Part shown: positions 1-64,000 of the stretch, one piece after another | How positions within the stretch are numbered: the stretch's first letter is position 1 | Layout of the letters: each line of letters opens with the position of its first letter | Assembly: GCA_003165595.1 (NCBI GenBank) | Contig: PLWQ01000039.1 | Location: forward strand, 15,892-79,891 | Source: Fibrobacterota bacterium | GTDB taxonomy: Bacteria; Fibrobacterota; Chitinivibrionia; Chitinivibrionales; FEN-1185 | Length of the DNA: 64,000 nucleotides | Direction of reading: 5' to 3' | The notes under the pieces: model-generated | The model's database searches: none | The model's input: only the letters and a program-made list of their open reading frames with translations | What the model was told of the DNA's origin: nothing | Position numbers and translations under genes: made by a program

Positions 1-926
1 CCGTTCACGGAATTGTAGGCAACCATGATGCCTGTGGTGGGGCCTTCATGCGCGGACATGCCGAAGTGGTATGTGTAAAGTTCACGCAGGCTGCGCTCCG
101 ACACCAGCACGGGGTAGAACCCGCGCGCGCGCTCCACGTTGTTGCAGCAATAATGTTTCTGAGTGACCATAAGGCCGCTTCTGGTATCACCGCGCTCGTC
201 CGCGGCCGCGAACTTTCCATTAAGGAACGGATCTTCTCCATACGATTCGGCGGTACGCCCCGCCCGGTTGTCACGCACAAGGTTCGACGAGGGTCCAAGC
301 ATGATGTTATACCCCCATCCCCTGAAACAATATCCTTTATAAACGCCGCCCTGTTCCGCAATGGCCGTATCCCACGTAGCCGCCATGCCCTCGCCGCAAG
401 GAAACCCGCACGTGGCGCCGATGCCGTACGGGCCGTCTCGCCAGGCGCAGCCCGGCACGCTGCCCGCGCTTCCGCCGTTGATGATGGTCTGTTTGTCGTT
501 ATTGGACATTGTGTTTATGAGGTTTTCGATGAAATTGGCGGTGTCACTCCTGCTGGGAACAAGGGAAATTTTCGCCTTATAGGTTCCGGTGGGCGCTGTT
601 GTGAACTGGCAGGTAAAGTGAATGCTTCTTGTCCCGGGCCAATTAACGGCGCCGATATCGCCTTTTGTCATCGTGAGCGGCACAATATCTCCGGTGCCGT
701 CTTTGACAAGAGACATCGTAACGTTGAACCGGTCGTAGCTCCAGCCTATTATCCTGTAGCTCACCTTGCCCCTGTACTTGTAAACGCCGCCGGAATTGTC
801 GGTGAGCTTGAGAAACACGAGCGGCACCTGCACCGTGTCGATGGCCGAGACAATATCGACGGCCGTTGGCTGACCAAAAAGTAAAGACGCGCTCGCAATT
901 AGTATAGCTAGAAATCGCCAATGCAT
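1..926 (-). CDS. Secreted GH3 glycoside hydrolase, N-terminal part (cut by window edge)
   Basis: An open minus-strand frame runs from an ATG at 926 to the window edge (308 codons), preceded by a GGGGGAAAC ribosome site. The protein starts with a signal peptide (MHWRFLAILIASASLLFG), then an Ig-like accessory domain of about 100 residues, then the start of a GH3 TIM barrel (WRDGPYG, GEDPFLNGK, TQKHYCCNN). It matches the complete GH3 immediately upstream (1086-3362) along its whole visible length, so the two are tandem paralogues. GH3 enzymes are retaining exo-glycosidases (beta-glucosidase or xylosidase). The catalytic Asp and C-terminal domains lie outside the window. The specific sugar cannot be told from this part. 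Confidence 0.88.
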   Translation of the reverse strand, partial: MHWRFLAILIASASLLFGQPTAVDIVSAIDTVQVPLVFLKLTDNSGGVYKYRGKVSYRIIGWSYDRFNVTMSLVKDGTGDIVPLTMTKGDIGAVNWPGTRSIHFTCQFTTAPTGTYKAKISLVPSRSDTANFIENLINTMSNNDKQTIINGGSAGSVPGCAWRDGPYGIGATCGFPCGEGMAATWDTAIAEQGGVYKGYCFRGWGYNIMLGPSSNLVRDNRAGRTAESYGEDPFLNGKFAAADERGDTRSGLMVTQKHYCCNNVERARGFYPVLVSERSLRELYTYHFGMSAHEGPTTGIMVAYNSVN

Positions 927-977
927 GTTTCCCCCTTGAGTGTGCTCTTGTCCAAATAAGAAAAGAGAAAGAACATT

Positions 978-1073
978 CACCGCAAAGTCGCAAAGGCCGC
1001 AAAGAACACGCAAAGTATTTTCTTGTCAATCAACATTCGGATTTCTCTTTGCGTTCTCCGCGCCTTTGCGGTG
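978..1073. repeat. Dispersed imperfect inverted repeat between the GH3 paralogues
   Basis: CACCGCAAAG (978-987) pairs with CTTTGCGGTG (1064-1073), with further CGCAAAG / CTTTGCG pairing inside. It lies in the 159-bp gap between the two minus-strand GH3 genes. The sequence style is that of the non-coding palindromic repeats common in many bacterial chromosomes. It could act as an intergenic hairpin or terminator. No coding potential is seen. Confidence 0.6.
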
Positions 1074-1085
1074 AGTCTTTCTTAC

Positions 1086-3362
1086 TTAGTAAATCGTTAT
1101 TGTCCCGCTCTGCCGAATGTCGTTGGACGATGCACCCACGAGTACATCTATTGGACCGGGCTCCACAACCCATGCACTGTGCGTATCGTCGTAGTATTCC
1201 ATATCGCGCTCGGTGATCCCGAAGGTTACGGTCTTTGTCTGACCCGCGGTGAGCGGGACCCTGGCAAAGCCGCGTAGGTCTTTGTAACGCCGCTGTAAAA
1301 CGCTCTGTTCGTCGTGCAGGTACAGCTGCACCACCTCGTCGCCGTCGCGCGCGCCGGTGTTTTTCACATCCACGCTTACGTGGAACGTGTCGCCGGGATA
1401 TCCTCCCGCCGGCGAGACCTTAATGTTGCTATATGCGAACGTTGTGTAGCTGAGACCGTGGCCGAAATAGAACAACGGCTTGAAATGGTGATAATCGTAG
1501 TATGGATATCCCCTGCCTTCCCAGGAGTCTTCGTACTGGTCTTTTGTCAAACCAGTGTTGTCCCACGGAGGCGTGATGCCCCAGCGCGGCAATTGCAGCG
1601 AGTCGTGCGGGAACGTAAAGGGCGTTCTGCCGGCCGGATTGTAGTCGCCGAAAAGAACTTCGGCCATGGCAAGCGTGTGGTCTTCACCCGCAAAAAGCGA
1701 CATAACGATGGCCGGTGCAGTGCTCCACGCGCCCGAATCCACCGTGCTTCCGCCTTCGTAAAACACTATGGTTTTCGACGGCTTGGCAGCCATTGCCTGC
1801 GCGCACACCTGCTGGTCGGAATCGCGCAAGCCGACGATTACCCTATCGAATCCTTCGCCAAGATCGTCGGGTCCGATGCAGGCTATTATGTAGTCGGCAT
1901 TCTGGATGTCGCTGGTTACGGTCACGTTTGCGCCGCCGATTTTCTTTATCGCCGCCGCATCGGAAGTATGATGCATTGGGTTCACCTGACTGCTTGCCAT
2001 TACAAGCCACTGCATGTCGCTGGCATACCGACCCACCACAGCGATAGTGACCGGCACCGATCTGTCAATCGGCAGCAGATTGTTGTCGTTCTTGGCAAGG
2101 ATCACCGCTTCGCGTGTTGCGCGGCGCATGTAATCGTAGTGCGTTGCGTTGTTGATGGAATCGTGGTAGGTCGACTGGATCGTATAGTTTGGTGCGAAGC
2201 ATCCGGTTTTATACCGGGCCCAAATCCAGCGGCGCGCCTTGTCGTCAAAGTAGGCTTGGGAAATTGTGTTCGGAACCAACGCAGCCAGCCCGCCGCCCCA
2301 GGTGTTTGGGCAGGGCAGGTCGAGCCCGGCCAGTGCATTAGCAGGAGCGTTGCCGCCCGCGCCCCAGTCGGAGAGAACGAATCCTTTGAGTCCATAGGAA
2401 TTTTTGAGAATATCGGTCAAGCAGTGCTTGTTCTCTGCGTTTAGGGAACCGTTTACCGATGTGTACGCAGTCATGATTCCGGTTGCTTCACCCTCCACCG
2501 CAGCCATGCCAAAGTGATAGGTATACCGTTCGCGCAGGCTCCGTTCCGAAACCCATGCGGGGTAATAGGCCCGATCACGCTCTTCGTTGTTGCAGCAGTA
2601 GTGCTTGACGGTTACCATGAGGCCGCTTTTGCTGCATCCGCGGCAGTCAGCGGCACCCATCTTTCCGTTTACATAAGGATCTTCGCCGTAGCTTTCGAAC
2701 GTGCGCCCACCCCGGCCGTCACGAACCAGGTTCATGGTGGTGCCAAGCATAATATTGTTTCCTAACCCCCTAAAATCCTGGCCCTTGTAATACCCTCCTT
2801 GTTCGGCAATAGCGGTATCGAATGTGGACGCCATTGCCTCACCGCACGGAAACGCATATGCGCCGCGGTCGCCATAAGGACCGTCCATCCACGAAACTGC
2901 CGGCACGCCGCCCGCAGCCCCGCCGTTGATTATGGTTTGCTTGTCGTTGTTGGAAAGACTGTTGACATATCCTTCAACAAACGTAGCCGTGTCGCCCTTG
3001 GTGGCGTTTACGCTCACCTTTGCCTTGTACGTTCCACTGGGCGGCCCGTTAAACTGGCAGGTAAAAAAGATTCCTTTGGTTCCCCATCTAGTAAACGACC
3101 CCAAGCCGTCGCCCTTTACAGAAGTTAAAGGCACCACGGCGCCGGAACCATCCTGCACAATTGAGAGTGATGCGTTAAACTGGTCGTTGCTCCAACCCAC
3201 CAACTCGTAGGTTACCTTGCCGACAAATTTGTACACGTTGTTGGAGTTATCCACAAGCTTGAGAAACACGGGCGTAACGAGCACGGTGTCTATGGTGGAG
3301 GCCGGTTGGGCAAAAAGAAGAGCCGCGCCTGCCAGAAGAACGATGGAGGATTTCCTCAGCAT
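1086..3362 (-). CDS. Secreted GH3 beta-glucosidase/xylosidase-like enzyme with Fn3-like tail
   Basis: 758 residues; ATG preceded by GGGAGAAAACC. Signal peptide (residues 1-19, ending LLFAQP), then an Ig-like domain (about 25-122) resembling the accessory domain ahead of some secreted SUMF1 proteins. The GH3 catalytic domain follows, with VKHY (252-255) and the nucleophile motif LSDWGAG (Asp332). Next come the GH3 C-terminal sandwich and a Fn3-like domain (VKNTGARDGDEVVQLYL) ending the protein. GH3 enzymes remove non-reducing-end sugars from oligosaccharides with retention. Unlike most secreted proteins here it has no FlgD-like C-terminal module. Its tandem partner lies downstream at 1-926. 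Exact substrate is not predictable. Confidence 0.93.
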   Translation of the reverse strand: MLRKSSIVLLAGAALLFAQPASTIDTVLVTPVFLKLVDNSNNVYKFVGKVTYELVGWSNDQFNASLSIVQDGSGAVVPLTSVKGDGLGSFTRWGTKGIFFTCQFNGPPSGTYKAKVSVNATKGDTATFVEGYVNSLSNNDKQTIINGGAAGGVPAVSWMDGPYGDRGAYAFPCGEAMASTFDTAIAEQGGYYKGQDFRGLGNNIMLGTTMNLVRDGRGGRTFESYGEDPYVNGKMGAADCRGCSKSGLMVTVKHYCCNNEERDRAYYPAWVSERSLRERYTYHFGMAAVEGEATGIMTAYTSVNGSLNAENKHCLTDILKNSYGLKGFVLSDWGAGGNAPANALAGLDLPCPNTWGGGLAALVPNTISQAYFDDKARRWIWARYKTGCFAPNYTIQSTYHDSINNATHYDYMRRATREAVILAKNDNNLLPIDRSVPVTIAVVGRYASDMQWLVMASSQVNPMHHTSDAAAIKKIGGANVTVTSDIQNADYIIACIGPDDLGEGFDRVIVGLRDSDQQVCAQAMAAKPSKTIVFYEGGSTVDSGAWSTAPAIVMSLFAGEDHTLAMAEVLFGDYNPAGRTPFTFPHDSLQLPRWGITPPWDNTGLTKDQYEDSWEGRGYPYYDYHHFKPLFYFGHGLSYTTFAYSNIKVSPAGGYPGDTFHVSVDVKNTGARDGDEVVQLYLHDEQSVLQRRYKDLRGFARVPLTAGQTKTVTFGITERDMEYYDDTHSAWVVEPGPIDVLVGASSNDIRQSGTITIY

Positions 3363-3374
3363 GGTTTTCTCCCT

Positions 3375-3779
3375 TTATCTATACATGGCAAGCTTGAGGT
3401 TCTGCCTGTACGCGCCGTATGAGATCGATGCGAAGTACACTCCAGCCATCGCTTTTCCAAGATCAACCTGCGTAGCGCCGGTCTTGGCCGAAATGGCCAC
3501 CTTCTTGAGGAGCGCTCCGGAAACTGAAAAAATCGAGATGGTCCCTTCGGTCGCCGATCCTGCCATGCTCCATTCCAGGGTAATCTTCCCTTTTTGAAAG
3601 GAGCGTCCGGCCATGCGGAAAAACGAGACCGCTTTTGGGTCGGTGCCATTACCGCGGACCGAGGTCAGGGTCGTGGGGAACGTGAAAGACGCGCTCAGCT
3701 TTTCCACAACCTGGGCATTGGTCAAGCCCGCGGCACAGAGGATAATGCCAATGAAACCTGCAACTCTACCGGCAATCAT
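3375..3779 (-). CDS. Small secreted protein with C-terminal FlgD/sorting-like domain
   Basis: 134 residues from the ATG at 3779, chosen because AAGGAGGTC lies just before it; a longer TTG start at 3800 would put that site inside the gene. Signal peptide (MIAGRVAGFIGIILCAAGLTNAQ), a short linker, then a single beta-sandwich of the kind that ends the secreted enzymes in this window (TISIFSVSGALLKKVAIS ... GVYFASISYG). Apart from this module there is almost no cargo, which is unusual. It ends 12 nt upstream of the GH3 gene at 3362 and may be co-transcribed with it. It could be a standalone surface or adaptor protein, or a truncated enzyme reduced to its tail. Confidence 0.75.
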   Translation of the reverse strand: MIAGRVAGFIGIILCAAGLTNAQVVEKLSASFTFPTTLTSVRGNGTDPKAVSFFRMAGRSFQKGKITLEWSMAGSATEGTISIFSVSGALLKKVAISAKTGATQVDLGKAMAGVYFASISYGAYRQNLKLAMYR

Positions 3780-3879
3780 TTCGACCTCCTTACATGACAA
3801 GTTTGCTTAATCGCTCAATATTCGTTTATGTCCGCGTGACGGTTATGCAGCTCCCTAAACTATCACGCAAGATCCTTCT

Positions 3880-3933
3880 GTCGTCCCCGACGCCGATCGG
3901 GGATCCATTTCTTCCTAGAAGAAGTGGATTGGC
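3880..3933. repeat. Dispersed repeat (GTCRTCCCCGAC...GATCGGG family)
   Basis: Sequence at 3880-3933 (GTCGTCCCCGACGCCGATCG followed by GGATCCATTT...GTGGATTGG) is closely similar to 39371-39423. Both copies lie between genes. This is a typical non-coding interspersed repeat and fills most of the gap between the genes ending at 3976 and starting at 3779. Confidence 0.65.
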
Positions 3934-3975
3934 AAAGCAGCTGTTTTTTTTCCAAGACAGATCCAGTGCGGGACA

Positions 3976-5637
3976 TTATCGCGTAAGAACGATGCTCGTC
4001 TTTTGCCGGCTTTCTCCGTTGTTAAAAACAACGGCATACGCCCCGCCAACAGCATGAATTCGTTCCACAGGAATAGAAGCAGGCCCGGCGCTCATGCGCC
4101 TGAGATCGCTCGAAAAATCGGCTACCAGCAAACCTTTGAGCGAATATATCCGGAGCGACGAAAACCCGGGCTTCACAAGAGTGAATGCGACGCGCGATCC
4201 CGCTATCCTTAATTCCTGGCCCGCTTTGCCGTTTGGAGACACCGAAATTGCCGGGACCACCTTATCGGTCGGATACATTCTCACCGACATGTTATACCCG
4301 TCGCCGCTCATACTCGTTAAGGTGCCATCGAGCCAGACAAGATTGATGTTCATGCCGTCTATGTGGCCGCGCGGTACGGACGGACGGACATTTTTTGCGG
4401 CCGATCCGCGCGTGATGGCCACCGAGTCCCAGGTGAGGCCGCTGTCGGCGGTGGTCCACTTGTCAAGTTCGAAGTTGGGGTTAACGGTAACAAAATTAGC
4501 GGTAGAGATCTTTTTGTAATTTGCAAAGGTTGTATCCGCGAGATTGAACGGGGTTGCACTGGGTTTCACGGATTGACGCGACAGGTAAATAATGTTCGGG
4601 TTTTCGTGGTCGAAAGTCATGCCGCCGCAGAATTGCTGCCCCGTAACGCCGTCGTTCGCGCCGCTATTGACAAGCGGCCGCTTGAACCAATAGCTTCCGG
4701 TCCACCGTAAATACCAGTACACATGAATCGCGTTATTGCTGAAGAACATGTCGTAGAGAATAACGGGATTGTCGTTTTTGTCGTAAGCAATGTCCCACAC
4801 CGTGCCCCCCGCGCCGTAGGCGCCGGGATATATCACGGTGTCGAGCACTGTATTTACAATAGGCAATTGGGCCATCGTGGCGATAAGCTTTCCGCTTGCC
4901 TGGTAAAACGAGCCGTTCTTGTATTTCATGTAGTAGGTAGGAACAGTACCCCCAATGGCGCGGTTTTCCCGCTCAACGTCGATATGGATTTCGTCGATGC
5001 CGTTGGAAGCGCATGTGAAATAGGGCTTATACCCGGCCGGGTTGTTCGTATACAAGTGCATTTCGGTGCCCCATGTTTTTCCCCAGTCGTCGCTGGTTCG
5101 GAACCAGGGCTCCTGATTCTGGTCGCGGAAGAAGAGATAGTAACGACCGATAGTGCCTTCATTCTTGAGGAAACAAATGCTCGGGTAACAGGCCCAGGCC
5201 AGAATTTTTACCGTAAACGTGTCGAGCGCGGAAATGTCTTCAGGCTGTTTGGAAATACACTCACTGACCTGCGTGCCGTCGTGACCCGACTGGAATGTCA
5301 TGATTCGACCGTCCGGCCGCACAATAACGCACGGATGGTTATGGTCGTCGGCCGGGTAATGCCACGGCAGCAGCACCTGGCTGGTGGTTTTAGTGTCGTG
5401 ATCGTAATAGCCGAGGTACTGGTTTGTCGTATTGGAGGTCCAGGCGATATAGGTGCGTTTGTGGGTTCCCGCATAGTAAACGGCCTTGGGGTTTCCGTAC
5501 CAGGTCCAGACGCCGTTATCGGTGATTGACGTAAAGGTTTCGCCGGGCTGCGGTATTGTTTGTGCCGCAGGTTGCAGAGGAATCAAACACGACACGGCAA
5601 AGAACAGACAAGATAAAGCGGTAAGCCTGATGAACAT
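3976..5637 (-). CDS. Secreted BNR_4-family beta-propeller protein, candidate polysaccharide lyase
   Basis: 553 residues from the ATG at 5637 (GGAGGTG nine bases upstream; the upstream in-frame extension lacks a signal sequence). Signal peptide MFIRLTALSCLFFAVSCLIP, then a propeller with BNR-like motifs (TSDDWGKTWG, TTADSGLTWD). A C-terminal FlgD-like module follows (SLRIYSLKGLLVADFS ... YAVVFNNG). The DDHNH motif and the later SGHD motif place two His residues (about 99 and 119) exactly 20 apart. From memory this resembles the catalytic His pair of ulvan-lyase-type propellers (PL24/PL25). Lyase activity is therefore an inference, as BNR_4 proteins can also be non-catalytic. A paralogue lies at 29165-30820 with the same spacing. 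Confidence 0.75.
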   Translation of the reverse strand: MFIRLTALSCLFFAVSCLIPLQPAAQTIPQPGETFTSITDNGVWTWYGNPKAVYYAGTHKRTYIAWTSNTTNQYLGYYDHDTKTTSQVLLPWHYPADDHNHPCVIVRPDGRIMTFQSGHDGTQVSECISKQPEDISALDTFTVKILAWACYPSICFLKNEGTIGRYYLFFRDQNQEPWFRTSDDWGKTWGTEMHLYTNNPAGYKPYFTCASNGIDEIHIDVERENRAIGGTVPTYYMKYKNGSFYQASGKLIATMAQLPIVNTVLDTVIYPGAYGAGGTVWDIAYDKNDNPVILYDMFFSNNAIHVYWYLRWTGSYWFKRPLVNSGANDGVTGQQFCGGMTFDHENPNIIYLSRQSVKPSATPFNLADTTFANYKKISTANFVTVNPNFELDKWTTADSGLTWDSVAITRGSAAKNVRPSVPRGHIDGMNINLVWLDGTLTSMSGDGYNMSVRMYPTDKVVPAISVSPNGKAGQELRIAGSRVAFTLVKPGFSSLRIYSLKGLLVADFSSDLRRMSAGPASIPVERIHAVGGAYAVVFNNGESRQKTSIVLTR

Positions 5638-6063
5638 GATTATTCGCACCTCCGGTTTATGGGTCCCTGCACGCGCTTGTTTTGTCAACGATGGTTTAAT
5701 CCGCGGGATACGCAAGGGTCGGCTGCCATTGTCGCTGCGGATCACATATTGACAGCTGCAAGATCCCGTTTCACCCGCTATTGGTATAACATAATGGAAT
5801 GGACTTCTTTGCGACCTAAATTCATCCGGTTGGGCTCAGATTCCGTTACACGTTCATGTAACGGATAATGGATTTCGGGGCATCATTTTCCACCGAACGC
5901 GTCTACGTGTGTTTATGTTATTACCCAAGGGCCCTATGCGAACAGTCTCGCAAACGATGATTTTTTTCGCGAATGTGAACGTGCCTTCGCGCACACGGCT
6001 CGGCTCAAACCGGCACATCCGTCGACCAATCACCTGTTTTTGACCAATAGATTTGGAGGCTTT
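5638..6063. other. Divergent intergenic region with perfect 9-bp inverted repeat
   Basis: This 426-bp gap between the divergent BNR_4 and thaumatin-like genes must hold both promoters. It contains TCCGTTACA (5842-5850) and TGTAACGGA (5857-5865) around a 6-nt loop. The dyad has no following T-run, so a regulator binding site is more likely than a terminator. No gene seen. Confidence 0.45.
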
Positions 6064-7260
6064 ATGAGAATTCCGAAGCGCCTTTCCCATGAATGGTCTT
6101 TGGCGCTCACTGCACTGTCTGTGGTGTTTGTACTCTCGGGATCCGTTTTTGCCGCGGGCGGGACCCAGAAGCTGGTGATAGCAAACGACTGCCCCATCGC
6201 GCTGTGGATCCATTTTACCGAGACGCCGTATACCGCGCCCATCAACGGCGCGGCCGCTAAAAAAATGAATCCTATGGATACGCTGATATACGATTCCCTG
6301 CCGAACTTCGGGTCAGGAAGATGCTGGGCCTATTATCATGATCCTGGTACAAAAACCAGTCAAGGAGCGCCCTTAATTCCGGAAAACGGATTTGTGGAAA
6401 TGACCGTAAGCGGCGGAGCCAACGGTGTGCAGAACTACAACATTTCCTGTGTCGACTATGCCACGCTGCCGGTGAAGGTTGTGGGAGCTTCACCATCGTG
6501 CATCCCGACAATTATTCCCGTTACCTTTAAGGAGATGCAGTACCAGCTCAAACACGGGTGTCCCACACAAGTCAATTTTTTCGACAGCACCTTGGGAATA
6601 GGCATATGCCTTGGTTCTTACGACTACTGCGTACAGCCGGGATACGATACCGGAAACATATACTGCAACAAAATGTGGCTGGGCCACCACCACCACGGTA
6701 CAGAAGTATACGGCGGTTCGCTTAATCCCGGTTCACCAAACTCACTGTTTGATTCGATTGCCGCATGGCAAAGGGGAACGTTTTACCAGGACGCGGATTC
6801 TGCCGATTACTGGAAAAAGCCGGAACAAGACTCAACGGGCAAATGGGTAAATCCCTACAACCTCTATGCTAAATGGATACACAAAACCATGAACGCCCAG
6901 GTTTACGCATTTGCCAACGACGACCATCAGAACCAAAGCGGGTTTCAGGCGTGCACGAACTGCGGGCAGCTGAACATCACATGGTGTCCTTGCGAGAACG
7001 GGTGCGCGGATGACGTACTGGCGGCAACGAAAGCGGCGAATTTTACGCCTGTCGTGCGCTTGCAAGACGAGAAATTCATACGATATACACTCTTCGCGCC
7101 CAACGGGAAAACAATACGCACCGGCGTCGCCACTTCCATGGAAGAGGTGAGCCGGGCGATTTCAAACAAGTTATCGCTTTCACGGGGTGTGTATTTCATC
7201 GCCCTGTACGGCAAAGACGGAGCTTTGGCCGCAACCAAAAAAATGCTTGCAACGTGGTAG
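6064..7260 (+). CDS. Secreted thaumatin-like/GH64-superfamily protein, copy 1
   Basis: 398 residues from the ATG at 6064 (GGAGG six bases upstream). Signal peptide (to about residue 32), then a thaumatin-like start (LVIANDCPIALWIHF), the NYNISCVDYATLPVKV segment that matches the 'D-x-S-L-V-D-G-F-N-L-P' region of thaumatin-like proteins, and VYAFANDDHQNQSGFQACTN, recalling the YAYDD/YAFPYDD region of thaumatin and GH64 beta-1,3-glucanases. It is Cys-rich, as expected of a disulfide-bonded exported protein. The C-terminal 80 residues (DEKFIRYTLFAPNGKTIR ... GVYFIALYGKDG) look like a sorting-type sandwich. A GH64-like glucanase or a glucan-binding role is plausible but catalytic residues were not established. 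Tandem copy at 7640. Confidence 0.7.
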   Translation: MRIPKRLSHEWSLALTALSVVFVLSGSVFAAGGTQKLVIANDCPIALWIHFTETPYTAPINGAAAKKMNPMDTLIYDSLPNFGSGRCWAYYHDPGTKTSQGAPLIPENGFVEMTVSGGANGVQNYNISCVDYATLPVKVVGASPSCIPTIIPVTFKEMQYQLKHGCPTQVNFFDSTLGIGICLGSYDYCVQPGYDTGNIYCNKMWLGHHHHGTEVYGGSLNPGSPNSLFDSIAAWQRGTFYQDADSADYWKKPEQDSTGKWVNPYNLYAKWIHKTMNAQVYAFANDDHQNQSGFQACTNCGQLNITWCPCENGCADDVLAATKAANFTPVVRLQDEKFIRYTLFAPNGKTIRTGVATSMEEVSRAISNKLSLSRGVYFIALYGKDGALAATKKMLATW

Positions 7261-7331
7261 GATCTTGGAATGCCGGCTGGGCTCCAGAGCGGAATTGCCA
7301 AAAACCTGAAGCCCGGCACCTGTTTTCCCTT

Positions 7332-7425
7332 TTGCCGGTGCAAGAAAACCTCACCCGTTTCTCCCTCCCTTTAGGACTTCCCGGGCACAACCCGGAAGCC
7401 CGGGTGAGGTTTTCCCGGCCGGCAA
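7332..7425. repeat. Extended hairpin element, copy 1 (downstream of thaumatin-like gene 1)
   Basis: Nested inverted repeats: TTGCCGG/CCGGCAA (outer), AAAACCTCACCCG (7345-7357)/CGGGTGAGGTTTT (7401-7413), and CCGGG/CCCGG at the centre. An almost identical copy follows the second thaumatin-like gene at 8884-8977. It is part of the duplicated unit. There is no clean T-run after it, so it may be a 3' RNA structure or a processed terminator. The rest of this 379-bp gap holds another dyad, CAAACTTT (7464-7471)/AAAGTTTG (7490-7497), enclosing TGGCG-CT-CGCCA. Confidence 0.65.
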
Positions 7426-7639
7426 GACTCTGATAAAATCATTTGAAGTGAAGAACCCCGAAGCAAACTTTTGGGTTGGCGCTCGCCAGAAAGTTTGTGC
7501 GCACCGATGCAGGCGATGATTTGCTTACCCAAAGTAAATGTGCGTGCATGAATACGACCCTGCGTTCGCACGGCGGAAAAAAGGACTCGTGATCTCGATA
7601 AAGATGCTCCTGTTTCTAACCGAAAGGATGTAAGCCTTT

Positions 7640-8812
7640 ATGAAATATTCAAGACAAAGCGCACGCCAATTGTCTTTCGCTTTAACCGCACTATCGGTGT
7701 TCGCCATCTCAGCGCCTGCAGGGAATCAGAAAGTGGTGGTAGCCAATGATTGCCCCGTCACGCTATGGATCCATTTTACCGGCAATCCTGCTCCCGATGG
7801 CGGAATAACCCACAAAATGGTTCCTAACGATACCCTCACTTTCCCTAACTGGCCGGATTTCGGCGCCGGGAGATGCTGGGCCTATTATCTCGATCCCGGC
7901 ACAAAGACCAATGGGAGTGCACCGATCATGCCGCAAAATGGGTTTGTGGAAATGACCGTAAGCGGCGGAGCCACCGGTGTGCAGAACTACAACATTTCCT
8001 GTGTCGACTACACCACGCTGCCGGTGAAGGTTGTGGGTGGTTCCGCTAGTTGTATTCCGACAATTATTCCTGTCACCTTTGCGGAGATGCAATACCAACT
8101 CAAACACGGGTGTCCCACACAGCTCAATTTTTTTGATAGCACCGTGGGATTAGGCATATGCCTTGGTTCTTACGACTACTGCGTTCAGCCTGGATTCGAT
8201 ACCGGAAACATTTACTGCAACAAGATGTGGCTGGGCCACCACCACCACGGTACCGAAGTATACGGCGGTTCGCTTAATCCCGGTTCACCAAACTCACTGT
8301 TTGATTCGATTGCTGCCTGGCAAAGGGGAACATTTTACCAGGACGCGGATTCCGCCGATTATTGGAAAAAGCCGGAACAAGACTCAACCGGAAAATGGGT
8401 AAATCCCTACAACCGTTATGCTAAATGGATACACAAAACCATGAACGCCCAGGTTTACGCTTTTGCCAACGACGACCATCAGAACCAGAGCGGTTTTCAG
8501 GCGTGCCCGAACTGCGGGGAGCTCGACATCACCTGGTGCCCATGCGAGCACGGGTGCGCTGATGACGTACTGGCGGCAACGAAAGCGGCGAATTTTACGC
8601 CCGTCATGCGCTTGCAAGACGAGAAATTCATACGATATACACTCTTCGCGCCCAACGGGAAAACAATACGCGCCGGCGTTGCCACTTCAATGGAAGAGGT
8701 GAGCCGGGCCATTTCAAACAAGCTTACTTTGGCACGAGGCGTATATTTTATCGCATTGTACGGAAAAGACGGAGCATTGGCTGCGAGTAAGAGGATGCTT
8801 GCGACGTGGTAG
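7640..8812 (+). CDS. Secreted thaumatin-like/GH64-superfamily protein, copy 2
   Basis: 390 residues; ATG with AAAGGATG upstream. It is nearly identical in its central and C-terminal parts to the protein at 6064-7260 and diverged mainly in the signal peptide and residues 35-80. The same landmarks are present: VVVANDCPVTLWIHF, NYNISCVDYTTLPVKV, GHHHHGTEVYGGSLNPGSPN and VYAFANDDHQNQSGFQACPN. The four-His run with the following GTEVYGG is a possible metal-binding loop. The duplication includes the 3' hairpin, so it arose as one DNA event of roughly 1.55 kb. Function as for copy 1: exported, disulfide-rich, possible beta-1,3-glucan binding or hydrolysis. Confidence 0.7.
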   Translation: MKYSRQSARQLSFALTALSVFAISAPAGNQKVVVANDCPVTLWIHFTGNPAPDGGITHKMVPNDTLTFPNWPDFGAGRCWAYYLDPGTKTNGSAPIMPQNGFVEMTVSGGATGVQNYNISCVDYTTLPVKVVGGSASCIPTIIPVTFAEMQYQLKHGCPTQLNFFDSTVGLGICLGSYDYCVQPGFDTGNIYCNKMWLGHHHHGTEVYGGSLNPGSPNSLFDSIAAWQRGTFYQDADSADYWKKPEQDSTGKWVNPYNRYAKWIHKTMNAQVYAFANDDHQNQSGFQACPNCGELDITWCPCEHGCADDVLAATKAANFTPVMRLQDEKFIRYTLFAPNGKTIRAGVATSMEEVSRAISNKLTLARGVYFIALYGKDGALAASKRMLATW

Positions 8813-8883
8813 GATGTCGAAATGCCGGCTGGGCTCCAGAGCGGAATTGCCAAAAACCTGAAGCCCGGCGCCTGTTTCCCCTT

Positions 8884-8977
8884 TTGCCGGTGCTGGAAAA
8901 CCTCACCCGTTTCTCCCTCCCTTTAGGACTTCCCGGGCACAACCCGGAAGCCCGGGTGAGGTTTTCCCGGCCGGCAA
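8884..8977. repeat. Extended hairpin element, copy 2
   Basis: Second copy of the 94-nt element at 7332-7425 with the same nested stems, directly after thaumatin-like gene 2. Base changes are few and the paired arms are intact in both copies, which fits a selected RNA or terminator structure or a recent duplication. Confidence 0.65.
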
Positions 8978-9049
8978 GACTCTGATAAAATCATTTGAAG
9001 TGAAGAACCACGAAGCAAACCGCGGGGTTAGCGCAACCTGTGGGATTCA

Positions 9050-9165
9050 ATTTTGGATTGCTGAGCGGGTGAAGCGTGGAAAAAGGAGCGAGAATCGAGA
9101 AGTGAGAATAAATCAACGCGCCGATTTGTTTCCTACTCGCACCTGGTTCTCCCGGGTGCGCGCAC
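9050..9165. repeat. Dispersed repeat, inverted relative to the copy at 21409-21535
   Basis: The stretch CTGAGCGGGTGAAGCGTGG, AAAAAGGAGCGAGAATCGAG and AATAAATCAAC reappears in reverse complement around 21409-21535. It is non-coding and intergenic in both places. It accounts for most of the gap after 8977. Confidence 0.6.
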
Positions 9166-9174
9166 CCAAGATAT

Positions 9175-9687
9175 CTAGCCCTTCCTTGCCGCCGGTCTCA
9201 AATGCTCGGCAATAAACCATTTGTACCTGATTCCCAATAATACAAAATTCCAGTCTCTTGGCCTGGCAATTGCAAAGTCGGTGAAGTTGAACCTTGACGT
9301 ATCTGCATTGAAATTGTCTCTTACTCGTAATTTGATTTGTCTCTTCATTGGATTATGAAAGTCCTTTTCCTGGATGATCTGGCAAAATCTTCTGTTTCGA
9401 TAGGTATTCCATAATGCGGATCTTGGATTGAGCGAAACTATTGTAAAGCCGTTTATGCCCGGCAATTTGATATCCCGGTCGTTCATGAAAACCGGGATAG
9501 TATCTTTCCAAACGCGTAGCATCTCTTTGTCTTCTTCCTGAATCCAAACCTTTAATATTTCCGCATACCAGTGTTGTTTGCTGAAGATCGGATACGAATA
9601 ACTGGTAAATACCCTTGTTCCAAAATACCAATGACAAAAGAGGATTACTAGGGACAGTATGATTAAAACAATGTTCTTTTTAGTCAA
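9175..9687 (-). CDS. Membrane-anchored protein of unknown function
   Basis: 170 residues starting at a TTG with GAGAGGATACC directly upstream. One N-terminal hydrophobic segment (NIVLIILSLVILFCHWYFG) should anchor it in the inner membrane, leaving about 145 mostly charged residues outside. I do not recognise a family. The tail is Arg/Lys-rich (ARPRDWN, RPAARKG). It stands alone between the repeat at 9050 and the thiM-thiE operon on the same strand, and is separated from thiE by hairpins, so it probably has its own promoter. Confidence 0.55.
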   Translation of the reverse strand: MTKKNIVLIILSLVILFCHWYFGTRVFTSYSYPIFSKQHWYAEILKVWIQEEDKEMLRVWKDTIPVFMNDRDIKLPGINGFTIVSLNPRSALWNTYRNRRFCQIIQEKDFHNPMKRQIKLRVRDNFNADTSRFNFTDFAIARPRDWNFVLLGIRYKWFIAEHLRPAARKG

Positions 9688-9784
9688 GGTATCCTCTCAA
9701 AGCAATGTCGCGGGTAAACTGCCTGCCAGCAACAAACAACTACGGCCAAAGGCCGTGGCATTATTTCACCCCTGAAAGGGTTGG

Positions 9785-9810
9785 AATAAAGAAAAGCCGC
9801 GTCAAGCGGC
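9785..9810 (-). terminator. Rho-independent terminator after thiE
   Basis: On the minus strand GCCGC-TTGAC-GCGGC is followed by TTTTCTTTATT, 60 bases past the thiE stop codon. Stem arms are at 9806-9810 and 9796-9800. Confidence 0.6.
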
Positions 9811-9869
9811 AGCGACAAAACTCCCAAAGGGATTTCCGCTAATCCTTTGCGCCGGCAATGAGTTGATCG

Positions 9870-10493
9870 CTAACAAGATTTTGTCTTGTTTCTTAATTCC
9901 ACCGCGGCGTCCCGAGGATGAATTGCCGAACATATTGCTGACGCAACTGCTATTCCATTTGCGCCGGCCTGCATGACAGCGGCTGCATTATCTTTGTTTA
10001 TGCCGCCTATGGCCACAGCCGGATGTTTGGTCACTGCCATTACCTGGCGAATTCCTTCAAGACCGAAAGGCTTAGCCGTATCGGTCTTGGTGGCTGTATC
10101 GAAAACGGGAGATATGCCGACATAATCCACATCCATCGCATTGGCCTCGCGCACCTGCTCCATATTTTCCACCGAAAGTCCGATGATTTTTTCTTTGCCA
10201 AACAGTCGACGGGCCATTGCGTAGGGTATGTCGCTTTGTCCGATATGGAGTCCGTCCGCGCCGGCGGCCAGGGCTACATCCAACCGGTCATTGATAATCA
10301 GAGGCACCTGGTGCGGGGCAAGTTTCTGTTTCAGCCTCAGGGCAAGTTCGATAAATTGACGTGTGCTGCAATCCTTCTCGCGCACCTGCACCGCCGTCAC
10401 GCCTCCTTTTACGGCTTCTTCGACAATCCATTCAATGTTCCGCCCCAACGAGGCCGGCCGGTCGGTGACCAGATATAACCTCAAATCAAACAT
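9870..10493 (-). CDS. thiE: Thiamine phosphate synthase
   Basis: 207 residues, the usual ThiE length. It joins hydroxymethylpyrimidine diphosphate to thiazole phosphate to give thiamine phosphate. Visible family features are QVREKD near residue 37, LIINDRLDVALAAGADGLHIGQ (loop binding pyrophosphate and metal), VDYVGISPVFDTATKTD and VAIGGINKDNA in the phosphate-binding end of a TIM barrel. The gene starts 3 nt after the thiM stop codon, so the two are co-translated as a salvage operon. No thiD or thiamine-pyrophosphate riboswitch was seen nearby. Confidence 0.97.
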   Translation of the reverse strand: MFDLRLYLVTDRPASLGRNIEWIVEEAVKGGVTAVQVREKDCSTRQFIELALRLKQKLAPHQVPLIINDRLDVALAAGADGLHIGQSDIPYAMARRLFGKEKIIGLSVENMEQVREANAMDVDYVGISPVFDTATKTDTAKPFGLEGIRQVMAVTKHPAVAIGGINKDNAAAVMQAGANGIAVASAICSAIHPRDAAVELRNKTKSC

Positions 10494-10496
10494 GTC

Positions 10497-11291
10497 TTAT
10501 CCATTTTGTGCCCGTTGCGCCAGGACTTCGGGCGTCAGGTTATACAATGCATCCAAAAAGTAAAGTTGCATCGTGCCGGGGCCTTCGGCTTTTTGAGCAG
10601 CCAGTTCGCCAGCAACACCCATAACCGTCATGGCATGTGTAGCAGCCTCCACGAGATCGGAATTTACAGCGGCAAAAGCGCCGACAATGGCGGAGGCAGT
10701 GCAACCCATGCCGGTTACTTTTGACATGAGCGCCGAACCATTTCTTACCGAGCGAACGATTTTTCCGTCGGTTATAAAATCTTCTTTTCCGCTTATCACA
10801 ACAATTGCCCCTGTTTCTCGCGCCAAACGCGTACCAGCGTCCAAAGCCGAGTTGGACGAAATCGTGCTGTCAACTCCTTTCGTGGAGGCGGTTCCTTTCG
10901 CCAACGACATTATTTCGGAGGCGTTTCCCCGGATAATGGATGGTTTACAAACACTTATTATGGAGGCAGCGACTCGATTCCGATAAGGAGTTGCTCCCGC
11001 GCCGACAGGATCGAAAACAACGGGAATTCCCTTTTCGCGAGCCGCATTTCCCGCAAGCAGCATCGACTCAACCCATTTTTCGCTCAGCGTTCCCATATTG
11101 ATTACAAGTGACAATGCGACGGCAACCATATCCTCGACTTCTTCAATAGCATGCGCCATCACCGGGGAGGCACCAATTGCCAATAGTGCATTGGCCGTAC
11201 TGTTCATCACCACATAATTGGTGATACTGTGTACCAGCGGCGCTTTTTCGCGCACCAGTTTCAGGTCGGCGATCAATTTTGTTTTGTCCAT
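10497..11291 (-). CDS. thiM: Hydroxyethylthiazole kinase
   Basis: 264 residues from the ATG at 11291; a TTG at 11327 would add 12 residues with no family counterpart. ThiM phosphorylates 4-methyl-5-(2-hydroxyethyl)thiazole with ATP, feeding ThiE. Family signatures are VHSITNYVVMNSTANALLA, GASPVMAH, VFDPVGAGATPYR, IRGNASEI, GVDSTISS and SKVTGMGCTASAIVGAF, which carries the active-site Cys, then EGPGTMQLYFLDALY near the end. It is followed directly by thiE. The upstream DNA lacks a recognisable TPP riboswitch, so how the pair is regulated is not visible. Confidence 0.97.
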   Translation of the reverse strand: MDKTKLIADLKLVREKAPLVHSITNYVVMNSTANALLAIGASPVMAHAIEEVEDMVAVALSLVINMGTLSEKWVESMLLAGNAAREKGIPVVFDPVGAGATPYRNRVAASIISVCKPSIIRGNASEIMSLAKGTASTKGVDSTISSNSALDAGTRLARETGAIVVISGKEDFITDGKIVRSVRNGSALMSKVTGMGCTASAIVGAFAAVNSDLVEAATHAMTVMGVAGELAAQKAEGPGTMQLYFLDALYNLTPEVLAQRAQNG

Positions 11292-11395
11292 ATTCGCTTC
11301 TATTGCTAAGGTATGGCTAGTTTGCAAGTGATAAGCCCGTCAACTTCCGAACTGCAAACGAGGTTATTACTCCGGCAACTAAATATACACAATAC

Positions 11396-11456
11396 CGCTC
11401 GTCCTGAGCTTGTCGAAGGATGAGCGTTCATGGTTCGACACGCTCACCACGAACGG
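11396..11456. repeat. Dispersed palindromic repeat upstream of thiM
   Basis: CGCTCGTCC/GGATGAGCG form a stem (11396-11426) followed by TGGTTCGACACGCTCACCAC. A related TGGTTCGACGGGCTCACCAC occurs at 56872-56891. This style of repeat (CTGAGCTTGTCGAAGG) is widespread in bacterial intergenic DNA. It lies in the 408-bp gap between thiM and the plus-strand lipoprotein gene; nothing else clear is seen there. Confidence 0.65.
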
Positions 11457-11699
11457 ATATTTGTTCTTACACATATTTAATCGCCGGATGCAATTAGTTC
11501 TCACGGAAGAGAAGATTCCGCAGATTTATAGATTTTGACAATGGCTGGCGGGAATACCTATATTTTTGCAAAGCTGTTCGTACTGCCGCGTGCAGAAGCG
11601 CGAAAAGAGGCAAGAATTGAGTGTCTGTAAGGAAATTATCTTCCCAGGTTCACCTGCACTCATAAAGGAAACCGTCTAGCTTTTGGAAAGGAATCCCTG

Positions 11700-12461
11700 A
11701 TGATCGACGCAGCATCACTTCGGACTTTTGGGGGATCGGCCCGGGTATTCTTTTTCGCGGCCGTAGTGCTCTCGGGGCTTCTGGCAAGCTGCAGCAGCCC
11801 CAAGAGCGGGGCCGCGGGCACCGGCTCAACGGGCAATTTGATTGTCAATGGAAACGCCGAAGCGGCGGTAGGTTCCGACGACGGAACGCCCGTTTCGACC
11901 CCGAACTGGGTATCGGCCGGCGAGGCCACCGCAGCCCAATATGCCGTGAATGGATGGCCTGCGCCAACAGACTCTGGTCCGGCGGATCGCGGATTGAACC
12001 TTTTTTCCGGCGGACCGGTCGACTCGGCATCATCGCTCACCCAAACCGTCAACGTGAGCCACTACGCCGGCTCGATCGACAAGAATCATGCCACCTACAA
12101 GTTGTCCGGCTGGCTGGGCGGCTATGCTGACCAGGGAGACAACGCGACGGTGACCGCTACTTTTCAGGACGCGCTGGGCAACCCCCTTGGCACCGGGAGC
12201 ATCGGTCCGGTCACGGCGAGCGACCGTTCGAACCAAACGGGGCTTTTGCCGCGGTCATCGGATGGCACTGTGCCGTCGGGAACGCGAAAAGTACTCGTTG
12301 TTATCTCCATGGTCCGCACCGACGGCACTGCGAACGACGGTTACGCCGACAATCTGTCATTTATATTCAGCGGCATAGACGCAAATTTGCTCGGCGAAGT
12401 CGCTCTCATCAAGACCGGTTGGCAAACTCCGCTGATGCTTGGCGCACCAACTGCTCCGTAA
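11700..12461 (+). CDS. Lipoprotein with carbohydrate-binding-like beta-sandwich
   Basis: 253 residues; ATG preceded by GGAAAGG. N-terminal hydrophobic stretch VFFFAAVVLSGLLASC ends in a lipobox (LLAS-C), then a Ser/Gly linker. The remaining domain begins NLIVNGNAEAA and ends GYADNLSFIF, the start and end motifs of galactose-binding-like 'choice-of-anchor' sandwich domains. It should therefore be a cell-surface or periplasmic lipoprotein that binds a ligand, perhaps a glycan. It lies 39 nt before A1 on the same strand and could form an operon with it. No enzymatic residues are recognisable. Confidence 0.7.
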   Translation: MIDAASLRTFGGSARVFFFAAVVLSGLLASCSSPKSGAAGTGSTGNLIVNGNAEAAVGSDDGTPVSTPNWVSAGEATAAQYAVNGWPAPTDSGPADRGLNLFSGGPVDSASSLTQTVNVSHYAGSIDKNHATYKLSGWLGGYADQGDNATVTATFQDALGNPLGTGSIGPVTASDRSNQTGLLPRSSDGTVPSGTRKVLVVISMVRTDGTANDGYADNLSFIFSGIDANLLGEVALIKTGWQTPLMLGAPTAP

Positions 12462-12500
12462 ACGAAAGCAGCGTTTTTCTTAAGAAGAAGGGGGTCATCT

Positions 12501-14210
12501 ATGCACAACATGAAATTTCCAGAACAATTATTGCTGATGGCAGGCCTTGTTTGTTGCGCCTTCGGCCAGACTGTCATCCAATCGAACATTTCCGGCACTG
12601 TAACCGACGGCCACGGGAATCCGCGCTCCGGAGCAATTGTAGTGTTGCTGAACGCGGGACTCATCGACTCAACTGATGCCGACGGAGATTTCACGCTCGC
12701 AGGCGATGTCGGCGTGAAACAGCGGCTTTCCGCCGCACTTGCGAAAAACGAAGTGGGTGTGCGCGGCGGTAAGCTCTACTTTACGATTCATTATGCAAAT
12801 ACGCCGGTTGCGGTTGAAATATTCGATTACCGGGGCAGAATGCTTTTCAATATGCCGCCCGTGGATTTTCTGCCCGGCAGCCATTGCATATCAATCGTCT
12901 CTCCACAATCTCCGGCGATCGCTGTAAGCGCAATCGCCCGGGTCACCATCGGCCGGAATGAAAAGATCCTTCGTTTCCCCGGCTTTGGTTCCGCGTTCGC
13001 ACAATCCGCATCCGTTTCCGGGCAGCCTGCATATCTTGCAAAGACCCAGGCCGTGGTTGACACGCTGCTGGTGTCCGACTACAATTCCCTGACTGTGAGA
13101 GTTCCCATCACCGATTACACGACGTCCTCGCTGCAGATAGCTGTTCCAAACGACAACCGCACCGATAAGCTGATTCTCAACGACGTCATAAAAGCAGGAA
13201 ATGGCGACGGGCTGGTAATGCGATCCACCGACGAACTCTACCGGGCCCCGGGCGGGGATTCGGGCACGACCATGTCGTTTATGGGATTACGATCAATCGA
13301 ACTGCCCGATTTCGTGAATGTCGATTACGTGCAATTTTCAATGCCCAACAGCGCGTATTCCGACCGGATCGTCTATAGCTGGGAGTTTCTTCCGATCAAC
13401 TGGTCGATCGACTCGTTTACCATCGTCGTCACTGCTAACGGCCTGGACACCATCGATCCAACCCAGGTGCTGCATCTGCTGTACGGCGCGGACACGGGCA
13501 ACAAAACCGATACGTTTACCATGAACCTGTATCCCGGTGATCTCCACGCGCTTCTTGGCAGATGCAAAACCGCGGTTCCCGGTTTCGATACAATGCCGGT
13601 GCACAATTTCTTCGCGGCAAATGGAATCAATCAATACGTCGATTTGCTTCGCTTGGCATACACCCAGTCGGCTCAGACTGCGTATTACCGATACCTGTGC
13701 GTGGTTTTTTCCACCGCGCAGGCCTGTATTGAGTTGACAAGGGTCCTTCCTTCACATTTGGCAAAGACCAGAGTCCTGCCTTCGCATTTGGCAAAACGAA
13801 CCGGGGAATTCGGCCCGACCACCATTGCGGAGGACCTGCTGAAGGCAATGCTGGCAAGCGTGATCAAAGATATTATTCGCGACCTGCTTGCAAAACCGCC
13901 CTCAGGAATCGGCGCATTGCTCTGTGAAGGCGCGGACGCGAGCTGGGATGAATGCAAATATCAATATGTACAGTTTCCGGAAACCCCCACGGGCTCCGTG
14001 CCGTCCGATGCAATAGACAAATGCATGAACATCTGTGCATGGGTGACGCTCGGATGTTTTACGAATATTTGCATGCCCATGAGCCTTGAAGAAGCCGAGG
14101 CGGGGGACTTGAAACAGCAGCTCGCTGCTTTTGATCTGAAGTATTTCGGGGGAGGAACCTTTGGCCCCGGGGGCGTTTTAACAAAGAAGATCCAGAAACG
14201 ACTGCGGTAA
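12501..14210 (+). CDS. 'Family A' secreted protein A1 (carboxypeptidase-regulatory N-terminus, Cys-rich C-terminus)
   Basis: 569 residues; AAGGGGG precedes the ATG. Signal peptide to about residue 22, then a carboxypeptidase-regulatory-like sandwich (NISGTVTDGHGNPRSGA) into which a FlgD-like module is inserted (VAVEIFDYRGRMLFNMPP ... LPGSHCISI), returning at AVVDTLLVSDYNSL. A middle domain contains STDELYRAPGGDSGTTMSF, and a Cys-rich C-terminal region contains LLCEGADASWDECKY, DKCMNICAW and FTNICMPMS. It ends GGGTFGPGGVLTKK-QKRLR. A close homologue of equal length is A2 (45008-46720), and both are near a family B gene. Residues 413-432 carry a doubled TRVLPSHLAK. I know of no described function. 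Confidence 0.75.
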   Translation: MHNMKFPEQLLLMAGLVCCAFGQTVIQSNISGTVTDGHGNPRSGAIVVLLNAGLIDSTDADGDFTLAGDVGVKQRLSAALAKNEVGVRGGKLYFTIHYANTPVAVEIFDYRGRMLFNMPPVDFLPGSHCISIVSPQSPAIAVSAIARVTIGRNEKILRFPGFGSAFAQSASVSGQPAYLAKTQAVVDTLLVSDYNSLTVRVPITDYTTSSLQIAVPNDNRTDKLILNDVIKAGNGDGLVMRSTDELYRAPGGDSGTTMSFMGLRSIELPDFVNVDYVQFSMPNSAYSDRIVYSWEFLPINWSIDSFTIVVTANGLDTIDPTQVLHLLYGADTGNKTDTFTMNLYPGDLHALLGRCKTAVPGFDTMPVHNFFAANGINQYVDLLRLAYTQSAQTAYYRYLCVVFSTAQACIELTRVLPSHLAKTRVLPSHLAKRTGEFGPTTIAEDLLKAMLASVIKDIIRDLLAKPPSGIGALLCEGADASWDECKYQYVQFPETPTGSVPSDAIDKCMNICAWVTLGCFTNICMPMSLEEAEAGDLKQQLAAFDLKYFGGGTFGPGGVLTKKIQKRLR

Positions 14211-14252
14211 GTATTGTCTTTCAGCTGCACGGGCTCAGCGATCCAAACGCGT

Positions 14253-14831
14253 ATGCAGTTCGAAATCGTGTCCGCAACTCTTTTTCTGCAAATAGCCTTG
14301 CTGGTAGCAGTCGTCTGCGCCACGGTGTTGATCGTGGCCTTTTCCGTTTTCAACGGCATCTCTCCCATGCCTTCCTCCCGAAAAGCATTGGCAGCGGTCC
14401 TGGAATTAATAAAGGAAGCCGACACCGGCGGCAGCATTGTTGACCTCGGCTCGGGTTGGGGAACATTGTGTTTCGCTGTTGCGGCCGCATTTCCGGACAG
14501 GGAGGTGTGCGGGTATGAGAATTCCCCTGTTCCCTACATTTATTGTCTTTTGATCAACGCGCTGGTGAGGCGGAGAAATCTGCGATTTGTCCGTCGAAAC
14601 TTCTATGCAGTGCCGCTTCACGAGGCCGGCCTGGTGCTCTGCTATTTGTATTCCGGGGCCATGGTAAGGCTTAAATCGAAATTTGAGAACGAACTGCGTG
14701 CCGGCACGGTGGTCGTGAGCAACACCTTTGCCGTGCCGCTCTGGAAACCGCGAGGGGTCGTTGAGTTGAGGGATATGTACCGCTCGAAAACCTATTTGTA
14801 TGTTACCGGCAATGCGGCCCGTAACCTATGA
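14253..14831 (+). CDS. Membrane-anchored SAM-dependent methyltransferase (FAM173/ATPSCKMT-like)
   Basis: 192 residues from the ATG at 14253; a TTG at 14214 is possible and no start has a strong ribosome site. One N-terminal transmembrane helix (FLQIALLVAVVCATVLIVAF) is followed by a class I SAM fold: VDLGSGWGTLCFAVA (motif I), VCGYENSPVPYIYC (acidic end of strand 2) and LVLCYLYSGAMVRLKSKFEN, then GTVVVSNTFAVPLWKP. This layout, with a helix, a DLGSG motif and a late 'FxxPxW', resembles the FAM173 lysine-methyltransferase family. It lies 42 nt after A1 on the same strand, suggesting co-expression. The substrate is unknown. Confidence 0.8.
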   Translation: MQFEIVSATLFLQIALLVAVVCATVLIVAFSVFNGISPMPSSRKALAAVLELIKEADTGGSIVDLGSGWGTLCFAVAAAFPDREVCGYENSPVPYIYCLLINALVRRRNLRFVRRNFYAVPLHEAGLVLCYLYSGAMVRLKSKFENELRAGTVVVSNTFAVPLWKPRGVVELRDMYRSKTYLYVTGNAARNL

Positions 14832-15031
14832 AAAATCTTCGCTTGAAGATTCTGTTCATACGCTGTGAGTCACTGCTGACAAACGGTATGTTGACTAACA
14901 CGTAATTAGAGGCACCGGGCAAATTCTGTAGTTGAGTTTTGCGTTAGTTGGACTGGAGGCCGTGGCCGAGCCCGCAAGGAGAACGACCCGAGCGCAGCGA
15001 GGGAAACGCCCAATGCATTATGTTGTTATTG

Positions 15032-16288
15032 TCAATTGATCTTCGAGAGATTGTACAGGGTATACTTGACGATCCTCATGAGCTGCGGAAAGGACGCGAT
15101 GTCCTGGTTGTGGTAATTGGTCCACAAGAATCGCCCCCTGCCGAGATAATTCTCGATAATAACCCCGCTCTGCGGGCTGCGGTTCTTTATGGCCCCCATC
15201 ACGCGCGCATCCGGAGGCAGATCGGAGAACGTTTCGTATCCTGTCAACATCCTGCCGCCGTTGTCGGTGGACTGCCACGCAATCCGGGTGTATCCGACGT
15301 TGGCGGCCATTGCGGTGTCGAGGATGATCAGCGTATCGGCAGGCTGCTGGTCGCCGTCGTCGATATTCTGGTAGTACGGGGCGAATATCGACTCCAGGGC
15401 GAAATATCCCCAATGACCTCCGTACACGACCCCGCCCTGCTCAATGTAATGACTCATGGCCACATAAAGTGAGGTACCGCCAAGGTCCGCGGGGATTTCC
15501 GGAGCGATGCAATCGAGGAACACCATGCCGTACTGCACCAGGATGTTGTATGCTTGCACGGTGTCAGAATCGGCGCGCGCGGCAAAGGTGTCGACCGACA
15601 TGGTGTCGAATTTTGTAAACCCGATTGCCGGGAGCAGCACCTCAATTGATTCCGCAGGGGCCTTGAGGACCAGTAGCTTGACGGATGAGTTCTGCGAAAG
15701 GCGAAGCACGGGTGCCGTGACCGCGGTGTCGCCGGAAGAAATCCGGACCGAACCCTGCGCGCCGAAAATGCCCAGACGCGCGGAAACGGTTCTCGTTCCG
15801 GCAAAAGCGTAGACCACGGCTTTCCCGTAGAAATTCGAAACAGCCGTGTCGGACGCCCCGTCGATCCAGATGCGCACGCCGCCGAAAGGCTGTCCCTGCG
15901 GATCGTCGACCGTCACGCCCACCGGTACCGTTTGCGCCGGGCCGAGAATTACCGGCGAAAGGACCGTAGCGCTGTCGACGGCGGGAACCGTTTCATCGCG
16001 GCTGACAGCGAGCATCCCGGATTGCGCTTCCAGAACCTGGCTGCCGGACGGCGAGGTGAGGGTCGCCCTGCCGAGGCTGTCGGTGATCACCGTGTCGCTT
16101 TGCCCGTCAAACCAGACCTTGACGCCTTTGCTCGGCTGACCCGCGGAATCGACCACGGTGATCTTTACCGTATATTCCTGCACCTTCGGCGCTGCCGGAT
16201 TGGGATTTTTTTTGCCGCATCCGACGATCACGCAGACTGACGCGACAAACGCCACAAGAACCATTGTCAAAGATCGTTGCGTGCTCAC
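15032..16288 (-). CDS. 'Family B' lipoprotein B1 (two Ig-like repeats plus GATase/ThuA-like domain)
   Basis: 418 residues from a GTG at 16288 with AAGGA six bases upstream. Lipobox CVIVGC (Cys after about 22 residues). Two carboxypeptidase-regulatory-like repeats follow, with the shared pattern G-V-K/R-V/I-W-x-D-G-x-S-D-T. The C-terminal half (about 220-418) looks like a glutamine-amidotransferase/ThuA-like fold: YGMVFLDC, YIEQGGVVYGGHWGYFALES, IAWQSTDNGG and GRGRFLWTNYHNQD. No clear catalytic Cys-His-Glu triad was found, so it may be a binding domain. Homologue B2 is at 46814-48064. B1 converges on A1 and the methyltransferase gene. Confidence 0.7.
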   Translation of the reverse strand: MSTQRSLTMVLVAFVASVCVIVGCGKKNPNPAAPKVQEYTVKITVVDSAGQPSKGVKVWFDGQSDTVITDSLGRATLTSPSGSQVLEAQSGMLAVSRDETVPAVDSATVLSPVILGPAQTVPVGVTVDDPQGQPFGGVRIWIDGASDTAVSNFYGKAVVYAFAGTRTVSARLGIFGAQGSVRISSGDTAVTAPVLRLSQNSSVKLLVLKAPAESIEVLLPAIGFTKFDTMSVDTFAARADSDTVQAYNILVQYGMVFLDCIAPEIPADLGGTSLYVAMSHYIEQGGVVYGGHWGYFALESIFAPYYQNIDDGDQQPADTLIILDTAMAANVGYTRIAWQSTDNGGRMLTGYETFSDLPPDARVMGAIKNRSPQSGVIIENYLGRGRFLWTNYHNQDIASFPQLMRIVKYTLYNLSKIN

Positions 16289-16416
16289 ACTTGTTCCTTC
16301 CGCAAAAGTGTTTGGTACTTCACTTGTTTCCACAAGATCGGCTAGTCTTGTAATGGCTAAAGAATAGCCATCAAAGATACTGCTTTCTTGAAAGGATAAG
16401 AACGATTCGTGTTCGC

Positions 16417-17004
16417 CTAAAGAGCCCTGATTGCAACCTGTGTTACCTCACTAACCTGATTCATGAGTGCTTTGTAGCTATGAGTTGTTCTATTGTTGAG
16501 ATAAAACAGGAGAATACCATGCAGCGCCAATTTATGGAACTCCTGTGCCTGCGAAGACGCGCCCTGTGTGTTTTTCTTCCGGTCCACAATAGTCTTCCAC
16601 CTCTGTTCGACAAGAGAATCGAATAGCGCATCAATTGCATTCACGTTGGACTTTGCCGTGGATATCTTGCTTGCCTTCTCCTGGAAGAAAAGGTCAAAAA
16701 TCCCCGGGTATTGGACAAAGAATTTAGTATAGCTGCTGCTTATGGCAATGAGCGCCTTTTCTCCGGAGAGAGCGCTCGGGACTTCCTTTGCCACGAATTC
16801 TCTGCATTCAGCCATGAAATCTTCGACGCAGCTGAAGATCAGATCTCTGATATCCTTGAAATAGTTGTACATCGTCGCATAGGAGTATCCCGCACGCTCC
16901 GCAACATTTCTTGTGCTCACCACCGCAAGCCCCTCACCGCGTATTAACTCTTTTGCGGCGGTAAGGAAATAGCCCTTCATGCGTTCTTCCTGGATTGCTT
17001 TCAT
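16417..17004 (-). CDS. TetR/AcrR-family transcriptional regulator
   Basis: 195 residues from the ATG at 17004 (GGAG upstream), the normal TetR length; upstream in-frame codons look non-coding. The N-terminal helix-turn-helix is clear: AAKELIRGEGLAVVSTRNVA then ERAGYSYATMYNYFKD. The C-terminal ligand domain has no recognisable specificity. TetR proteins usually repress neighbouring or divergent genes and release DNA on ligand binding. The divergent neighbours are the two small genes at 17376 and 17664, and the downstream neighbour is B1. The target is unknown. Confidence 0.9.
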   Translation of the reverse strand: MKAIQEERMKGYFLTAAKELIRGEGLAVVSTRNVAERAGYSYATMYNYFKDIRDLIFSCVEDFMAECREFVAKEVPSALSGEKALIAISSSYTKFFVQYPGIFDLFFQEKASKISTAKSNVNAIDALFDSLVEQRWKTIVDRKKNTQGASSQAQEFHKLALHGILLFYLNNRTTHSYKALMNQVSEVTQVAIRAL

Positions 17005-17375
17005 CCGAACTCCACTCAGGTTAAAGGCATTCAGCAAATTAACACTATTAATATACTGAATGGTGTTCAACGAGGCAACACATTGCGCAAATATGTCGAA
17101 CGCTTGATCGAGAACGTTGAAGCGTATTTCCGACATGAACCGGCATACATACCGTTGCGCCTATGCCCTGAAAAAACTAGATATTTCGCGTTTCCAAGGC
17201 AACTTTTTCGCTGTCACCAGAAGCTCGGAGAAGGTGTAAACTCGTTGTCGAGGAGTGAGAGTGAAGGCGGCCCGTTGTGGCAGGATATTTGCAGTAACAT
17301 TTACCAGCACGAAGTGATTCGGGACGGAGCGAGGAATTTGTGACCACACCGTAACGTAACGTGAAGGAGGGGGCA
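17005..17375. promoter_or_regulatory. Divergent control region between TetR gene and small-gene pair
   Basis: 371 bp without a supported gene. It must carry the promoters of the TetR gene and of the small gene at 17376, so a TetR operator would be expected here. I could not pick out one convincing dyad by eye. Confidence 0.35.
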
Positions 17376-17549
17376 ATGGAACGAATGGATTCAAGCGAAA
17401 GAAGCGAGCTTCTGAGAGATATCAATGGCGATCAGCGAAACCTTGCGGAGTTGTCCGAGGCGATCATCACTGCGATGGAAACAGTGCTGGGATTCAAGGA
17501 AAAACTGCAGAGCCTTCTATCCGAACAGGAACCGGAAACGGCAGATTGA
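17376..17549 (+). CDS. 57-residue coiled-coil-like protein
   Basis: Starts at the ATG at 17376, three bases after GGAGGGGG; the codons before it overlap that ribosome site. The product is acidic and helical (ERSELLRDINGDQRNLAELS, TVLGFKEKLQSLLSEQEPE), without signal peptide or membrane segment. I do not recognise a family. It precedes the 153-residue gene at 17664 by 114 bp on the same strand and is divergent from the TetR gene, so the three may form a regulated unit. Confidence 0.5.
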   Translation: MERMDSSERSELLRDINGDQRNLAELSEAIITAMETVLGFKEKLQSLLSEQEPETAD

Positions 17550-17663
17550 CAGAGGCCATTGCCCGATCGGGGCGAAACCGCCCGGCTCGGGCACAACTCG
17601 AAGAACCGGGTCCCACATAGGGACAAACCGGCGTCATACATAATGAAATATGAGGAGGTTTCT

Positions 17664-18125
17664 ATGTCAAGTGGTAATGAGCCGGAAAGGATTGTCGATG
17701 AACTTCTTGAGAGACTGAGACTACGGGGCGGAAAGTTGACCCGTGAGGATGTTCAAGGCACTGTTCAAGCAATTGTGGAAAAGGGTGACAGACGATATAT
17801 CCATCAAACAGGAGCATTTTTTGAACTGCTTCGTGAATTTGCAAGGCAAAGGCGCATAGGAGAGATTGCAGAAGCTTGTGCGCTTTATGTCGAGGTCTAT
17901 CCGGTGACGTGGGCTTTTGTTTCAAGCAACGTGTCACCAATACTTGTAAATTTCTACTTTCCCTTCCTGGAGGATTTTCCTTACGAAGCTTTTATACAAT
18001 ACACGGCATTTTGTGAAGACTGGTCACAACCGATCAGAAACACTTTCAATAATCCTCCTATGTTTCGATTGGCTATCGCAAGGCTGACGGAGGCGGTAAG
18101 GCGTTTTGCAAAAGAAAATCTGTAA
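17664..18125 (+). CDS. Cytoplasmic protein of unknown function (153 residues)
   Basis: Start chosen at the ATG at 17664 because AGGAGG precedes it by five bases. The N-terminus (EPERIVDELLERLRLRGGKL, TREDVQGTVQAIVEKGD) resembles small helical domains. The remainder (SNVSPILVNFYFPFLEDFPY ... FCEDWSQPIRNTFNNPPMF) is mixed and has no signal peptide. No family recognised. It follows the small gene at 17376. Confidence 0.55.
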   Translation: MSSGNEPERIVDELLERLRLRGGKLTREDVQGTVQAIVEKGDRRYIHQTGAFFELLREFARQRRIGEIAEACALYVEVYPVTWAFVSSNVSPILVNFYFPFLEDFPYEAFIQYTAFCEDWSQPIRNTFNNPPMFRLAIARLTEAVRRFAKENL

Positions 18126-18221
18126 TGATTTGCCCCAGGCCCGAAACCTCATGTCTGCGACCTGGGGTCGTCCGTTTGTCTTCCAAAGTCGTGGCTAGCC
18201 CCAACCTTCCAACAATCAAAA

Positions 18222-18251
18222 TTGACAATTATGCTTAAAAATGCCTATATT
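18222..18251 (+). promoter_or_regulatory. Sigma70-type promoter for the GH2 gene
   Basis: TTGACA (18222-18227), 18-bp spacer, TATATT (18246-18251). It leaves a leader of about 150 nt before the GH2 start at 18409. The leader contains TGAGCGC/GCGCTCA flanking TTAAACGATGCATTTC, a possible operator. Confidence 0.5.
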
Positions 18252-18408
18252 TACTTTTGTGGGCTGTTAGTGTGCGCAGGGAAAAACGAGAAAACGGAGG
18301 GAAGTTGAGCGCTTAAACGATGCATTTCTCATGCGCTCACGAGCTTGCGAAAAAGCTTTAGTATATAGAAATATCCGAATCAGTTAAACAAAAAGGGGGA
18401 GAAGTTTT

Positions 18409-21204
18409 ATGTTTAAAGGATTTGCAGCAGCAGTGCTTCTAGTAGTTGCTTTGGCTCTCACTGCCACCAATGCAGCGACTGTTGACCAGGGAAACAGGCT
18501 AAAGATCAACTTCGGGGCAACGCCGTGGAAGTTTATCAGGGGCGATGCAATCAATGGCCAGGGATTAACAACAAACGATGCGGCGTGGACGACCGTGGGG
18601 CTGCCGCATACATGGAACGAAAACGACATCTTCGTCAACATGGCTGCCGGCGGGCCGGCTCCGAACATGGGCGGACTCTCCTGGTACCGGAAACACTTCA
18701 CCCTCGACCAGAGCTACTCCACCAGGAAGATTTTCGTTGAGTTCGAGGCGTCGCATATCGGGATGCAGGTGTACATTAATGATAGTTTGATTAAGGGCAA
18801 CAGCGGGGTCAATCCCAACGCAACGCATGTGGTGGGATTCCTGCCCGTCATTGTCGACCTTACTCCCTATGTCGTTTTCGGGGGCGCAGACAATGTGCTG
18901 GCGGTGCGTATCGGAGACGGCGGGTCGTTCTTTTCTTCACCAACGTTTTCATACGATTTCCGTTTCGGCCAGGGCTGCTATGGATTGTGGCGTCCCGTGT
19001 GGATGCACATCACCGACAAGCTGTATATCCCCGCCAACGTTTACTCTGTTGTCAATAACTGGGGAACCTGCGTCGGCGCAACAGCGGCCAGCGATGCCTC
19101 TGCCACGGTGCGCGTCATGACCCACGTGCAAAATGAGTACAGCACGGCGCAGAATGCGACACTTGTTACGGAGATCGTGGACGCATCAAACGCCGTGGTA
19201 TCCACTCAGACGAGCACGCAGTCCATAGACCCAGGCAAGAGCTATGTGTTCGACCAGAACCACACCGTAGTCAATCCGCACCTGTGGTATCCGGCAGCCA
19301 GCACCTATGGCACACCGTACATGTACAAGGTATATCACATTGTAAAGATCGCCGGCACCACTGTCGACGTGTTCAAGAGCCCGCTGGGCATAAGGACCGT
19401 AACATGGGACGCCAACGGAATACCGGTTATAAACGGTCATGCGCATCAGATGTGGGGCGTAGGTTCGCGCTACGATTATCCCGCGCTTGCCACCGCCGTT
19501 CCCGAAGAACAGCAGTGGCGTGACGCCAAGATTTGCGCCGAATATGGCGGCCGGCTCTGGCGTCCCGGCCATTCAACCGGAAGCCCCGAGCTTACGGCAG
19601 CCTGCGATGCATACGGCATCATGCTCATGCAGCCCAGCGGTGATCTCGAAGGGAATTTCGCCACGGCACAAATCACCGCCGGACCCTCGCCGACTTACAA
19701 GAAAACACTCAAGACCGAAGTCCACCGCGACATGATAGTACGCGACCGGAACAACCCTTCGATCCTTTCGTGGGAGGTCAGCAACGGGCCCATCGACAAG
19801 ACTTTTGAACAATATCTGCGCGACAGCATTCAAAAGGTCTGGGACCCCATAAGCTATCACCCGATGTCGGACCGGGGATACGGTGATGCGGCCACGAACA
19901 ACATTGCCGAAATATGGTCGTGCTCCGGCCTGGGATGCGGGATCGGATTCAAAAACGGCAATGCAACAACTCCGATATGGGGCGCGGAGGAGTGGGACTA
20001 TACCCATCGCACCTATCGCTGGGATTACGACAATGAACTCAGTTTCGCAAGCGTCTTTGTCAATAACTGGTACGGATACCAGCAGGCGAAATGCTTCGGA
20101 CTGGCGCACTGGTATTTTTCCGAGACGCCGGGTGAAACCGGACTCGGCAGAGGGTTCCAGGAAGCCATGTTCGATCAAAACCGCATTCCAAAAATGCTTG
20201 CAAAGATCTACCAGGCAAACTGGATGCCCTTCGCCGTCAAGCCGGTTGTGAGCCTTGCAAACCACTGGAACCGCTCCGGTGCGGTTCAAGTCAACGCCTT
20301 CAGCAATTGTCCCAAAGTGCGCTTGTCAATCAACGGCACGCAGCAGGGCACCCCGGTTGTTCCCGCTGCAGGCGGCGGCAGCCTCATGCCCTCGCAATGC
20401 CAATGGAACGTCACGTTTGCAGCCGGAACCCTGCTTGCCGAAGGGCTTGACGCAAACAACAACGTGGTTTGTTCCGATAAGAAGGTTACCGCGGGAAATC
20501 CCGACCACATTCTCCTCACCGTCGAACCGCCGCTGGTAAAGCCCGACGGCAGCCAATTCCAGATTACCGCCAACGGCTCCGATGCAGCGTTCATTCTTGC
20601 AACGGTAGTCGATGCGCAGGGCAACTGGTGCCCGGAGGACAGCCACAACATCACCTTTGCGGTTTCCGGGCCGGGAACCTACCGGGGCGGCGCGGACGGC
20701 GACGTCAAGCCGGGCGCCATAACGGTCCACGCGCCGGGCGACCCCGAACTTTCCGCACAGGGCGGCATGTGCAAAGTCGCCGTGGTTTCCACCTTTGCAA
20801 CCGGCACAGTAACGGTAACCGCGACGTCGGCAGGACTTGGCCAGGGCACAGCCTCCTACAGCGTTGTTGCGCCCGTTATTGAATTGCCGATTTTTGACAC
20901 TCCGGTAGGCACGCATCTCGGACTACCGGCGCGCAGCGCACTTCCGGATTGCCGGATCGAGGCTGTCGGTCAAACCATACGGTATTTCATAAGTCAACCT
21001 ACATATTTGTCGGTTGAGATTCTCAGCGCCAATGGAAGAATAGTGAAGAAAATCCCCCGCACCCTGCGCGGGGAAGGATGGCACATGGTGTCGCTTGCGG
21101 ATCCGTCGCAAAGCGGCGCTACGGGTAATGGTGTTTTTGTCGTACGCCTTACTTCCGATGGCCGAAACCTTGCCGCGAGACGCGTGATACTGATGAGAAA
21201 TTAG
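18409..21204 (+). CDS. Secreted GH2-family protein with atypical acid/base site
   Basis: 931 residues; GGGGGAG upstream. Signal peptide to residue 22, GH2 sugar-binding sandwich (LPHTWNEND, GGLSWYRKHF, VEFEASHIGMQVYINDSL), immunoglobulin-like domain, then the barrel (about 325-640), a Big/Ig-like domain and a C-terminal FlgD-like module (LSVEILSANGRIVKKIP ... GVFVVRLTSDG). In GH2 the acid/base Glu normally follows Asn in 'N-P-S-I-x-x-W-x-x-x-N-E'. Here the sequence is NNPSILSWEVSNGP, with Gly460 in place of Glu. A possible nucleophile region is IWGAEEW (Glu527/528). It may be a variant family using Glu456, or an inactive binding protein. A beta-galactosidase-like substrate is only a guess. 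Confidence 0.85.
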   Translation: MFKGFAAAVLLVVALALTATNAATVDQGNRLKINFGATPWKFIRGDAINGQGLTTNDAAWTTVGLPHTWNENDIFVNMAAGGPAPNMGGLSWYRKHFTLDQSYSTRKIFVEFEASHIGMQVYINDSLIKGNSGVNPNATHVVGFLPVIVDLTPYVVFGGADNVLAVRIGDGGSFFSSPTFSYDFRFGQGCYGLWRPVWMHITDKLYIPANVYSVVNNWGTCVGATAASDASATVRVMTHVQNEYSTAQNATLVTEIVDASNAVVSTQTSTQSIDPGKSYVFDQNHTVVNPHLWYPAASTYGTPYMYKVYHIVKIAGTTVDVFKSPLGIRTVTWDANGIPVINGHAHQMWGVGSRYDYPALATAVPEEQQWRDAKICAEYGGRLWRPGHSTGSPELTAACDAYGIMLMQPSGDLEGNFATAQITAGPSPTYKKTLKTEVHRDMIVRDRNNPSILSWEVSNGPIDKTFEQYLRDSIQKVWDPISYHPMSDRGYGDAATNNIAEIWSCSGLGCGIGFKNGNATTPIWGAEEWDYTHRTYRWDYDNELSFASVFVNNWYGYQQAKCFGLAHWYFSETPGETGLGRGFQEAMFDQNRIPKMLAKIYQANWMPFAVKPVVSLANHWNRSGAVQVNAFSNCPKVRLSINGTQQGTPVVPAAGGGSLMPSQCQWNVTFAAGTLLAEGLDANNNVVCSDKKVTAGNPDHILLTVEPPLVKPDGSQFQITANGSDAAFILATVVDAQGNWCPEDSHNITFAVSGPGTYRGGADGDVKPGAITVHAPGDPELSAQGGMCKVAVVSTFATGTVTVTATSAGLGQGTASYSVVAPVIELPIFDTPVGTHLGLPARSALPDCRIEAVGQTIRYFISQPTYLSVEILSANGRIVKKIPRTLRGEGWHMVSLADPSQSGATGNGVFVVRLTSDGRNLAARRVILMRN

Positions 21205-21246
21205 GTGTTCAACCTGATCTAAACGCAAAGGGGGGAAGGCCCATGA

Positions 21247-21286
21247 GCAGGCTGGCTAATGTAAAAGCCAGCCTGCTTGCATTTTC
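21247..21286 (+). terminator. Rho-independent terminator after the GH2 gene
   Basis: GCAGGCTGGCT (21247-21257) and AGCCAGCCTGC (21266-21276) form a perfect 11-bp stem with an 8-nt loop, followed by TTGCATTTTC. It lies 43 bp past the GH2 stop codon. Confidence 0.8.
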
Positions 21287-21408
21287 TACGGTAGTGCGCG
21301 CTCCGGCGTTAGCCGGTGCCAAGGTGGACAATGGATGCCCGTTTTCGCGGGCATGACGGCGCAGAATGATCGTTAGAGCCAATCAAGAAACACTACATTA
21401 GGGTGCAC

Positions 21409-21535
21409 GCACAAGAGAGAATCAGGTAGCGGGAAGCGAGAAGAAAACAAACAGGCATGTTGATTTATTCTCGCTCCTCGCTTCTCGATTGTCGCTCCTT
21501 TTTCCACGCGGCACCCGCTTAGCAAACCAGAATCA
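21409..21535. repeat. Dispersed repeat, inverted partner of 9050-9165
   Basis: Reverse complement of the repeat near 9050-9165 (shared blocks GAGAATAAATCAAC, GGAAAAAGGAGCGA, AAGCGGGTG). The 401-bp gap between the convergent GH2 and GH3 genes also contains a fragment of a second repeat family, GATGCCCGTTTTCGCGGGCA (21330-21349). No gene is visible. Confidence 0.55.
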
Positions 21536-21550
21536 TATTTGGAATAAAGA

Positions 21551-21573
21551 AGGGGCGCCATTGCTGCGCCCCT
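21551..21573 (-). terminator. Terminator after the GH3 gene
   Basis: AGGGGCGC (21551-21558)/GCGCCCCT (21566-21573) form an 8-bp perfect stem. On the minus strand it is followed by TTCTTTATT. It lies just past the stop codon of the gene at 21606-23948. Confidence 0.65.
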
Positions 21574-21605
21574 GCAACTCCTCAACTCTTTTTACTCATC
21601 ATCCT

Positions 21606-23948
21606 TTATTTATATATCCCTTTCGGCAACTGCTGGCCCGCGGAATTCAGGCCGTAGTCGTACGGGTACAGCGGATCGTAAGTCGCGTCACCCACGTTGA
21701 TCGGTTCCTGCGCCGTGTTCCTCGGCCACGACGTCGAAAGCTTGCCGCTGAACTCATAGTTGCCGTACAGCACTTCGGCAATGCCGCCTCCCTCGGTGCC
21801 GGGCAGCCACGCGGCAACGATCGCATCGCATTTGTCGGCAATGGTGCTTATGTCCATGGGACGACCGGTTATCATGACGCATATCACCTTTTTGCCCGAA
21901 TTCTTGGCCGTGGTAACAAGGCTCGCTTCCGGAATGGTCAAATCGGTCCTGTCACCTATCATTTCCGCGTACGGCTGTTCTCCAATGCAGACAACTGCCA
22001 CGTCGCCGGTGATGCCGTTGCCGTCTGCGCTGTAGGAAATGTTTGCCACGCCGCCGATGCTTTCAAATCCCTGGCGGATGGTGGTTCCGGGCATTGAGTT
22101 CCCTGCCGCGCCCTGCCAGCCCAGAGTCCAGCCGCCGCATTGCAGCCCTACGTCCTGCGCGTGCGGACCCACAAGGGTGACCTTTGCGGTTTTGGAAATT
22201 GGAAGAACGCCTGCGGATGTTTTAAGCAGGACAAGCGACTTGCGCACCGCCTCGCGGGCAATATCGCGGTGTGCCTGACTTCCGACGGTTGCCGTTACCG
22301 AAAGGTCCGTGGCCAGCGGCGCGGTAAAAAGTCCCATCCGGTACTTGATGCGGAGCAGGCGTTTCACGGCATCATCGACCCGTGCGCCGCTGCCGCTGGT
22401 GTACAGGCCGTTAAACAGGGTCTGCAAATCGCCGATTCCGTCGCTGCTCGCGCCCCTCATCGGGATATCGAGACCTGCTATGATGCAATTGGCCGCGCTT
22501 GACGTTCCGGTAATGTGGCCATCCCAGTCGCCATTGACAAACCCGTCGAATCCCTGGCTCGTCTTGAGCCAGTCGGTAAGCAGCACCTTGTTCTCGTGCA
22601 TGCGCACGCCGTTCCAGCTGGAAAACGATGCCATCACCGACGCGGTCCCGGCCTGCACCGCCGCGGTGTAGCCGGGCAGATGGATCGACCGGAGGATTGA
22701 ATCTACTCCCGTGGTGTTGCCGCGGTCGACGCCGCCGTCGGTGCCGCCGTCACCGGCAAAGTGCTTGGTGCATGCCGCAACCACGAGCGGATTTGACAAG
22801 TCGGACAACTGGAACCCGAGCACAGCCGCGCGGGCCATCACGGGCGTCAGGTCGGGCGATTCGGAGAAACCTTCGTACACCCGCCCCCATTTGTCGTTCC
22901 TCGGCACCGCGATGCACGGGCCGAAGGCCAGGTTGACGCCGCCGCCGCGCGCCTCGATTCCCGCGACCCTGAAGCATTTCTGGACAATCACCGGATCAAA
23001 GGTGCACCCCAGTCCGATGTTGTGCGGATTGACTGTTGCACCGTTGCACTTGCCGAACCCGTGGACGATGTCGAAGCCGATGAGCAGAGGAATTTTCTTG
23101 GGGGTGGTCTGGCTTGCGTTCTGGTAGTTGGTGCAGAAGCTCGCCCATTCCGAGGGGTGTCCCGCGCCGCCGCCCGGGCCGTCGGATCCGCCGCCGAAAA
23201 TCGTACCCAGAAGCGCGCTCGTCACGAAACTGGAGGCCGGGCAGTCCACCTGAACGAGCTGACCCACTTTCTCAGCCTGGCTGAGCGTGCCCAGCAGCGT
23301 GTTCACCTCGCCTTCTATGTCAATGGGGGTCAGGATGACGTTGCCCACATTCGCCGAATAGGAATCGATCGCGATCTTGACAGGTAAGTATCCTGTTTTG
23401 CCGACGCGGACCGTGTCGACAGCTGCCAGTTTCTTGGCCACAGCGGTAGAAGCTGCGCCGTATGACGCGGGGCTCACGGCCGCGATACCGTTCCTCCCGC
23501 CTGTATTCATCAGTTTTTGAAAGGTGGTCTTGTCGCCCACGGTCGTCTTGAGCACATACACGGTGCGGGCAAACGTTGAAGGCAGCTTGATGGAATACAT
23601 TCCTTTGTCAAGATACCCTTCAAACAGGGTGCCTGTTTTCCTTCCGTCAAGTCCGTACAGCTCCGCGCGGACAAATCCCGCCGAAAAAACCGGGAATGCC
23701 GGCTCATGTGAGACCGGTCCGGCCACGGCCGTGTTACCCGTGCCGAAATTGCCGTTCGCATCCGAAAAGTCCCACGACAGGCGTTTGGCAATGCTTGTGT
23801 AGGTAGCCGTCGCATTTGCGATGGGCTGGCCGGTTGCGGTCACTGCTTTTCCGGTGACCGTGAAATCGCCGCTCTGGGCGAAGGCAACGGTGAATGCCGC
23901 TGCAATCGCAATCGAAACAGTACAGAACTTGATACCCTTCCTTTTCAT
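21606..23948 (-). CDS. Secreted GH3 beta-glucosidase with nested N-terminal FlgD-like module
   Basis: 780 residues; AAAGGAGA precedes the ATG. Signal peptide to about residue 25, then a carboxypeptidase-regulatory-like domain (FTVTGKAVTATGQPIANATA) split by a FlgD-like module (VRAELYGLDGRKTGTLFEGY ... VYVLKTTVG) that closes at AVDTVRVGKTGYLPV. The GH3 domain starts near residue 212 (LSQAEKVGQLVQVD): KHFAGDGGTDGG, and nucleophile region FVNGDWDGH (Asp474). The last 200 residues (LVGPHAQDVGLQCGGWT ... LPGTEGGGIAEVLYG) are the GH3 C-terminal sandwich. It belongs to the ExoP/BglX-like branch acting on beta-glucans. No Fn3 or C-terminal sorting module is present. Confidence 0.93.
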   Translation of the reverse strand: MKRKGIKFCTVSIAIAAAFTVAFAQSGDFTVTGKAVTATGQPIANATATYTSIAKRLSWDFSDANGNFGTGNTAVAGPVSHEPAFPVFSAGFVRAELYGLDGRKTGTLFEGYLDKGMYSIKLPSTFARTVYVLKTTVGDKTTFQKLMNTGGRNGIAAVSPASYGAASTAVAKKLAAVDTVRVGKTGYLPVKIAIDSYSANVGNVILTPIDIEGEVNTLLGTLSQAEKVGQLVQVDCPASSFVTSALLGTIFGGGSDGPGGGAGHPSEWASFCTNYQNASQTTPKKIPLLIGFDIVHGFGKCNGATVNPHNIGLGCTFDPVIVQKCFRVAGIEARGGGVNLAFGPCIAVPRNDKWGRVYEGFSESPDLTPVMARAAVLGFQLSDLSNPLVVAACTKHFAGDGGTDGGVDRGNTTGVDSILRSIHLPGYTAAVQAGTASVMASFSSWNGVRMHENKVLLTDWLKTSQGFDGFVNGDWDGHITGTSSAANCIIAGLDIPMRGASSDGIGDLQTLFNGLYTSGSGARVDDAVKRLLRIKYRMGLFTAPLATDLSVTATVGSQAHRDIAREAVRKSLVLLKTSAGVLPISKTAKVTLVGPHAQDVGLQCGGWTLGWQGAAGNSMPGTTIRQGFESIGGVANISYSADGNGITGDVAVVCIGEQPYAEMIGDRTDLTIPEASLVTTAKNSGKKVICVMITGRPMDISTIADKCDAIVAAWLPGTEGGGIAEVLYGNYEFSGKLSTSWPRNTAQEPINVGDATYDPLYPYDYGLNSAGQQLPKGIYK

Positions 23949-24081
23949 ACAAAACGTCTCCTTTTGAGGTTGTGAGCGAACAGCGAAACAAACGGTGTCC
24001 CTGACAACGAATTAGTGTTATTTGAGGAACAATTGGTTTGGACAGCGGATTCTTTTATGGGAATCCCGGAGCAGCCGGACC

Positions 24082-24123
24082 TTTGAGCAACGGCAAAAGA
24101 GAACCATTGTACCGTTGCTCAAA
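24082..24123 (-). terminator. Hairpin after the GH116 gene
   Basis: TTTGAGCAACGG (24082-24093) and CCGTTGCTCAAA (24112-24123) form a perfect 12-bp stem with an 18-nt loop, 66 bp past the GH116 stop codon. There is no T-run after it, so its terminator role is inferred from position. Confidence 0.5.
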
Positions 24124-24188
24124 AACCGCGGGTAAAGAGTATCCTTGCGTTTTAAGAATGCGCGGCTGCCGCATGCCCGTCCCGCCGC

Positions 24189-27100
24189 CTACTGGACCGT
24201 CACGGAAAAAGCCTTATTCGCAGCCGTCTTGTTTCCGGCCTTGTCAACGGCAACTACGTTCCAGGAATGTACTCCCGCCGGAACGGACGCGGCGAGGTAG
24301 GTTGCAAGAGGCATTCCATAGACGCTGAACTCGTACAGTGAATTGCCCCACGTTGTGCCGCGTTTGATGCAAAAGAGACGAACATATCTGCCGATGGCGT
24401 TGAGGCCCTTGATTGACTCTTTTCCGCCGGCGCTCGTAGTTGTCTGGTACACGGCCTTTCCCGTCCAGCTCAATGTGTCATTTGCAACGTCTATCTCATA
24501 CGACGAGGCATAGGCCGCCTCCCACGAGATCGTTGCGGAATCTATCCGTGACGGTGTGCCGAGGTCTATGCGAAGCCACTGGCTGTCTGCCGCCGAACTT
24601 TCCCACCGGGTCGTGGCATTTCCGTCCACCGCGTTTGTCGCCACATTTCCCTGCGCAACCGACGATCCTGTGGCGGTCTTTCCGAGCGCAATGTTCCCGT
24701 ACGATGTTGCGACGGTATCGCAAACCACGTTGGCCACTTTGGCGCCGTCAAGGGAAAACTCGTAATGGTCCATGCCGGTTCCGTTGTCCGTTGCGGTCTG
24801 CCAGAAAAACGAGACTGCGGGGCCGGAAACCGTACCGTTGTCTGCCGGCGCCGAAAGTGAAAATGCAGACGGCGGGATAGTGTCGGAATACGCGAAGGTC
24901 CGCGTTGCCGACGACGTGCCCTTGTTTACCCAGTTGATTGCCGTAACATACCACGAGAAAGAACCCGGCGTGATAGCGGTGAAGGCATAGAACGTGTCCG
25001 TTGTGGACGCGACCTTGTTGCCGTTTACATACACATCATATTCCTGGATGCCGGATTCCGGGTCCGAGCTTTGGTTCCACACGAGAATGGGCATCGTGCT
25101 CTGGACGGTAGAACCGTTTGCCGGCGTTACGAGGTTGAAGGCCAGCGGCGGGGTGGCATCGTTAAACCCCTGGTCGGCGGCGCCGATGAGGACGCCGGTT
25201 GAATCAACCGTGCCGGTCCAGTTTATCTTGATCCGACGGTCGAACGTGCCGCTTCCGATGCGGGAAAACTGCGCGGTTGCCCCGTTGACCGTGACGCTCA
25301 CGGTGGTGGCAGGCAGGAATCTGTCCGAAATGTAAATTGACGAGACTTTTTGCGGTTTGTCGAAACGAACCGTGATGGTCTGGTTCTGGTAGGTGCTCCC
25401 GTCTTCCTTGTAGGAAATCGTGCCGTAATTTCCCGGCATGCAGAACAGCGCATTTTTGAGCTCGTGATTCATCGAGGCGCCCCACTTGTCGGTTGTGGAG
25501 GGGAGCTTGGGTTCGACATACAATGCGTTTGTATACGCATTATACCAGAAACCGATAAGGGAATAATAGTTTCGCCATACCACCGGCATGCTCACGTAGA
25601 AACTGTGGCCGCTCCAGTCGGTGGAAGCAAAATTGTCGCCAAGCCCGTTGTAAACCAGGTAAATTCCGCCGTCGAACACTCTGTTGCGGTTGCCGAAATA
25701 CCTGTTGTAAAAGTCCCTTTGTATGGCCCGCCATTCGGCAACATGGTTGGTGTTCAGGAAAGCGGCGCCGAGGTGGCCCATCACGTACGGAACCCATCCT
25801 TCCGCCTCACCGTCGGAGCCCGAAGCCGCCATGCCAAGGTCGAGCGGGTGCCAGAAGTTGTTGATCAGATAGGAGAGCGTGGTGTTGATCTCGGCATCGG
25901 AGAACATCTGGTCTTCATGAAAGTACAGAGACATCGCCAATCCGGCAAACGGCGTTTCTGCGTTTGAGGCGATGGCGGTTGACGGATTGGCCAGATACCG
26001 CCTCTTAAAGGAGGCGATTCCGGTGGTATATGCCGTTGTAAAGCTGTCCTGCATCCCGGCATCGCCGTAAATTCCGGCCATTTCCGCAATGATCTTGAAC
26101 GCCGTAAGGGCAAGTCCGGAATTGTAAAGATCATGGTCCTGCGGGCCCTTGTCGTAGGTTGCCCCGGTACCCTGGAAAGTAAAGGGATACGTTGTATTCC
26201 CGTTGTCAATGGTTGACAATCTGTACAGCCGTTGCGCAGTTCGCTTGAAATACGGCCAGTAGGTGTCCATCCGCGTCTTGTCGCCGGTTGCGATAAACGA
26301 TTCGTAAACGCCGAAGAGAAATCCGCAATCGAGGTCCGCCCAATTGGGGCCGCCCCAGCCATGATAGCCCGGTGCGTCCCATACGCATGTCTTATGATCG
26401 GTTACTTGTCCGGCGCCGGGAATGAAATCGTGCGAGATCTGGCCGTCGTTATCGCCGCCGACCATTTCGGTACGCGCCCAGAATTCCATTTCGGAGGCGC
26501 TAGGCCAGGAGAACATGGGGCCGTTGATACGCCATATCTCGGAACCGAACGCATGCCACCCCTGGTCCATCTGGCCGAACCATGTATAGATGCCTTCCCA
26601 TTCGCTGTAGCGGCCGTCCTTGGTATAGATGCTGCTGTTTGTCCACGTGGTCTGGTCCAGCGTGGTGTTCACGATCCAATCGGGAACATTGGAAGAGCGG
26701 AAGCGCTCCACGAACTGTACGGCGCGCGATTCCAGGTTGTCGAAACTGTCAAGACACGTCTTGGCAAAGAATTGCGCATTGGTCCCGGAATTTGCATAAT
26801 AGTAGCCGGGCGGGTCGTCGGACTCGTACCACGAAAGGACAAATTCGATGTCCTTTTTCTCGCCCGGGCCAAGCGTGACTTTCGCCGCAACCATATTAAC
26901 CGTACCGGACGGAGTATTGTTGAGCGTGCCGGTCGTGAGAAAACCGGCATCGTTTCCCACGCTCACGACCGCCGACGGATCGCCGCTTTTTACAAGGAGC
27001 GCCTTCGACGGGGCCCCACCCTCTGCGGCAAAACCTTGTCCGGAAACGACCGTCGGCGTAGAACCGGTGGAAATTTGGAATGCGCAGGCCGCATCCACCG

Positions 27101-28424
27101 GGGTATCCTTCGTATTGCGCAACGTCAAGTGGTAAAACGCAACGGGCCAGGTCATTTTCGTCTGGTCTGCAAGGTTGTACGGTGCGAATGCGGTGAGCGT
27201 TACCGACACGTTGTTCGTCGTGCCGAAATTTGCATATTCCACCGGGAAGATGGCGTCGTCGTCATAACGGGAATTCGCATTATAGGTGCGCTTTACCGCG
27301 CTCATTACGGCCTGAGTCAGAACCGTCGAGCCGCTTTTTGTGTACAGCGAAAATTTCCAATTCTGCTGCTGAACATAATCCTCCTGGCCCGCCGGCGTCT
27401 TTGACTGAAAAGCGAATTGGCCGTTCCACGGGCAAAATTTTACCGCGCCCGCGCCCGCGCCGCCCAGAGGCGCTCCTGTTGTGCCGTCCACGGCCTCCGC
27501 AATGGAGAAGCTTGCGGTGCTGCTGGCCTTGTCGCCTGCCGCAATATGGGCGACGACATTCCATGTATGGGAAGAACCAATGGGTGTTGCGGCAATGGTT
27601 GTAACCACGACTTCACCGCAGGTGACACTCGCGGGAATGCTGTCGGCCACTTTGTTTCCGTCAACCATTATGGCATAGCCCGTTGCGCCGGCCATGGTAT
27701 TCCACTCAAAGATTATCGAGCCGCCCGGAGACTTGAAAACACGCGCTCCGTCCGCGGGATAGGTTATGCTGAAGGGAGCTTTTTGCAGAACAAAATTAAA
27801 GGTGCCGGAATACGCGCTTATTGCGCTCAGACCCTCGACAAACCCCGACGCGGTTGCGATAAGGGTATCCACCGCGGCTGCACGCTTTGCAGACGCCGGC
27901 GCCGCGGAATAACCGTGAACGCACACAAGACCGCCTTGCATGCCTGTATATTTATTGACATAGGTAAGCGCATGCGTGGTGGTGACGGCGCCGATCCGCG
28001 CTTTTACAACATACATTTTTGCCGGGAGATTCGGGCTCACAAGCGGCAGTCGGTATTCGCCAGGAGCGAGCGACGCATTGACAAGATCGACGGCCAGTCT
28101 GCCGGTCAGGTCGTACAACTGTATCCGGACAGGCTGTGCTTTTGCCACAGCAAACGAAAGAGAAAGTCCATGGATGGCCGGAGGTTCGGCGAATGACGGG
28201 GCAAGAGATACATGGACGTTCTGTGTGAATGGGATGCTGTAGGAGCCGCTGGTGTCCGTTGAAGTCGTTATGCCTTTCACGACAAGACGCACCGTTGCGC
28301 CCGCGATGGCATTGCCTCCTTCGTCTTTGACTGTTCCCGTAATTGAACCGGCTTGGCCATGGGAAAAGGAGAACAGCCCTGCCATCAAGAAACACAGCAT
28401 GCGTATACGATGCTTTTTGCTCAT
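24189..28424 (-). CDS. Large secreted GH116 glycosidase with CBM32/F5-8C domain
   Basis: 1411 residues from the ATG at 28424 (AAAGGAG upstream). Order: signal peptide; carboxypeptidase-regulatory-like domain (SITGTVKDEGGNAIAGATV) split by a FlgD-like module (VRIQLYDLTGRLAVDLVNA ... YVVKARIG) and closing at AVDTLIATASG; an Fn3-like domain; GH116 N-domain (GAPLGGAGAGAVKFCPWNGQ); GH116 (alpha/alpha)6 barrel with YWPYFKRTAQRLY and SGSDGEAEGWVPYVMGHLG; two Fn3-like repeats; then an F5/8C (CBM32-like) domain (NIALGKTATGSSV ... TTRWESSAADSQWLRIDLG). GH116 members are retaining beta-glucosidases or xylosidases, including human GBA2. The unusual CBM tail suggests substrate targeting. It has no C-terminal sorting module. 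Confidence 0.88.
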   Translation of the reverse strand: MSKKHRIRMLCFLMAGLFSFSHGQAGSITGTVKDEGGNAIAGATVRLVVKGITTSTDTSGSYSIPFTQNVHVSLAPSFAEPPAIHGLSLSFAVAKAQPVRIQLYDLTGRLAVDLVNASLAPGEYRLPLVSPNLPAKMYVVKARIGAVTTTHALTYVNKYTGMQGGLVCVHGYSAAPASAKRAAAVDTLIATASGFVEGLSAISAYSGTFNFVLQKAPFSITYPADGARVFKSPGGSIIFEWNTMAGATGYAIMVDGNKVADSIPASVTCGEVVVTTIAATPIGSSHTWNVVAHIAAGDKASSTASFSIAEAVDGTTGAPLGGAGAGAVKFCPWNGQFAFQSKTPAGQEDYVQQQNWKFSLYTKSGSTVLTQAVMSAVKRTYNANSRYDDDAIFPVEYANFGTTNNVSVTLTAFAPYNLADQTKMTWPVAFYHLTLRNTKDTPVDAACAFQISTGSTPTVVSGQGFAAEGGAPSKALLVKSGDPSAVVSVGNDAGFLTTGTLNNTPSGTVNMVAAKVTLGPGEKKDIEFVLSWYESDDPPGYYYANSGTNAQFFAKTCLDSFDNLESRAVQFVERFRSSNVPDWIVNTTLDQTTWTNSSIYTKDGRYSEWEGIYTWFGQMDQGWHAFGSEIWRINGPMFSWPSASEMEFWARTEMVGGDNDGQISHDFIPGAGQVTDHKTCVWDAPGYHGWGGPNWADLDCGFLFGVYESFIATGDKTRMDTYWPYFKRTAQRLYRLSTIDNGNTTYPFTFQGTGATYDKGPQDHDLYNSGLALTAFKIIAEMAGIYGDAGMQDSFTTAYTTGIASFKRRYLANPSTAIASNAETPFAGLAMSLYFHEDQMFSDAEINTTLSYLINNFWHPLDLGMAASGSDGEAEGWVPYVMGHLGAAFLNTNHVAEWRAIQRDFYNRYFGNRNRVFDGGIYLVYNGLGDNFASTDWSGHSFYVSMPVVWRNYYSLIGFWYNAYTNALYVEPKLPSTTDKWGASMNHELKNALFCMPGNYGTISYKEDGSTYQNQTITVRFDKPQKVSSIYISDRFLPATTVSVTVNGATAQFSRIGSGTFDRRIKINWTGTVDSTGVLIGAADQGFNDATPPLAFNLVTPANGSTVQSTMPILVWNQSSDPESGIQEYDVYVNGNKVASTTDTFYAFTAITPGSFSWYVTAINWVNKGTSSATRTFAYSDTIPPSAFSLSAPADNGTVSGPAVSFFWQTATDNGTGMDHYEFSLDGAKVANVVCDTVATSYGNIALGKTATGSSVAQGNVATNAVDGNATTRWESSAADSQWLRIDLGTPSRIDSATISWEAAYASSYEIDVANDTLSWTGKAVYQTTTSAGGKESIKGLNAIGRYVRLFCIKRGTTWGNSLYEFSVYGMPLATYLAASVPAGVHSWNVVAVDKAGNKTAANKAFSVTVQ

Positions 28425-28523
28425 TGCATTGCTCCTTTTATCAAAACTTATGCTGATTCGTGCGTGATTAATTATACGCTTAAACACCAATTCGGTCAAT
28501 TGAGAAATAGGTTTTTCAAACCT

Positions 28524-28703
28524 CTATGACTCTTCATTTTCCGCGATAAGATTCGTTGAATGGTCTTCTGTGTTGAACCAGAAGATCAGTCTGTTGTTTC
28601 GCCAGGTAAAACAATCCGAAAAAGAAGTTTTATAGTCAGGGGGATAAATGGAGCCGTACCGCGTCAATGCCTGCTGAACCATTCTTTCTTCTGTCTCACT
28701 CAT
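28524..28703 (-). CDS. Small protein of unknown function (59 residues)
   Basis: ATG at 28703 after GAGGGAGCGGAAA. The product (MSETEERMVQQALTRYGSIY then YKTSFSDCFTWRNNRLIFWF then NTEDHSTNLI) is globular-looking and cytoplasmic. I have a faint recollection of similar small proteins in other environmental genomes ending '-LIFWFNTxDxSTxLI', but no function. It lies downstream of the conserved motif at 28931-28950. Confidence 0.55.
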   Translation of the reverse strand: MSETEERMVQQALTRYGSIYPPDYKTSFSDCFTWRNNRLIFWFNTEDHSTNLIAENEES

Positions 28704-28930
28704 TTTCCGCTCCCTCTGCCGGTGGACTTTTCGACTCTTCGGCATTGAAAGACCTCGCAGCAAGCTACGAGGAATCCTTCCATCCCTATGGAATGAAAAC
28801 ATACTTATAGTCGCTCGCTAACCCCGAAGCAGAGCTTCGAGGATTGCGCTCGCTGTGGGATTCACCCATTTCCTTCTCTCCATAAATTTACTCCCTCTTG
28901 GCTGAAAAATCCCGATGGAAGGTAGAATAC

Positions 28931-28950
28931 CGTATACTTATTGTTTACAT
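28931..28950 (-). promoter_or_regulatory. Conserved promoter/operator-like motif, copy 1
   Basis: CGTATACTTATTGTTTACAT, nearly identical to 34234-34253 and 36606-36625. All three lie upstream of minus-strand genes; here the small gene at 28703 is 228 bp away. The 461-bp gap also holds a repeat fragment around 28805-28870 and the terminator at 29049-29095. Confidence 0.5.
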
Positions 28951-29048
28951 AATAATGTTGATTTTGAATGAGTTACATATTCTTGTTCCTGAAGATAACA
29001 CTACAATGTTTACATCATGGACAAACCAGTCGGGAAGCGAGTTCCAGA

Positions 29049-29095
29049 AAATGGAGCAGGGGCGCTGCCATGGTGACAGCGCCCCTGCTCCATTT
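29049..29095 (-). terminator. Strong hairpin terminator at the end of the CBM6/BNR_4 operon
   Basis: Perfect 19-bp inverted repeat (29049-29067 with 29077-29095; core GGAGCAGGGGCGCTG) with a 9-nt loop. It lies 70 bp past the BNR_4 stop codon on the minus strand. The A-run at the plus-strand left end provides the T-run on the minus strand. Confidence 0.75.
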
Positions 29096-29164
29096 ATGTA
29101 TAGCCCTGTTCCGTTGTTTGGTTGAAGAACCCCGAAGCACTACAACTGCCGCTGAGCACCCGGA

Positions 29165-30820
29165 TTATTTCTGAACGACAAAACACTGTGAATAGTAGTT
29201 TGCTCCGTCGAACAGTGTGGCTACATACGCGCCGCACGTAAGCCCCACCCACTTGTACCGCACGGAATTTACGCCCGCCTGCATGCGTCGCACGCCGGCT
29301 GTCAGGTCGGAAACGATCCGGCCCTGCACATTGTAAATTTTGAGCGTTGACGAAGGCGAGGCCGCCAGCGTGAACGACAAGCCATCGGCCAGCAGGTTGA
29401 ACCCGGTCGACTTTGCAGCACGGCGCTCGAAACCGGTCTTGACAGAAGTCGCGCCGGACGCGATTTTCGTCGAATCAAACGTGTACATCTTGACGTCCAT
29501 GGAAAACGGTCCGCCCCAGGTAATGTAGGTCCCGTAGTTCCAGACAACGTCGATCTTGTTGCCGGGCGTGTTGCGCGGCACAATGGGACGGCAGTTCTTT
29601 GCCGCGGAACCGGAAGTAATCTGCCATGTTCTCCAAGTCTTGCCTTTGTCGGCGGTGAGCCAGCGCTCAAGTTCAAAAACGCCGTTGACATGCGTGCTCA
29701 GGTACACCACGTTGACATTGGCATGGTCCAGAGCCAGCCCGCCGCCAAAGCCCATTTCTGTCCCTTCGCTCATTGGCCCGCCGCTGTTGATGAGGAAATA
29801 GTGGTTCCACTTGGTCCCATCCCATCGGTAGTAATAGTAGCGATGGTTGGCGCCCGACGGGTCATAAATATCATAGACGAATACCGGATAGCCGGCGGAA
29901 TCAAGTGCGATATCCCAACCCGTGCCGATGGTGCCTTTCAAGCCGTCCGGAGGATTGGCCGGATCGTAAACGGTATCCAGCTGACCAGTCGTGACAGGTG
30001 CGGCCTTATCCTGGGCTACTGTTGCAATTAGTGTTCCGTTCATTTTGTAGAATCCGCCGTTGTAGTAATACATGAAGTAGGTAGGTTTGGGCGGCGGGTT
30101 GTTACGGTTATCCCCCTCAATCAACATGTAGAATTTGTCTTTGCCGTTGGAAACGTATTTGCAGTAGGGCCTTATGCCTCCTCCCACAGTGGAGGTACCT
30201 CCGAAGAAGTACCTGACCGCCGCGCTCCACGTTGCGCCGCCGTCGTCGCTGGTCTGGTAATAAGGCATTCCATAGTCGCCTGTTTGCGTTGACGGTCCCC
30301 GGAAGAACACGTAGAGCCTGTTGCCGTTCGCGCCCTCCGCGCTCAACTGACACACATTAGGATAGGTACATCCAACGTTGACCTTTAATTCCGGTCCCCA
30401 GGATGTGATGTCCTCCGGATTCGTGGAAGTGCGGGTGAACCAAGCCCCGCCGTTATGCTCGCTGTAAAATGTTATGATGTGGCCGTTGGGCAAAACGTGG
30501 ACCGTGGTGGTGTTGTGGTCGTCGAATCCCCAATTGGTTTTGAGGTAGAACGTGTCGATTTCTCCGGTTGCATGATCGTATGAGGCAATTGCCGCCACGC
30601 CCGGGTTGCTTGAACTGCCGAAATAGCCTACATACGTCTTCTCATGCGTTCCCTTGTAATAGACCGCTCTGGAATCCTGGTACCACGTCCAGATGCCTTG
30701 CGTTGCCAGCGTCGAGCAGCTTGCACCGGTTTTCGGGTATTCCGCCGATTGGGCGGAACCGGCGCAAAAGATCGCGACCGCCAATGCTGCAAGCATGAGC
30801 GGCTTGACATTCCTGACCAT
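29165..30820 (-). CDS. Secreted BNR_4-family beta-propeller protein 2, candidate polysaccharide lyase
   Basis: 551 residues from the ATG at 30820 (AAAGGA upstream). Signal peptide MVRNVKPLMLAALAVAIFCA, propeller with BNR motifs (TSDDGGATWS, TADKGKTWRT), and a C-terminal FlgD-like module (STLKIYNVQGRIVSDLT ... GAYVATLFDG). It shares FDDHNTTT and YSEHNGG with the paralogue at 3976, giving two His (about 102 and 122) 20 residues apart. I take this as a possible catalytic pair of the ulvan-lyase-type propellers; activity is inferred. It is the last gene of a probable operon with two CBM6-like proteins. Confidence 0.75.
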   Translation of the reverse strand: MVRNVKPLMLAALAVAIFCAGSAQSAEYPKTGASCSTLATQGIWTWYQDSRAVYYKGTHEKTYVGYFGSSSNPGVAAIASYDHATGEIDTFYLKTNWGFDDHNTTTVHVLPNGHIITFYSEHNGGAWFTRTSTNPEDITSWGPELKVNVGCTYPNVCQLSAEGANGNRLYVFFRGPSTQTGDYGMPYYQTSDDGGATWSAAVRYFFGGTSTVGGGIRPYCKYVSNGKDKFYMLIEGDNRNNPPPKPTYFMYYYNGGFYKMNGTLIATVAQDKAAPVTTGQLDTVYDPANPPDGLKGTIGTGWDIALDSAGYPVFVYDIYDPSGANHRYYYYRWDGTKWNHYFLINSGGPMSEGTEMGFGGGLALDHANVNVVYLSTHVNGVFELERWLTADKGKTWRTWQITSGSAAKNCRPIVPRNTPGNKIDVVWNYGTYITWGGPFSMDVKMYTFDSTKIASGATSVKTGFERRAAKSTGFNLLADGLSFTLAASPSSTLKIYNVQGRIVSDLTAGVRRMQAGVNSVRYKWVGLTCGAYVATLFDGANYYSQCFVVQK

Positions 30821-30947
30821 AGGTGGTCCTTTCTGTAAATATGTCAAATTATGCTGTTTGACAGTGTACCCTGACCACGTTCGACAGCCGATTCGGTGGC
30901 ACCTGATTATACTCCCAAAAAGCGAGGCTGTCAATGGCCCCTGGTAA

Positions 30948-31985
30948 TCACCATTTTCCCCCGGCAACGGCCGCCTTTATAACAAGGACGGCATCACCTT
31001 GTTTCAGGCGAACGAATGCCACTCCGGGTGCCGGCCGGGTTCGGCACCGGACGGTATTCATGCCGCGTTGGACAGATGTGAGAATTTCCGAACCATATTC
31101 CATTCCTATCCCATTGAACAAGGTGACCTTGACAGAATTGTTATTCTCAGAGGGAAAAGACAATTGTATGGTCCCATCGTGAAGAACGGTCGCTCCGACC
31201 TCTCCCCGCCGTGCATGCAGCTCGCCGGCTGTCGGAGCCGCAACCGTGGAACTGTCGATAAGCGTAAATCTGTAAAACCAAAGATTGAACGGACCTGCAC
31301 CGGTAATGTCGGTCCGAATCAACTGGACTCCCTTTTTCAGACGAATGGTCGCCATGTTTTTTTCGTCCTGATAATAGTGATAAAACCCCGTACTCTTAAA
31401 GATGATTGTACCTGTTGAAACTGAATCGGTGCCGTTCAAAGAACAAATCGCAATCGAAGGGCTGCCGGTGCGCGACGTCAGCATGAGGTCTATTTGGTAA
31501 AGCCCGTCCTTGGCGACATTCACCGTCGATTTGACCCATTCACCATGATCGATGTAGCCGATGTAAATCCCGTCTTTTGTGGCGTTCATATCGTTATAGA
31601 TCAAGGTCGTATCTGACACGGGATTGGCAACAGTGTCGGCGGAATCGGCCGGGTTTTGAAAAACCGAATCTCCGTACACGTCCCAGGCAGGATTGAGAAT
31701 CCTGTTGATGATATGATCCTCGGCGCCCGCGGTTTTGCGGCCGTCGTACTGATAATAATCGCCGGTCATCACGTCCGTCCCGGGATTTTCCCAGGAAATA
31801 CCCCTGACTGCGGCAGAATCATATCGCCAGGGAAAAAATCTTCCGGGAATCTGCTGAATTACATTGCGAAACGGCAGTGCCGAATAATTGGGCGGGATCG
31901 CGGAAAAGCACGGCCCGGATAACAAAACCACTGCCAGCGCCGCCATGGTTACCGCGCTATGGTGCAGGAATCCGATACACTTCAC
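30948..31985 (-). CDS. Secreted CBM6/35-like protein with C-terminal sorting-like module
   Basis: 345 residues from a GTG at 31985 preceded by AAGGAGG; an ATG at 32000 would overlap that ribosome site. Signal peptide to about residue 29, a CBM6/CBM35-type sandwich (YIDHGEWVKSTVNVAKDGLY, DLMLTSRTGSPSIAI) and a C-terminal FlgD-like module (VKVTLFNGIGMEYGSEIL ... GVAFVRLKQGD). It has no obvious catalytic domain. It probably binds plant or algal polysaccharide outside the cell and presents it to partner enzymes such as the BNR_4 protein 128 bp downstream. The gene upstream is 28 bp away. Confidence 0.75.
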   Translation of the reverse strand: MKCIGFLHHSAVTMAALAVVLLSGPCFSAIPPNYSALPFRNVIQQIPGRFFPWRYDSAAVRGISWENPGTDVMTGDYYQYDGRKTAGAEDHIINRILNPAWDVYGDSVFQNPADSADTVANPVSDTTLIYNDMNATKDGIYIGYIDHGEWVKSTVNVAKDGLYQIDLMLTSRTGSPSIAICSLNGTDSVSTGTIIFKSTGFYHYYQDEKNMATIRLKKGVQLIRTDITGAGPFNLWFYRFTLIDSSTVAAPTAGELHARRGEVGATVLHDGTIQLSFPSENNNSVKVTLFNGIGMEYGSEILTSVQRGMNTVRCRTRPAPGVAFVRLKQGDAVLVIKAAVAGGKW

Positions 31986-32013
31986 AACGCCTCCTTCCAT
32001 TCAAAGAAACGGA

Positions 32014-32982
32014 TCAGTGCGCAATGCTGAAAGATTTTGTTGCGCTCAAGCCATTTTGTTCGACGCGGACAAAATGTACTCCCGTTCTCCTGTTGCTCAA
32101 ATCGAATTTCTGAACATGGCTGCCTGCGGCCAGATTCATGGTTGTTGCGGGAACCAAAGCCCTGCCCGCGCAATCGAAAACAGAAACGGTTGTCATGCCT
32201 GCCTGGGCGATCGAATAGGAAACGGACAGGCCTTTTCCATTGACAATAGGCATCACCGCAAACCCTTTTTGCACATGGCTCTGGATTGTTTCCCTTACGG
32301 CCGATGCGCCGCCCTGCAGGATAAAGTTAAGGGCGGCGAAGTTCCAGCCGGCCTCCTGGAAGAACTCAAGATTCATAACATAAAGTCCGGTATCGAGTGT
32401 AATCAGATTTGCTGCCGTGTCCCATTTCCAATCATGCCAGATTTCGTGATCGCCCGGGGGCCTGATGCTCAACGGCTCATTCACAACGGAGTCGGGCGTG
32501 AAACCGCTGAAGGTGACGACAATAAGGTTGGGAGTCGTGGTAACGGATTCATGAAATACCATTTTGTAGTCGCCTGCGGTAGTTACGCGAACGGTATAGT
32601 TTTCCCACTCTCCGGGATGGATCCACCCGAGATGATTATTGACGCCCGGAGGATAGCATGCAGAGTCGACCACGAGAACGTTTCCCGAAACAAAATCCTT
32701 TTCGGCCCCGAAATTTTGTATGGAGACATTTGCGCCCGTGCGACCATTGCGGACCGTGCAATCACCACTGTTGGCGGCATCGGTATAATGATACGCCACC
32801 CCATCCGGACCTTCGTCGAAATACGATGCAAGTACAAGGCCGGGGATTTGCTGAGGGTGTCCACTTATCGTGTCACCCGTAAAAACCGTTCCGGCATATC
32901 CCGGAGGCATGGCGGCAAAAAGGTACGACGCGAACAGAAAACTTGCAGCTGCCGTTACAGCAGCTTTTTGGTAAAGACCCAT
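32014..32982 (-). CDS. Secreted CBM6/35-like protein 2
   Basis: 322 residues; AAGGGGGAAATAGT precedes the ATG. Signal peptide to about residue 23, then a carbohydrate-binding sandwich with the CBM6-like string WIHPGEWENYTVRVTTAGDY. A FlgD-like C-terminal module follows (MTTVSVFDCAGRALVPATT ... GVHFVRVEQNG). It resembles the neighbour at 30948 in layout. It likely belongs to the same operon (28-bp gap) and has the same glycan-binding role. The domain match is by motif and secondary-structure pattern only. Confidence 0.72.
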   Translation of the reverse strand: MGLYQKAAVTAAASFLFASYLFAAMPPGYAGTVFTGDTISGHPQQIPGLVLASYFDEGPDGVAYHYTDAANSGDCTVRNGRTGANVSIQNFGAEKDFVSGNVLVVDSACYPPGVNNHLGWIHPGEWENYTVRVTTAGDYKMVFHESVTTTPNLIVVTFSGFTPDSVVNEPLSIRPPGDHEIWHDWKWDTAANLITLDTGLYVMNLEFFQEAGWNFAALNFILQGGASAVRETIQSHVQKGFAVMPIVNGKGLSVSYSIAQAGMTTVSVFDCAGRALVPATTMNLAAGSHVQKFDLSNRRTGVHFVRVEQNGLSATKSFSIAH

Positions 32983-33103
32983 ACTATTTCCCCCTTACAA
33001 TGTTAAGTCGCCGAAAGCAAACAGCAGAACGAAGAACGCGGGAATGAACCGGAATGGAGTTTTCATGCGAAACTATAAACTTTCCTCTGCTGGCTTCGAA
33101 AGG

Positions 33104-34135
33104 TTATTTCGCGTCAATAAGACGCATGATCCTTACCGCATTTCCGGAGCGCAGTTCGCAGAAATAAACACCGGTGGGGACCGCACCGCCGGTTACGGCG
33201 CCTCGGTCAAAGGTAACCGACCCGCCGTTTGCGGAAACCGCATGATCGACCGGCTTCCCGTTTGCGGAGTACACCGTGAGTTGCGTCGCGGCGGGAATGT
33301 TGACAAACTGCATGCCGATGTTGCGTCTTGCTAAACAGCGTACTGCGGAAAGTGCGCCCAAAGGTGCAATTCGCTCTGAAGCTCGTGCGGCCCCCGTTGT
33401 GCCGGCGCCGACACCTGTTGCGCCCCAGAAGACGAGGTAGCTTCCGGTTGTTCTCTTGATAAGTTTGACGCTCGTGAGTATTTTTGCCGGATTTGCAGTA
33501 AGATTCAGCCCGTTAATGTTGTGACCGGCAGTCTCGTTTACGGTATTCTGAGGGGTCCACTTGGCAAGATTGGAATCTACAAAGAAGAAGTTTGGTGTAA
33601 GCGCTTGTGCGTAGTCCGGGCACGTGAAATTGGTGGTAACCGGACCATCAGCATAGCTCAAAACAACATCAAGGGACGTTGATCCTTCTGAACTGGTCAA
33701 CGCTATATACACCTTTGAATAATTTCCCTGCGGCACGGAAAAAGTGACCGAGTCTATCCCCGAATAGCTGCCGGATGGAGCTCCAAGATAATGGGTTTGG
33801 AATCCCGTGCTGTCGGTGTTGGAATAATTCAAGATCATGGTTGGATGATTGCCGTTGGCAGGGAATCTTGCGCTGTCGGGCAATGTCAGCACGTCGGTAC
33901 GGTTGAGAAACACGGCAGCGGAATGAGTAATGTATCCGTCACTGCCGCCATTTCCGTCTATTCCTTTTGACCAGGTGTACAACTTTCCGTTGGAAAATGT
34001 TGTTACTGCCCGGGCATTGAGGATCGATTTGACATTGACCTGTATTGTATCGGCACCCAGTGCTACCCCGCACCATGTCAGTGCAATTCCGACAACTGCT
34101 GCCGCCAACTTATTTACTAAACGTAAAATAGACAT
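33104..34135 (-). CDS. Secreted protein with unknown beta-sandwich domain and sorting-like tail
   Basis: 343 residues; AAGGGGAAC precedes the ATG. Signal peptide to residue 27, then an uncharacterised region of about 190 residues (TIQVNVKSILNARAVTTFSN, WSKGIDGNGGSDGYITHSA) with strands typical of carbohydrate-binding sandwiches. The C-terminal FlgD-like module follows (TQLTVYSANGKPVDHAVSA ... GVYFCELRSGNAVR). It lies 121 bp upstream of the CBM6-like genes on the same strand and follows motif copy 2. I could not assign a family; a glycan-binding role is only a suggestion. Confidence 0.65.
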   Translation of the reverse strand: MSILRLVNKLAAAVVGIALTWCGVALGADTIQVNVKSILNARAVTTFSNGKLYTWSKGIDGNGGSDGYITHSAAVFLNRTDVLTLPDSARFPANGNHPTMILNYSNTDSTGFQTHYLGAPSGSYSGIDSVTFSVPQGNYSKVYIALTSSEGSTSLDVVLSYADGPVTTNFTCPDYAQALTPNFFFVDSNLAKWTPQNTVNETAGHNINGLNLTANPAKILTSVKLIKRTTGSYLVFWGATGVGAGTTGAARASERIAPLGALSAVRCLARRNIGMQFVNIPAATQLTVYSANGKPVDHAVSANGGSVTFDRGAVTGGAVPTGVYFCELRSGNAVRIMRLIDAK

Positions 34136-34233
34136 TTTCGTTCCCCTTTTGTGCTTACAGGTAATTGGCCTTCTCTTTCTTCTCGTAAATTTACCTGTCT
34201 TAGGCTAAAAAGTCCCCGGCCAGGACAAGATAC

Positions 34234-34253
34234 CGTATACTTTTTGTTTACAT
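34234..34253 (-). promoter_or_regulatory. Conserved promoter/operator-like motif, copy 2
   Basis: CGTATACTTTTTGTTTACAT, 99 bp upstream of the start at 34135. It differs from copy 1 at one base and from copy 3 at two of 20. Read on the minus strand it contains GTATACG. Confidence 0.5.
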
Positions 34254-34261
34254 GACCAAAC

Positions 34262-34301
34262 AAAAGGGCGCTCCGTCTTCACGACATCACGCCCTCTTTC
34301 G
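34262..34301 (-). terminator. Terminator after the TIGR02147-linked lipoprotein gene
   Basis: On the minus strand GGGCG...CGCCC is followed by TTTTGTTTGG, just past the stop codon at 34322. The stem is short. Confidence 0.45.
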
Positions 34302-34321
34302 TTACAGTATAGATAGCCCTT

Positions 34322-35674
34322 TTACGGCATCTGATTCCCCGGCGATGTCACCGTCATATCGGCCGCGGTAATGCCGAACATATACATGTCGTCCATGTAC
34401 AATGTATCATTTGTCAATGCAAAGAAGGATATTGAAGTTACGCCGCGCGACGCCTTTGCCCATGTCACACCGCGCGCCTCGGTCTGGGAGCCCGGATTCG
34501 GCACCAGGTCGGTATTCTTTATTGAAATCCTTTGCCAATCGGGCGGTATCGTGAATTCGTAAATGAATTCTCCTTCGCCGTATTCCACCGTGTCGGTATG
34601 AAACACGACCCTGTGGCGTCCCGAACCTTTTGCATAGAAGCTGAATTCGGTCAATTTGGAAAGGTCGTAGTACACACGCGGCGTGCAAATGTCAACGCCG
34701 ATGCCGCCGGTGGGAGGTTGTCCCTGGTTGAAGGAGACAAAGATCCGCATGGATGTTCCGCGAAATGCGCCGTCGGTGATCATGCAGCTGTCAAAATTCG
34801 AGGGGAACACGGCGGGCGAAACAACATGGCCGTTTGCGTTGGGCCGCACGACCCACTGTCCGCTTCCCGCGCCGCCCGGTGACGGCAGATTGCTGTAGAT
34901 GGCGTTGCGCGCCACTCCGCCGACAAGAGGGCTCTCGAAATCGTCAAACAGAAGCGCCTGAGCCTGCGCTTCGACCGGCACCACGGTGAAAGTACTGTTG
35001 AGCGAACTGGGATAATAGTTCTCCGCACCCTGAGCCTCCGAAACCGTTTTTGCGAACAGGACGTCGTTTACGAAAGCAGTATCGCCGGGGGCGGCCGATA
35101 TATCGACGTGGAGAAAATCTGCGTAGGAGCCGCTGACAAAGGCGATGTCGTACGCCGAACGCGGCGCGGCAAGCAGTGCATAATTTCCCTGGGAGTCGGG
35201 ATAAAATGTGCTTCCCATGCCCGGCACCACGATCCGCATGTTCTGCAAATCGGACCTTGTCGAAGAGACAATCCGTCCCTTCACAACAGCTTCGCGATTG
35301 ACGACAAGATCTGCAATCACGGATTCCGAGTCGCTTGCAAGGACGATTTTCTGCAGGATCGCGGACCGTGCATTGGCCGAATCATTGCAATACAGCGCGT
35401 AACCACCAGCCGCGACGCTGTCGAATCGATACGACCCGTTTACACCGGTTTTAACGCTTTTATTTTCCGTAATACTGTCGCCGCGTGCGGTAATTCTAAA
35501 AGTACGCAAATATAAAGTCACCCCCACCGCAGGATTTCCCAGACCATCACCGACGCTGCCGTAAACCTTGGCATTTCCGGTTGCACTTGAACCTGCCGCC
35601 ATGATGGGCGTAGTCCCGCACTCAAAAAAAAGCAGCTGACTTGCCAATAGAATGGCCAGACATAGTTGTTTCAT
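34322..35674 (-). CDS. Lipoprotein with carboxypeptidase-regulatory and CBM11/CIA30-like domains
   Basis: 450 residues. N-terminal MKQLCLAILLASQLLFFEC gives a lipobox-like Cys19. Residues about 35-200 hold carboxypeptidase-regulatory-like repeats (VYGSVGDGLGNPAVGVTLYL, GRIVSSTRSDLQN). The C-terminal half is a CBM11/CIA30-like sandwich (LLFDDFESPLVGG, FSFYAKGSGRHRVVFH, LYMDDMYMFG). The start codon overlaps the stop codon of the TIGR02147 gene as ATGA, so the two are translationally coupled. The same coupling occurs at 55899/55902. It is likely a surface or periplasmic partner of the upstream regulator-like protein. The terminator at 34262 ends the unit. Confidence 0.8.
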   Translation of the reverse strand: MKQLCLAILLASQLLFFECGTTPIMAAGSSATGNAKVYGSVGDGLGNPAVGVTLYLRTFRITARGDSITENKSVKTGVNGSYRFDSVAAGGYALYCNDSANARSAILQKIVLASDSESVIADLVVNREAVVKGRIVSSTRSDLQNMRIVVPGMGSTFYPDSQGNYALLAAPRSAYDIAFVSGSYADFLHVDISAAPGDTAFVNDVLFAKTVSEAQGAENYYPSSLNSTFTVVPVEAQAQALLFDDFESPLVGGVARNAIYSNLPSPGGAGSGQWVVRPNANGHVVSPAVFPSNFDSCMITDGAFRGTSMRIFVSFNQGQPPTGGIGVDICTPRVYYDLSKLTEFSFYAKGSGRHRVVFHTDTVEYGEGEFIYEFTIPPDWQRISIKNTDLVPNPGSQTEARGVTWAKASRGVTSISFFALTNDTLYMDDMYMFGITAADMTVTSPGNQMP

Positions 35675-36516
35675 GATGGGCGATTGTCCTTGGTTCTCGG
35701 CGAACGCATCAAGGGAAACATCTGCATGTTCAACTGATACACGCTGTCGCTTGCGTCAAGAGAATCAACGATCTTGACGACCCGATCCCGGAACCCTTCT
35801 ATCTCAGCCACAATCATATCATACGCGTCCTTCGTGAGTCCAACGGTAATCCCGGACGCATACCGTTCCTCTACCGGCACATCATCCAGCGACCGCTCGG
35901 CAAGACGCAGCATGACGCGGTTGAAATTTCTCACGACCATCGACTTCACTTCGGAACGCGTGGAGATTGCCTTGTGGGTCTGCTCGTATCTGCCGTTCTT
36001 CTGTTTTTTGAGGAGATCATGGGCAAGGAGCCACGCTACGGCCTTCTGCGCATCGTCCGGGGATATTTCCGGATGAACGCTTTTCGCCACCAGGTCCCAG
36101 TCGTCGTTGTAATCGTGCTGGCAGATCCCCTCACGGATGGCGCTCACGTACCATTTGTCGTAATAATCGAAATGATCATCTTCCATGATGTGCTGGGGAA
36201 CCTGGTCGGACATGGACTTGAGCACACGGTAGTATTCCTGTTTTTCAAGCGAGGATTTTGCTTGATTGAAATAAACGAGGTTGCGGAAAAACACCGCCTC
36301 TTTCTCTTTGAGACCAACGCCTTTGATAAACTTGTCGATTGTTTTACGGCTCAGGTTTCTCTTACCGTCAATGACCATCTTGAGAAGAATGGGAGCATTG
36401 ACCCCCGCGCGCAGTGCAAAGAACCGGTAGGAAAAGTATTTCCTGGTCTTCTTCTCATCGTCGTAGAAGTCTTTAAGAAACCGGCGATAGTCAATATATT
36501 CGAAGACTGACTTCAT
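35671..36516 (-). CDS. TIGR02147/DUF4423-family protein
   Basis: 281 residues; AAAGGA precedes the ATG by 12 bases. The opening VFEYIDYRRFLKDFYDDEK and the SYRFFALRAGVNAPILLKM and HFDYYDKWYVSAIREGI segments are hallmarks of TIGR02147, a paralogous family first noted in Fibrobacter succinogenes. The N-terminus reads like a winged-helix/HTH fold with KRNLSRKTIDKFI. It has no signal peptide, so it is cytoplasmic and probably DNA-binding. It overlaps the downstream lipoprotein start by ATGA. Function is unproven; I infer a regulator working with that lipoprotein. Motif copy 3 lies 90 bp upstream. Confidence 0.88.
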   Translation of the reverse strand: MKSVFEYIDYRRFLKDFYDDEKKTRKYFSYRFFALRAGVNAPILLKMVIDGKRNLSRKTIDKFIKGVGLKEKEAVFFRNLVYFNQAKSSLEKQEYYRVLKSMSDQVPQHIMEDDHFDYYDKWYVSAIREGICQHDYNDDWDLVAKSVHPEISPDDAQKAVAWLLAHDLLKKQKNGRYEQTHKAISTRSEVKSMVVRNFNRVMLRLAERSLDDVPVEERYASGITVGLTKDAYDMIVAEIEGFRDRVVKIVDSLDASDSVYQLNMQMFPLMRSPRTKDNRPS

Positions 36517-36605
36517 AAACAGTGCAATCCTTTTCTAGAGCGCGCATGTGCCCATAATCAATATACCGTAAAAGCACCAGATACCTGCGTGGTAAAAATA
36601 CAATG

Positions 36606-36625
36606 CGTACACTGTTTGTTTACAT
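36606..36625 (-). promoter_or_regulatory. Conserved promoter/operator-like motif, copy 3
   Basis: CGTACACTGTTTGTTTACAT, 90 bp upstream of the TIGR02147 start at 36516. Matches copies 1 and 2. Confidence 0.5.
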
Positions 36626-36699
36626 CATTTCATTTAAAACCAATAAGTTACAATGATTCTATACGAAAGCGAGCCCAAGAATGTTGTTTTGGGTGATTG

Positions 36700-37059
36700 A
36701 ACGTTTCTTACCATCCGGGCGGGCTGGGCAATGCAAACCGGTGTTCGGGGAGCGGTCGATGTCGAACGAGTCTGCCCGGAACTGTTCAAAACCGTCGCCG
36801 GCCAATTCTATTGCGTCAAGAGCGGAAACCCCGCGGCCGCATTCTGTGCCGAATTTCACCGTGGGGACGAGGTCGGGGTCGAGGCCGATAATCCTGCACA
36901 CGGTGGCATCGAGCGCTTCGCCGCCCCGAGCGTGCTGCCGAACGCGGGTGAATCGCCGTACCACACGCGCGCGCCGGCTGTCTTGAACAGTTCGCCCACG
37001 GCCCTGAATACCGAAGGGTGGGTGTTCACGCATTTGTCAGGAGCTTCGCCCCCTTCGCC
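36700..37059 (-). pseudogene. DUF362-protein relic with internal deletion
   Basis: Minus strand. From 37059 the frame reads GEGGEAPDKCVNTHPSVFRA then VGELFKTAGARVWYGDSPAFG, the N-terminal motif of DUF362 Fe-S-associated proteins ('APxKCVxTHPxVFxAV', 'GDSPAFG'). A different frame then reads ALDATVCRIIGLDPDLVPTV, matching the family's late 'DAxxARIxGIDPxxIPT' motif. The middle of the protein is missing and the frame is broken, so this is a decayed gene. It occupies most of the 700-bp gap before the GH5 gene. Confidence 0.7.
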
Positions 37060-37220
37060 TCACACCCTCTCCTGAAGAATCAAATTACCTCCATAAGTAA
37101 ATCTCTAGTTGTAACATGTTGATACGGAAGGAAATAATGACAATTGAACTTTTTTTCAATTCCCACCACTAAATATAATGACACGTTTAACCACCCAAAA
37201 TCAAAACGGAGGTTCTATCA

Positions 37221-38969
37221 ATGAAAAGCAAAAGAAACAAAGTGATTTTACTTACGGCAATTTTGTCACTCATAACCTGCGCAGGTGCCCAAGCCGCGAA
37301 TATGTGGGCGGTCGATTCCAGTGGCAACATTACCCTAAATGGCTCGGTCTTCCGCATTAAGGGTGGATCCTGGTTCGGACTCGAAGGAAGGTATGAGCTC
37401 TCTACCGATGCGAACAACCCGAGTGGCGCCCCGATGGAGTTGTACATGGGCAACGTGTTCTGGGCATCGAGCAACCGCACCATCGCCGGGGATGCAATAG
37501 AGATAAAGAACATGGGATTTAACTGTATCAGGCTACCGCTTGTCCCCCAGACCCTCGATGACAACGATCCGCAGGGCCTGGACCCGGTCCTGAAAAATAC
37601 CTCGTCTGTGCGTATTCAAGGCGCTTTTACAGCACTCAAGACGGTTATCAAGGCATGTTCCGATGCCGGCCTCTACGTCCTCCTCGACATCCACTCCTGC
37701 TCCAACTACGTGGGCTGGAGAAAAGGCCGTTTGGACGCTCGTCCACCATGGTCAGACGCGAACCGGGATAATTATGACTTCAAACGGGAGGATTGCTCTT
37801 GCGCAGCGACCGGGAACCCGAGCACCGTCACCCGCATCCAGGCATACGACGTATCAAAGTGGACAGCCAACCTGAAGACACTGGCCGGCCTGGGCTCGTC
37901 AATCGGCGTGGACAATATCATGGGCATCGACATATTCAATGAACCCTGGGACTACAGCTGGAGTGAATGGAAATCGCTCATCGAGCAAGCCTACACTGCC
38001 GTCAGCTCCGTGAATCCCAACATTCTGATCTTCGCCGAGGGGATTGGCGGATCCAACGGCAACCAGGACGGCACTCCCAACACAGTGAACAAGACACCTC
38101 ACGGTGACACCACCTCAAACCCCAACTGGGGAGAGAACCTGTACGAAACGGGCGGCAATCCACCGGCAGTGCCAAAGAGTAAGATAGTGTTTTCGCCGCA
38201 TTGCTATGGTCCGTCGGTAGCTACGCAACCCATGTTCGCTGATTGGAATGCCCAGCCGCAGTGCAAGAGCCTCCAGGAAGACGCCTTTGGCGACGCGAAA
38301 TGCCAAATCGTGATCGATCCGCCGAAGCTCGAAGTAGGGTGGCAGGAGCACTTCGGGTACCTGCGAGCACTGGGATATGCCGTTTGCATCGGGGAGTTCG
38401 GCGGCAATATGGATTGGCCCCACAAGGCCGAGACGCGCATGCAGAACCGTTACAACTACATCACCGACACAACGGTTGACCGACAGTGGCAGAACGCCTT
38501 TGTAAACTATCTGCTCAAGGTGGGCATTTTTGATTCCTTTTACTGGTCGATCAACCCGGAATCCAGCGACACCTACGGTATTTACACCACACCCTACGAC
38601 CCCGTGACCAATACGGGTGGCTGGGGTACATGGTCGGGCACGGACTCGAGGAAGCTCGCACTGCTGGCAAAACTCTGGAATGCAACCGGAACAGGTACCA
38701 TTGCCAACCATGGCGCCGTCAGAAGGGTTTCCACGTTCCACGCTTCAAGTGCAGGACAAATTACCTATTCGTTGCCCAAAGCGGAATTTGTTTCGCTCAG
38801 GCTCTACAATCTTAACGGCCGTTTGCAATCGGAAATAATCGGTCGGCAGCAAGAGGCGGGTATTTATTCCGTAAATCGGCGACAAATGGCGGCCGCCGCG
38901 GGTCCCTACGTGGCTATCTTTAAGGCCGGTGAATTCTCTAACAAACAAATGGTCTATTTGACAAAATAG
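37221..38969 (+). CDS. Secreted GH5 endoglucanase (cellulase-like) with C-terminal sorting-like module
   Basis: 582 residues; AACGGAGG precedes the ATG, and TATAAT lies at 37174-37179. Signal peptide to about residue 26. The GH5 barrel spans about 30-480, with NCIRLPL, LLDIHSCSN, GIDIFNEPWD (acid/base Glu241), SPHCYGP (His327) and CIGEFGGNMD (nucleophile Glu392). The C-terminal FlgD-like module follows (VSLRLYNLNGRLQSEIIG ... GPYVAIFKAGE). GH5 enzymes cut internal beta-1,4 bonds in cellulose, mannan or related glucans with retention. The subfamily was not determined. It stands alone. Confidence 0.94.
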   Translation: MKSKRNKVILLTAILSLITCAGAQAANMWAVDSSGNITLNGSVFRIKGGSWFGLEGRYELSTDANNPSGAPMELYMGNVFWASSNRTIAGDAIEIKNMGFNCIRLPLVPQTLDDNDPQGLDPVLKNTSSVRIQGAFTALKTVIKACSDAGLYVLLDIHSCSNYVGWRKGRLDARPPWSDANRDNYDFKREDCSCAATGNPSTVTRIQAYDVSKWTANLKTLAGLGSSIGVDNIMGIDIFNEPWDYSWSEWKSLIEQAYTAVSSVNPNILIFAEGIGGSNGNQDGTPNTVNKTPHGDTTSNPNWGENLYETGGNPPAVPKSKIVFSPHCYGPSVATQPMFADWNAQPQCKSLQEDAFGDAKCQIVIDPPKLEVGWQEHFGYLRALGYAVCIGEFGGNMDWPHKAETRMQNRYNYITDTTVDRQWQNAFVNYLLKVGIFDSFYWSINPESSDTYGIYTTPYDPVTNTGGWGTWSGTDSRKLALLAKLWNATGTGTIANHGAVRRVSTFHASSAGQITYSLPKAEFVSLRLYNLNGRLQSEIIGRQQEAGIYSVNRRQMAAAAGPYVAIFKAGEFSNKQMVYLTK

Positions 38970-39080
38970 CTACTGTCATTGAGGAGTGATGAAAATTGGG
39001 ATAAGGCAGTTGTTAATAGGCGGCGGATGGTATTCCATCCGTCGCACCAGTAAAGTGTTTCCCGAATGGCTATACTATTT

Positions 39081-39147
39081 GTCATGCTCGTGGAGACGGG
39101 CATCCAGTGGCGATTCCAGGTTGGATTCCCGCTTTCGCGGGAATGAC
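39081..39147. repeat. Dispersed repeat with GTCAT/ATGAC ends
   Basis: GTCATGCTCGTGGAGACGGG ... GGATTCCCGCTTTCGCGGGA ... ATGAC, a common intergenic repeat with terminal inverted ends and an internal hairpin CCCGCTTTCGCGGG. It sits in the 762-bp gap between the GH5 and SUMF1 genes. A second repeat lies at 39371-39423; nothing else is seen in that gap except the hairpin at 39635. Confidence 0.65.
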
Positions 39148-39370
39148 AAATGCATGGGTAATTCAGACTCATTGCACTTGTAACAAAAAGGGCTGCCGTG
39201 TGGCCGGGGATCTGTGATTCCGGGCTCCTCCGTTCGAAGCGGAAGGAAGAACCGCGATCCAAGATTGAAGGCACACGGGTATCTCTGTGTTAGGGCTTCG
39301 CCTTCCTGTTTTTATTACCGGCATCGACCTATCATTTAAGGGCACCTCTATTTATTCGGTAGAGAGTTTT

Positions 39371-39423
39371 GTCATCCCCGACCTGATCGGGATCCATTTG
39401 TTCTTCATAGGGAAAATGGATTG
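39371..39423. repeat. Dispersed repeat, second copy of 3880-3933
   Basis: GTCATCCCCGACCTGATCGG, then GATCCATTTG and AAAATGGATTGG, matches the copy near 3880. Non-coding, intergenic. Confidence 0.65.
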
Positions 39424-39634
39424 GAAAACCTCTGCTCGCGTCATATGTATGCTGGTGTAGTCGCGGCAATTCCTGCTGTTCCGGCCTTCCTTTTCGGTGA
39501 TCGCTCCATGAGCCTTTAGCTATTTGTCAAAACGCAAAAGAAGGTGTTCCCATCTCACAATAGCTTCGTAAGGGTTTGGCAGTGGTGCTGCGCACCATCC
39601 ATTATGTCGTTTGCCCTTTTACCGCTCACCAAAG

Positions 39635-39653
39635 CCACGGCCTGTGGCCGTGG
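39635..39653. terminator. Hairpin upstream of the SUMF1-like gene
   Basis: CCACGGCC-TGT-GGCCGTGG, then TTCTTTAC. Similar hairpins occur at 9738 and 41319. It may terminate upstream read-through. Confidence 0.45.
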
Positions 39654-39731
39654 TTCTTTACTTGGGTTTCGATAGCAGGATATAGTATCTTCACATTATT
39701 CAGGTTATCACCATCTCCGGGAGGTATGATT

Positions 39732-40571
39732 ATGTCAACATTTTTTTGCAATTCGTTACCGGCCGCTCTTATCGTGATTTGCTCTTTGTCTTTCTGGGGT
39801 TGCAACAAAAATCCGGCGGCTCCAACAAAAGTGGTGTCGACCATAGTCATGAAGGAGATCCCAGCCGGGGCGTTTACCATGGGATCGTCGGATACTGTGG
39901 ATGATCCTGGCGCGTATCCGCCTCATCAGGTTACGTTGAGCGCGTTTAAGATGTCGGAGACCGATGTGACACAAGAGCAGTATCTGGCGGTGATGGATAC
40001 GAACCCGTCGCACTTTGATACGGGAACAGGTGCATCACTCAGGCCGGTTGAAAACGTGAGCTGGCACGACGCTGTGAAATACTGCAACGCTTTAAGCCTG
40101 CTTTCCGGCTTTACCGCAGTGTATGACACATCAGCGTGGACTGCGGACTTTTCGAAGACCGGATACCGTTTGCCAACGGAAGCGCAATGGGAATACGCGT
40201 GTCGTGCAGGGTCAACTACAGAATACTGGTGGGGGTCTGATACAAATGGCATGGGAGCGCGAACATGGTCGTATTATAACAGCGACAGCACAACACATCC
40301 GGTGGCCACGAAATTGGCAAATGCTTACGGACTGTACGATATGACGGGGAATGTATGGCAGTGGTGCAATGACTGGTATGGCGATTATACGGCAGGCGCG
40401 GAAACCGATCCGACCGGCGCTTCAACCGGATCATACCGCGTTCTGCGCGGAGGCTCCTGGTACAACGACGACGGCGGGGGCGGCATCGGCGTCCGTTCCG
40501 GGTTCCGTTACGTTAGCAACCCTGCCTACGGACACAAAGACCAGGGGTTTCGTGTTGTTCTTCCCCGGTAG
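39732..40571 (+). CDS. SUMF1/formylglycine-generating-enzyme-like lipoprotein, probably non-catalytic
   Basis: 279 residues from the ATG at 39732 (GGGAGG upstream). Lipobox LSFWGC (Cys about 20). The SUMF1 fold is clear: EIPAGAFTMGSSD, PPHQVTLSAFKMSETDVTQE, PVENVSWHDAVKYCNALS, GYRLPTEAQWEYACRAGSTT, GLYDMTGNVWQWCNDWYGDY, RVLRGGSWYND and HKDQGFRVV. In true formylglycine-generating enzymes two Cys bind copper in the last third; here the RGGSW...GFR region has none, so enzymatic activity is unlikely. Such proteins are common in this lineage, perhaps binding glycans or acting in surface assembly. It stands alone. Confidence 0.9.
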   Translation: MSTFFCNSLPAALIVICSLSFWGCNKNPAAPTKVVSTIVMKEIPAGAFTMGSSDTVDDPGAYPPHQVTLSAFKMSETDVTQEQYLAVMDTNPSHFDTGTGASLRPVENVSWHDAVKYCNALSLLSGFTAVYDTSAWTADFSKTGYRLPTEAQWEYACRAGSTTEYWWGSDTNGMGARTWSYYNSDSTTHPVATKLANAYGLYDMTGNVWQWCNDWYGDYTAGAETDPTGASTGSYRVLRGGSWYNDDGGGGIGVRSGFRYVSNPAYGHKDQGFRVVLPR

Positions 40572-40656
40572 AATCGCAACGAATATCCGGGAAAGCCGCA
40601 AGCTGAAAATGGACCGCCGAACTTAATAGGCCATCATTCAGACGATGGAGGTGCTC

Positions 40657-41223
40657 ATGTTTATTCAAACTGTATCGGAAACAGAGGCTGACGGGAAGCT
40701 CCACGAGATTTATGAGAACGACCGGAAAACCATGGGATATGTGCCGAATCACGCTAAAGTCTTTAGCCTGCGCCCCGAGGTGTTGGGAGCATGGCGAGCC
40801 TTTCAGTCGAGCATTCGCGGCAACCTGCGATTGAGGCGCTATGAGTTGGTGACGCTGGCTGCGGCAATGGACCTGAAATGCCGTTACTGTCTTCTCGCGC
40901 ACGGCGCGATCTTAAGCAAGAACGGCGTCAGCGTGAATCAGTTGCGCGCGATCCTCAAAGATTTCCATGATGCAGGGTTAGAACGCGCCGAAGTCGCGAT
41001 TATGGATTTCGCCCAGAAAATCGTGCGGAGCGCCAGCGAAATAACTCCGGCGGATATCGACGCACTACATGCGCTGGATCTTGAAGACGTCGAGATTCTC
41101 GATGTTACCTTAACGGCAACGATGCGCTGTTTTGCCAGCAAGACATTTGATGCACTCGGGGCGGAGCCGGATGCTGTCTACAGCGAACTCGAGGGCCAGT
41201 TGTCCGACCTGCTTCCCGAGTAG
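40657..41223 (+). CDS. AhpD-like/carboxymuconolactone decarboxylase-family protein
   Basis: 188 residues from the ATG at 40657 (GGAGG upstream). The CMD fold signature is DLKCRYCLLAHGAI (CxxC with a following His), preceded by LRRYELVTLAAAM. Proteins of this type often act as peroxidase-related, alkyl-hydroperoxide-reducing helpers using the CxxC pair. The exact role is unknown. It lies 85 bp after the SUMF1-like gene, and a shared bidirectional terminator separates it from the VOC gene. Confidence 0.88.
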   Translation: MFIQTVSETEADGKLHEIYENDRKTMGYVPNHAKVFSLRPEVLGAWRAFQSSIRGNLRLRRYELVTLAAAMDLKCRYCLLAHGAILSKNGVSVNQLRAILKDFHDAGLERAEVAIMDFAQKIVRSASEITPADIDALHALDLEDVEILDVTLTATMRCFASKTFDALGAEPDAVYSELEGQLSDLLPE

Positions 41224-41318
41224 AACCGACTGCACGGTACCAGCCTTTGTGTCATAAGTATTGAAGTACAACGCGCCTGGACCGCGTTCCACATGCACAT
41301 AGCCTGGAGTGTTTCTCG

Positions 41319-41351
41319 TAAAGAACCACGCCCTTTGGGCGTGGTTCTTTA
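41319..41351. terminator. Bidirectional terminator between AhpD-like and VOC genes
   Basis: TAAAGAACCACGCCC (41319-41333) and GGGCGTGGTTCTTTA (41337-41351) form a perfect 15-bp stem with a 3-nt loop, with A/T-rich ends on both sides. Confidence 0.85.
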
Positions 41352-41373
41352 CTCCTTTACAGCTTCGCCCATC

Positions 41374-41862
41374 TCATACAATCGGGCTATGCTGCTGTAT
41401 AAGCCATTTCTCTTCCGCTGTTTTCATCTCTTCCCTTGATAAGATCCGTTTGTTCGTGGCAATGTCCCAGACATGACCATACGGGTCCCTCACTTCGCCG
41501 CTGCGGTCTCCCCAGAAAACATCCTGGATTGTCATCAACACTTCACACCCGGACCGCTTTGCCTTTTCGAAAACGGCATCGCTGTCTTTGACATACAAAT
41601 ACAAACTCGCCGTTGTAAAGCGTCCGGGACCTTTTGTATACTCCGAACCCATTGTATCAGCCAAAAATATCGTACTGTTGCCGATGCGAAGCCCGGCATG
41701 CATCACTTTGCCGTCTGGCATCGTATCCAGTTCGCCAACCAATTCGGCTCCGAACACTCTTTTGTAAAAATCAACCGCTTCTCTGCAGTTCCCGTCAAAC
41801 CACAATTGAGGAGTGATTGAACGTAGCCCCTCGGGGATTGGCTTTGTAGCTCTTCGTGACAT
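41374..41862 (-). CDS. VOC-superfamily (PhnB-like) protein
   Basis: 162 residues from the ATG at 41862 (AAAGGAGGAG upstream). The PhnB-like glyoxalase/bleomycin-resistance fold shows as ITPQLWFDGNCREAVDFYKR, VFGAELVGELDTMPDGKVM, NSTIFLADTMGSEY, LYLYVKDSDAVFEKAKRSGC and WGDRSGEVRDPYGHVWDIAT. These proteins are metal-binding or ligand-binding sandwiches; the substrate cannot be predicted. It converges with the AhpD-like gene and is probably monocistronic. Confidence 0.93.
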   Translation of the reverse strand: MSRRATKPIPEGLRSITPQLWFDGNCREAVDFYKRVFGAELVGELDTMPDGKVMHAGLRIGNSTIFLADTMGSEYTKGPGRFTTASLYLYVKDSDAVFEKAKRSGCEVLMTIQDVFWGDRSGEVRDPYGHVWDIATNKRILSREEMKTAEEKWLIQQHSPIV

Positions 41863-42122
41863 AAGCTCCTCCTTTGAGCAAGGTTCCAAATGAATGATGT
41901 CTCCTTTGGTTCGCTCGTGATTTGATCTTTTTCCCTATCAGGAATACGAATACGTCTCGCAAAGTATGGCATATTTCTTGCCGCAAAAGTTCAGTTATGG
42001 TATGGACTTTGCACTATAAAACACGCGTGGGCGAGTCTGCCCGAAATGACGGCCGGAAAGAGAGCCCCTGCTTATGAACAGCTTAGGAACGCAATTTGGA
42101 ACACTTAACTTTGGAGGCGACT

Positions 42123-43160
42123 ATGCAGTATCGAAAGCTCGGCAGAACAGGTCTTTACGTTTCAGAATTATGTTTGGGGACTATGACCTTCGGCGGAAAA
42201 GGATACTGGGAGAATATCGGTAAGCTTTCCGCAGCTGATGTCGAAACGATGGTTGGGATGGCCTTTGATTCGGGAATCAATTTTATCGATACGGCGGATG
42301 TTTATTCGGAAGGCGAATCGGAAAGGCTGCTCGGAGGAGCGCTCGCAAAACTTGCCAGGCCGCGAGATCAGGTTATTGTTGCAACAAAGGTTCGCGGCCG
42401 CACCGGCCCGGGAGCAAATCAGGTTGGTCTGAGCCGAAGTCACATTTTTCACGCAGTTGACGCCAGCCTGGCCCGATTGAAGTTGGACTACATCGACCTG
42501 TATCAGATCCATGGCGTTGACGCCGATACGCCGATAGAAGAAACGGTCCGTGCACTTGATGACCTTGTGGACAGCGGCAAGGTACGTTACGTAGGATTTT
42601 GCAATCTTCCTGCCTGGCTGGCCATGAAAGCCATCGCATATGCCGATTTTTATAATCTGGCGCGTTTTGTTAGTGCGCAAATGTACTATTCTATTGCAAG
42701 TCGAGACATCGAACGTGAAGTGGTTCCTGTGGCCCAGGATCAGGGCCTGGCATTACTTCCATGGAGCCCGCTTGCCGGAGGCCTGCTTTCAGGAAAGTTC
42801 GATCTCGATAAACCCGGACCTGCCGGCGCGCGGCGGACATCATTCGATTTCCCTCCTGTTAATAAGGAACGCGCAATGGCGGTCCTCAAGGTCATGCGGT
42901 CCGTCGCTGAATCGATGAACATATCTGTTGCGCGCGTTGCGCTTGCCTGGCTCCTGACCCGCCCATTTGTTACCAGTGTAATCATCGGGGCAAAAACCAG
43001 TGAGCAGCTTGCCGATAATCTTTTGTCAACCAGTACGAAGCTCTCGTCCGGCCATATTGAGGACCTTGATGCGGCCAGTGCATTACCTGGGGAATATCCA
43101 GGCTGGATGGTGGACCGGCAGGATCGCGAACGCCGCCCGGCGCCGACCGCCTTGGTTTGA
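42123..43160 (+). CDS. Aldo/keto reductase
   Basis: 345 residues from the ATG at 42123 (GGAGG upstream). AKR fold with the catalytic tetrad visible: DTADVYSEGESE (Asp/Tyr), VATKVRG (Lys) and YQIHGVD (His). The NADPH-binding C-terminal motifs include WSPLAGGLLSGKFD and VIIGAKTSEQLADN. It reduces carbonyl compounds with NADPH; the physiological substrate is unknown. It stands alone between the VOC gene and two gene relics. Confidence 0.96.
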   Translation: MQYRKLGRTGLYVSELCLGTMTFGGKGYWENIGKLSAADVETMVGMAFDSGINFIDTADVYSEGESERLLGGALAKLARPRDQVIVATKVRGRTGPGANQVGLSRSHIFHAVDASLARLKLDYIDLYQIHGVDADTPIEETVRALDDLVDSGKVRYVGFCNLPAWLAMKAIAYADFYNLARFVSAQMYYSIASRDIEREVVPVAQDQGLALLPWSPLAGGLLSGKFDLDKPGPAGARRTSFDFPPVNKERAMAVLKVMRSVAESMNISVARVALAWLLTRPFVTSVIIGAKTSEQLADNLLSTSTKLSSGHIEDLDAASALPGEYPGWMVDRQDRERRPAPTALV

Positions 43161-43275
43161 ATCATCTGTTGCATTTACTGCGGTGGGGCGCGCGCGTAGC
43201 CGGTGCCAGGCTAAGCGGATATTTCGGTATCTCTTGGCACCGAACCTTTATCTATACGCTAGGCCCGATATTTTC

Positions 43276-43530
43276 CTAATAGTATAGTTTTATTCCAAGA
43301 GACGTGTTTAGAAATGAATATTGCGGCAGATTCGTTACTGTTGTTGCAACATAATTAACTTCATTTTGCGGGAAATAATATTTAAAGGATAAAGGGCTAA
43401 TAGTAATTGAGGCTTTCTTAAAAAAGCGAATCTCCGGAATCACTGCTAAATCGAATGACTTCTCCCAAAAAACCAGCCCGTCCACGTATCGGCGGACTCT
43501 TGATAGCGTAAACCCCCCTGAGCCATTAGC
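43276..43530 (-). pseudogene. C-terminal remnant of an outer-membrane beta-barrel
   Basis: On the minus strand the last 85 codons before the stop at 43276 read with alternating strand character and end ITISPLSFKYYFPQNEVNY ... TSLGIKLYY, the aromatic end typical of beta-barrel proteins. No proper start or N-terminus is present. I read it as a truncated barrel gene; it could also be a chance open frame. Confidence 0.4.
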
Positions 43531-43570
43531 AATTAATTCATATCGTCTCCCTGCAGGTTGACAAAAGTGT

Positions 43571-43934
43571 CTAATTTTCCCGTACACGGTCACCTATCTT
43601 GAATCCGCTGCCTGCCTTGATCTTGGCCTTGGCCAATTTGTCTTTCACGTCGGTCACCTCGATTGTCCCTGCTTTTGTTTCCACGGTGCTGAGCGGCAGG
43701 TTGGTGTCCGGATTCAAGCACGATATAGCTGCCCGACTTGACCAATGCCGTTGTAACCTTGTCGGCAATGCCGGCGCCGAGCTGGTCACCGCCCCCCGAC
43801 TTGTCTTCAAAGGTCATCACCGCAATGCGCCTCTTGAGGCCGGGATTGTCCTTTGCGGTTGTAGAAAAAACAACTACTGCGAGAACTGCCGCCGAGAGCC
43901 AAAGGGGGCCACGGGATCGCGCTAGTGCAGACAT
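43571..43934 (-). pseudogene. CsgG-like gene, frameshifted/deleted
   Basis: A start at 43934 (CGGAG upstream) gives a signal segment and NPGLKRRIAVMTFEDKSGGG then TTALVKSGSYIVLE, the beginning of a CsgG-family outer-membrane lipoprotein-secretion protein. The frame then breaks. The neighbouring frame reads TIEVTDVKDKLAKAKIKAGS and GFKIGDRVREN, a typical C-terminal segment of such proteins. The middle 150 or so residues are absent, so it is a relic. Confidence 0.6.
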
Positions 43935-44020
43935 GGTTTTCTCCGTTTCAGGTTCCTTCATGAGAGACCGCCATAGGTGTAGAATTCTTGACAATAAGGC
44001 AAAGTAAGCAAGCCCGCGGC

Positions 44021-44755
44021 TCACTCCCACGGCTTGAGTTTGTATTTTGCCGGGACCTCATACGTGCCCGCGGGCGCAACGGATTCCTTCACTTCGCGCA
44101 CTTCCATCGTCGAGCGGTTCTCTTTTCCACCGGCCGAGCTTGTCGAAACGGAATACACCACAAACCCCTTGATTTTCGCGTATTCCTTCTGCATTTGGGC
44201 GGCCAGGTTCTTCATGCTTTGCACTTTGAGCAGAAGCGACGAACTGATCTTCTTAACGATCGCCTGATCCACCTTGATGTCCGTTGTCGCCCACAACTCC
44301 GACGTCGTCACGGTTCCCATCATCTTCATGGTTTGCACATGTTTCGTGCAGTTCCATTTGTTGATGACTTTCGTCTCCGTGGTTGGTTCTATCGTCACCT
44401 CCATTTTCATCATGTTCGCCATCGCCTCCGGCATCCCCGCAGGCATTTCCTGACTCTGGCCGGACGCGCCGGCGATTTGCGACTGAGAGATTCCCGTATA
44501 GGTCTTCTTCTTGTTGTCGATCAGGTATATGGAATCTTGAGCGATCTTAAGCAGCACAGACTCACTTTCCCCATCCATGCGCACCTTGTCCGCGGCAATC
44601 CACAGGGTGCTGGTCTGCATTTTTGGGTCGCCGTCGGCTTTGCCGTCTTTGATGGCCTGGGTTGTTTGGACCTGGGTTATAGTCATGTCGGCCTGTGCCG
44701 CAATTGAAAGGCCAAGCAGCATTGCCGCGCAACCTCCTGCAAGAAATCCACGCAT
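44021..44755 (-). CDS. Secreted DUF4412-like protein
   Basis: 244 residues; GGGAGGATATC precedes the ATG. Signal peptide to about residue 22 (LLGLSIAAQA), then a fold like DUF4412 periplasmic proteins: LWIAADKVRMDGESESVLLK, SIYLIDNKKKTYTGIS, INKWNCTKHVQTMK and VTTSELWATTDIKVD. The conserved Cys in NCTKH and the paired strands suggest a lipid- or metal-binding envelope protein, but no function is established. It lies upstream of the CsgG-like relic on the same strand. Confidence 0.7.
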   Translation of the reverse strand: MRGFLAGGCAAMLLGLSIAAQADMTITQVQTTQAIKDGKADGDPKMQTSTLWIAADKVRMDGESESVLLKIAQDSIYLIDNKKKTYTGISQSQIAGASGQSQEMPAGMPEAMANMMKMEVTIEPTTETKVINKWNCTKHVQTMKMMGTVTTSELWATTDIKVDQAIVKKISSSLLLKVQSMKNLAAQMQKEYAKIKGFVVYSVSTSSAGGKENRSTMEVREVKESVAPAGTYEVPAKYKLKPWE

Positions 44756-44818
44756 GATATCCTCCCGGATAAGGTGATGTTATACGAATTTACTTTCAAG
44801 ATGATTCTGAGCATGGGT

Positions 44819-44887
44819 GTCATCGCGAGCGCAGCGCGGCGATCTCATACGGTTGAGATTGCTTCGTCGCGGACTCCTCGCAATGAC
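44819..44887. repeat. Dispersed palindromic repeat (GTCATYGCGAG family)
   Basis: GTCATCGCGAG/CTCGCAATGAC ends with inner GATCTCA/TGAGATT pairing. A widespread intergenic repeat in bacteria; non-coding. It lies in the gap upstream of the DUF4412-like gene. Confidence 0.75.
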
Positions 44888-45007
44888 ATACGGTCAATTT
44901 GAACGCAAATCCGTATTAGACTACTGAAAGCTATTGTGCAAGCACCACAATATTTGTGCGTAAATATCAATCAATCAAACCGGGCCGCGCAAAGATACTG
45001 CGGAAAT

Positions 45008-46720
45008 TTACCGTAGTCGTTTCTGGCTCTTCTTTGTTAAAACGCCCCCGGGGCCAAATGTCCCGCCCCCAAAATATTGTTCGTCAAAAATAGCGAGTTG
45101 CTTCTTGATATCGCCCGCCTCGACTTCTTCAAGGGTCATCGGCTCGCAAATATTGCTAAAGCATGCCAGCGTTGCCCAGGTACAAATTTTCATGCACTTA
45201 TCAATTGCCTCTTGCGGTACGTCGCCATAGAAATCCTTCTTATAGCGTACGTATTCATATTTACATTCATCCCAATTTTGATCCGCGCCCTCACAGAGCA
45301 AGGCGTCAAAACCCGATTCCGGTGGTTTTGCGAGAAGATCCCGGGCAATCTCCCTAAGGACATTTTTAAGCATCGTTTTGAGGAGATCCTCGGCGATGGT
45401 GGTAGGGCCGAATTCCATTATCTTGGCCAACCGCGCGGGGGAAACGGATCTTCCCGCTCTCTTAGCAAGACGCAGGGGAAGGATCTTCTGCATTTCGATA
45501 CAGGCGTGGGCGGTTGAAACAACAACGCACAGGTACCGGTAATAGGCCATCTGGACCGAATCGAAATATGCTAAATGAAGAAGATCGTTATAGTTGTTGA
45601 TTCCGTTTGCCGCCAGGAAATTATGCACCGGCATCGTATCGAAATCTGGAACAGCCACTTTACACCGGCCGAGAAACGCGTGCAAATCTCCAGGATGCAA
45701 ATCAAGGGTAAACGTATCGGAGCTGCCGGTTGTGTCCGCGCCGTACAGCGCGTGGAGAACCTGGTGGGGATTGATGGTGTCGAGCCCGTGGCTGAAGACA
45801 ACGATGGTAAACGAGTCGATGGCCCAGTTTATCGGAAGGAACTCGCGACTGTATACTATCCGATGCGGCCAGGGGCCTTTGGGGTTGCTGAATGAGACAT
45901 AGTCGACATCCAGATTGTCGGGTGGTTCAAGTCGCCGTTTTGCATAGAACGACATTGTCGTGCCCGAATCGCCCCCCGGGGCCCGATAGATTTCATCGGT
46001 TGATTGCGTTATTTTCCCCGGGCCTAATGCATAGACATCATTAAGGACCAGCTTGTCGGTGCGATTATCTTTTGTCAATGAAATGGTTTGCGAGGACCCG
46101 GTATATTCGGTAATGGCAGTTCTGGATGTTAGAAAGTCGTAGTCGGACACCAGCAGCGTGTCGACCACTGCCTGGGTTTTTGCGAGAAACCGGGGACCCT
46201 GGGGAACCGATGGGGATTGAACAGACGGACCGCCGAGATCGGCAAAGCGGAGGATTGTTTCATTCGAGCCTATGGTGATCCGGGCAATGGCAATCAATGC
46301 GATGTTCTGCGAGGAAAGCGTTCCGATTGTAACATAATGGCTGCCGGGCAAAAAATCCGCCGGAGGCATGGAGAAAAGCATTCTCCCGCGACAATTGAAC
46401 AATTCAATCTTGACAGGCGTCTTTACATGATGGATAGTGAAGTAAAGCCTGCCATTGCGTATGCCCACTCCGTTATCTGCAGCAGAAGGAGACTGGAGCG
46501 GATGTACGCCCACGGCTCCTTGAAGGGAGAAATGTCCATTGGTGTCGGCAGTGTCCACTAATCCGGCGTTCATCAGCATGACTATCGCTCCGGGGCGCGG
46601 ATTGCCTTTGCCGTCGGTTATGGTGCCGGAAATATTCGATTGAATCACCGTCTGACCGGATACCCGGAAAATGATGCACATCATCAAACATAGAATTGCT
46701 TTATGTGCAATGCCCCTCAT
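45008..46720 (-). CDS. 'Family A' secreted protein A2 (paralogue of A1)
   Basis: 570 residues from the ATG at 46720 (GAGGAGG upstream). The architecture matches A1: signal peptide; NISGTITDGKGNPRPGAIV (carboxypeptidase-regulatory-like); nested FlgD-like module (VKIELFNCRGRMLFSMPP ... LPGSHYVTI); AVVDTLLVSDYDFL; STDEIYRAPGGDSGTTMSF; and a Cys-rich end (LLCEGADQNWDECKY, DKCMKICTW, FSNICEPMT). It ends GGGTFGPGGVLTKK-QKRLR exactly as A1 does. It lies 93 bp downstream of B2 in the same direction, a likely operon. No known function. Confidence 0.75.
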   Translation of the reverse strand: MRGIAHKAILCLMMCIIFRVSGQTVIQSNISGTITDGKGNPRPGAIVMLMNAGLVDTADTNGHFSLQGAVGVHPLQSPSAADNGVGIRNGRLYFTIHHVKTPVKIELFNCRGRMLFSMPPADFLPGSHYVTIGTLSSQNIALIAIARITIGSNETILRFADLGGPSVQSPSVPQGPRFLAKTQAVVDTLLVSDYDFLTSRTAITEYTGSSQTISLTKDNRTDKLVLNDVYALGPGKITQSTDEIYRAPGGDSGTTMSFYAKRRLEPPDNLDVDYVSFSNPKGPWPHRIVYSREFLPINWAIDSFTIVVFSHGLDTINPHQVLHALYGADTTGSSDTFTLDLHPGDLHAFLGRCKVAVPDFDTMPVHNFLAANGINNYNDLLHLAYFDSVQMAYYRYLCVVVSTAHACIEMQKILPLRLAKRAGRSVSPARLAKIMEFGPTTIAEDLLKTMLKNVLREIARDLLAKPPESGFDALLCEGADQNWDECKYEYVRYKKDFYGDVPQEAIDKCMKICTWATLACFSNICEPMTLEEVEAGDIKKQLAIFDEQYFGGGTFGPGGVLTKKSQKRLR

Positions 46721-46813
46721 AACACCTCCTCTTCGATGAAGTCGATCGCGGACGGATTCCTTGTTGTCACAAACGTATGCGATTTTGCTTTCGGTTCCCC
46801 AAAACACGCAGGC

Positions 46814-48064
46814 TTACCGCAGCTCCGCTGCATCATACAACACATATTTCAACAGTTTTATCTGTTCCGAAAACGATGCAATATCCTGACTATGGAAATT
46901 GGTCCAGAGAAACCGGCCCAGGCCGAGGCGGTTTTCGACAATCACCCCGACCTGAGGATGCGCATTCTGGATAACAGCGAGAACTTTTGCGTCGGGAGGA
47001 AGGTCGGTGAATTTTTCGTAGCCGGACAAACCTCTATCATCGGTCGATTGCCAGGCAATCGAAGAATACCCCACATACGACGACAGGGCGGGATCGGTTA
47101 TAAGGAGAGTATCATTGGGGGTTAAATCTTGAATATCACCTTGCTGGTAATATCCCGGGAAAAGCTGTTGTAGCCCTCTGAATGCGTAATGACCGCCATA
47201 GGCCACGCCGCCACTCGAAATATATTGGCCTAAAACCGAAAATATATTCGCGTTATATATCCCGTCTTGACCATCGCAATTTAAGAATACCATGGGATAA
47301 TTTCTGAGGAAATCGAAACATTTGGCGGAATCGCGATTTGCCAATGCGGTGAGGGAATCGGCCGAGATTGAATCAATAGAGGTGAATCCGATGGTCGGAA
47401 GCAAGGTTTGAATCGTTTCGGCAGGAGTAGTAGCCACCAATACTCTCACCGCCGGATCCAGAACAAGACGAAGTGCCGGCACGGATAGTGCCGTATCGCA
47501 AGGGCTCACCATGATAGGTATCTGTCCTATAAAAACCCCGAGTCGCGCCTTGAGCAATCTCGAACCGCAGGGTGATTCCAGGGTTGCTTTGCCGGAGGAA
47601 TCGGATAAAACCGTATCTCGGGTGCTATCGATCCACACTCTCACTCCGCCGAAAGGTTTTCCCTGCGGATCGTCCAGTACGGCATGTACCGGCATCATTG
47701 TTATGGGGCCGAAGGTGATAAGGTGCGGGATTGAAACAGAGTCTTGAGATGTTATTGAGACAGTGGCCGTTTTTTGTTCCTGGCCAAATGCAAGCCCGAT
47801 TGCCTGGGTCCCGGCAGGCAATTCAAACAGTGCCTTACCCGAGCAATCCGTGGTGACCGTATCACTGTGGCCCGTCGCCCATACTTTAGCGCCCTTGCGC
47901 GGTTGATTCAATGAATCGACGACGGTAATGGTGACGGAATAAGTCTTGGCGGAACCTGGCGGGGAAACCGGATTGGTTTCCTTTTTTCCGCAGCAACCGG
48001 CAAATAAAAAAGAAATGCAGACTAAACCAAATATTGCCAGGAGGGTGAAACGTTTTGTTTTCAA
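46814..48064 (-). CDS. 'Family B' lipoprotein B2 (paralogue of B1)
   Basis: 416 residues from a TTG at 48064 (AAGGAG upstream). Lipobox LFAGC (Cys24). Two repeats with the B1 pattern (GAKVWATGHSDTV, GVRVWIDSTRDTV) are followed by the same C-terminal fold as B1 (YPMVFLNCDG, YISSGGVAYGGHYAFRGLQQ, IAWQSTDDRG, GLGRFLWTNFHSQD). The fold recalls ThuA/amidotransferase-like proteins, but a catalytic triad is not evident. It is followed by A2, so the B-A order is a single transcript here, unlike the convergent B1 and A1. Confidence 0.7.
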   Translation of the reverse strand: MKTKRFTLLAIFGLVCISFLFAGCCGKKETNPVSPPGSAKTYSVTITVVDSLNQPRKGAKVWATGHSDTVTTDCSGKALFELPAGTQAIGLAFGQEQKTATVSITSQDSVSIPHLITFGPITMMPVHAVLDDPQGKPFGGVRVWIDSTRDTVLSDSSGKATLESPCGSRLLKARLGVFIGQIPIMVSPCDTALSVPALRLVLDPAVRVLVATTPAETIQTLLPTIGFTSIDSISADSLTALANRDSAKCFDFLRNYPMVFLNCDGQDGIYNANIFSVLGQYISSGGVAYGGHYAFRGLQQLFPGYYQQGDIQDLTPNDTLLITDPALSSYVGYSSIAWQSTDDRGLSGYEKFTDLPPDAKVLAVIQNAHPQVGVIVENRLGLGRFLWTNFHSQDIASFSEQIKLLKYVLYDAAELR

Positions 48065-48131
48065 GAGTGAATCTCCTTGTTACTATTTGGAGAAACCGCC
48101 GCTCCGGGAGTAATTATAGGCAGCGAGAGTC

Positions 48132-48161
48132 AGGGTCCCCGCCACCCGGGACGGGGACCCT
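48132..48161 (-). terminator. Terminator for the gene ending at 48167
   Basis: AGGGTCCCCG (48132-48141)/CGGGGACCCT (48152-48161), 10-bp perfect stem, 10-nt loop, 6 bp past the stop codon. Confidence 0.7.
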
Positions 48162-48166
48162 TTAAA

Positions 48167-49714
48167 CTACCGCTGGATCGGCAATCTAAAAGAAGATTGT
48201 CCCGCTCCGCAGGTGAGTTTCGCAACGTAGATGCCGGAAGAAATGGGAACGCTGCTTCCCGAAAATTCCAGCGAAATCGATTCCGCCGCCTGCTGCTTGA
48301 CCGAGGCGACCATCCTGCCTGCGGCATTATACAGCGTGAGACCCGTTATGTTCGGGGTCGTGATAGTGACCCGCGCTTTAGTGGCGGCAATAGATATCGC
48401 CTGCTTTGATACGGGTTGCGCCGAACGAAGGACCGCTGAGGCAAACTGGGCAAAGGTATTGACCGTCTTGCGGTCTGTGGTCCAGCCCATGCCGACAATA
48501 TTGTAATCGGCATCGTAGACAGGGCCGTAGTCGGAAATTATTGTCACGGAATTATTGCCGTTGCCGTCGTAGGTTCGGGCGTAGCGGGACATTGTGGTGT
48601 CCCATGTCTGAGTATAGCTGTCAAAATCGCAATCAATGTCCAAGGTATCGTAGTCATGAGCGTCGTGAAAGTAAAGATATTTTGTCGAGACCGCCAGGCT
48701 GCCATTGGCCGCGGCGCTCCAAATTATATAGCTTGTCTCGAGGCCTTTGGCGTCGTAGGCGGTGCTGTCTTTACTGAGGCATACCAGGCTTTTCGATGTT
48801 GCGTTCCAGTAGAAATACTGGTCTGTTTCGGATCCATCGGCGTTTACCGTGTAGGTGGTTTTGCTGTAATCATAGTAGGTCCCGGTTGAAGAATCTTTCA
48901 CCTGGATTTCATCCTGGATCAAATTCTCATGTGTCCAGTCTGAGGATTTGAAGGTGAGAATTTCCTTGGCATCCGCCAGTTTGTTGAGGGCTACAAGCTT
49001 TTGTCCGCCCAGAGTGAGTGTGGTTGCGTTGCATTCGGCATCGACCCTGGCGAAACCCTGCATCGCTGCCCACGATGAACCGGTTGTGTCGTAAACCCAC
49101 AAATAATTGCCGATGAGACCCGTGTAGTAGTACGGTGCGTAGCTGCTTCCGATCGGAGCCGAATAGGCCATCGAGTCTTTGTCATTTGGCACCCATGTCT
49201 TTTTCGAATCACTCCAATTATAGTAGATATTGACAAAACTTTTTCCTCCATCGGGGTAGGTGTAGGTGTTGCGAGTGCCGTCCACATGGACGGTGTCGAA
49301 TGTCCTCGAAAAACTTTCATAAATGCTTTCGGCAAGGTTGCCTCCTGCGTAAACGGAAGAATCCAGGGATATCAAACTGTCAATCGTCCAGCCGGTGCTT
49401 GCCAAGCTCGCTTTGGAGACAGTTTCGTGGCCGTTGGCATCGTAAACGGTCGTATCCCGCGACGAATAAGCCCAGTCCACCGGGTCTCCGGAGGTGGCGT
49501 CGTTGACATAGTATGTCGACGCAATTTGTTCCCATATGAGCGCAGACCTTTTTGCAAGCCCCTTGCGGAGCGATTGAACGTGCGTTGTGCCTTTCGCATT
49601 TTGCGACAACAGCATCGACGGAAAAGGTTGGGCGCCTTTTACATGTTGTGGGGGAGCCCCAAAGCCGCTTGCGACAAGTACGGAAACCAACAGAACTCCA
49701 TTGATCATACGCAT
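48167..49714 (-). CDS. Secreted protein with YD-like beta-hairpin repeats and sorting-like tail
   Basis: 515 residues from the ATG at 49714 (AAGGGGG upstream). Signal peptide to about residue 18. The body has repeated hairpins of the form 'Y-D-A-N/K-G-x-E' (TVYDANGHETVS, STAYDAKGLETSY, TYDGNGNN) alternating with 'W-N/S...W' (FYWNATSKSLV), resembling YD/RHS-like repeats of exported proteins. A C-terminal FlgD-like module follows (ITGLTLYNAAGRMVASV ... GIYVAKLTCG). Cargo function is unknown; it may be an adhesin or surface protein. It is divergent from the gene at 50025. Confidence 0.65.
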   Translation of the reverse strand: MRMINGVLLVSVLVASGFGAPPQHVKGAQPFPSMLLSQNAKGTTHVQSLRKGLAKRSALIWEQIASTYYVNDATSGDPVDWAYSSRDTTVYDANGHETVSKASLASTGWTIDSLISLDSSVYAGGNLAESIYESFSRTFDTVHVDGTRNTYTYPDGGKSFVNIYYNWSDSKKTWVPNDKDSMAYSAPIGSSYAPYYYTGLIGNYLWVYDTTGSSWAAMQGFARVDAECNATTLTLGGQKLVALNKLADAKEILTFKSSDWTHENLIQDEIQVKDSSTGTYYDYSKTTYTVNADGSETDQYFYWNATSKSLVCLSKDSTAYDAKGLETSYIIWSAAANGSLAVSTKYLYFHDAHDYDTLDIDCDFDSYTQTWDTTMSRYARTYDGNGNNSVTIISDYGPVYDADYNIVGMGWTTDRKTVNTFAQFASAVLRSAQPVSKQAISIAATKARVTITTPNITGLTLYNAAGRMVASVKQQAAESISLEFSGSSVPISSGIYVAKLTCGAGQSSFRLPIQR

Positions 49715-49871
49715 AAAGAAACCCCCTTCTCTTATTGAAATGTGACTATTGCAGAGCGTCGAGATATGTTTTATCCGGCAGTTATGCTTGTTGCTTGACA
49801 GCGGCGCAACCCGGAACCACGATACCTGCTGTGCAACAAGATACTTTTCCACTGTAGTCCGTTTGGCCGCC

Positions 49872-49922
49872 GCAGGGGATACACAGGGGATACCAAAACC
49901 GTATCCCCTGTGTATCCCCTGC
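49872..49922. promoter_or_regulatory. 22-bp perfect inverted repeat between divergent genes
   Basis: Arms 49872-49893 and 49901-49922 are perfect complements with a 7-nt loop (CAAAACC). Each arm is itself a near-tandem GGGGATACACA/GGGGATAC. Located between divergent secreted-protein genes. Confidence 0.7.
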
Positions 49923-50024
49923 AGGAACAAACAGCGGGAAGGGCCGCAATTAATTTTTTTAACAGCCATATCCGAAGGCCGGCAATGTCCGGCACGCGTC
50001 ACTCGAACAGAATGAGGCTGTTCC

Positions 50025-51935
50025 ATGGTTAGGGAAAATTCCTGTTTCAACGTTTACGCGCCGCGAGTGGCGCTTGCCGTAGCTGCCATCGTTTTTACCG
50101 CAACCGCGGCCATAATGCCGCAACTGAGCTGCCGGAAACAGAGGGTAACCGTGTATGACGCGATTGTGAACATCAGCGCGATGAGCACTGAGCTATCGGG
50201 CCCCATCTATTGCACGGGAGTCAAAACCTGGCTGGCGCTCATGTCCGCCGAGCAGTCGCCTTACACACTTGACATAGACGACAACGCGTTTCTTGGCGTT
50301 TATAATCCCGGCAATTTCGATCCGAATGATGCATCCGTGCCTCCCGACGGTTCGCTCAAGAATACCGGATTTGACTATGTTGTCGTTACCAGCGTGGAAA
50401 AAGCAACCTCGACATCCCTGACGGATTATGTGCTTTCCGTTTGTTTGCAGACCGTAGCGGATCGGACTATCGTGAAAAACATCAAACAATCGGTCACGTA
50501 TTCAGACGCGGCCCAGGCGAGCGCGTCTATTCCAAACGCGATAACCGCCATGGCGACCCAGCTGACCCCTCTCAAGTCTGTTATTTCGGCGTATGAAAAA
50601 ACCCTTATCGACAAAGGTCCGCCCTATGCATCCGATCCAAGGTTAATGGTTTCCTTTCAGAACATACACTGCAATCCCGGTACGAAAAACACCGTGACAG
50701 TTGAAGCATTCGAATGCGGCAGCAACGGCCAGAATCTGGGAAACAGGACCGTTCAGTTAATTGCCTCAGGATGCACGCTTGACCAAGATTCGGTTATTCT
50801 CGACCAATCCGGATCTGCAACTATTGGGGTTACGGCAGGGCAGACTGTTTGCGTGGCAAACGTGCGCGGAATACTCAAGTGGTATTATCAACCAAGAAAT
50901 GATACAAACTATACCGATTATGTCGGCACATGTTTTATAGGCCCCCCGCCGTCCTGGCAGGTGGAAGGCAGCGTCACCGAACATGGCGAAATGCACAGCG
51001 ACACGTCGTTTTCCGCAGACATTGGCGGCGGCGTAACGTGGGAATTGGCAAATCATGGACGGACTCTCTGGAGTTCAACAGCGTGCTTCGTTGGCTGGTT
51101 CGACCCGGCCATCGACCCCATAACAGGAGCATTCTATTTTACTCCGGATTCGAAACCAATGATTGACATAATCGGCAACGGAAGCACCACCATTCTTTCG
51201 CAGGGCCGTAAAACGGATACCTATGTGGGTTTACCCACTTTAGGCACGGTGTCCACGTCGAGCAGCGGCGTCTCTACTGCCAGCGGGCCCGCCATGTTTG
51301 GTAAGTACGCCTTCTTTTTCTCCTACGATCCGGCAAAACCCGCCGATGCGGTTGCCGACATCACTGTCGCGTTTCACAGGACCGGCACCGATCAGGAAAC
51401 GAGTGAATCCGGTTCGTCGTCGAGCAACGATATCAATGATACGACGTCTACAATTATCGACGCACACGGGACATCGATCTCGGTAACGGATTCCGGATAT
51501 GTCATCAATTCCATGACCGATACGTCGTATGTGGTGCCTATGATGTCGGGTCAGGAGGGGGGCTGGTACTACGACGTGACCACGTCATTCACCGGCATCA
51601 TCCGCGACTTGACAGGCAACGGAGTATTCCCGTCAACCGCCGGCCCGCGAACGGCGTCCAATGCCGCGCCGCGCATACGGCTGTCGCGTGACAGGCGCGC
51701 CTTGGTCGTCGAAACGCGCACGCCGGGCCAGACCGTGTCCGGCCTTCGGATTTTCGACGTGTCCGGGCGCGAACTGTTTTTTGCGGCACAGGTGCCTGTA
51801 CACGGCCGCAGGAGCGAAATCGCACTTGGATCGCTGAAACCGGCGTGCGGGGTTCTTATCTGTAAATTTTCCTACGGGGTGGAAAAAACTGCGGCGCATA
51901 CGGGCGTTGCGCGGCTGGTCCTCGACGCACAGTAA
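50025..51935 (+). CDS. Large secreted protein of unknown function
   Basis: 636 residues; GAGG precedes the ATG. N-terminal hydrophobic segment (VALAVAAIVFTATAAIMPQL) near residues 15-34 followed by SCRKQ, a possible signal/lipobox. The body has Cys pairs (YCTGVKTW, SVCLQT, IHCNPGTKN, FECGSNGQN) and a C-terminal FlgD-like module (VSGLRIFDVSGRELFFAAQ ... CGVLICKFSYG). It is probably a cell-surface protein. No known family was recognised. It is divergent from the gene at 48167 across the 22-bp inverted repeat. Confidence 0.6.
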   Translation: MVRENSCFNVYAPRVALAVAAIVFTATAAIMPQLSCRKQRVTVYDAIVNISAMSTELSGPIYCTGVKTWLALMSAEQSPYTLDIDDNAFLGVYNPGNFDPNDASVPPDGSLKNTGFDYVVVTSVEKATSTSLTDYVLSVCLQTVADRTIVKNIKQSVTYSDAAQASASIPNAITAMATQLTPLKSVISAYEKTLIDKGPPYASDPRLMVSFQNIHCNPGTKNTVTVEAFECGSNGQNLGNRTVQLIASGCTLDQDSVILDQSGSATIGVTAGQTVCVANVRGILKWYYQPRNDTNYTDYVGTCFIGPPPSWQVEGSVTEHGEMHSDTSFSADIGGGVTWELANHGRTLWSSTACFVGWFDPAIDPITGAFYFTPDSKPMIDIIGNGSTTILSQGRKTDTYVGLPTLGTVSTSSSGVSTASGPAMFGKYAFFFSYDPAKPADAVADITVAFHRTGTDQETSESGSSSSNDINDTTSTIIDAHGTSISVTDSGYVINSMTDTSYVVPMMSGQEGGWYYDVTTSFTGIIRDLTGNGVFPSTAGPRTASNAAPRIRLSRDRRALVVETRTPGQTVSGLRIFDVSGRELFFAAQVPVHGRRSEIALGSLKPACGVLICKFSYGVEKTAAHTGVARLVLDAQ

Positions 51936-51984
51936 AACACGCCCGGCCGGGATGTTCGGCATCCGCCCAAGCAGAGGCGCGGCG

Positions 51985-53307
51985 TCACCCCGCTTTGAAC
52001 AAAAATTCCCCGTTCACCGTCATCATCACTTTCCCCGTACCCAGATGCCGTTCGATAGTCACAAACGGCATCTGCGCATCGGCGTGGTTCATGGCGCGTT
52101 TGACGTTGATATTGAATGATTTGTCAAGTTTATTCCTGATGATCCGTCCGTCGCAGGCGAAATCGTCCTTGCGGAACTCGTGGACGCCGGCGCCGTTACT
52201 CTCCCGCAACATGGCGGCCAGTATACAGGCCGGTACCCCGCAGCACACGAGATGATCGTTGACGAACAATTTTCCGGACCCCGCGACGAAATTGACGATG
52301 GGTACATGGCTCAACAGCGCCGCAACCCTGTTGTGCCGCTGTCCGAAGCGGGCAGTTGTCGACACCTTGCCCCTTATCGCGCCGTCGATAATAGGGGTAA
52401 GGGACAATTTCCCAGAGGGGTATTTCTTTTTTGCGCGGATTCTAAAGAGAAAAAACGGGGCGCCGTAAGCACACCCCTCCGGCGCAATTGTTCTCCCCGT
52501 CGTTTCTTCCCGGATCGTACGGTTACAGCATACGACAATCGCATCGGGTGAAGCATAGTGTTTAGGGATGATAATGCCGGAATCCGACGCAAATTCGTAG
52601 AGAGTCTTGCGAGTCGAGGAGGACATGATTTCCGCGAACACATCATCATCAAATTTCCCCTTTTCCCGCATTTCATCAATGGAATACGTTTCGGCCAGCA
52701 CATCCACTTCCTCGATAGGGGGGAAGCCGAATCCGGTGCCGAGTGATTGAAACAAGGGCTTGAGCCATGTTGCAGCCACTATCTTCTTGTCAATCGTTGA
52801 CGGGAATTCGGAGAGCACGAGGTATTCAAGATGGTCCCTCGTTCTTGTTTTGCGGAGAATCTCGGCATGAATGCCGGTAAAGAGATACGAATTAAGCTGA
52901 ACCATCGCGTCGAGAAGAATCTCGCGCATGTTTATGGTGAGGAGCTGGGTCAAAAACGAGCCGAAGAAATGCAGTACCGTGGATGCGGATACCATTGCCC
53001 CGTCGTTAGTCGAAACAATGGTCTCCAAAAAGAACTGGTCGGGCCGAATTCCCTTTTGCACAAGGACGGTTTCGAGGCACTCCAGGAATGACAAAAAGTA
53101 TTCAAGCGGAACGGCGCCCTTGTCATGCCAGACGGCCCGGATCAGGCGGCCTGCATCCCAGGTACCGGGCGTCTCACCCAGACTTGAAGAAAACACCCGC
53201 GCGATATCGGCGGGGTCGAGTTTTTCAAGGCAGCCCAAATAGAGAGCTTTGAAAAATTCAGCCTTGACGGTTGGGATTTTTGCGCGTTTGGTCAACAAGG
53301 GCTCCAT
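51985..53307 (-). CDS. Cytoplasmic protein of unknown function (440 residues)
   Basis: From the ATG at 53307; the preceding in-frame codons from a TTG at 53430 are basic and look non-coding. No signal peptide or membrane segment. Helical stretches in the first 300 residues (FFKALYLGCLEKLDPADIAR, LEYFLSFLECLETVLV) are followed by a mixed C-terminal part (VVCCNRTIREETTGR, FRIRAKKKYPSGKLSL, VNDHLVCCGVPACIL). I recognise no family. It stands alone between the unknown gene at 50025 (convergent) and the lipoprotein at 53629. Confidence 0.6.
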   Translation of the reverse strand: MEPLLTKRAKIPTVKAEFFKALYLGCLEKLDPADIARVFSSSLGETPGTWDAGRLIRAVWHDKGAVPLEYFLSFLECLETVLVQKGIRPDQFFLETIVSTNDGAMVSASTVLHFFGSFLTQLLTINMREILLDAMVQLNSYLFTGIHAEILRKTRTRDHLEYLVLSEFPSTIDKKIVAATWLKPLFQSLGTGFGFPPIEEVDVLAETYSIDEMREKGKFDDDVFAEIMSSSTRKTLYEFASDSGIIIPKHYASPDAIVVCCNRTIREETTGRTIAPEGCAYGAPFFLFRIRAKKKYPSGKLSLTPIIDGAIRGKVSTTARFGQRHNRVAALLSHVPIVNFVAGSGKLFVNDHLVCCGVPACILAAMLRESNGAGVHEFRKDDFACDGRIIRNKLDKSFNINVKRAMNHADAQMPFVTIERHLGTGKVMMTVNGEFLFKAG

Positions 53308-53628
53308 CTCGGTCGTTGGAACTCGCCAGTAATATAATAGATGATCTCCTCTTACCGGATGTCCATGAATTTGTCCTGCTCTGATGAATCTGCGACGGAC
53401 AGGTGGAAACAGGACTTCTTTCGGACTCAATCCTTCAAGAATTGGTTTCGTCCAGATTTATCAGGATATTTTGTACAGCGTAAACGAAAAGCCTATGGCG
53501 TTTATCGAAAAGAGACCATGCCCGTTGGGCGTGGTGCACAACGCAGAGGAACGGCTTGGGATACCTCCGCCCAAAGTGACTGCTGATTCCCACCACAGAG
53601 ACACCGCGGGTGACGCCCGCCAGGAACC

Positions 53629-55902
53629 CTATGGCGCGGTAACGCCGTCCGGCGACATTCTGAACAGGATAACCTTGTTGTCTGCCGCCGTGCCGTCCGG
53701 GCCGTGTCCGTAGCTCAAGCCCGTCACATAATTGTCGGAACCGACGACGCAGGCAACTCCGGTACTGACCGCAACAGCGTCATTTTCCCAGAGAAAATGC
53801 TCCCAGACCAGGGCGCCGCTCATGGAAAACTTCTTCACCGAAGTCATCGAAGTGTTGAGGGTTGTTGACGAGCTGGAAATAAAGTACATCCCGTTATCCC
53901 TGCTGTCGACACAACATCCCGGACTCATTGCGTTATAATCGAGGTTCATGGCGGCAAGAGTGACTGCGTTACCGTCGCCATCTATGGTGCAGATACGGTA
54001 GGTATACGGAGGCATGCCGTAAAAAAATCTTCCCACAAAGATATACTGCGCACCGGAAGCAAGATGAACCGACATCATCTGGTTGAGGTTGGGCATCGGT
54101 ATGTCCTTTGAACCCAGCAGTTTTCCGCTTATGTCGTACCGTTGCATGGTTACGGTATCACCCCACTGGTGCGGACCGCCATACGCATGCTTCTGCAGGA
54201 AAACCGTAAAGGTGGTGTCTCCATTTCTCACCAGCATTGGATTGGAATATACTGTGTCAAGCGACAGGGTCCACTCCGCATTGCCGGATGCTCCCATTTT
54301 GCAGAGCACCGGCCACCACAGGGACGTGGCCGAAATCGGCATGGAATCGGCCATAAGCCCGCAGACGACGCCGTTATCCTGCAGGGCCAAAAGGGAGGAC
54401 GGCGAAAGCTCGTATCCGTTCTTAGGAACATATTGTTCCCAGAGCACCGTGCCTGTGGAAGACACCCAGACAGCTTCCGGGGACGGGCCGGCCAAATCAT
54501 TTCCTCCCAAAAGGACAAAAGCGCCGTTGGCGCATTGGACGCCACAGGTCACCTCGTTTCCAAACGACGTAGCAGGCGTATAGGTCCACTGAACACTTCC
54601 CCGGCTATCGGTTTTTCTCACCGGATTCCCCAGTATCAGAAATCCGCTGTCAATCGTTCCTATCATAGTGGAGGCAAGGCCGGAATACAACATCGTGAAG
54701 AGGTCGACGGAAAAGCGTTTCGTCCCGCTCCAATACCCGAACCGGTTGTCGGCGCTTAGGCACCTAATTCTATAATAGTAAACGCCGGGAACTTGATTCG
54801 GGAGAATAAAGGACGAGTCGGATGTGGTCGCAAATTTTACGGTATCCGCAAAATCGGGTTTTGTGGATACATGGACCTGAAATGACTTGGCGGCATAGAG
54901 TGACTTCCAGGAAACAGTCACAGCCGCGCCCTTCTGGAAAACGCTGTCATCCGCCGGGCTTTGTATCTGGATCAGGTTTTTGGGGTCGGATGCCGAAATG
55001 TCCGCGAAGTCGAATACCGGCCCTTCGGTTCCGGTTTTGTCGTAAATGGACACCCGATAGCGATACTTGCGTATCACCGTATCCACAGCCGGGGCGGTAA
55101 AAAGCGTGTCGAAATACACCGTATCGGAACTCGCGCCGATCAAATTCTTCGCAATGGTAAGCGCGGCGGGATCGTCGCGATACACATGATAATTGTATAG
55201 AAATGCGTATCGCATCCTGTTCCAAGTTACTGCCGCGATTCCGGAAAGTGGATCGTATACGGCTGCGATTCCGGTTACCGGCGGTATGCCGGAATACACC
55301 ATGAAAATGGTATCCGCAAGCGTGTCGTTTCTGTTGCTGACAACGGAAATTTCCCGGTAGGTGGGAGTATAGCCGCTTATGGTTGTGACGCACCGTATCG
55401 TGTAGTCACCCTGCGCAAGGCCCCGCAACGTAAACCAGCCGTCCGAATTGACATTCACGTATTTCTGGGTGCCCAGCGCCTGCACCGTAACGCTGAGCGG
55501 CGAATGCCCCGGTTGAAGCGCAACAATGCCGCCGACAGACCCCGGCTTCCCGAGCGTTGCATTTGCCCGGACCTGGGTGCTCTCCGGCACGACGATGCTG
55601 TCGACAAAAGCGACGGATGAATCTGCACCGTCGGCCCAGACATTGTAGGTGCCGGGCGTCAGACTGGTGAACCCGAACCTGCCGTTCGCATTTGTCACGA
55701 CTGTTGAAATAGGCGTCCTGGACGTATCTCCCGCGGTAAACAGTTTTACGTACGCATCCGGCGCCGCCGAACCGTTCGGGTTGCTCACGGTCCCAACAAT
55801 GCCGGAATCGGTTTCCGTGATGGTGCCGGCAACCTGTTTCTGGCAGGAAATGCCCCAACAGCATACTGCAAGAACGGATAAAGCGCGGATGCATGTTTTC
55901 AT
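53629..55902 (-). CDS. Lipoprotein with carboxypeptidase-regulatory, Fn3 and propeller-like domains (TIGR02147 partner)
   Basis: 757 residues; AAAGG precedes the ATG. Lipobox CCWGISC (Cys20). Carboxypeptidase-regulatory-like repeats follow (IVGTVSNPNGSAAPDAYVKL, VGGIVALQPGHSPLSV), then Fn3-like domains (about 200-400). A C-terminal beta-propeller has repeats reading SMSGALVWEHF and STGTVLWEQYV. The ATG overlaps the TIGR02147 stop as ATGA, the same coupling as 35671/35674. It is probably a surface lipoprotein that works with the regulator-like protein. The neighbouring 56979-59054 gene is also a propeller-type lipoprotein on the same strand. Confidence 0.78.
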   Translation of the reverse strand: MKTCIRALSVLAVCCWGISCQKQVAGTITETDSGIVGTVSNPNGSAAPDAYVKLFTAGDTSRTPISTVVTNANGRFGFTSLTPGTYNVWADGADSSVAFVDSIVVPESTQVRANATLGKPGSVGGIVALQPGHSPLSVTVQALGTQKYVNVNSDGWFTLRGLAQGDYTIRCVTTISGYTPTYREISVVSNRNDTLADTIFMVYSGIPPVTGIAAVYDPLSGIAAVTWNRMRYAFLYNYHVYRDDPAALTIAKNLIGASSDTVYFDTLFTAPAVDTVIRKYRYRVSIYDKTGTEGPVFDFADISASDPKNLIQIQSPADDSVFQKGAAVTVSWKSLYAAKSFQVHVSTKPDFADTVKFATTSDSSFILPNQVPGVYYYRIRCLSADNRFGYWSGTKRFSVDLFTMLYSGLASTMIGTIDSGFLILGNPVRKTDSRGSVQWTYTPATSFGNEVTCGVQCANGAFVLLGGNDLAGPSPEAVWVSSTGTVLWEQYVPKNGYELSPSSLLALQDNGVVCGLMADSMPISATSLWWPVLCKMGASGNAEWTLSLDTVYSNPMLVRNGDTTFTVFLQKHAYGGPHQWGDTVTMQRYDISGKLLGSKDIPMPNLNQMMSVHLASGAQYIFVGRFFYGMPPYTYRICTIDGDGNAVTLAAMNLDYNAMSPGCCVDSRDNGMYFISSSSTTLNTSMTSVKKFSMSGALVWEHFLWENDAVAVSTGVACVVGSDNYVTGLSYGHGPDGTAADNKVILFRMSPDGVTAP

Positions 55903-56735
55903 GACTGGACCTTTCTTAGATGCGGAACAAGGGTGATAGTGAGCTGATATACCCTGTCGGCCTGTTGTTCGTCCTTGTGGACAATCGAGCGGATTTCGGA
56001 ATTGAATTTGTCCAGGTGCCGTTCGATCCGTTTATAGCCCTGTTCGGAAATGCTTATCGTTTTTGTCATGACGCGGTGCGGCTGTTTGTTTCCCGAAAGG
56101 AAAGCCCGAAGCGCAGCCTCCAGGCTTTGCACCTGAAACTGATGGACTATCGGGTCGCGGGCGAACGGCAGCGTGGAAAGCACCTTGTCGGTCGGTTTGA
56201 AAAACCCCTGTTTGTTCTTTGCAATCAGTCCGAGCCCGGCCAGCAGTTTAACGGACTCCCGTATCCGGTTTACCTTGACCGGAGGGATGATGCTTCTTGC
56301 AAGCGCAGCATAATCGTCATCGAATTCAATAATGTCCAGGATGGCGCGCACCACGGCATGATACCATTCCTTGTAGTAGGAAAATGCCTGCAGAGTCAGA
56401 TGTTTTTGAGGCGTCCGGTTGAGGGATATCAGCTGATCGAGAAGCAGTTCCTTTTCATCGGCGGTATCGCATTGATTGAACCGGACGAGCACGCGAAAAT
56501 ACAGCGATTCATCATGTGTCATCCGGAAAAGTTTGATAAACAAGGGTACTTTAAGGTCCGTGACACCCTTCCCATTGAGAACATCCTGAAAATAACTTCT
56601 GCTGTTGGGAAGACCGAGTTGCTTGCAGATGTGCGCTTTTGTGAAATGCCTGTCCTCATCGCGCCTGAATGCATACATGTCCCTCAGGAATTCGCGAAAA
56701 TTGTTGTAGTCGAAGATATTCGGCCGTGGTGTCAT
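55899..56735 (-). CDS. TIGR02147/DUF4423-family protein 2
   Basis: 278 residues from the ATG at 56735 (GGGAG upstream). NIFDYNNFREFLRDMYAFRR, LGLPNSRSYFQDVLNGKGV, QAFSYYKEWYHAVVRAILD and ISISEQGYKRIERHLDKFN match the TIGR02147 pattern also seen at 35671. The N-terminal part looks like an HTH; there is no signal peptide. It is coupled by ATGA to the lipoprotein at 53629-55902. The biological role of the family is unproven; I infer cytoplasmic control of a surface lipoprotein or of nearby genes. Confidence 0.88.
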   Translation of the reverse strand: MTPRPNIFDYNNFREFLRDMYAFRRDEDRHFTKAHICKQLGLPNSRSYFQDVLNGKGVTDLKVPLFIKLFRMTHDESLYFRVLVRFNQCDTADEKELLLDQLISLNRTPQKHLTLQAFSYYKEWYHAVVRAILDIIEFDDDYAALARSIIPPVKVNRIRESVKLLAGLGLIAKNKQGFFKPTDKVLSTLPFARDPIVHQFQVQSLEAALRAFLSGNKQPHRVMTKTISISEQGYKRIERHLDKFNSEIRSIVHKDEQQADRVYQLTITLVPHLRKVQS

Positions 56736-56978
56736 GGAAGGTCTCCCTTGCACCCATAATAATACTCGATGGCTGCGCATTTAGCAACACAAGGGTGTGC
56801 ATTTGACTGAGAACATTCTTTTCATCGGGGAATCGGCTTTGAAGCCTGCCACGAAGCGGCGAGACTGGTATGGTTCGACGGGCTCACCACAAGGTCTCAG
56901 ATTTGACAATTGTGAGGGGAAATAGCTGGGGAGGAGGCGTGCCGGACCCTCTCAGCTTAACAATAGCAAATGTTCCTG

Positions 56979-59054
56979 CTACCACATGCGGGTGCCCGTC
57001 GCATCGACTTTCATCAATACAATATCGCCGTTTCCCATGCCGTATTTTTTCGACTGTCCGACCATGACGATATTTCCATCCAAAGCGGTGCAGCACCCGT
57101 TGACAGTTCCCTCACCCAGGTATTTGGTGGTTGTCTCGTTTGCAGACCCGTCGGTATAATTAAGGGATATGGACGGCGGGGCGTAATACCCGCCGTCCGC
57201 CGTATTGGCAAAAAGGAATCCTCCGGAGGGAAGCCTGTGGACCACAGTGTTGAGGTAGTCCACCTGTGACCCAAGGGTCTTGAAGAGCACGATGCTGCTG
57301 TCCATGGCGATCTTGAATACGCCGGTAAGGTGCCAGCCGGTCCCGTTTCCTTTGCACAACCCGGCAATCATGAAACCATTATCGGAGGTTTCCTGGATGG
57401 AAGTCGCTTGATACGTGCCATCGAGTGTGTAAAAGGGAAGATCGCTGAAGAAGGCATTAGTTAAGGTGCTCGACCACAGCTGATCGCCGTTAAGGTTGAT
57501 TTTCATAAGGTAGCTGGCAGCGCCTAAATTTCCCAGGTACCCCCTTTCTATCATCGAATAACACAAAACCATTGCAGCGCCGTCGGAAGTGAGAATGATT
57601 CTCTGCGCATAATCAAATTGGCTTCTTGCAAACCTCTTTGTCCATAGTACGTTCCCGGCATTATCGATGCGATACACCAGGGCCGTGGTGGTATCGGCCG
57701 GGTTCCGGGAATAGCCGCAGATCAGGAATCCGCCGTCGGGAAGCTGGGTTATCGATTCTCCTTCTTCAAAAGACGAACTGGGAATGGTTTTCGCGGCCAG
57801 CTCGTTTCCATCGCCATCCAATGAAAGAAACACCACGTTCCGGTTTCCCCCCGAACCAACCACAGCGATTCCGTTATTGGCGGTGGTGATTACATCAAAG
57901 AATTGGAAGTTGCCGCCGTCATATTGTTTTCTCCACAATTCGAATCCTGCACTGTCGGTCCTCACAATGAGCCCGCTGGGGGAACAATTGCCTGCAATAA
58001 TGAATCCGCCGTCAAAAGCCCGCGCCACGGCAACGCCATTTTCTGCCGCCGCGGTGCCGTACGTATGCGGCATAATAGATACGGTGCCGGTTGCCGGCAG
58101 GGATTTAATACCGTCATCGTCTTCGGCAATTACCTGGAAAGTGTACGTACCTAAATCCGTAAATCGCCATTCCAATGAATCCGCCGGGGTGGCGGTCGCC
58201 GTGGAGGTATCGCTGGTGAGGGACCAGTAATATTTACAAACCGTACCGTTCGTGTCCGTCGCAAGGGCATGAATGACCGTCTTTTGGTTTAAATAAAACG
58301 ACGTGTCCTGGAATCGGACCGAGGGGGGATATTGCTTTACCGTGATCTCAAAGAATGAAGGCAACGAAACCTTACCATGGTCATCGATGACTTTGACTGA
58401 AAACAGACGAGACCCAGTATCTGTTTTTCCGAATATCATCGACATTGCCGGGGTCAGAACCGTATCGCAACCAAAGCCGCCCTCATGGGACCATAGGTAC
58501 TTTTCGATCGTCGCCGGGCCGGAATCAACGCCGGTAGCATGCAGCACAATGGTGTCCATAACGGCCACCGTTGTATCCTTGGGGCCTGTTACGCAGGGAT
58601 AGGCCCGGTGGATCACCCACGGTGTGACCACGGCGGACGAATCAACACGTGAATACCTGTTCCATTCGTAATTGATTTGCAAATACAGAAACTGATACGA
58701 ACTGCTGAACCCGTATAGAAGGGTGTCACCCCTTGCCTCTTGGCCGGTGTTGGCATCGGATATGAGCAGGATGCTGTCATTCGACGTCCGCCACCTGCCG
58801 GAATAGTTTCCGAATTCGGGCATTTGATTGTCCTGAATCCGCACTTTTCCGCTGCCCGAGAATGTTATTGTCCGGTAGTAATTATAGTATGATGCGGAAC
58901 TGTCTTCCCTCCATGTCCCTGCAAGGGAGCTGTCGCCCGGTACGGGCGTGTTTGCTGAAGGAGACAAAGGGTTTGTGGTGCAAGTGATGATCGTGAATAC
59001 GGAGCACGCGACGATGCATGACGAAAGCCTCATTGTTGATTGGAGCGTTACCAT
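56979..59054 (-). CDS. Lipoprotein with PKD/Ig-like domains and delta-60-type propeller
   Basis: 691 residues; start at the ATG at 59054 (an ATG at 59033 is also possible; neither ribosome site is strong). Lipobox TIITC (Cys25) and a Pro/Ser linker. PKD-like domains contain VHALATDTNGTVCKYYWSL and TYTFQVIAEDDDGIKSLP. The C-terminal 350 residues are a delta-60-repeat propeller (DGGFIIAGNCSPSGLIVRTD, LPDGGFLICGYSRN, SDGAAMVLCY). It should sit on the outer or inner membrane surface. It lies 243 bp upstream of the TIGR02147 gene in the same direction, so may belong to that module. Domain calls are by motif only. Confidence 0.72.
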   Translation of the reverse strand: MVTLQSTMRLSSCIVACSVFTIITCTTNPLSPSANTPVPGDSSLAGTWREDSSASYYNYYRTITFSGSGKVRIQDNQMPEFGNYSGRWRTSNDSILLISDANTGQEARGDTLLYGFSSSYQFLYLQINYEWNRYSRVDSSAVVTPWVIHRAYPCVTGPKDTTVAVMDTIVLHATGVDSGPATIEKYLWSHEGGFGCDTVLTPAMSMIFGKTDTGSRLFSVKVIDDHGKVSLPSFFEITVKQYPPSVRFQDTSFYLNQKTVIHALATDTNGTVCKYYWSLTSDTSTATATPADSLEWRFTDLGTYTFQVIAEDDDGIKSLPATGTVSIMPHTYGTAAAENGVAVARAFDGGFIIAGNCSPSGLIVRTDSAGFELWRKQYDGGNFQFFDVITTANNGIAVVGSGGNRNVVFLSLDGDGNELAAKTIPSSSFEEGESITQLPDGGFLICGYSRNPADTTTALVYRIDNAGNVLWTKRFARSQFDYAQRIILTSDGAAMVLCYSMIERGYLGNLGAASYLMKINLNGDQLWSSTLTNAFFSDLPFYTLDGTYQATSIQETSDNGFMIAGLCKGNGTGWHLTGVFKIAMDSSIVLFKTLGSQVDYLNTVVHRLPSGGFLFANTADGGYYAPPSISLNYTDGSANETTTKYLGEGTVNGCCTALDGNIVMVGQSKKYGMGNGDIVLMKVDATGTRMW

Positions 59055-59346
59055 AGCAGTGTTCCATTCCTGTCTACTTTAATGTGCATCGCATCGGTCA
59101 ATCAAGGCTGCGTTTCCGAATTCATTCCAATTTCCCTGGCGCAATTTCCACCATTAGGGGTTATAAGGACGTTTATTGTTCATAAAGGCATATTGCTTGA
59201 CGTGTGCCCTATCGCACGAAGACTCGGCCTGCCGGTACGACCGCATTACGTGCAAATGCAGACGGTGATGACTTGGCGACATGTTGTGCGACCTTTTTAT
59301 CTCTTAGTCGGCCACTTCCCGACATTTGCGCAATTTCGAAATACCG

Positions 59347-60462
59347 CTAGAATCTCCTAAAATCAATGGTGTATCCGGCCCTCACCCCAATGGAAACCCC
59401 TATTGGAGGGTTGGTTTCATCCAGGATTCCTAACTTCACAAATGGTTCAAAGGTCACCGGTTGATACTTGCTGCAGATAATCGCCGATACGCTTGCGGAA
59501 ATTCCGGGCCGTGCTCCGGGAGTTTCAATTCTCTCCGTGTCGACCTTGTTGTCGGTCTTCATGATGGCAGAATACCCGATTGAAAAGTTCGGATAAATGA
59601 AGGATAGTTTATTCCTCAGGTACACCTTTTTCCCGAAACACAGTCCCAAATAGGCATCTTCGTATGAATAGGCACCTGTGAAGGATGGATAAAAGGTATA
59701 GCCGCCTTCAAACCCGAAAACCGGGCCGATAACCGCCTTTAACGAAATCCCGTATCCCGCACCGACAACAAATACCGGTTTTGGCTGATGATATTCATCC
59801 GTCTCCGCGGAGGGGACAATGTTGCCGGCCAATCCGATATTGCCGCCGACAAACACGCAAAACGGATTGAAAGACTTCAGTTTCCCAGGAATGAAATGTG
59901 CAATACTCGAAACATCATCAATAAAGATCGAATCGAAATTCGCACTGTTATTTTCGCCTGTCCTCATGTCATTCCATGAAGCCACTCTTTTGCCGTCGGA
60001 ATACCGGTGCAAAGAAAACGTCAGCGTCGTCGTGTCGTGATGGACCCGGGTTGAATCATAATATTTTACAATGACGACACCAACATTGCTTCCAATGGGA
60101 ACGGGAATAAAAAGGTTCCTGTCGGTCCCGCCGAAACTGCTTTTTGCACAGGCATCCAGGCACAGGAAGTAATCAACGTTTGCGCTTCCGGCGAGGCCTT
60201 CAACTTTCCGGGGCGGTTTGGCTGTTGCGTTTCCGTGTGCTGCAAGCAAAAGAGAATCGCTCACAGGCGATGCATCAACGACGGTAAAAATATCGGCGAA
60301 ATATCGTGAAACCGTATCAATGACCGTTCTGCACAACGCAGGCCCTGCAATAGAATCGGGTTGCATCGTGACTTTCTTGACAATATATACAGAAGTGATC
60401 CTGGCAATGCAATGCGAACACATCAGGGGTATCAACAGACAGATCAGATATATGCTCTTCAC
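59347..60462 (-). CDS. Outer-membrane beta-barrel protein with N-terminal periplasmic domain
   Basis: 371 residues from a GTG at 60462 (GGGGGATC upstream). Signal peptide VKSIYLICLLIPLMCSHC. The first 180 residues carry a mixed alpha/beta domain (VDYFLCLDACAKSSFGGTD, FSLHRYSDGKRVASWNDMRT). The last 170 have the alternating strands and GFEGGYTFYPSFTGAYSY ... FDFRRF end of a beta-barrel. Such proteins form pores or anchor complexes; the exact family was not recognised. It stands alone on the minus strand. Confidence 0.65.
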   Translation of the reverse strand: MKSIYLICLLIPLMCSHCIARITSVYIVKKVTMQPDSIAGPALCRTVIDTVSRYFADIFTVVDASPVSDSLLLAAHGNATAKPPRKVEGLAGSANVDYFLCLDACAKSSFGGTDRNLFIPVPIGSNVGVVIVKYYDSTRVHHDTTTLTFSLHRYSDGKRVASWNDMRTGENNSANFDSIFIDDVSSIAHFIPGKLKSFNPFCVFVGGNIGLAGNIVPSAETDEYHQPKPVFVVGAGYGISLKAVIGPVFGFEGGYTFYPSFTGAYSYEDAYLGLCFGKKVYLRNKLSFIYPNFSIGYSAIMKTDNKVDTERIETPGARPGISASVSAIICSKYQPVTFEPFVKLGILDETNPPIGVSIGVRAGYTIDFRRF

Positions 60463-60737
60463 GAAAAGATCCCCCAAATAATCAACCCAATGCGGAGAAG
60501 CGTAAGGCAAGGTCGGTCTACCGTTACCATTTTGCCGGTTTTCTTGAATCCAAGGATATTTTCCCTTCGCAAACGGGCGGAGCCGAGCGTTGGCCGCTCA
60601 GGGCCGCGGCCGGCCATTTGCGGGCCAGCAGACCCGGGACGGGGCCTGTTCCCACCAAAGTGACCGCTGATTCCCGCCAAAAAGCGCAAGCTCGGCCCCC
60701 CCCGCATCACTTTGCGGGACGTAATGCAATACTGCGT

Positions 60738-61322
60738 TCATTTTACTATTTGTGTAGTTCCTGTTTTACGAACCGGAACATTGGATTCTTTAGCAATATA
60801 TCCCACCGCAGCTGAAGAACAAATTGTGTATTCTTTAGGAATACCCAACTCAAAAAGATAATCGCGTAATTCTGTGTCATTTCTCAACCAATGAAGTTGA
60901 TTGACATAACAGCTGCCTAAACCCAATGAATGTGCAGCCAAAAATAAATTTTCCAGTGCGAGCGCACAATCTGCCATGGCATTTTCGTAATCAGGCTTGT
61001 TAGATGCAATTATGAGGGTAGGTGCATGATGGAAAAAATGAGAGTCTTCTTTTTGGGCATAGGCTTTGACTCCGAGCTTGCCGGGATAATTGCTATCAGG
61101 TGTCCAATGTTGAAATCCTTCTCGCAACAGTTCATTGATTTTGGCAAGAATATCCTTGTTTTGGATTGCAGTAAACAGCCAACTTTGATTGTTTCCTCCG
61201 CTGGGTGCCCATATAGCGGCCTCAAGTATTGCTTCCAAATACTCTTCTTGAATCTGCCGCTCTTGAAACTGGCGCGTACTTCTCCGAGTGCGAATACAGT
61301 CAATTACTTCATTTCGAATCAT
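60738..61322 (-). CDS. Nitroreductase-family flavoprotein
   Basis: 194 residues from the ATG at 61322 (AAAGGAGA upstream). Nitroreductase fold: IRTRRSTRQFQERQ at the FMN-binding start, AAIWAPSGGNNQSWLFTAI, CALALENLFLAAHSLGLGSC and a C-terminal AVGYIAKE. It uses FMN and NAD(P)H to reduce nitro or quinone compounds. It is more AT-rich than the CAZyme genes and lies 33 bp after a GTTAGAC core site (61355-61361), consistent with an integron cassette. The substrate is unknown. Confidence 0.92.
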   Translation of the reverse strand: MIRNEVIDCIRTRRSTRQFQERQIQEEYLEAILEAAIWAPSGGNNQSWLFTAIQNKDILAKINELLREGFQHWTPDSNYPGKLGVKAYAQKEDSHFFHHAPTLIIASNKPDYENAMADCALALENLFLAAHSLGLGSCYVNQLHWLRNDTELRDYLFELGIPKEYTICSSAAVGYIAKESNVPVRKTGTTQIVK

Positions 61323-61354
61323 TGAATGTTCTCCTTTTCGCAACAGCATTATGG

Positions 61355-61361
61355 GTCTAAC
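61355..61361 (-). other. attC-type core site (GTTAGAC) before the nitroreductase gene
   Basis: On the minus strand GTTAGAC fits GTTRRRY exactly and lies 33 bp upstream of the nitroreductase start, the usual leader of a cassette. CTACAGGCTC precedes it, as it does the core site at 62824. The partner arm on the far side was not found. Confidence 0.4.
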
Positions 61362-61535
61362 GAGCCTGTAGAAAAACTATCTTCCAAATAATATCCACTA
61401 TGCCACAAAGGCAAGGCCCGCGTTCGTTTCTTAGTAATGAACCGCCGGAAGCAACCCCGCATTTCCGGTGGTGTGGGGAGGGGAAGTCGGAAACCTCCTT
61501 TTACCCGATTACCATTTGACATTGTTTCCGATTTG

Positions 61536-62066
61536 TCAGAATAGACCTATAAGGCCAATTTCAAGTCCAAGGTCATGAAAGTATTCGTGCGGGTCCAATA
61601 CAGCCTCATATTTGATGGACCCCTCAAATCCAAAATGTCCGGATATCATGGTCTTCAATCCCAAATGAACCGGTATTCCCAGGCTACTTTGAGCAGTTTC
61701 CTGGCGCACATAGGTTATCAGCCCATTAAGATAGGGATATTCAACGTAGGAAACTCCAGGAGAGAGAAAAACGAAGGAATTTCCAAATTGCATTCCAATT
61801 GTTGTTTCAATTCCAAGATCAAGCTCGTAGGGTGTCAGGTAGGAAGCAAAAGAGGTCTTATAAAAGGATATGATTGGTCCGAATCCAATAAACCGATTCA
61901 AATAGAAGTTATAATCCAAGGACAATTGATACACGTCCATGGCGTACATCGGGTTTCCATAGGAAGAAATTGCTATAGTCCCCCCAACTTCATTCCTACC
62001 ACTATCAAAGAAAGCGGCTTGCGACGACGAAATCAAGAGTATGATAAAAACAATAACCCTATTCAT
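61536..62066 (-). CDS. Small outer-membrane beta-barrel-like protein
   Basis: 176 residues from the ATG at 62066 (CGGAGG upstream). Signal peptide (VIVFIILLISSSQA), then alternating amphipathic strands (SLDYNFYLNRFIGFGPIISF, GNSFVFLSPGVSYVEYPYL, GLEIGLIGLF) as in small outer-membrane barrels. No family recognised. AT-rich codon use, unlike the CAZyme genes. It sits between attC-like sites and may be a captured cassette. Confidence 0.55.
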   Translation of the reverse strand: MNRVIVFIILLISSSQAAFFDSGRNEVGGTIAISSYGNPMYAMDVYQLSLDYNFYLNRFIGFGPIISFYKTSFASYLTPYELDLGIETTIGMQFGNSFVFLSPGVSYVEYPYLNGLITYVRQETAQSSLGIPVHLGLKTMISGHFGFEGSIKYEAVLDPHEYFHDLGLEIGLIGLF

Positions 62067-62159
62067 CAATCCTCCGATTCACTCATGATTTCAAATGCAA
62101 ACAGGCGGAGCTAAGCTCGGCTCGGCCCGTTCGGCGGCCATAGGCGCAGCCGAACGCCG

Positions 62160-62282
62160 CGCTAACATGCCGGACTACGACCACATTTTCTCTCTGCAAA
62201 CCATGAATCTTGTATGAAGAATTAAAACCCCGCAATCCAAAGCTGTTTGCAAACGCGGAGGGTCATGATTGACGTGTTAGGC
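62160..62282 (-). other. attC-like site overlapping the antitoxin stop codon
   Basis: On the minus strand GCCTAAC (62276-62282; RYYYAAC consensus) contains the antitoxin stop TAA, and GTTAGCG (62160-62166; degenerate GTTRRRY) closes the site after 123 bp. Arms CTAACATG/CGTGTTAG pair. This is the usual place of an integron attC site at the end of a cassette gene. L-box pairing is weak. Confidence 0.5.
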
Positions 62283-62507
62283 GGCTTTGTTTTTTGATAA
62301 ATGTTCTGCTATCCAGACTTTTATTATGGATTGTCGTGTAACTCCAAGTCTTCTTGCTTCCTTATCCAAGGAGTCAATAATCCAGGAAGGAAAGTCAACA
62401 TTTACCCGTTTTTGAAGTTGTCCAGGGCGGATTGCTTTCTTAAGATTTAAGGAATCGGTAATATCCTTGCCTTCATCAAATATTTTATCAAATTCTTTAG
62501 CTTTCAT
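62277..62507 (-). CDS. Antitoxin partner of BrnT-like toxin
   Basis: 76 residues from the ATG at 62507 (AAGGAG upstream). A C-terminal ribbon-helix-helix region reads LQKRVNVDFPSWIIDSLDKE then RRLGVTRQSIIKVWIAEHLS, typical of BrnA/CopG-like antitoxins that bind DNA and neutralise the toxin. The gene overlaps the toxin gene by 11 bp, the usual toxin-first order of BrnTA. Its stop codon lies inside the attC-like site. It would autorepress the operon, an inference from the family. Confidence 0.82.
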   Translation of the reverse strand: MKAKEFDKIFDEGKDITDSLNLKKAIRPGQLQKRVNVDFPSWIIDSLDKEARRLGVTRQSIIKVWIAEHLSKNKAA

Positions 62508-62763
62508 AAATAAATATCTCCTTTTCACGGGATCTGCGTGCTGAAATAATTCTAATTCTATTCTCTCGATAAGTTACTACTACAGACCAAATATTGCTTT
62601 CAATTTTTCCTATAATTAAATTTCTTGATTCATCTTCGGTTCGCGCCGGAATTTCTACATAATCCGGGTCATTCCATAAAAGTTGAATTTTTATGAAGTC
62701 GATGCCGTGTTTTTCCTTATTAATTTTACTTTTATTCTCATCAAATTCATGCATCATCTTCAT
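62497..62763 (-). CDS. brnT: BrnT-family toxin (RelE-like ribonuclease)
   Basis: 88 residues. The family signature is HEFDENKSKINKEKHGIDF at the start and VVVTYRENRIRIISARRSRE at the end, with the Arg-rich RIISAR stretch expected at the active site. BrnT toxins inhibit growth by cutting RNA and are neutralised by the co-expressed antitoxin. The start is likely 62763, though an internal ATG closer to HEF is possible. This is the only toxin-antitoxin pair in the window. Confidence 0.88.
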   Translation of the reverse strand: MKMMHEFDENKSKINKEKHGIDFIKIQLLWNDPDYVEIPARTEDESRNLIIGKIESNIWSVVVTYRENRIRIISARRSREKEIFIYES

Positions 62764-62823
62764 AATATATAATAAATATACCTTTTTGGCAACAAAAATA
62801 TACCGTATGTATTCTTATTCCAC

Positions 62824-63031
62824 GCATAACGAGGCTGTAGAAAAAGTCATTTATTCGTTTGCCGCGCTGATGTCAAGTGACGAAATCTGTCCAATTTCGC
62901 CATTCTTGCGCCAAGAAATTCCTTAAGAGCCGCTTGAAAGGGACTTTTTCCACAGGCTCAACGCCCGGCTTAAGCCGCCGGTAAGACTGCATACCGCAGT
63001 AGCCGGTCATGGCTTGAAGTTGTTGTTAGGC
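62824..63031 (-). other. attC-like site interrupted by a 129-bp element
   Basis: On the minus strand GCCTAAC (63025-63031) is followed by CTTCAAGCC (63011-63019), a 35-nt loop region, GGCTTAAGC (62968-62976), CGGGC, and then GTT-ATGC once the inserted element is removed. This is the R''-L''...L'-R' order of class-1-like attC sites, with L arms CTTCAAGCC/GGCTTAAG pairing. It lies upstream of the BrnT gene. Confidence 0.6.
62831..62959. mobile_element. 129-bp element with 18-bp imperfect terminal inverted repeats
   Basis: Ends GAGGCTGTAGAAAAAGTC (62831-62848) and GACTTTTTCCACAGGCTC (62942-62959) match as inverted repeats at 16 of 18 positions. The sequence AAC flanks it on both sides (62828-62830, 62960-62962), a 3-bp target duplication. 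It has no coding capacity and is probably a MITE-like derivative of an insertion sequence. Confidence 0.6.
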
Positions 63032-63306
63032 ATGTATTCGTATTTTTTGTTTTCTTTTCTTGTCTCTTGTCATTAAGATACGCTCCGGCGATTGGGTCCG
63101 TCCAGATTTTTCCGGCAATCCCTTCACAGTCGCAAAACCGTGGTGACGCCCGTCACATATTTACCGGGTTGAAGCATTTTCGCGATTGTCAGATGATATG
63201 CCGGATGTCCTGTAAGGGCCTGTTTATTCCGTTGATTACGTAAAGCCGGGTTTTACGGCACGGCGCTTGATTTGTTTCTCCGGTTTCACCCTCCGGAGAA
63301 CGTGTC

Positions 63307-64000
63307 ATGCCGCAAGCCGCAATTACTTGCCGAAGCCCCGCCGCGCCAAAAGGCAAGGCAGGGTTGCCCCGCAAATTCTACCACCCACGTGACCACGAGG
63401 CCTCGGCGTTTTTCAAGATTGTACGCAACCGGTTTGACGAGTTCGAGCGCGTGTACCCGGAGCGTTTTCAGCAACGTTATGGATATTGGCGTCCGGTTGT
63501 CCGCTCCTCCATCGACAAGTTTCTGAAGTGTGGCGACGTCAAAGAAGGTTTCGCTCGCGTCAAGTGCAAGGACTGCGGGGAGGAGTTCTTTGTCGCGTTC
63601 TCCTGCCGTCAGCGGTCGTGCTGCCCGTCATGCGACCAGAAGCGGGCGCTGCTGCTGGGGCTTCGGCTGCAGGAAGAAGTTCTGGCTGAGGTTCCACACT
63701 TGCAGTGGGTGTTCACTATACCGAAGCGGCTGCGGGTTTACTTCCGCTACGACAGAAAGTTGCTTGGCAAGCTCTGCCGGGCCGCCTACGATACCGTGTG
63801 CGCCGTTTACGCGCTGGAGCTAGACGGCGATTGCGGCGTTCCCGCAATGGTAGGCGCGGTGCAGACGTTCGGCGATCTCATACATTGTCACTTCGTTCTT
63901 AAGGGCAAGGAAGTCCAACCCTGCGGGTTGATATTATTGTGTCGCTTGCCCTTTGGCATTCCCATATCCACGCCATCGTGCCCGAGGGCGTATTCACGGA
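63307..64000 (+). pseudogene. IS91-family transposase, 5' part, interrupted
   Basis: From the ATG at 63307 the frame reads an IS91-type transposase start: KFLKCGDVKEGFARVKCKDC and SCRQRSCCPSCDQKRALLL (Zn-binding Cys cluster), then VFTIPKRLRVYFRYDRKLLG and AVQTFGDLIH. After this a 68-nt insertion (63886-63953) shifts the frame. Removing it gives FGDLIHWHSHIHAIVPEGVF, restoring the HxH (HUH) rolling-circle motif. The copy as it stands is therefore broken. The gene runs past the window edge. Confidence 0.8.
63886..63953 (+). other. 68-nt insertion with nested inverted repeats
   Basis: AAGGGCAAG (63901-63909)/CTTGCCCTT (63945-63953) enclose CAACCC (63916-63921)-TGC-GGGTTG (63925-63930). It sits immediately before the HUH codons of the IS91 transposase and is not a multiple of three. 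Confidence 0.55.

Follow-up and report, generated by a model that had tools for sequence, protein, structure and literature searches.

The window analysed here, a stretch of 64,000 nucleotides from a Fibrobacterota genome, carries two members of each of two protein families, A and B. The A1/B1 locus (locus 1) and the A2/B2 locus (locus 2) are 31 kb apart on the same contig, and the partners at each lie within ca. 1 kb of each other. The features are listed below; G031 denotes another species of the same genus, and G017, G018 and G037 are further genomes with relatives of A.

11700-12461 (+): lipoprotein of unknown fold directly upstream of A1; 65% identical orthologue beside A in G031 (contig C60); no Pfam match
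12501-14210 (+): A1 gene, by alignment to A2
12501-12566 (+): A1 signal peptide, residues 1-22, from the sequence; mature N-terminus probably Gln23
12570-12704 (+): A1, putative first half of a CarboxypepD_reg domain, residues 24-68; PF13620 match to profile positions 2-44 of 82 only
12705-13049 (+): A1, T9SS-tail-like insert, residues 69-183, core 86-160; family-level hhalign and a Por_Secre_tail match in the carrier L007
13050-13148 (+): A1, putative second CarboxypepD_reg half, residues 184-216; family alignment and joined-halves test
13188-14207 (+): A1, C-terminal A-domain, residues 230-569, six conserved cysteines; relatives in G031, G018, G037 and G017
14214-14831 (+): gene between A1 and B1 for a small methyltransferase whose N-terminus is hydrophobic; NF041081 match, E 4e-14, below the NCBIfam cut-off
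15032-16333 (-): B1 lipoprotein, start at 16288 or 16333; lipobox ..VGC/GKK; 44% identity to B2 and 75% to the G031 orthologue
15698-16180 (-): B1, two CarboxypepD_reg / transthyretin-like Ig domains; PF13620 in two stretches, Foldseek
15035-15694 (-): B1, alpha/beta C-terminal domain, possibly ThuA/GATase-like; low-confidence model, weak ThuA alignment
21606-23948 (-): GH3 protein whose N-terminus matches positions 3-188 of the module model described below; internal tail match weak (E 0.018)
27783-28352 (-): N-terminal nested module, by module match, of the GH116-type protein 24189-28499
45008-46720 (-): A2, module plus A-domain, by alignment to A1
46814-48064 (-): B2 lipoprotein, by alignment to B1 and lipobox

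Over their whole length (564 aligned columns) A1 and A2 are 65% identical; for B1 and B2 the identity is 44% over 412 aligned columns. Both values are far above the chance level. The end-to-end likeness reported in the first-pass annotation is thus borne out, and its calls of A as secreted and cysteine-rich and of B as a lipoprotein also hold: A has a Sec-type N-terminus ending in ..FG/QT (Gln at +1) and six conserved cysteines, and lipobox cysteines were recognised by inspection in both B1 (..VCVIVGC/GKK) and B2 (..FLFAGC/CGKK). No further full-length copy of either family was found in the 5.39 Mb genome. As had been described, A1 and B1 converge with an ORF in between, the methyltransferase, whose N-terminal stretch is hydrophobic, as a membrane anchor would be. 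A2 is codirectional with B2 and lies 93 bases downstream of it; its ORF spans 45008-46807 (-), and the true start is most likely the ATG at 46720, behind an AGGAGGTG.

Residues of A up to ca. 220 are common to about 20 other proteins of the source genome, so this part of A is not A-specific. The shared module had been overlooked in the first-pass annotation. Judged from sequence, residues 24-216 of A form a nested module: an insert of ca. 115 residues, related to the sorting tail of type IX secretion (T9SS), interrupts a CarboxypepD_reg domain. The module is present at full length in 131 of 167 Fibrobacterota genomes and precedes GH3, GH30, GH64, GH116, FGE-sulfatase and other domains; 65 of the 86 module proteins have [AGSC]Q where the module begins. 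CarboxypepD_reg matches in the carriers end at profile position ~40-47 of 82. When the two halves were joined without the insert, PF13620 scores of 27-42 bits were obtained, with 8 of 10 proteins (A1 not among them) above the 32.3 cut-off, whereas a control with reversed second halves gave 25-34 bits and one protein in 10 above the cut-off. Joined halves outscored the control in nine of the 10 proteins, the exception being A1. In their natural form, A1 and A2 match PF13620 with the first half only and below the cut-off.

The insert is 110-120 amino acids long in 16 of 16 proteins at ~20-30% identity, and there is one insert per module throughout. Comparison of the family insert with the T9SS tails of the window by hhalign gave 95.8% (E 7e-9), and the region of L007 equivalent to the insert matched Por_Secre_tail with E 8e-4, which is sub-threshold in Pfam. 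A phylum-specific tail HMM, trained on C-terminal tails alone, gave a match within the module for 72 of the 86 proteins. With the same HMM, no C-terminal T9SS tail was detected in any of 84 complete carriers even at E<=10, after two hits of the module model, the L113 fragment (a plain C-terminal tail) and the L017 fragment (a truncated ORF), had been left out by hand. Motifs follow one another as in tails (V.I.L.D..GR, L..G.Y, Y.lrV..G), and the net charge per residue is 0.048 for the insert vs. 0.047 for genuine tails. The genome has many genuine C-terminal T9SS tails, and SprA_N was found in it (G000) and in 158 of the 167 genomes. For A1 alone, Por_Secre_tail, the tail HMM and the joined-halves test all gave no positive result, and A1 is therefore assigned by alignment to the family only. 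Since the AlphaFold model of A1, built from 2-4 sequences, has a mean pLDDT of 37, the nesting rests on sequence.

The C-terminal part of A is a new, lineage-specific six-cysteine domain of ~340 residues. Searches of Pfam, NCBIfam and PDB sequences produced no credible match; Bet v 1, which appeared with E 0.08 in the search of solved-structure sequences, was rejected. All six cysteines are kept as far as the most distant relatives and probably form three disulfides. Relatives of the domain stand behind other N-termini in G018, G037 and, apparently, G017. A scan of a genome collection with A returned the G018 record (Fibrobacter sp. MAG AS22ysBPME_152) alone, and none was found in viral contigs.

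B carries two CarboxypepD_reg domains (PF13620). The AlphaFold model of B1, also built from 2-4 sequences, is partial (mean pLDDT 52), so what Foldseek found, carboxypeptidase D and SusC NTE domains, covers the Ig domains of B only. In the low-confidence part of the model (pLDDT ~30-75) the C-terminal domain has a beta-alpha pattern, and it is possibly ThuA-like. It shares with ThuA (PF06283) the elements ..GF.., Y..V.., a YI..GG...GGH.. elbow with His and ..GRxxxT..H in a weak, collinear hhalign alignment; however, this alignment is non-significant (P 0.05), and Pfam gave no match even at E<=10. PDB sequences likewise gave no match, and a PF06283 profile search of the genome did not recover B. 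Membership of B in ThuA was rejected on account of the non-significant alignment, and the ThuA/amidotransferase-like fold proposed earlier was not demonstrated.

B is present in just two of the 167 phylum genomes, G031 being the only other species with both families. There, the only A and the B gene are carried by separate contigs, neither near a contig end, and are at least ~15 kb apart; the linkage across genomes that marks a conserved two-gene system was not found. The G031 A keeps the upstream lipoprotein and a downstream GH2 gene; the lipoprotein at 11700-12461 is the neighbour that is really conserved with A1. The membrane methyltransferase is absent next to A in G031 and was rejected as part of an A/B system. 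The conserved proximity claimed in the first-pass annotation stands inside the source genome, but with the linkage lost in G031 it is no evidence of cooperation beyond that genome.

Joint function had been argued from the double linkage, and A and B could indeed be functional partners, e.g., A as a surface protein and B as the lipoprotein that anchors or processes it. In a genome of 5.4 Mb, each A copy has a B copy within ca. 1 kb, B2 and A2 are codirectional with 93 bases between them, and both families occur in both species of the genus. However, the G031 A is unlinked from B and retains other neighbours, the A-domain occurs without B in G018, G037 and apparently G017, locus 1 has opposite orientation and an operon boundary, and no upstream motif common to A and B genes was found, only one 10-mer. 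We consider partnership improbable: joint function is weakly supported, A and B may cooperate, and the pair by itself is a local curiosity. The observation named beforehand as fatal to the pairing was A in many genomes without B, at random distance; this is largely what G031 (A and B unlinked), G018 and G037 (A-domain, no B) provide. A single segmental duplication explains the pairing poorly. The ratio of paralogue to orthologue distance is 1.40 (1.20-1.65) for A vs. 3.07 (2.48-3.79) for B, with non-overlapping intervals. The two duplications thus have clearly different apparent ages, which makes one simple segmental duplication unlikely, and in its simple form it was rejected; this unequal divergence also counts in favour of partnership. 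A single event in which one pair, A1-B1 or A2-B2, gave rise to the other and rearrangement followed, with A appearing younger than B through gene conversion or unequal rates, would agree with the presence of only two copies of each family on one contig. Yet gene order and orientation differ between the loci, the neighbours were not duplicated, and GC3 of A2/B2 (0.57/0.51) is somewhat below that of A1/B1 (0.62/0.74), which leaves such an event unlikely, if less so than partnership. The outgroup-rooted A tree (67% support, outgroup branch ~2) did not settle the branching.

Known T9SS cargo has its sorting tail at the C-terminus, and the tail is often cleaved by PorU. The insert resembles the T9SS type A sorting domain (PF18962/TIGR04183; BTD/Fpm-1 of Fibrobacter succinogenes): it shares the profile, is of the same length class, has its motifs in the same order and is basic, but it is nested near the N-terminus with hundreds of cargo residues after it, in carriers without a C-terminal tail. 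Both module halves match CarboxypepD_reg (PF13620/PF13715) in order, but the module is interrupted past profile position ~45 by ~115 residues. The Fibrobacter succinogenes major domain FISUMP (PF09603/TIGR02145) is also a high-copy secreted Fibrobacterota module and is present in carrier L012; it is, however, an unrelated domain and is cargo there. Among the papers found, none gives a precedent for an N-terminal CTD ahead of hundreds of residues. Translocation in Porphyromonas gingivalis requires the C-terminus of the CTD and loop Lb3b4, although short C-terminal extensions are tolerated (PMC11285876). Both points speak against a relocated sorting signal. The GH19 chitinase CHISP_3496 of Chitinispirillum alkaliphilum is described as consisting of a signal peptide, a chitin-binding domain, a Por sorting domain and a C-terminal GH19; compared by description, it has an internal Por domain within the same phylum, but nesting in CarboxypepD_reg is unreported and the internal position is given without comment (PMC4814513).

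We propose, at roughly even confidence, that A is a modular protein on a sorting or surface chassis and B an envelope lipoprotein, the two sharing a polysaccharide surface. A1 and A2 would be modular envelope proteins in which the signal peptide is followed by the nested module, i.e., a CarboxypepD_reg Ig domain interrupted by a T9SS-sorting-tail-like beta-sandwich, and then by the six-cysteine domain. The module is a phylum-wide chassis for glycosidases and other domains and, because its carriers have no C-terminal tail, may take over the role of the tail in translocon recognition and/or surface retention. In B1 and B2, two Ig domains would carry the alpha/beta domain at the envelope. Both families are located in a variable island with many secreted glycoside hydrolases; GH2, GH3, GH5, GH116 and BNR_4 were found around A/B. 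Each family probably senses or acts on the same polysaccharide-contact surface, with no obligate complex between them. T9SS export, surface location and a role in polysaccharide use are likewise predictions for A and the module. That the nested sorting domain is an alternative to the C-terminal tail, by which large cargo domains reach the surface and are displayed there while their C-terminus stays free and no PorU-type release of the signal takes place, we put forward tentatively, as rather doubtful. Against a sorting role, the carriers could be periplasmic enzymes with the insert as a spacer. The insert would then be a mere structural element descended from a sorting tail, and module proteins, including A, would be periplasmic or otherwise bound. 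This we consider a serious contender, a little short of even: the carriers have no tail where known T9SS cargo has one, some are GH3 or GH30 enzymes that may act on periplasmic oligomers, and a number of inserts have diverged and give low scores. Against the spacer reading, the insert keeps the length, motif order and basic charge of the tail, every module has one insert, and the module is retained phylum-wide.

The module inside A carries more weight than the A/B pair. If the nested domain is a working signal, it breaks the rule of C-terminal T9SS signals, and that rule, applied to surface enzymes of Fibrobacterota, misses a whole class that may number about 20 or more proteins in a genome and includes many glycosidases. 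Should the domain instead be a spacer, the carriers are periplasmic and models of surface polymer breakdown change. Either way, the question of whether a T9SS signal must be C-terminal becomes testable. The Fibrobacterota concerned are cellulose- and chitin-degrading. The module also provides a clean recognition mark for its carriers, in which Pfam models now show half a CarboxypepD_reg domain only.

Two secreted protein families, A and B, are each represented by two copies in the window:

12501-14210, plus strand, A1
15032-16333, minus strand, B1
45008-46720, minus strand, A2
46814-48064, minus strand, B2

Pairwise alignment bore out the end-to-end similarity noticed in the first-pass annotation: over their whole lengths, A1 and A2 are 65% and B1 and B2 44% identical. 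No further full-length copies were found in the window's assembly (5.39 Mb, 42 contigs). As was also noticed, A1 and B1 point towards each other, and a small methyltransferase ORF (NF041081, E 4e-14) lies between them. Since B2 and A2 are codirectional, are separated by 93 bases, and a strong Shine-Dalgarno sequence, AGGAGGTG, precedes A2, they could form a single operon. Short intergenic stretches (window ~11364-11460, 14965-15014, ~39080-39164 and 39365-39427), with 75-97% matches at many sister-genome sites, are dispersed REP-like repeats; one directly adjoins the B1 3' end.

Profile searches of 167 Fibrobacterota genomes found B twice in the window's genome, G000, once in its congener G031, and in no other. 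The C-terminal part of A (A-domain) was present in both and in three other genomes, G018, G037 and G017 (in the last, truncated by a contig end), and no B was found in these three. In G031, A (C60:9604-11301 of 36,218) and B (C39:20207-21640 of 27,226) are both internal to their contigs and so, even with the two contigs end to end, would be separated by about 15 kb or more. DNA comparison showed that C60 is the orthologous place of the A1 locus and that it retains, in the same order and orientation, the lipoprotein (window 11700-12461), A1 and a GH2 gene (18409-21204), without B1 and the methyltransferase; the A2-B2 place is missing from G031. Thus, the conserved neighbour of A is the lipoprotein, not B. 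The proposed conservation of A-B proximity does not extend beyond G000; joint function of A and B is possible but weakly supported, since A-domains occur without B or unlinked to it. A thiE/thiM-like pair (window 9870-11327) adjoins the A1 gene cluster and has no DNA-level counterpart in G031.

Paralogue/orthologue ratios of Kimura distances (gap-free columns, bootstrap intervals) were 1.40 (1.20-1.65) for A and 3.07 (2.48-3.79) for B. One simple A-B block duplication would be expected to give similar ratios and is unlikely. Any one of gene conversion in A, a faster rate in B2 and separate acquisition could account for the disparity, and a rooted A tree gave no clear branching order. Given this unequal divergence, the two independent linkages claimed earlier are possible, but they say little about function without linkage elsewhere. 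The A/B pair is real; on present evidence, it is not a conserved functional pair.

B is a lipoprotein with two transthyretin-like CarboxypepD_reg domains and a ~220-residue alpha/beta domain. The ThuA-like fold assigned to it earlier has something in its favour: its GG.VYGGH elbow can be likened to ThuA GGG.VG.H in a collinear alignment, but hhalign gave P 0.05 and the domain had no Pfam match. If the fold is right, His occupies the position of the usual nucleophile Cys in B, so that amidotransferase chemistry would not be expected.

The A-domain (residues 230-569) gave no credible database match. When the G018 and G037 relatives are included, the features that stay invariant are six Cys close to the C-terminus (L.C.G...C.Y....C...C......CF.NIC.P) and, upstream of them, a P..W..D region; three disulfides are likely. 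The N-terminal partner is a nested module in the G000/G031 genus, a lipocalin-like lipoprotein N-terminus (by inspection) in G018/G017 and another lipoprotein N-terminus in G037. Found behind three types of N-terminus, the A-domain is a mobile unit at the C-terminal end of envelope proteins. In L160 (G037) and L036/L037 (G018), it ends lipoproteins with unrelated N-termini; the G018 gene adjoins housekeeping-type genes.

In a genome-wide search, residues ~10-216 of A matched ~20 other G000 proteins (26-39% identity), which were recovered and aligned. All share the order signal peptide, first CarboxypepD_reg half, insert of 110-120 residues, second half; Gln is at the mature N-terminus in 65 of 86 module proteins. 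The Pfam CarboxypepD_reg match ends at profile position ~40-47 of 82, and the stretch V-D-T-L-x-V....GY....I..Y.G....L after the insert corresponds to the missing second half. With the insert removed in silico, PF13620 scored 27-42 bits (8/10 above cut-off), against 25-34 bits (1/10) for controls with the second half reversed. A1 was the exception (28.2 bits, control 30.0), and nesting in A therefore rests on alignment to the module family. Judged from sequence, the nested module is a real phylum-wide architecture: it occurs, mostly at full length, in 131/167 genomes, with counts that reach at least 19 per genome in the larger ones. Its G000 cargo comprises GH3, GH30, GH64, GH116, FGE-sulfatase, FISUMP, DUF2271-like and unknown domains; GH64-type proteins cluster at C13:148-152 kb. 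In L012:511-2715, an esterase domain precedes the module and FISUMP follows, so that a mid-protein module is possible.

By profile comparison, the insert is similar to the T9SS C-terminal sorting domain. One insert was matched directly by Pfam Por_Secre_tail (L007, E 8e-4) and another weakly (L008); several G000 PF18962 matches are located within module proteins, and a profile of 20 inserts matched four genuine window tails with 95.8% probability (E 7e-9). An HMM trained on C-terminal tails of G000 only, applied to 86 different module proteins drawn from some 24 genomes, matched within the module in 72, and found no C-terminal T9SS tail in any of the 84 with a complete C-terminus, even at E<=10; non-module neighbours do carry such tails. 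The T9SS translocon protein SprA is present in 158/167 genomes of the phylum. The module may work as a relocated T9SS signal, a reading to which we give roughly a one-in-three chance; that the insert is a spacer and its carriers periplasmic is at least as likely. T9SS signals are described as C-terminal, and in P. gingivalis the C-terminus of the domain is essential, with tag extensions tolerated (PMC11285876). The long-known BTD/Fpm-1 domain of F. succinogenes has been proposed to represent its T9SS tails (PMC6851124), and the C. alkaliphilum chitinase CHISP_3496 was drawn, without comment, with an internal Por domain (PMC4814513). Searches of open-access papers turned up no description of the nested module, whose novelty is provisional.

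The window forms a variable island that encodes secreted polysaccharide enzymes (two GH3, GH2, GH5, GH116, BNR_4 proteins and FGE-sulfatase), several of them ending in an ordinary T9SS tail; in two stretches compared, only about five genes have DNA-level G031 counterparts. Adjacent secreted proteins at 6040-7260 (weakly thaumatin-like, PF00314) and 7640-8812 have similar starts. DUF4423 (PF14394) genes at 35671-36516 and 55899-56780 each directly precede a same-strand CarboxypepD_reg gene (34322-35674 and 53629-55902), a repeated regulator and Ig-protein arrangement.
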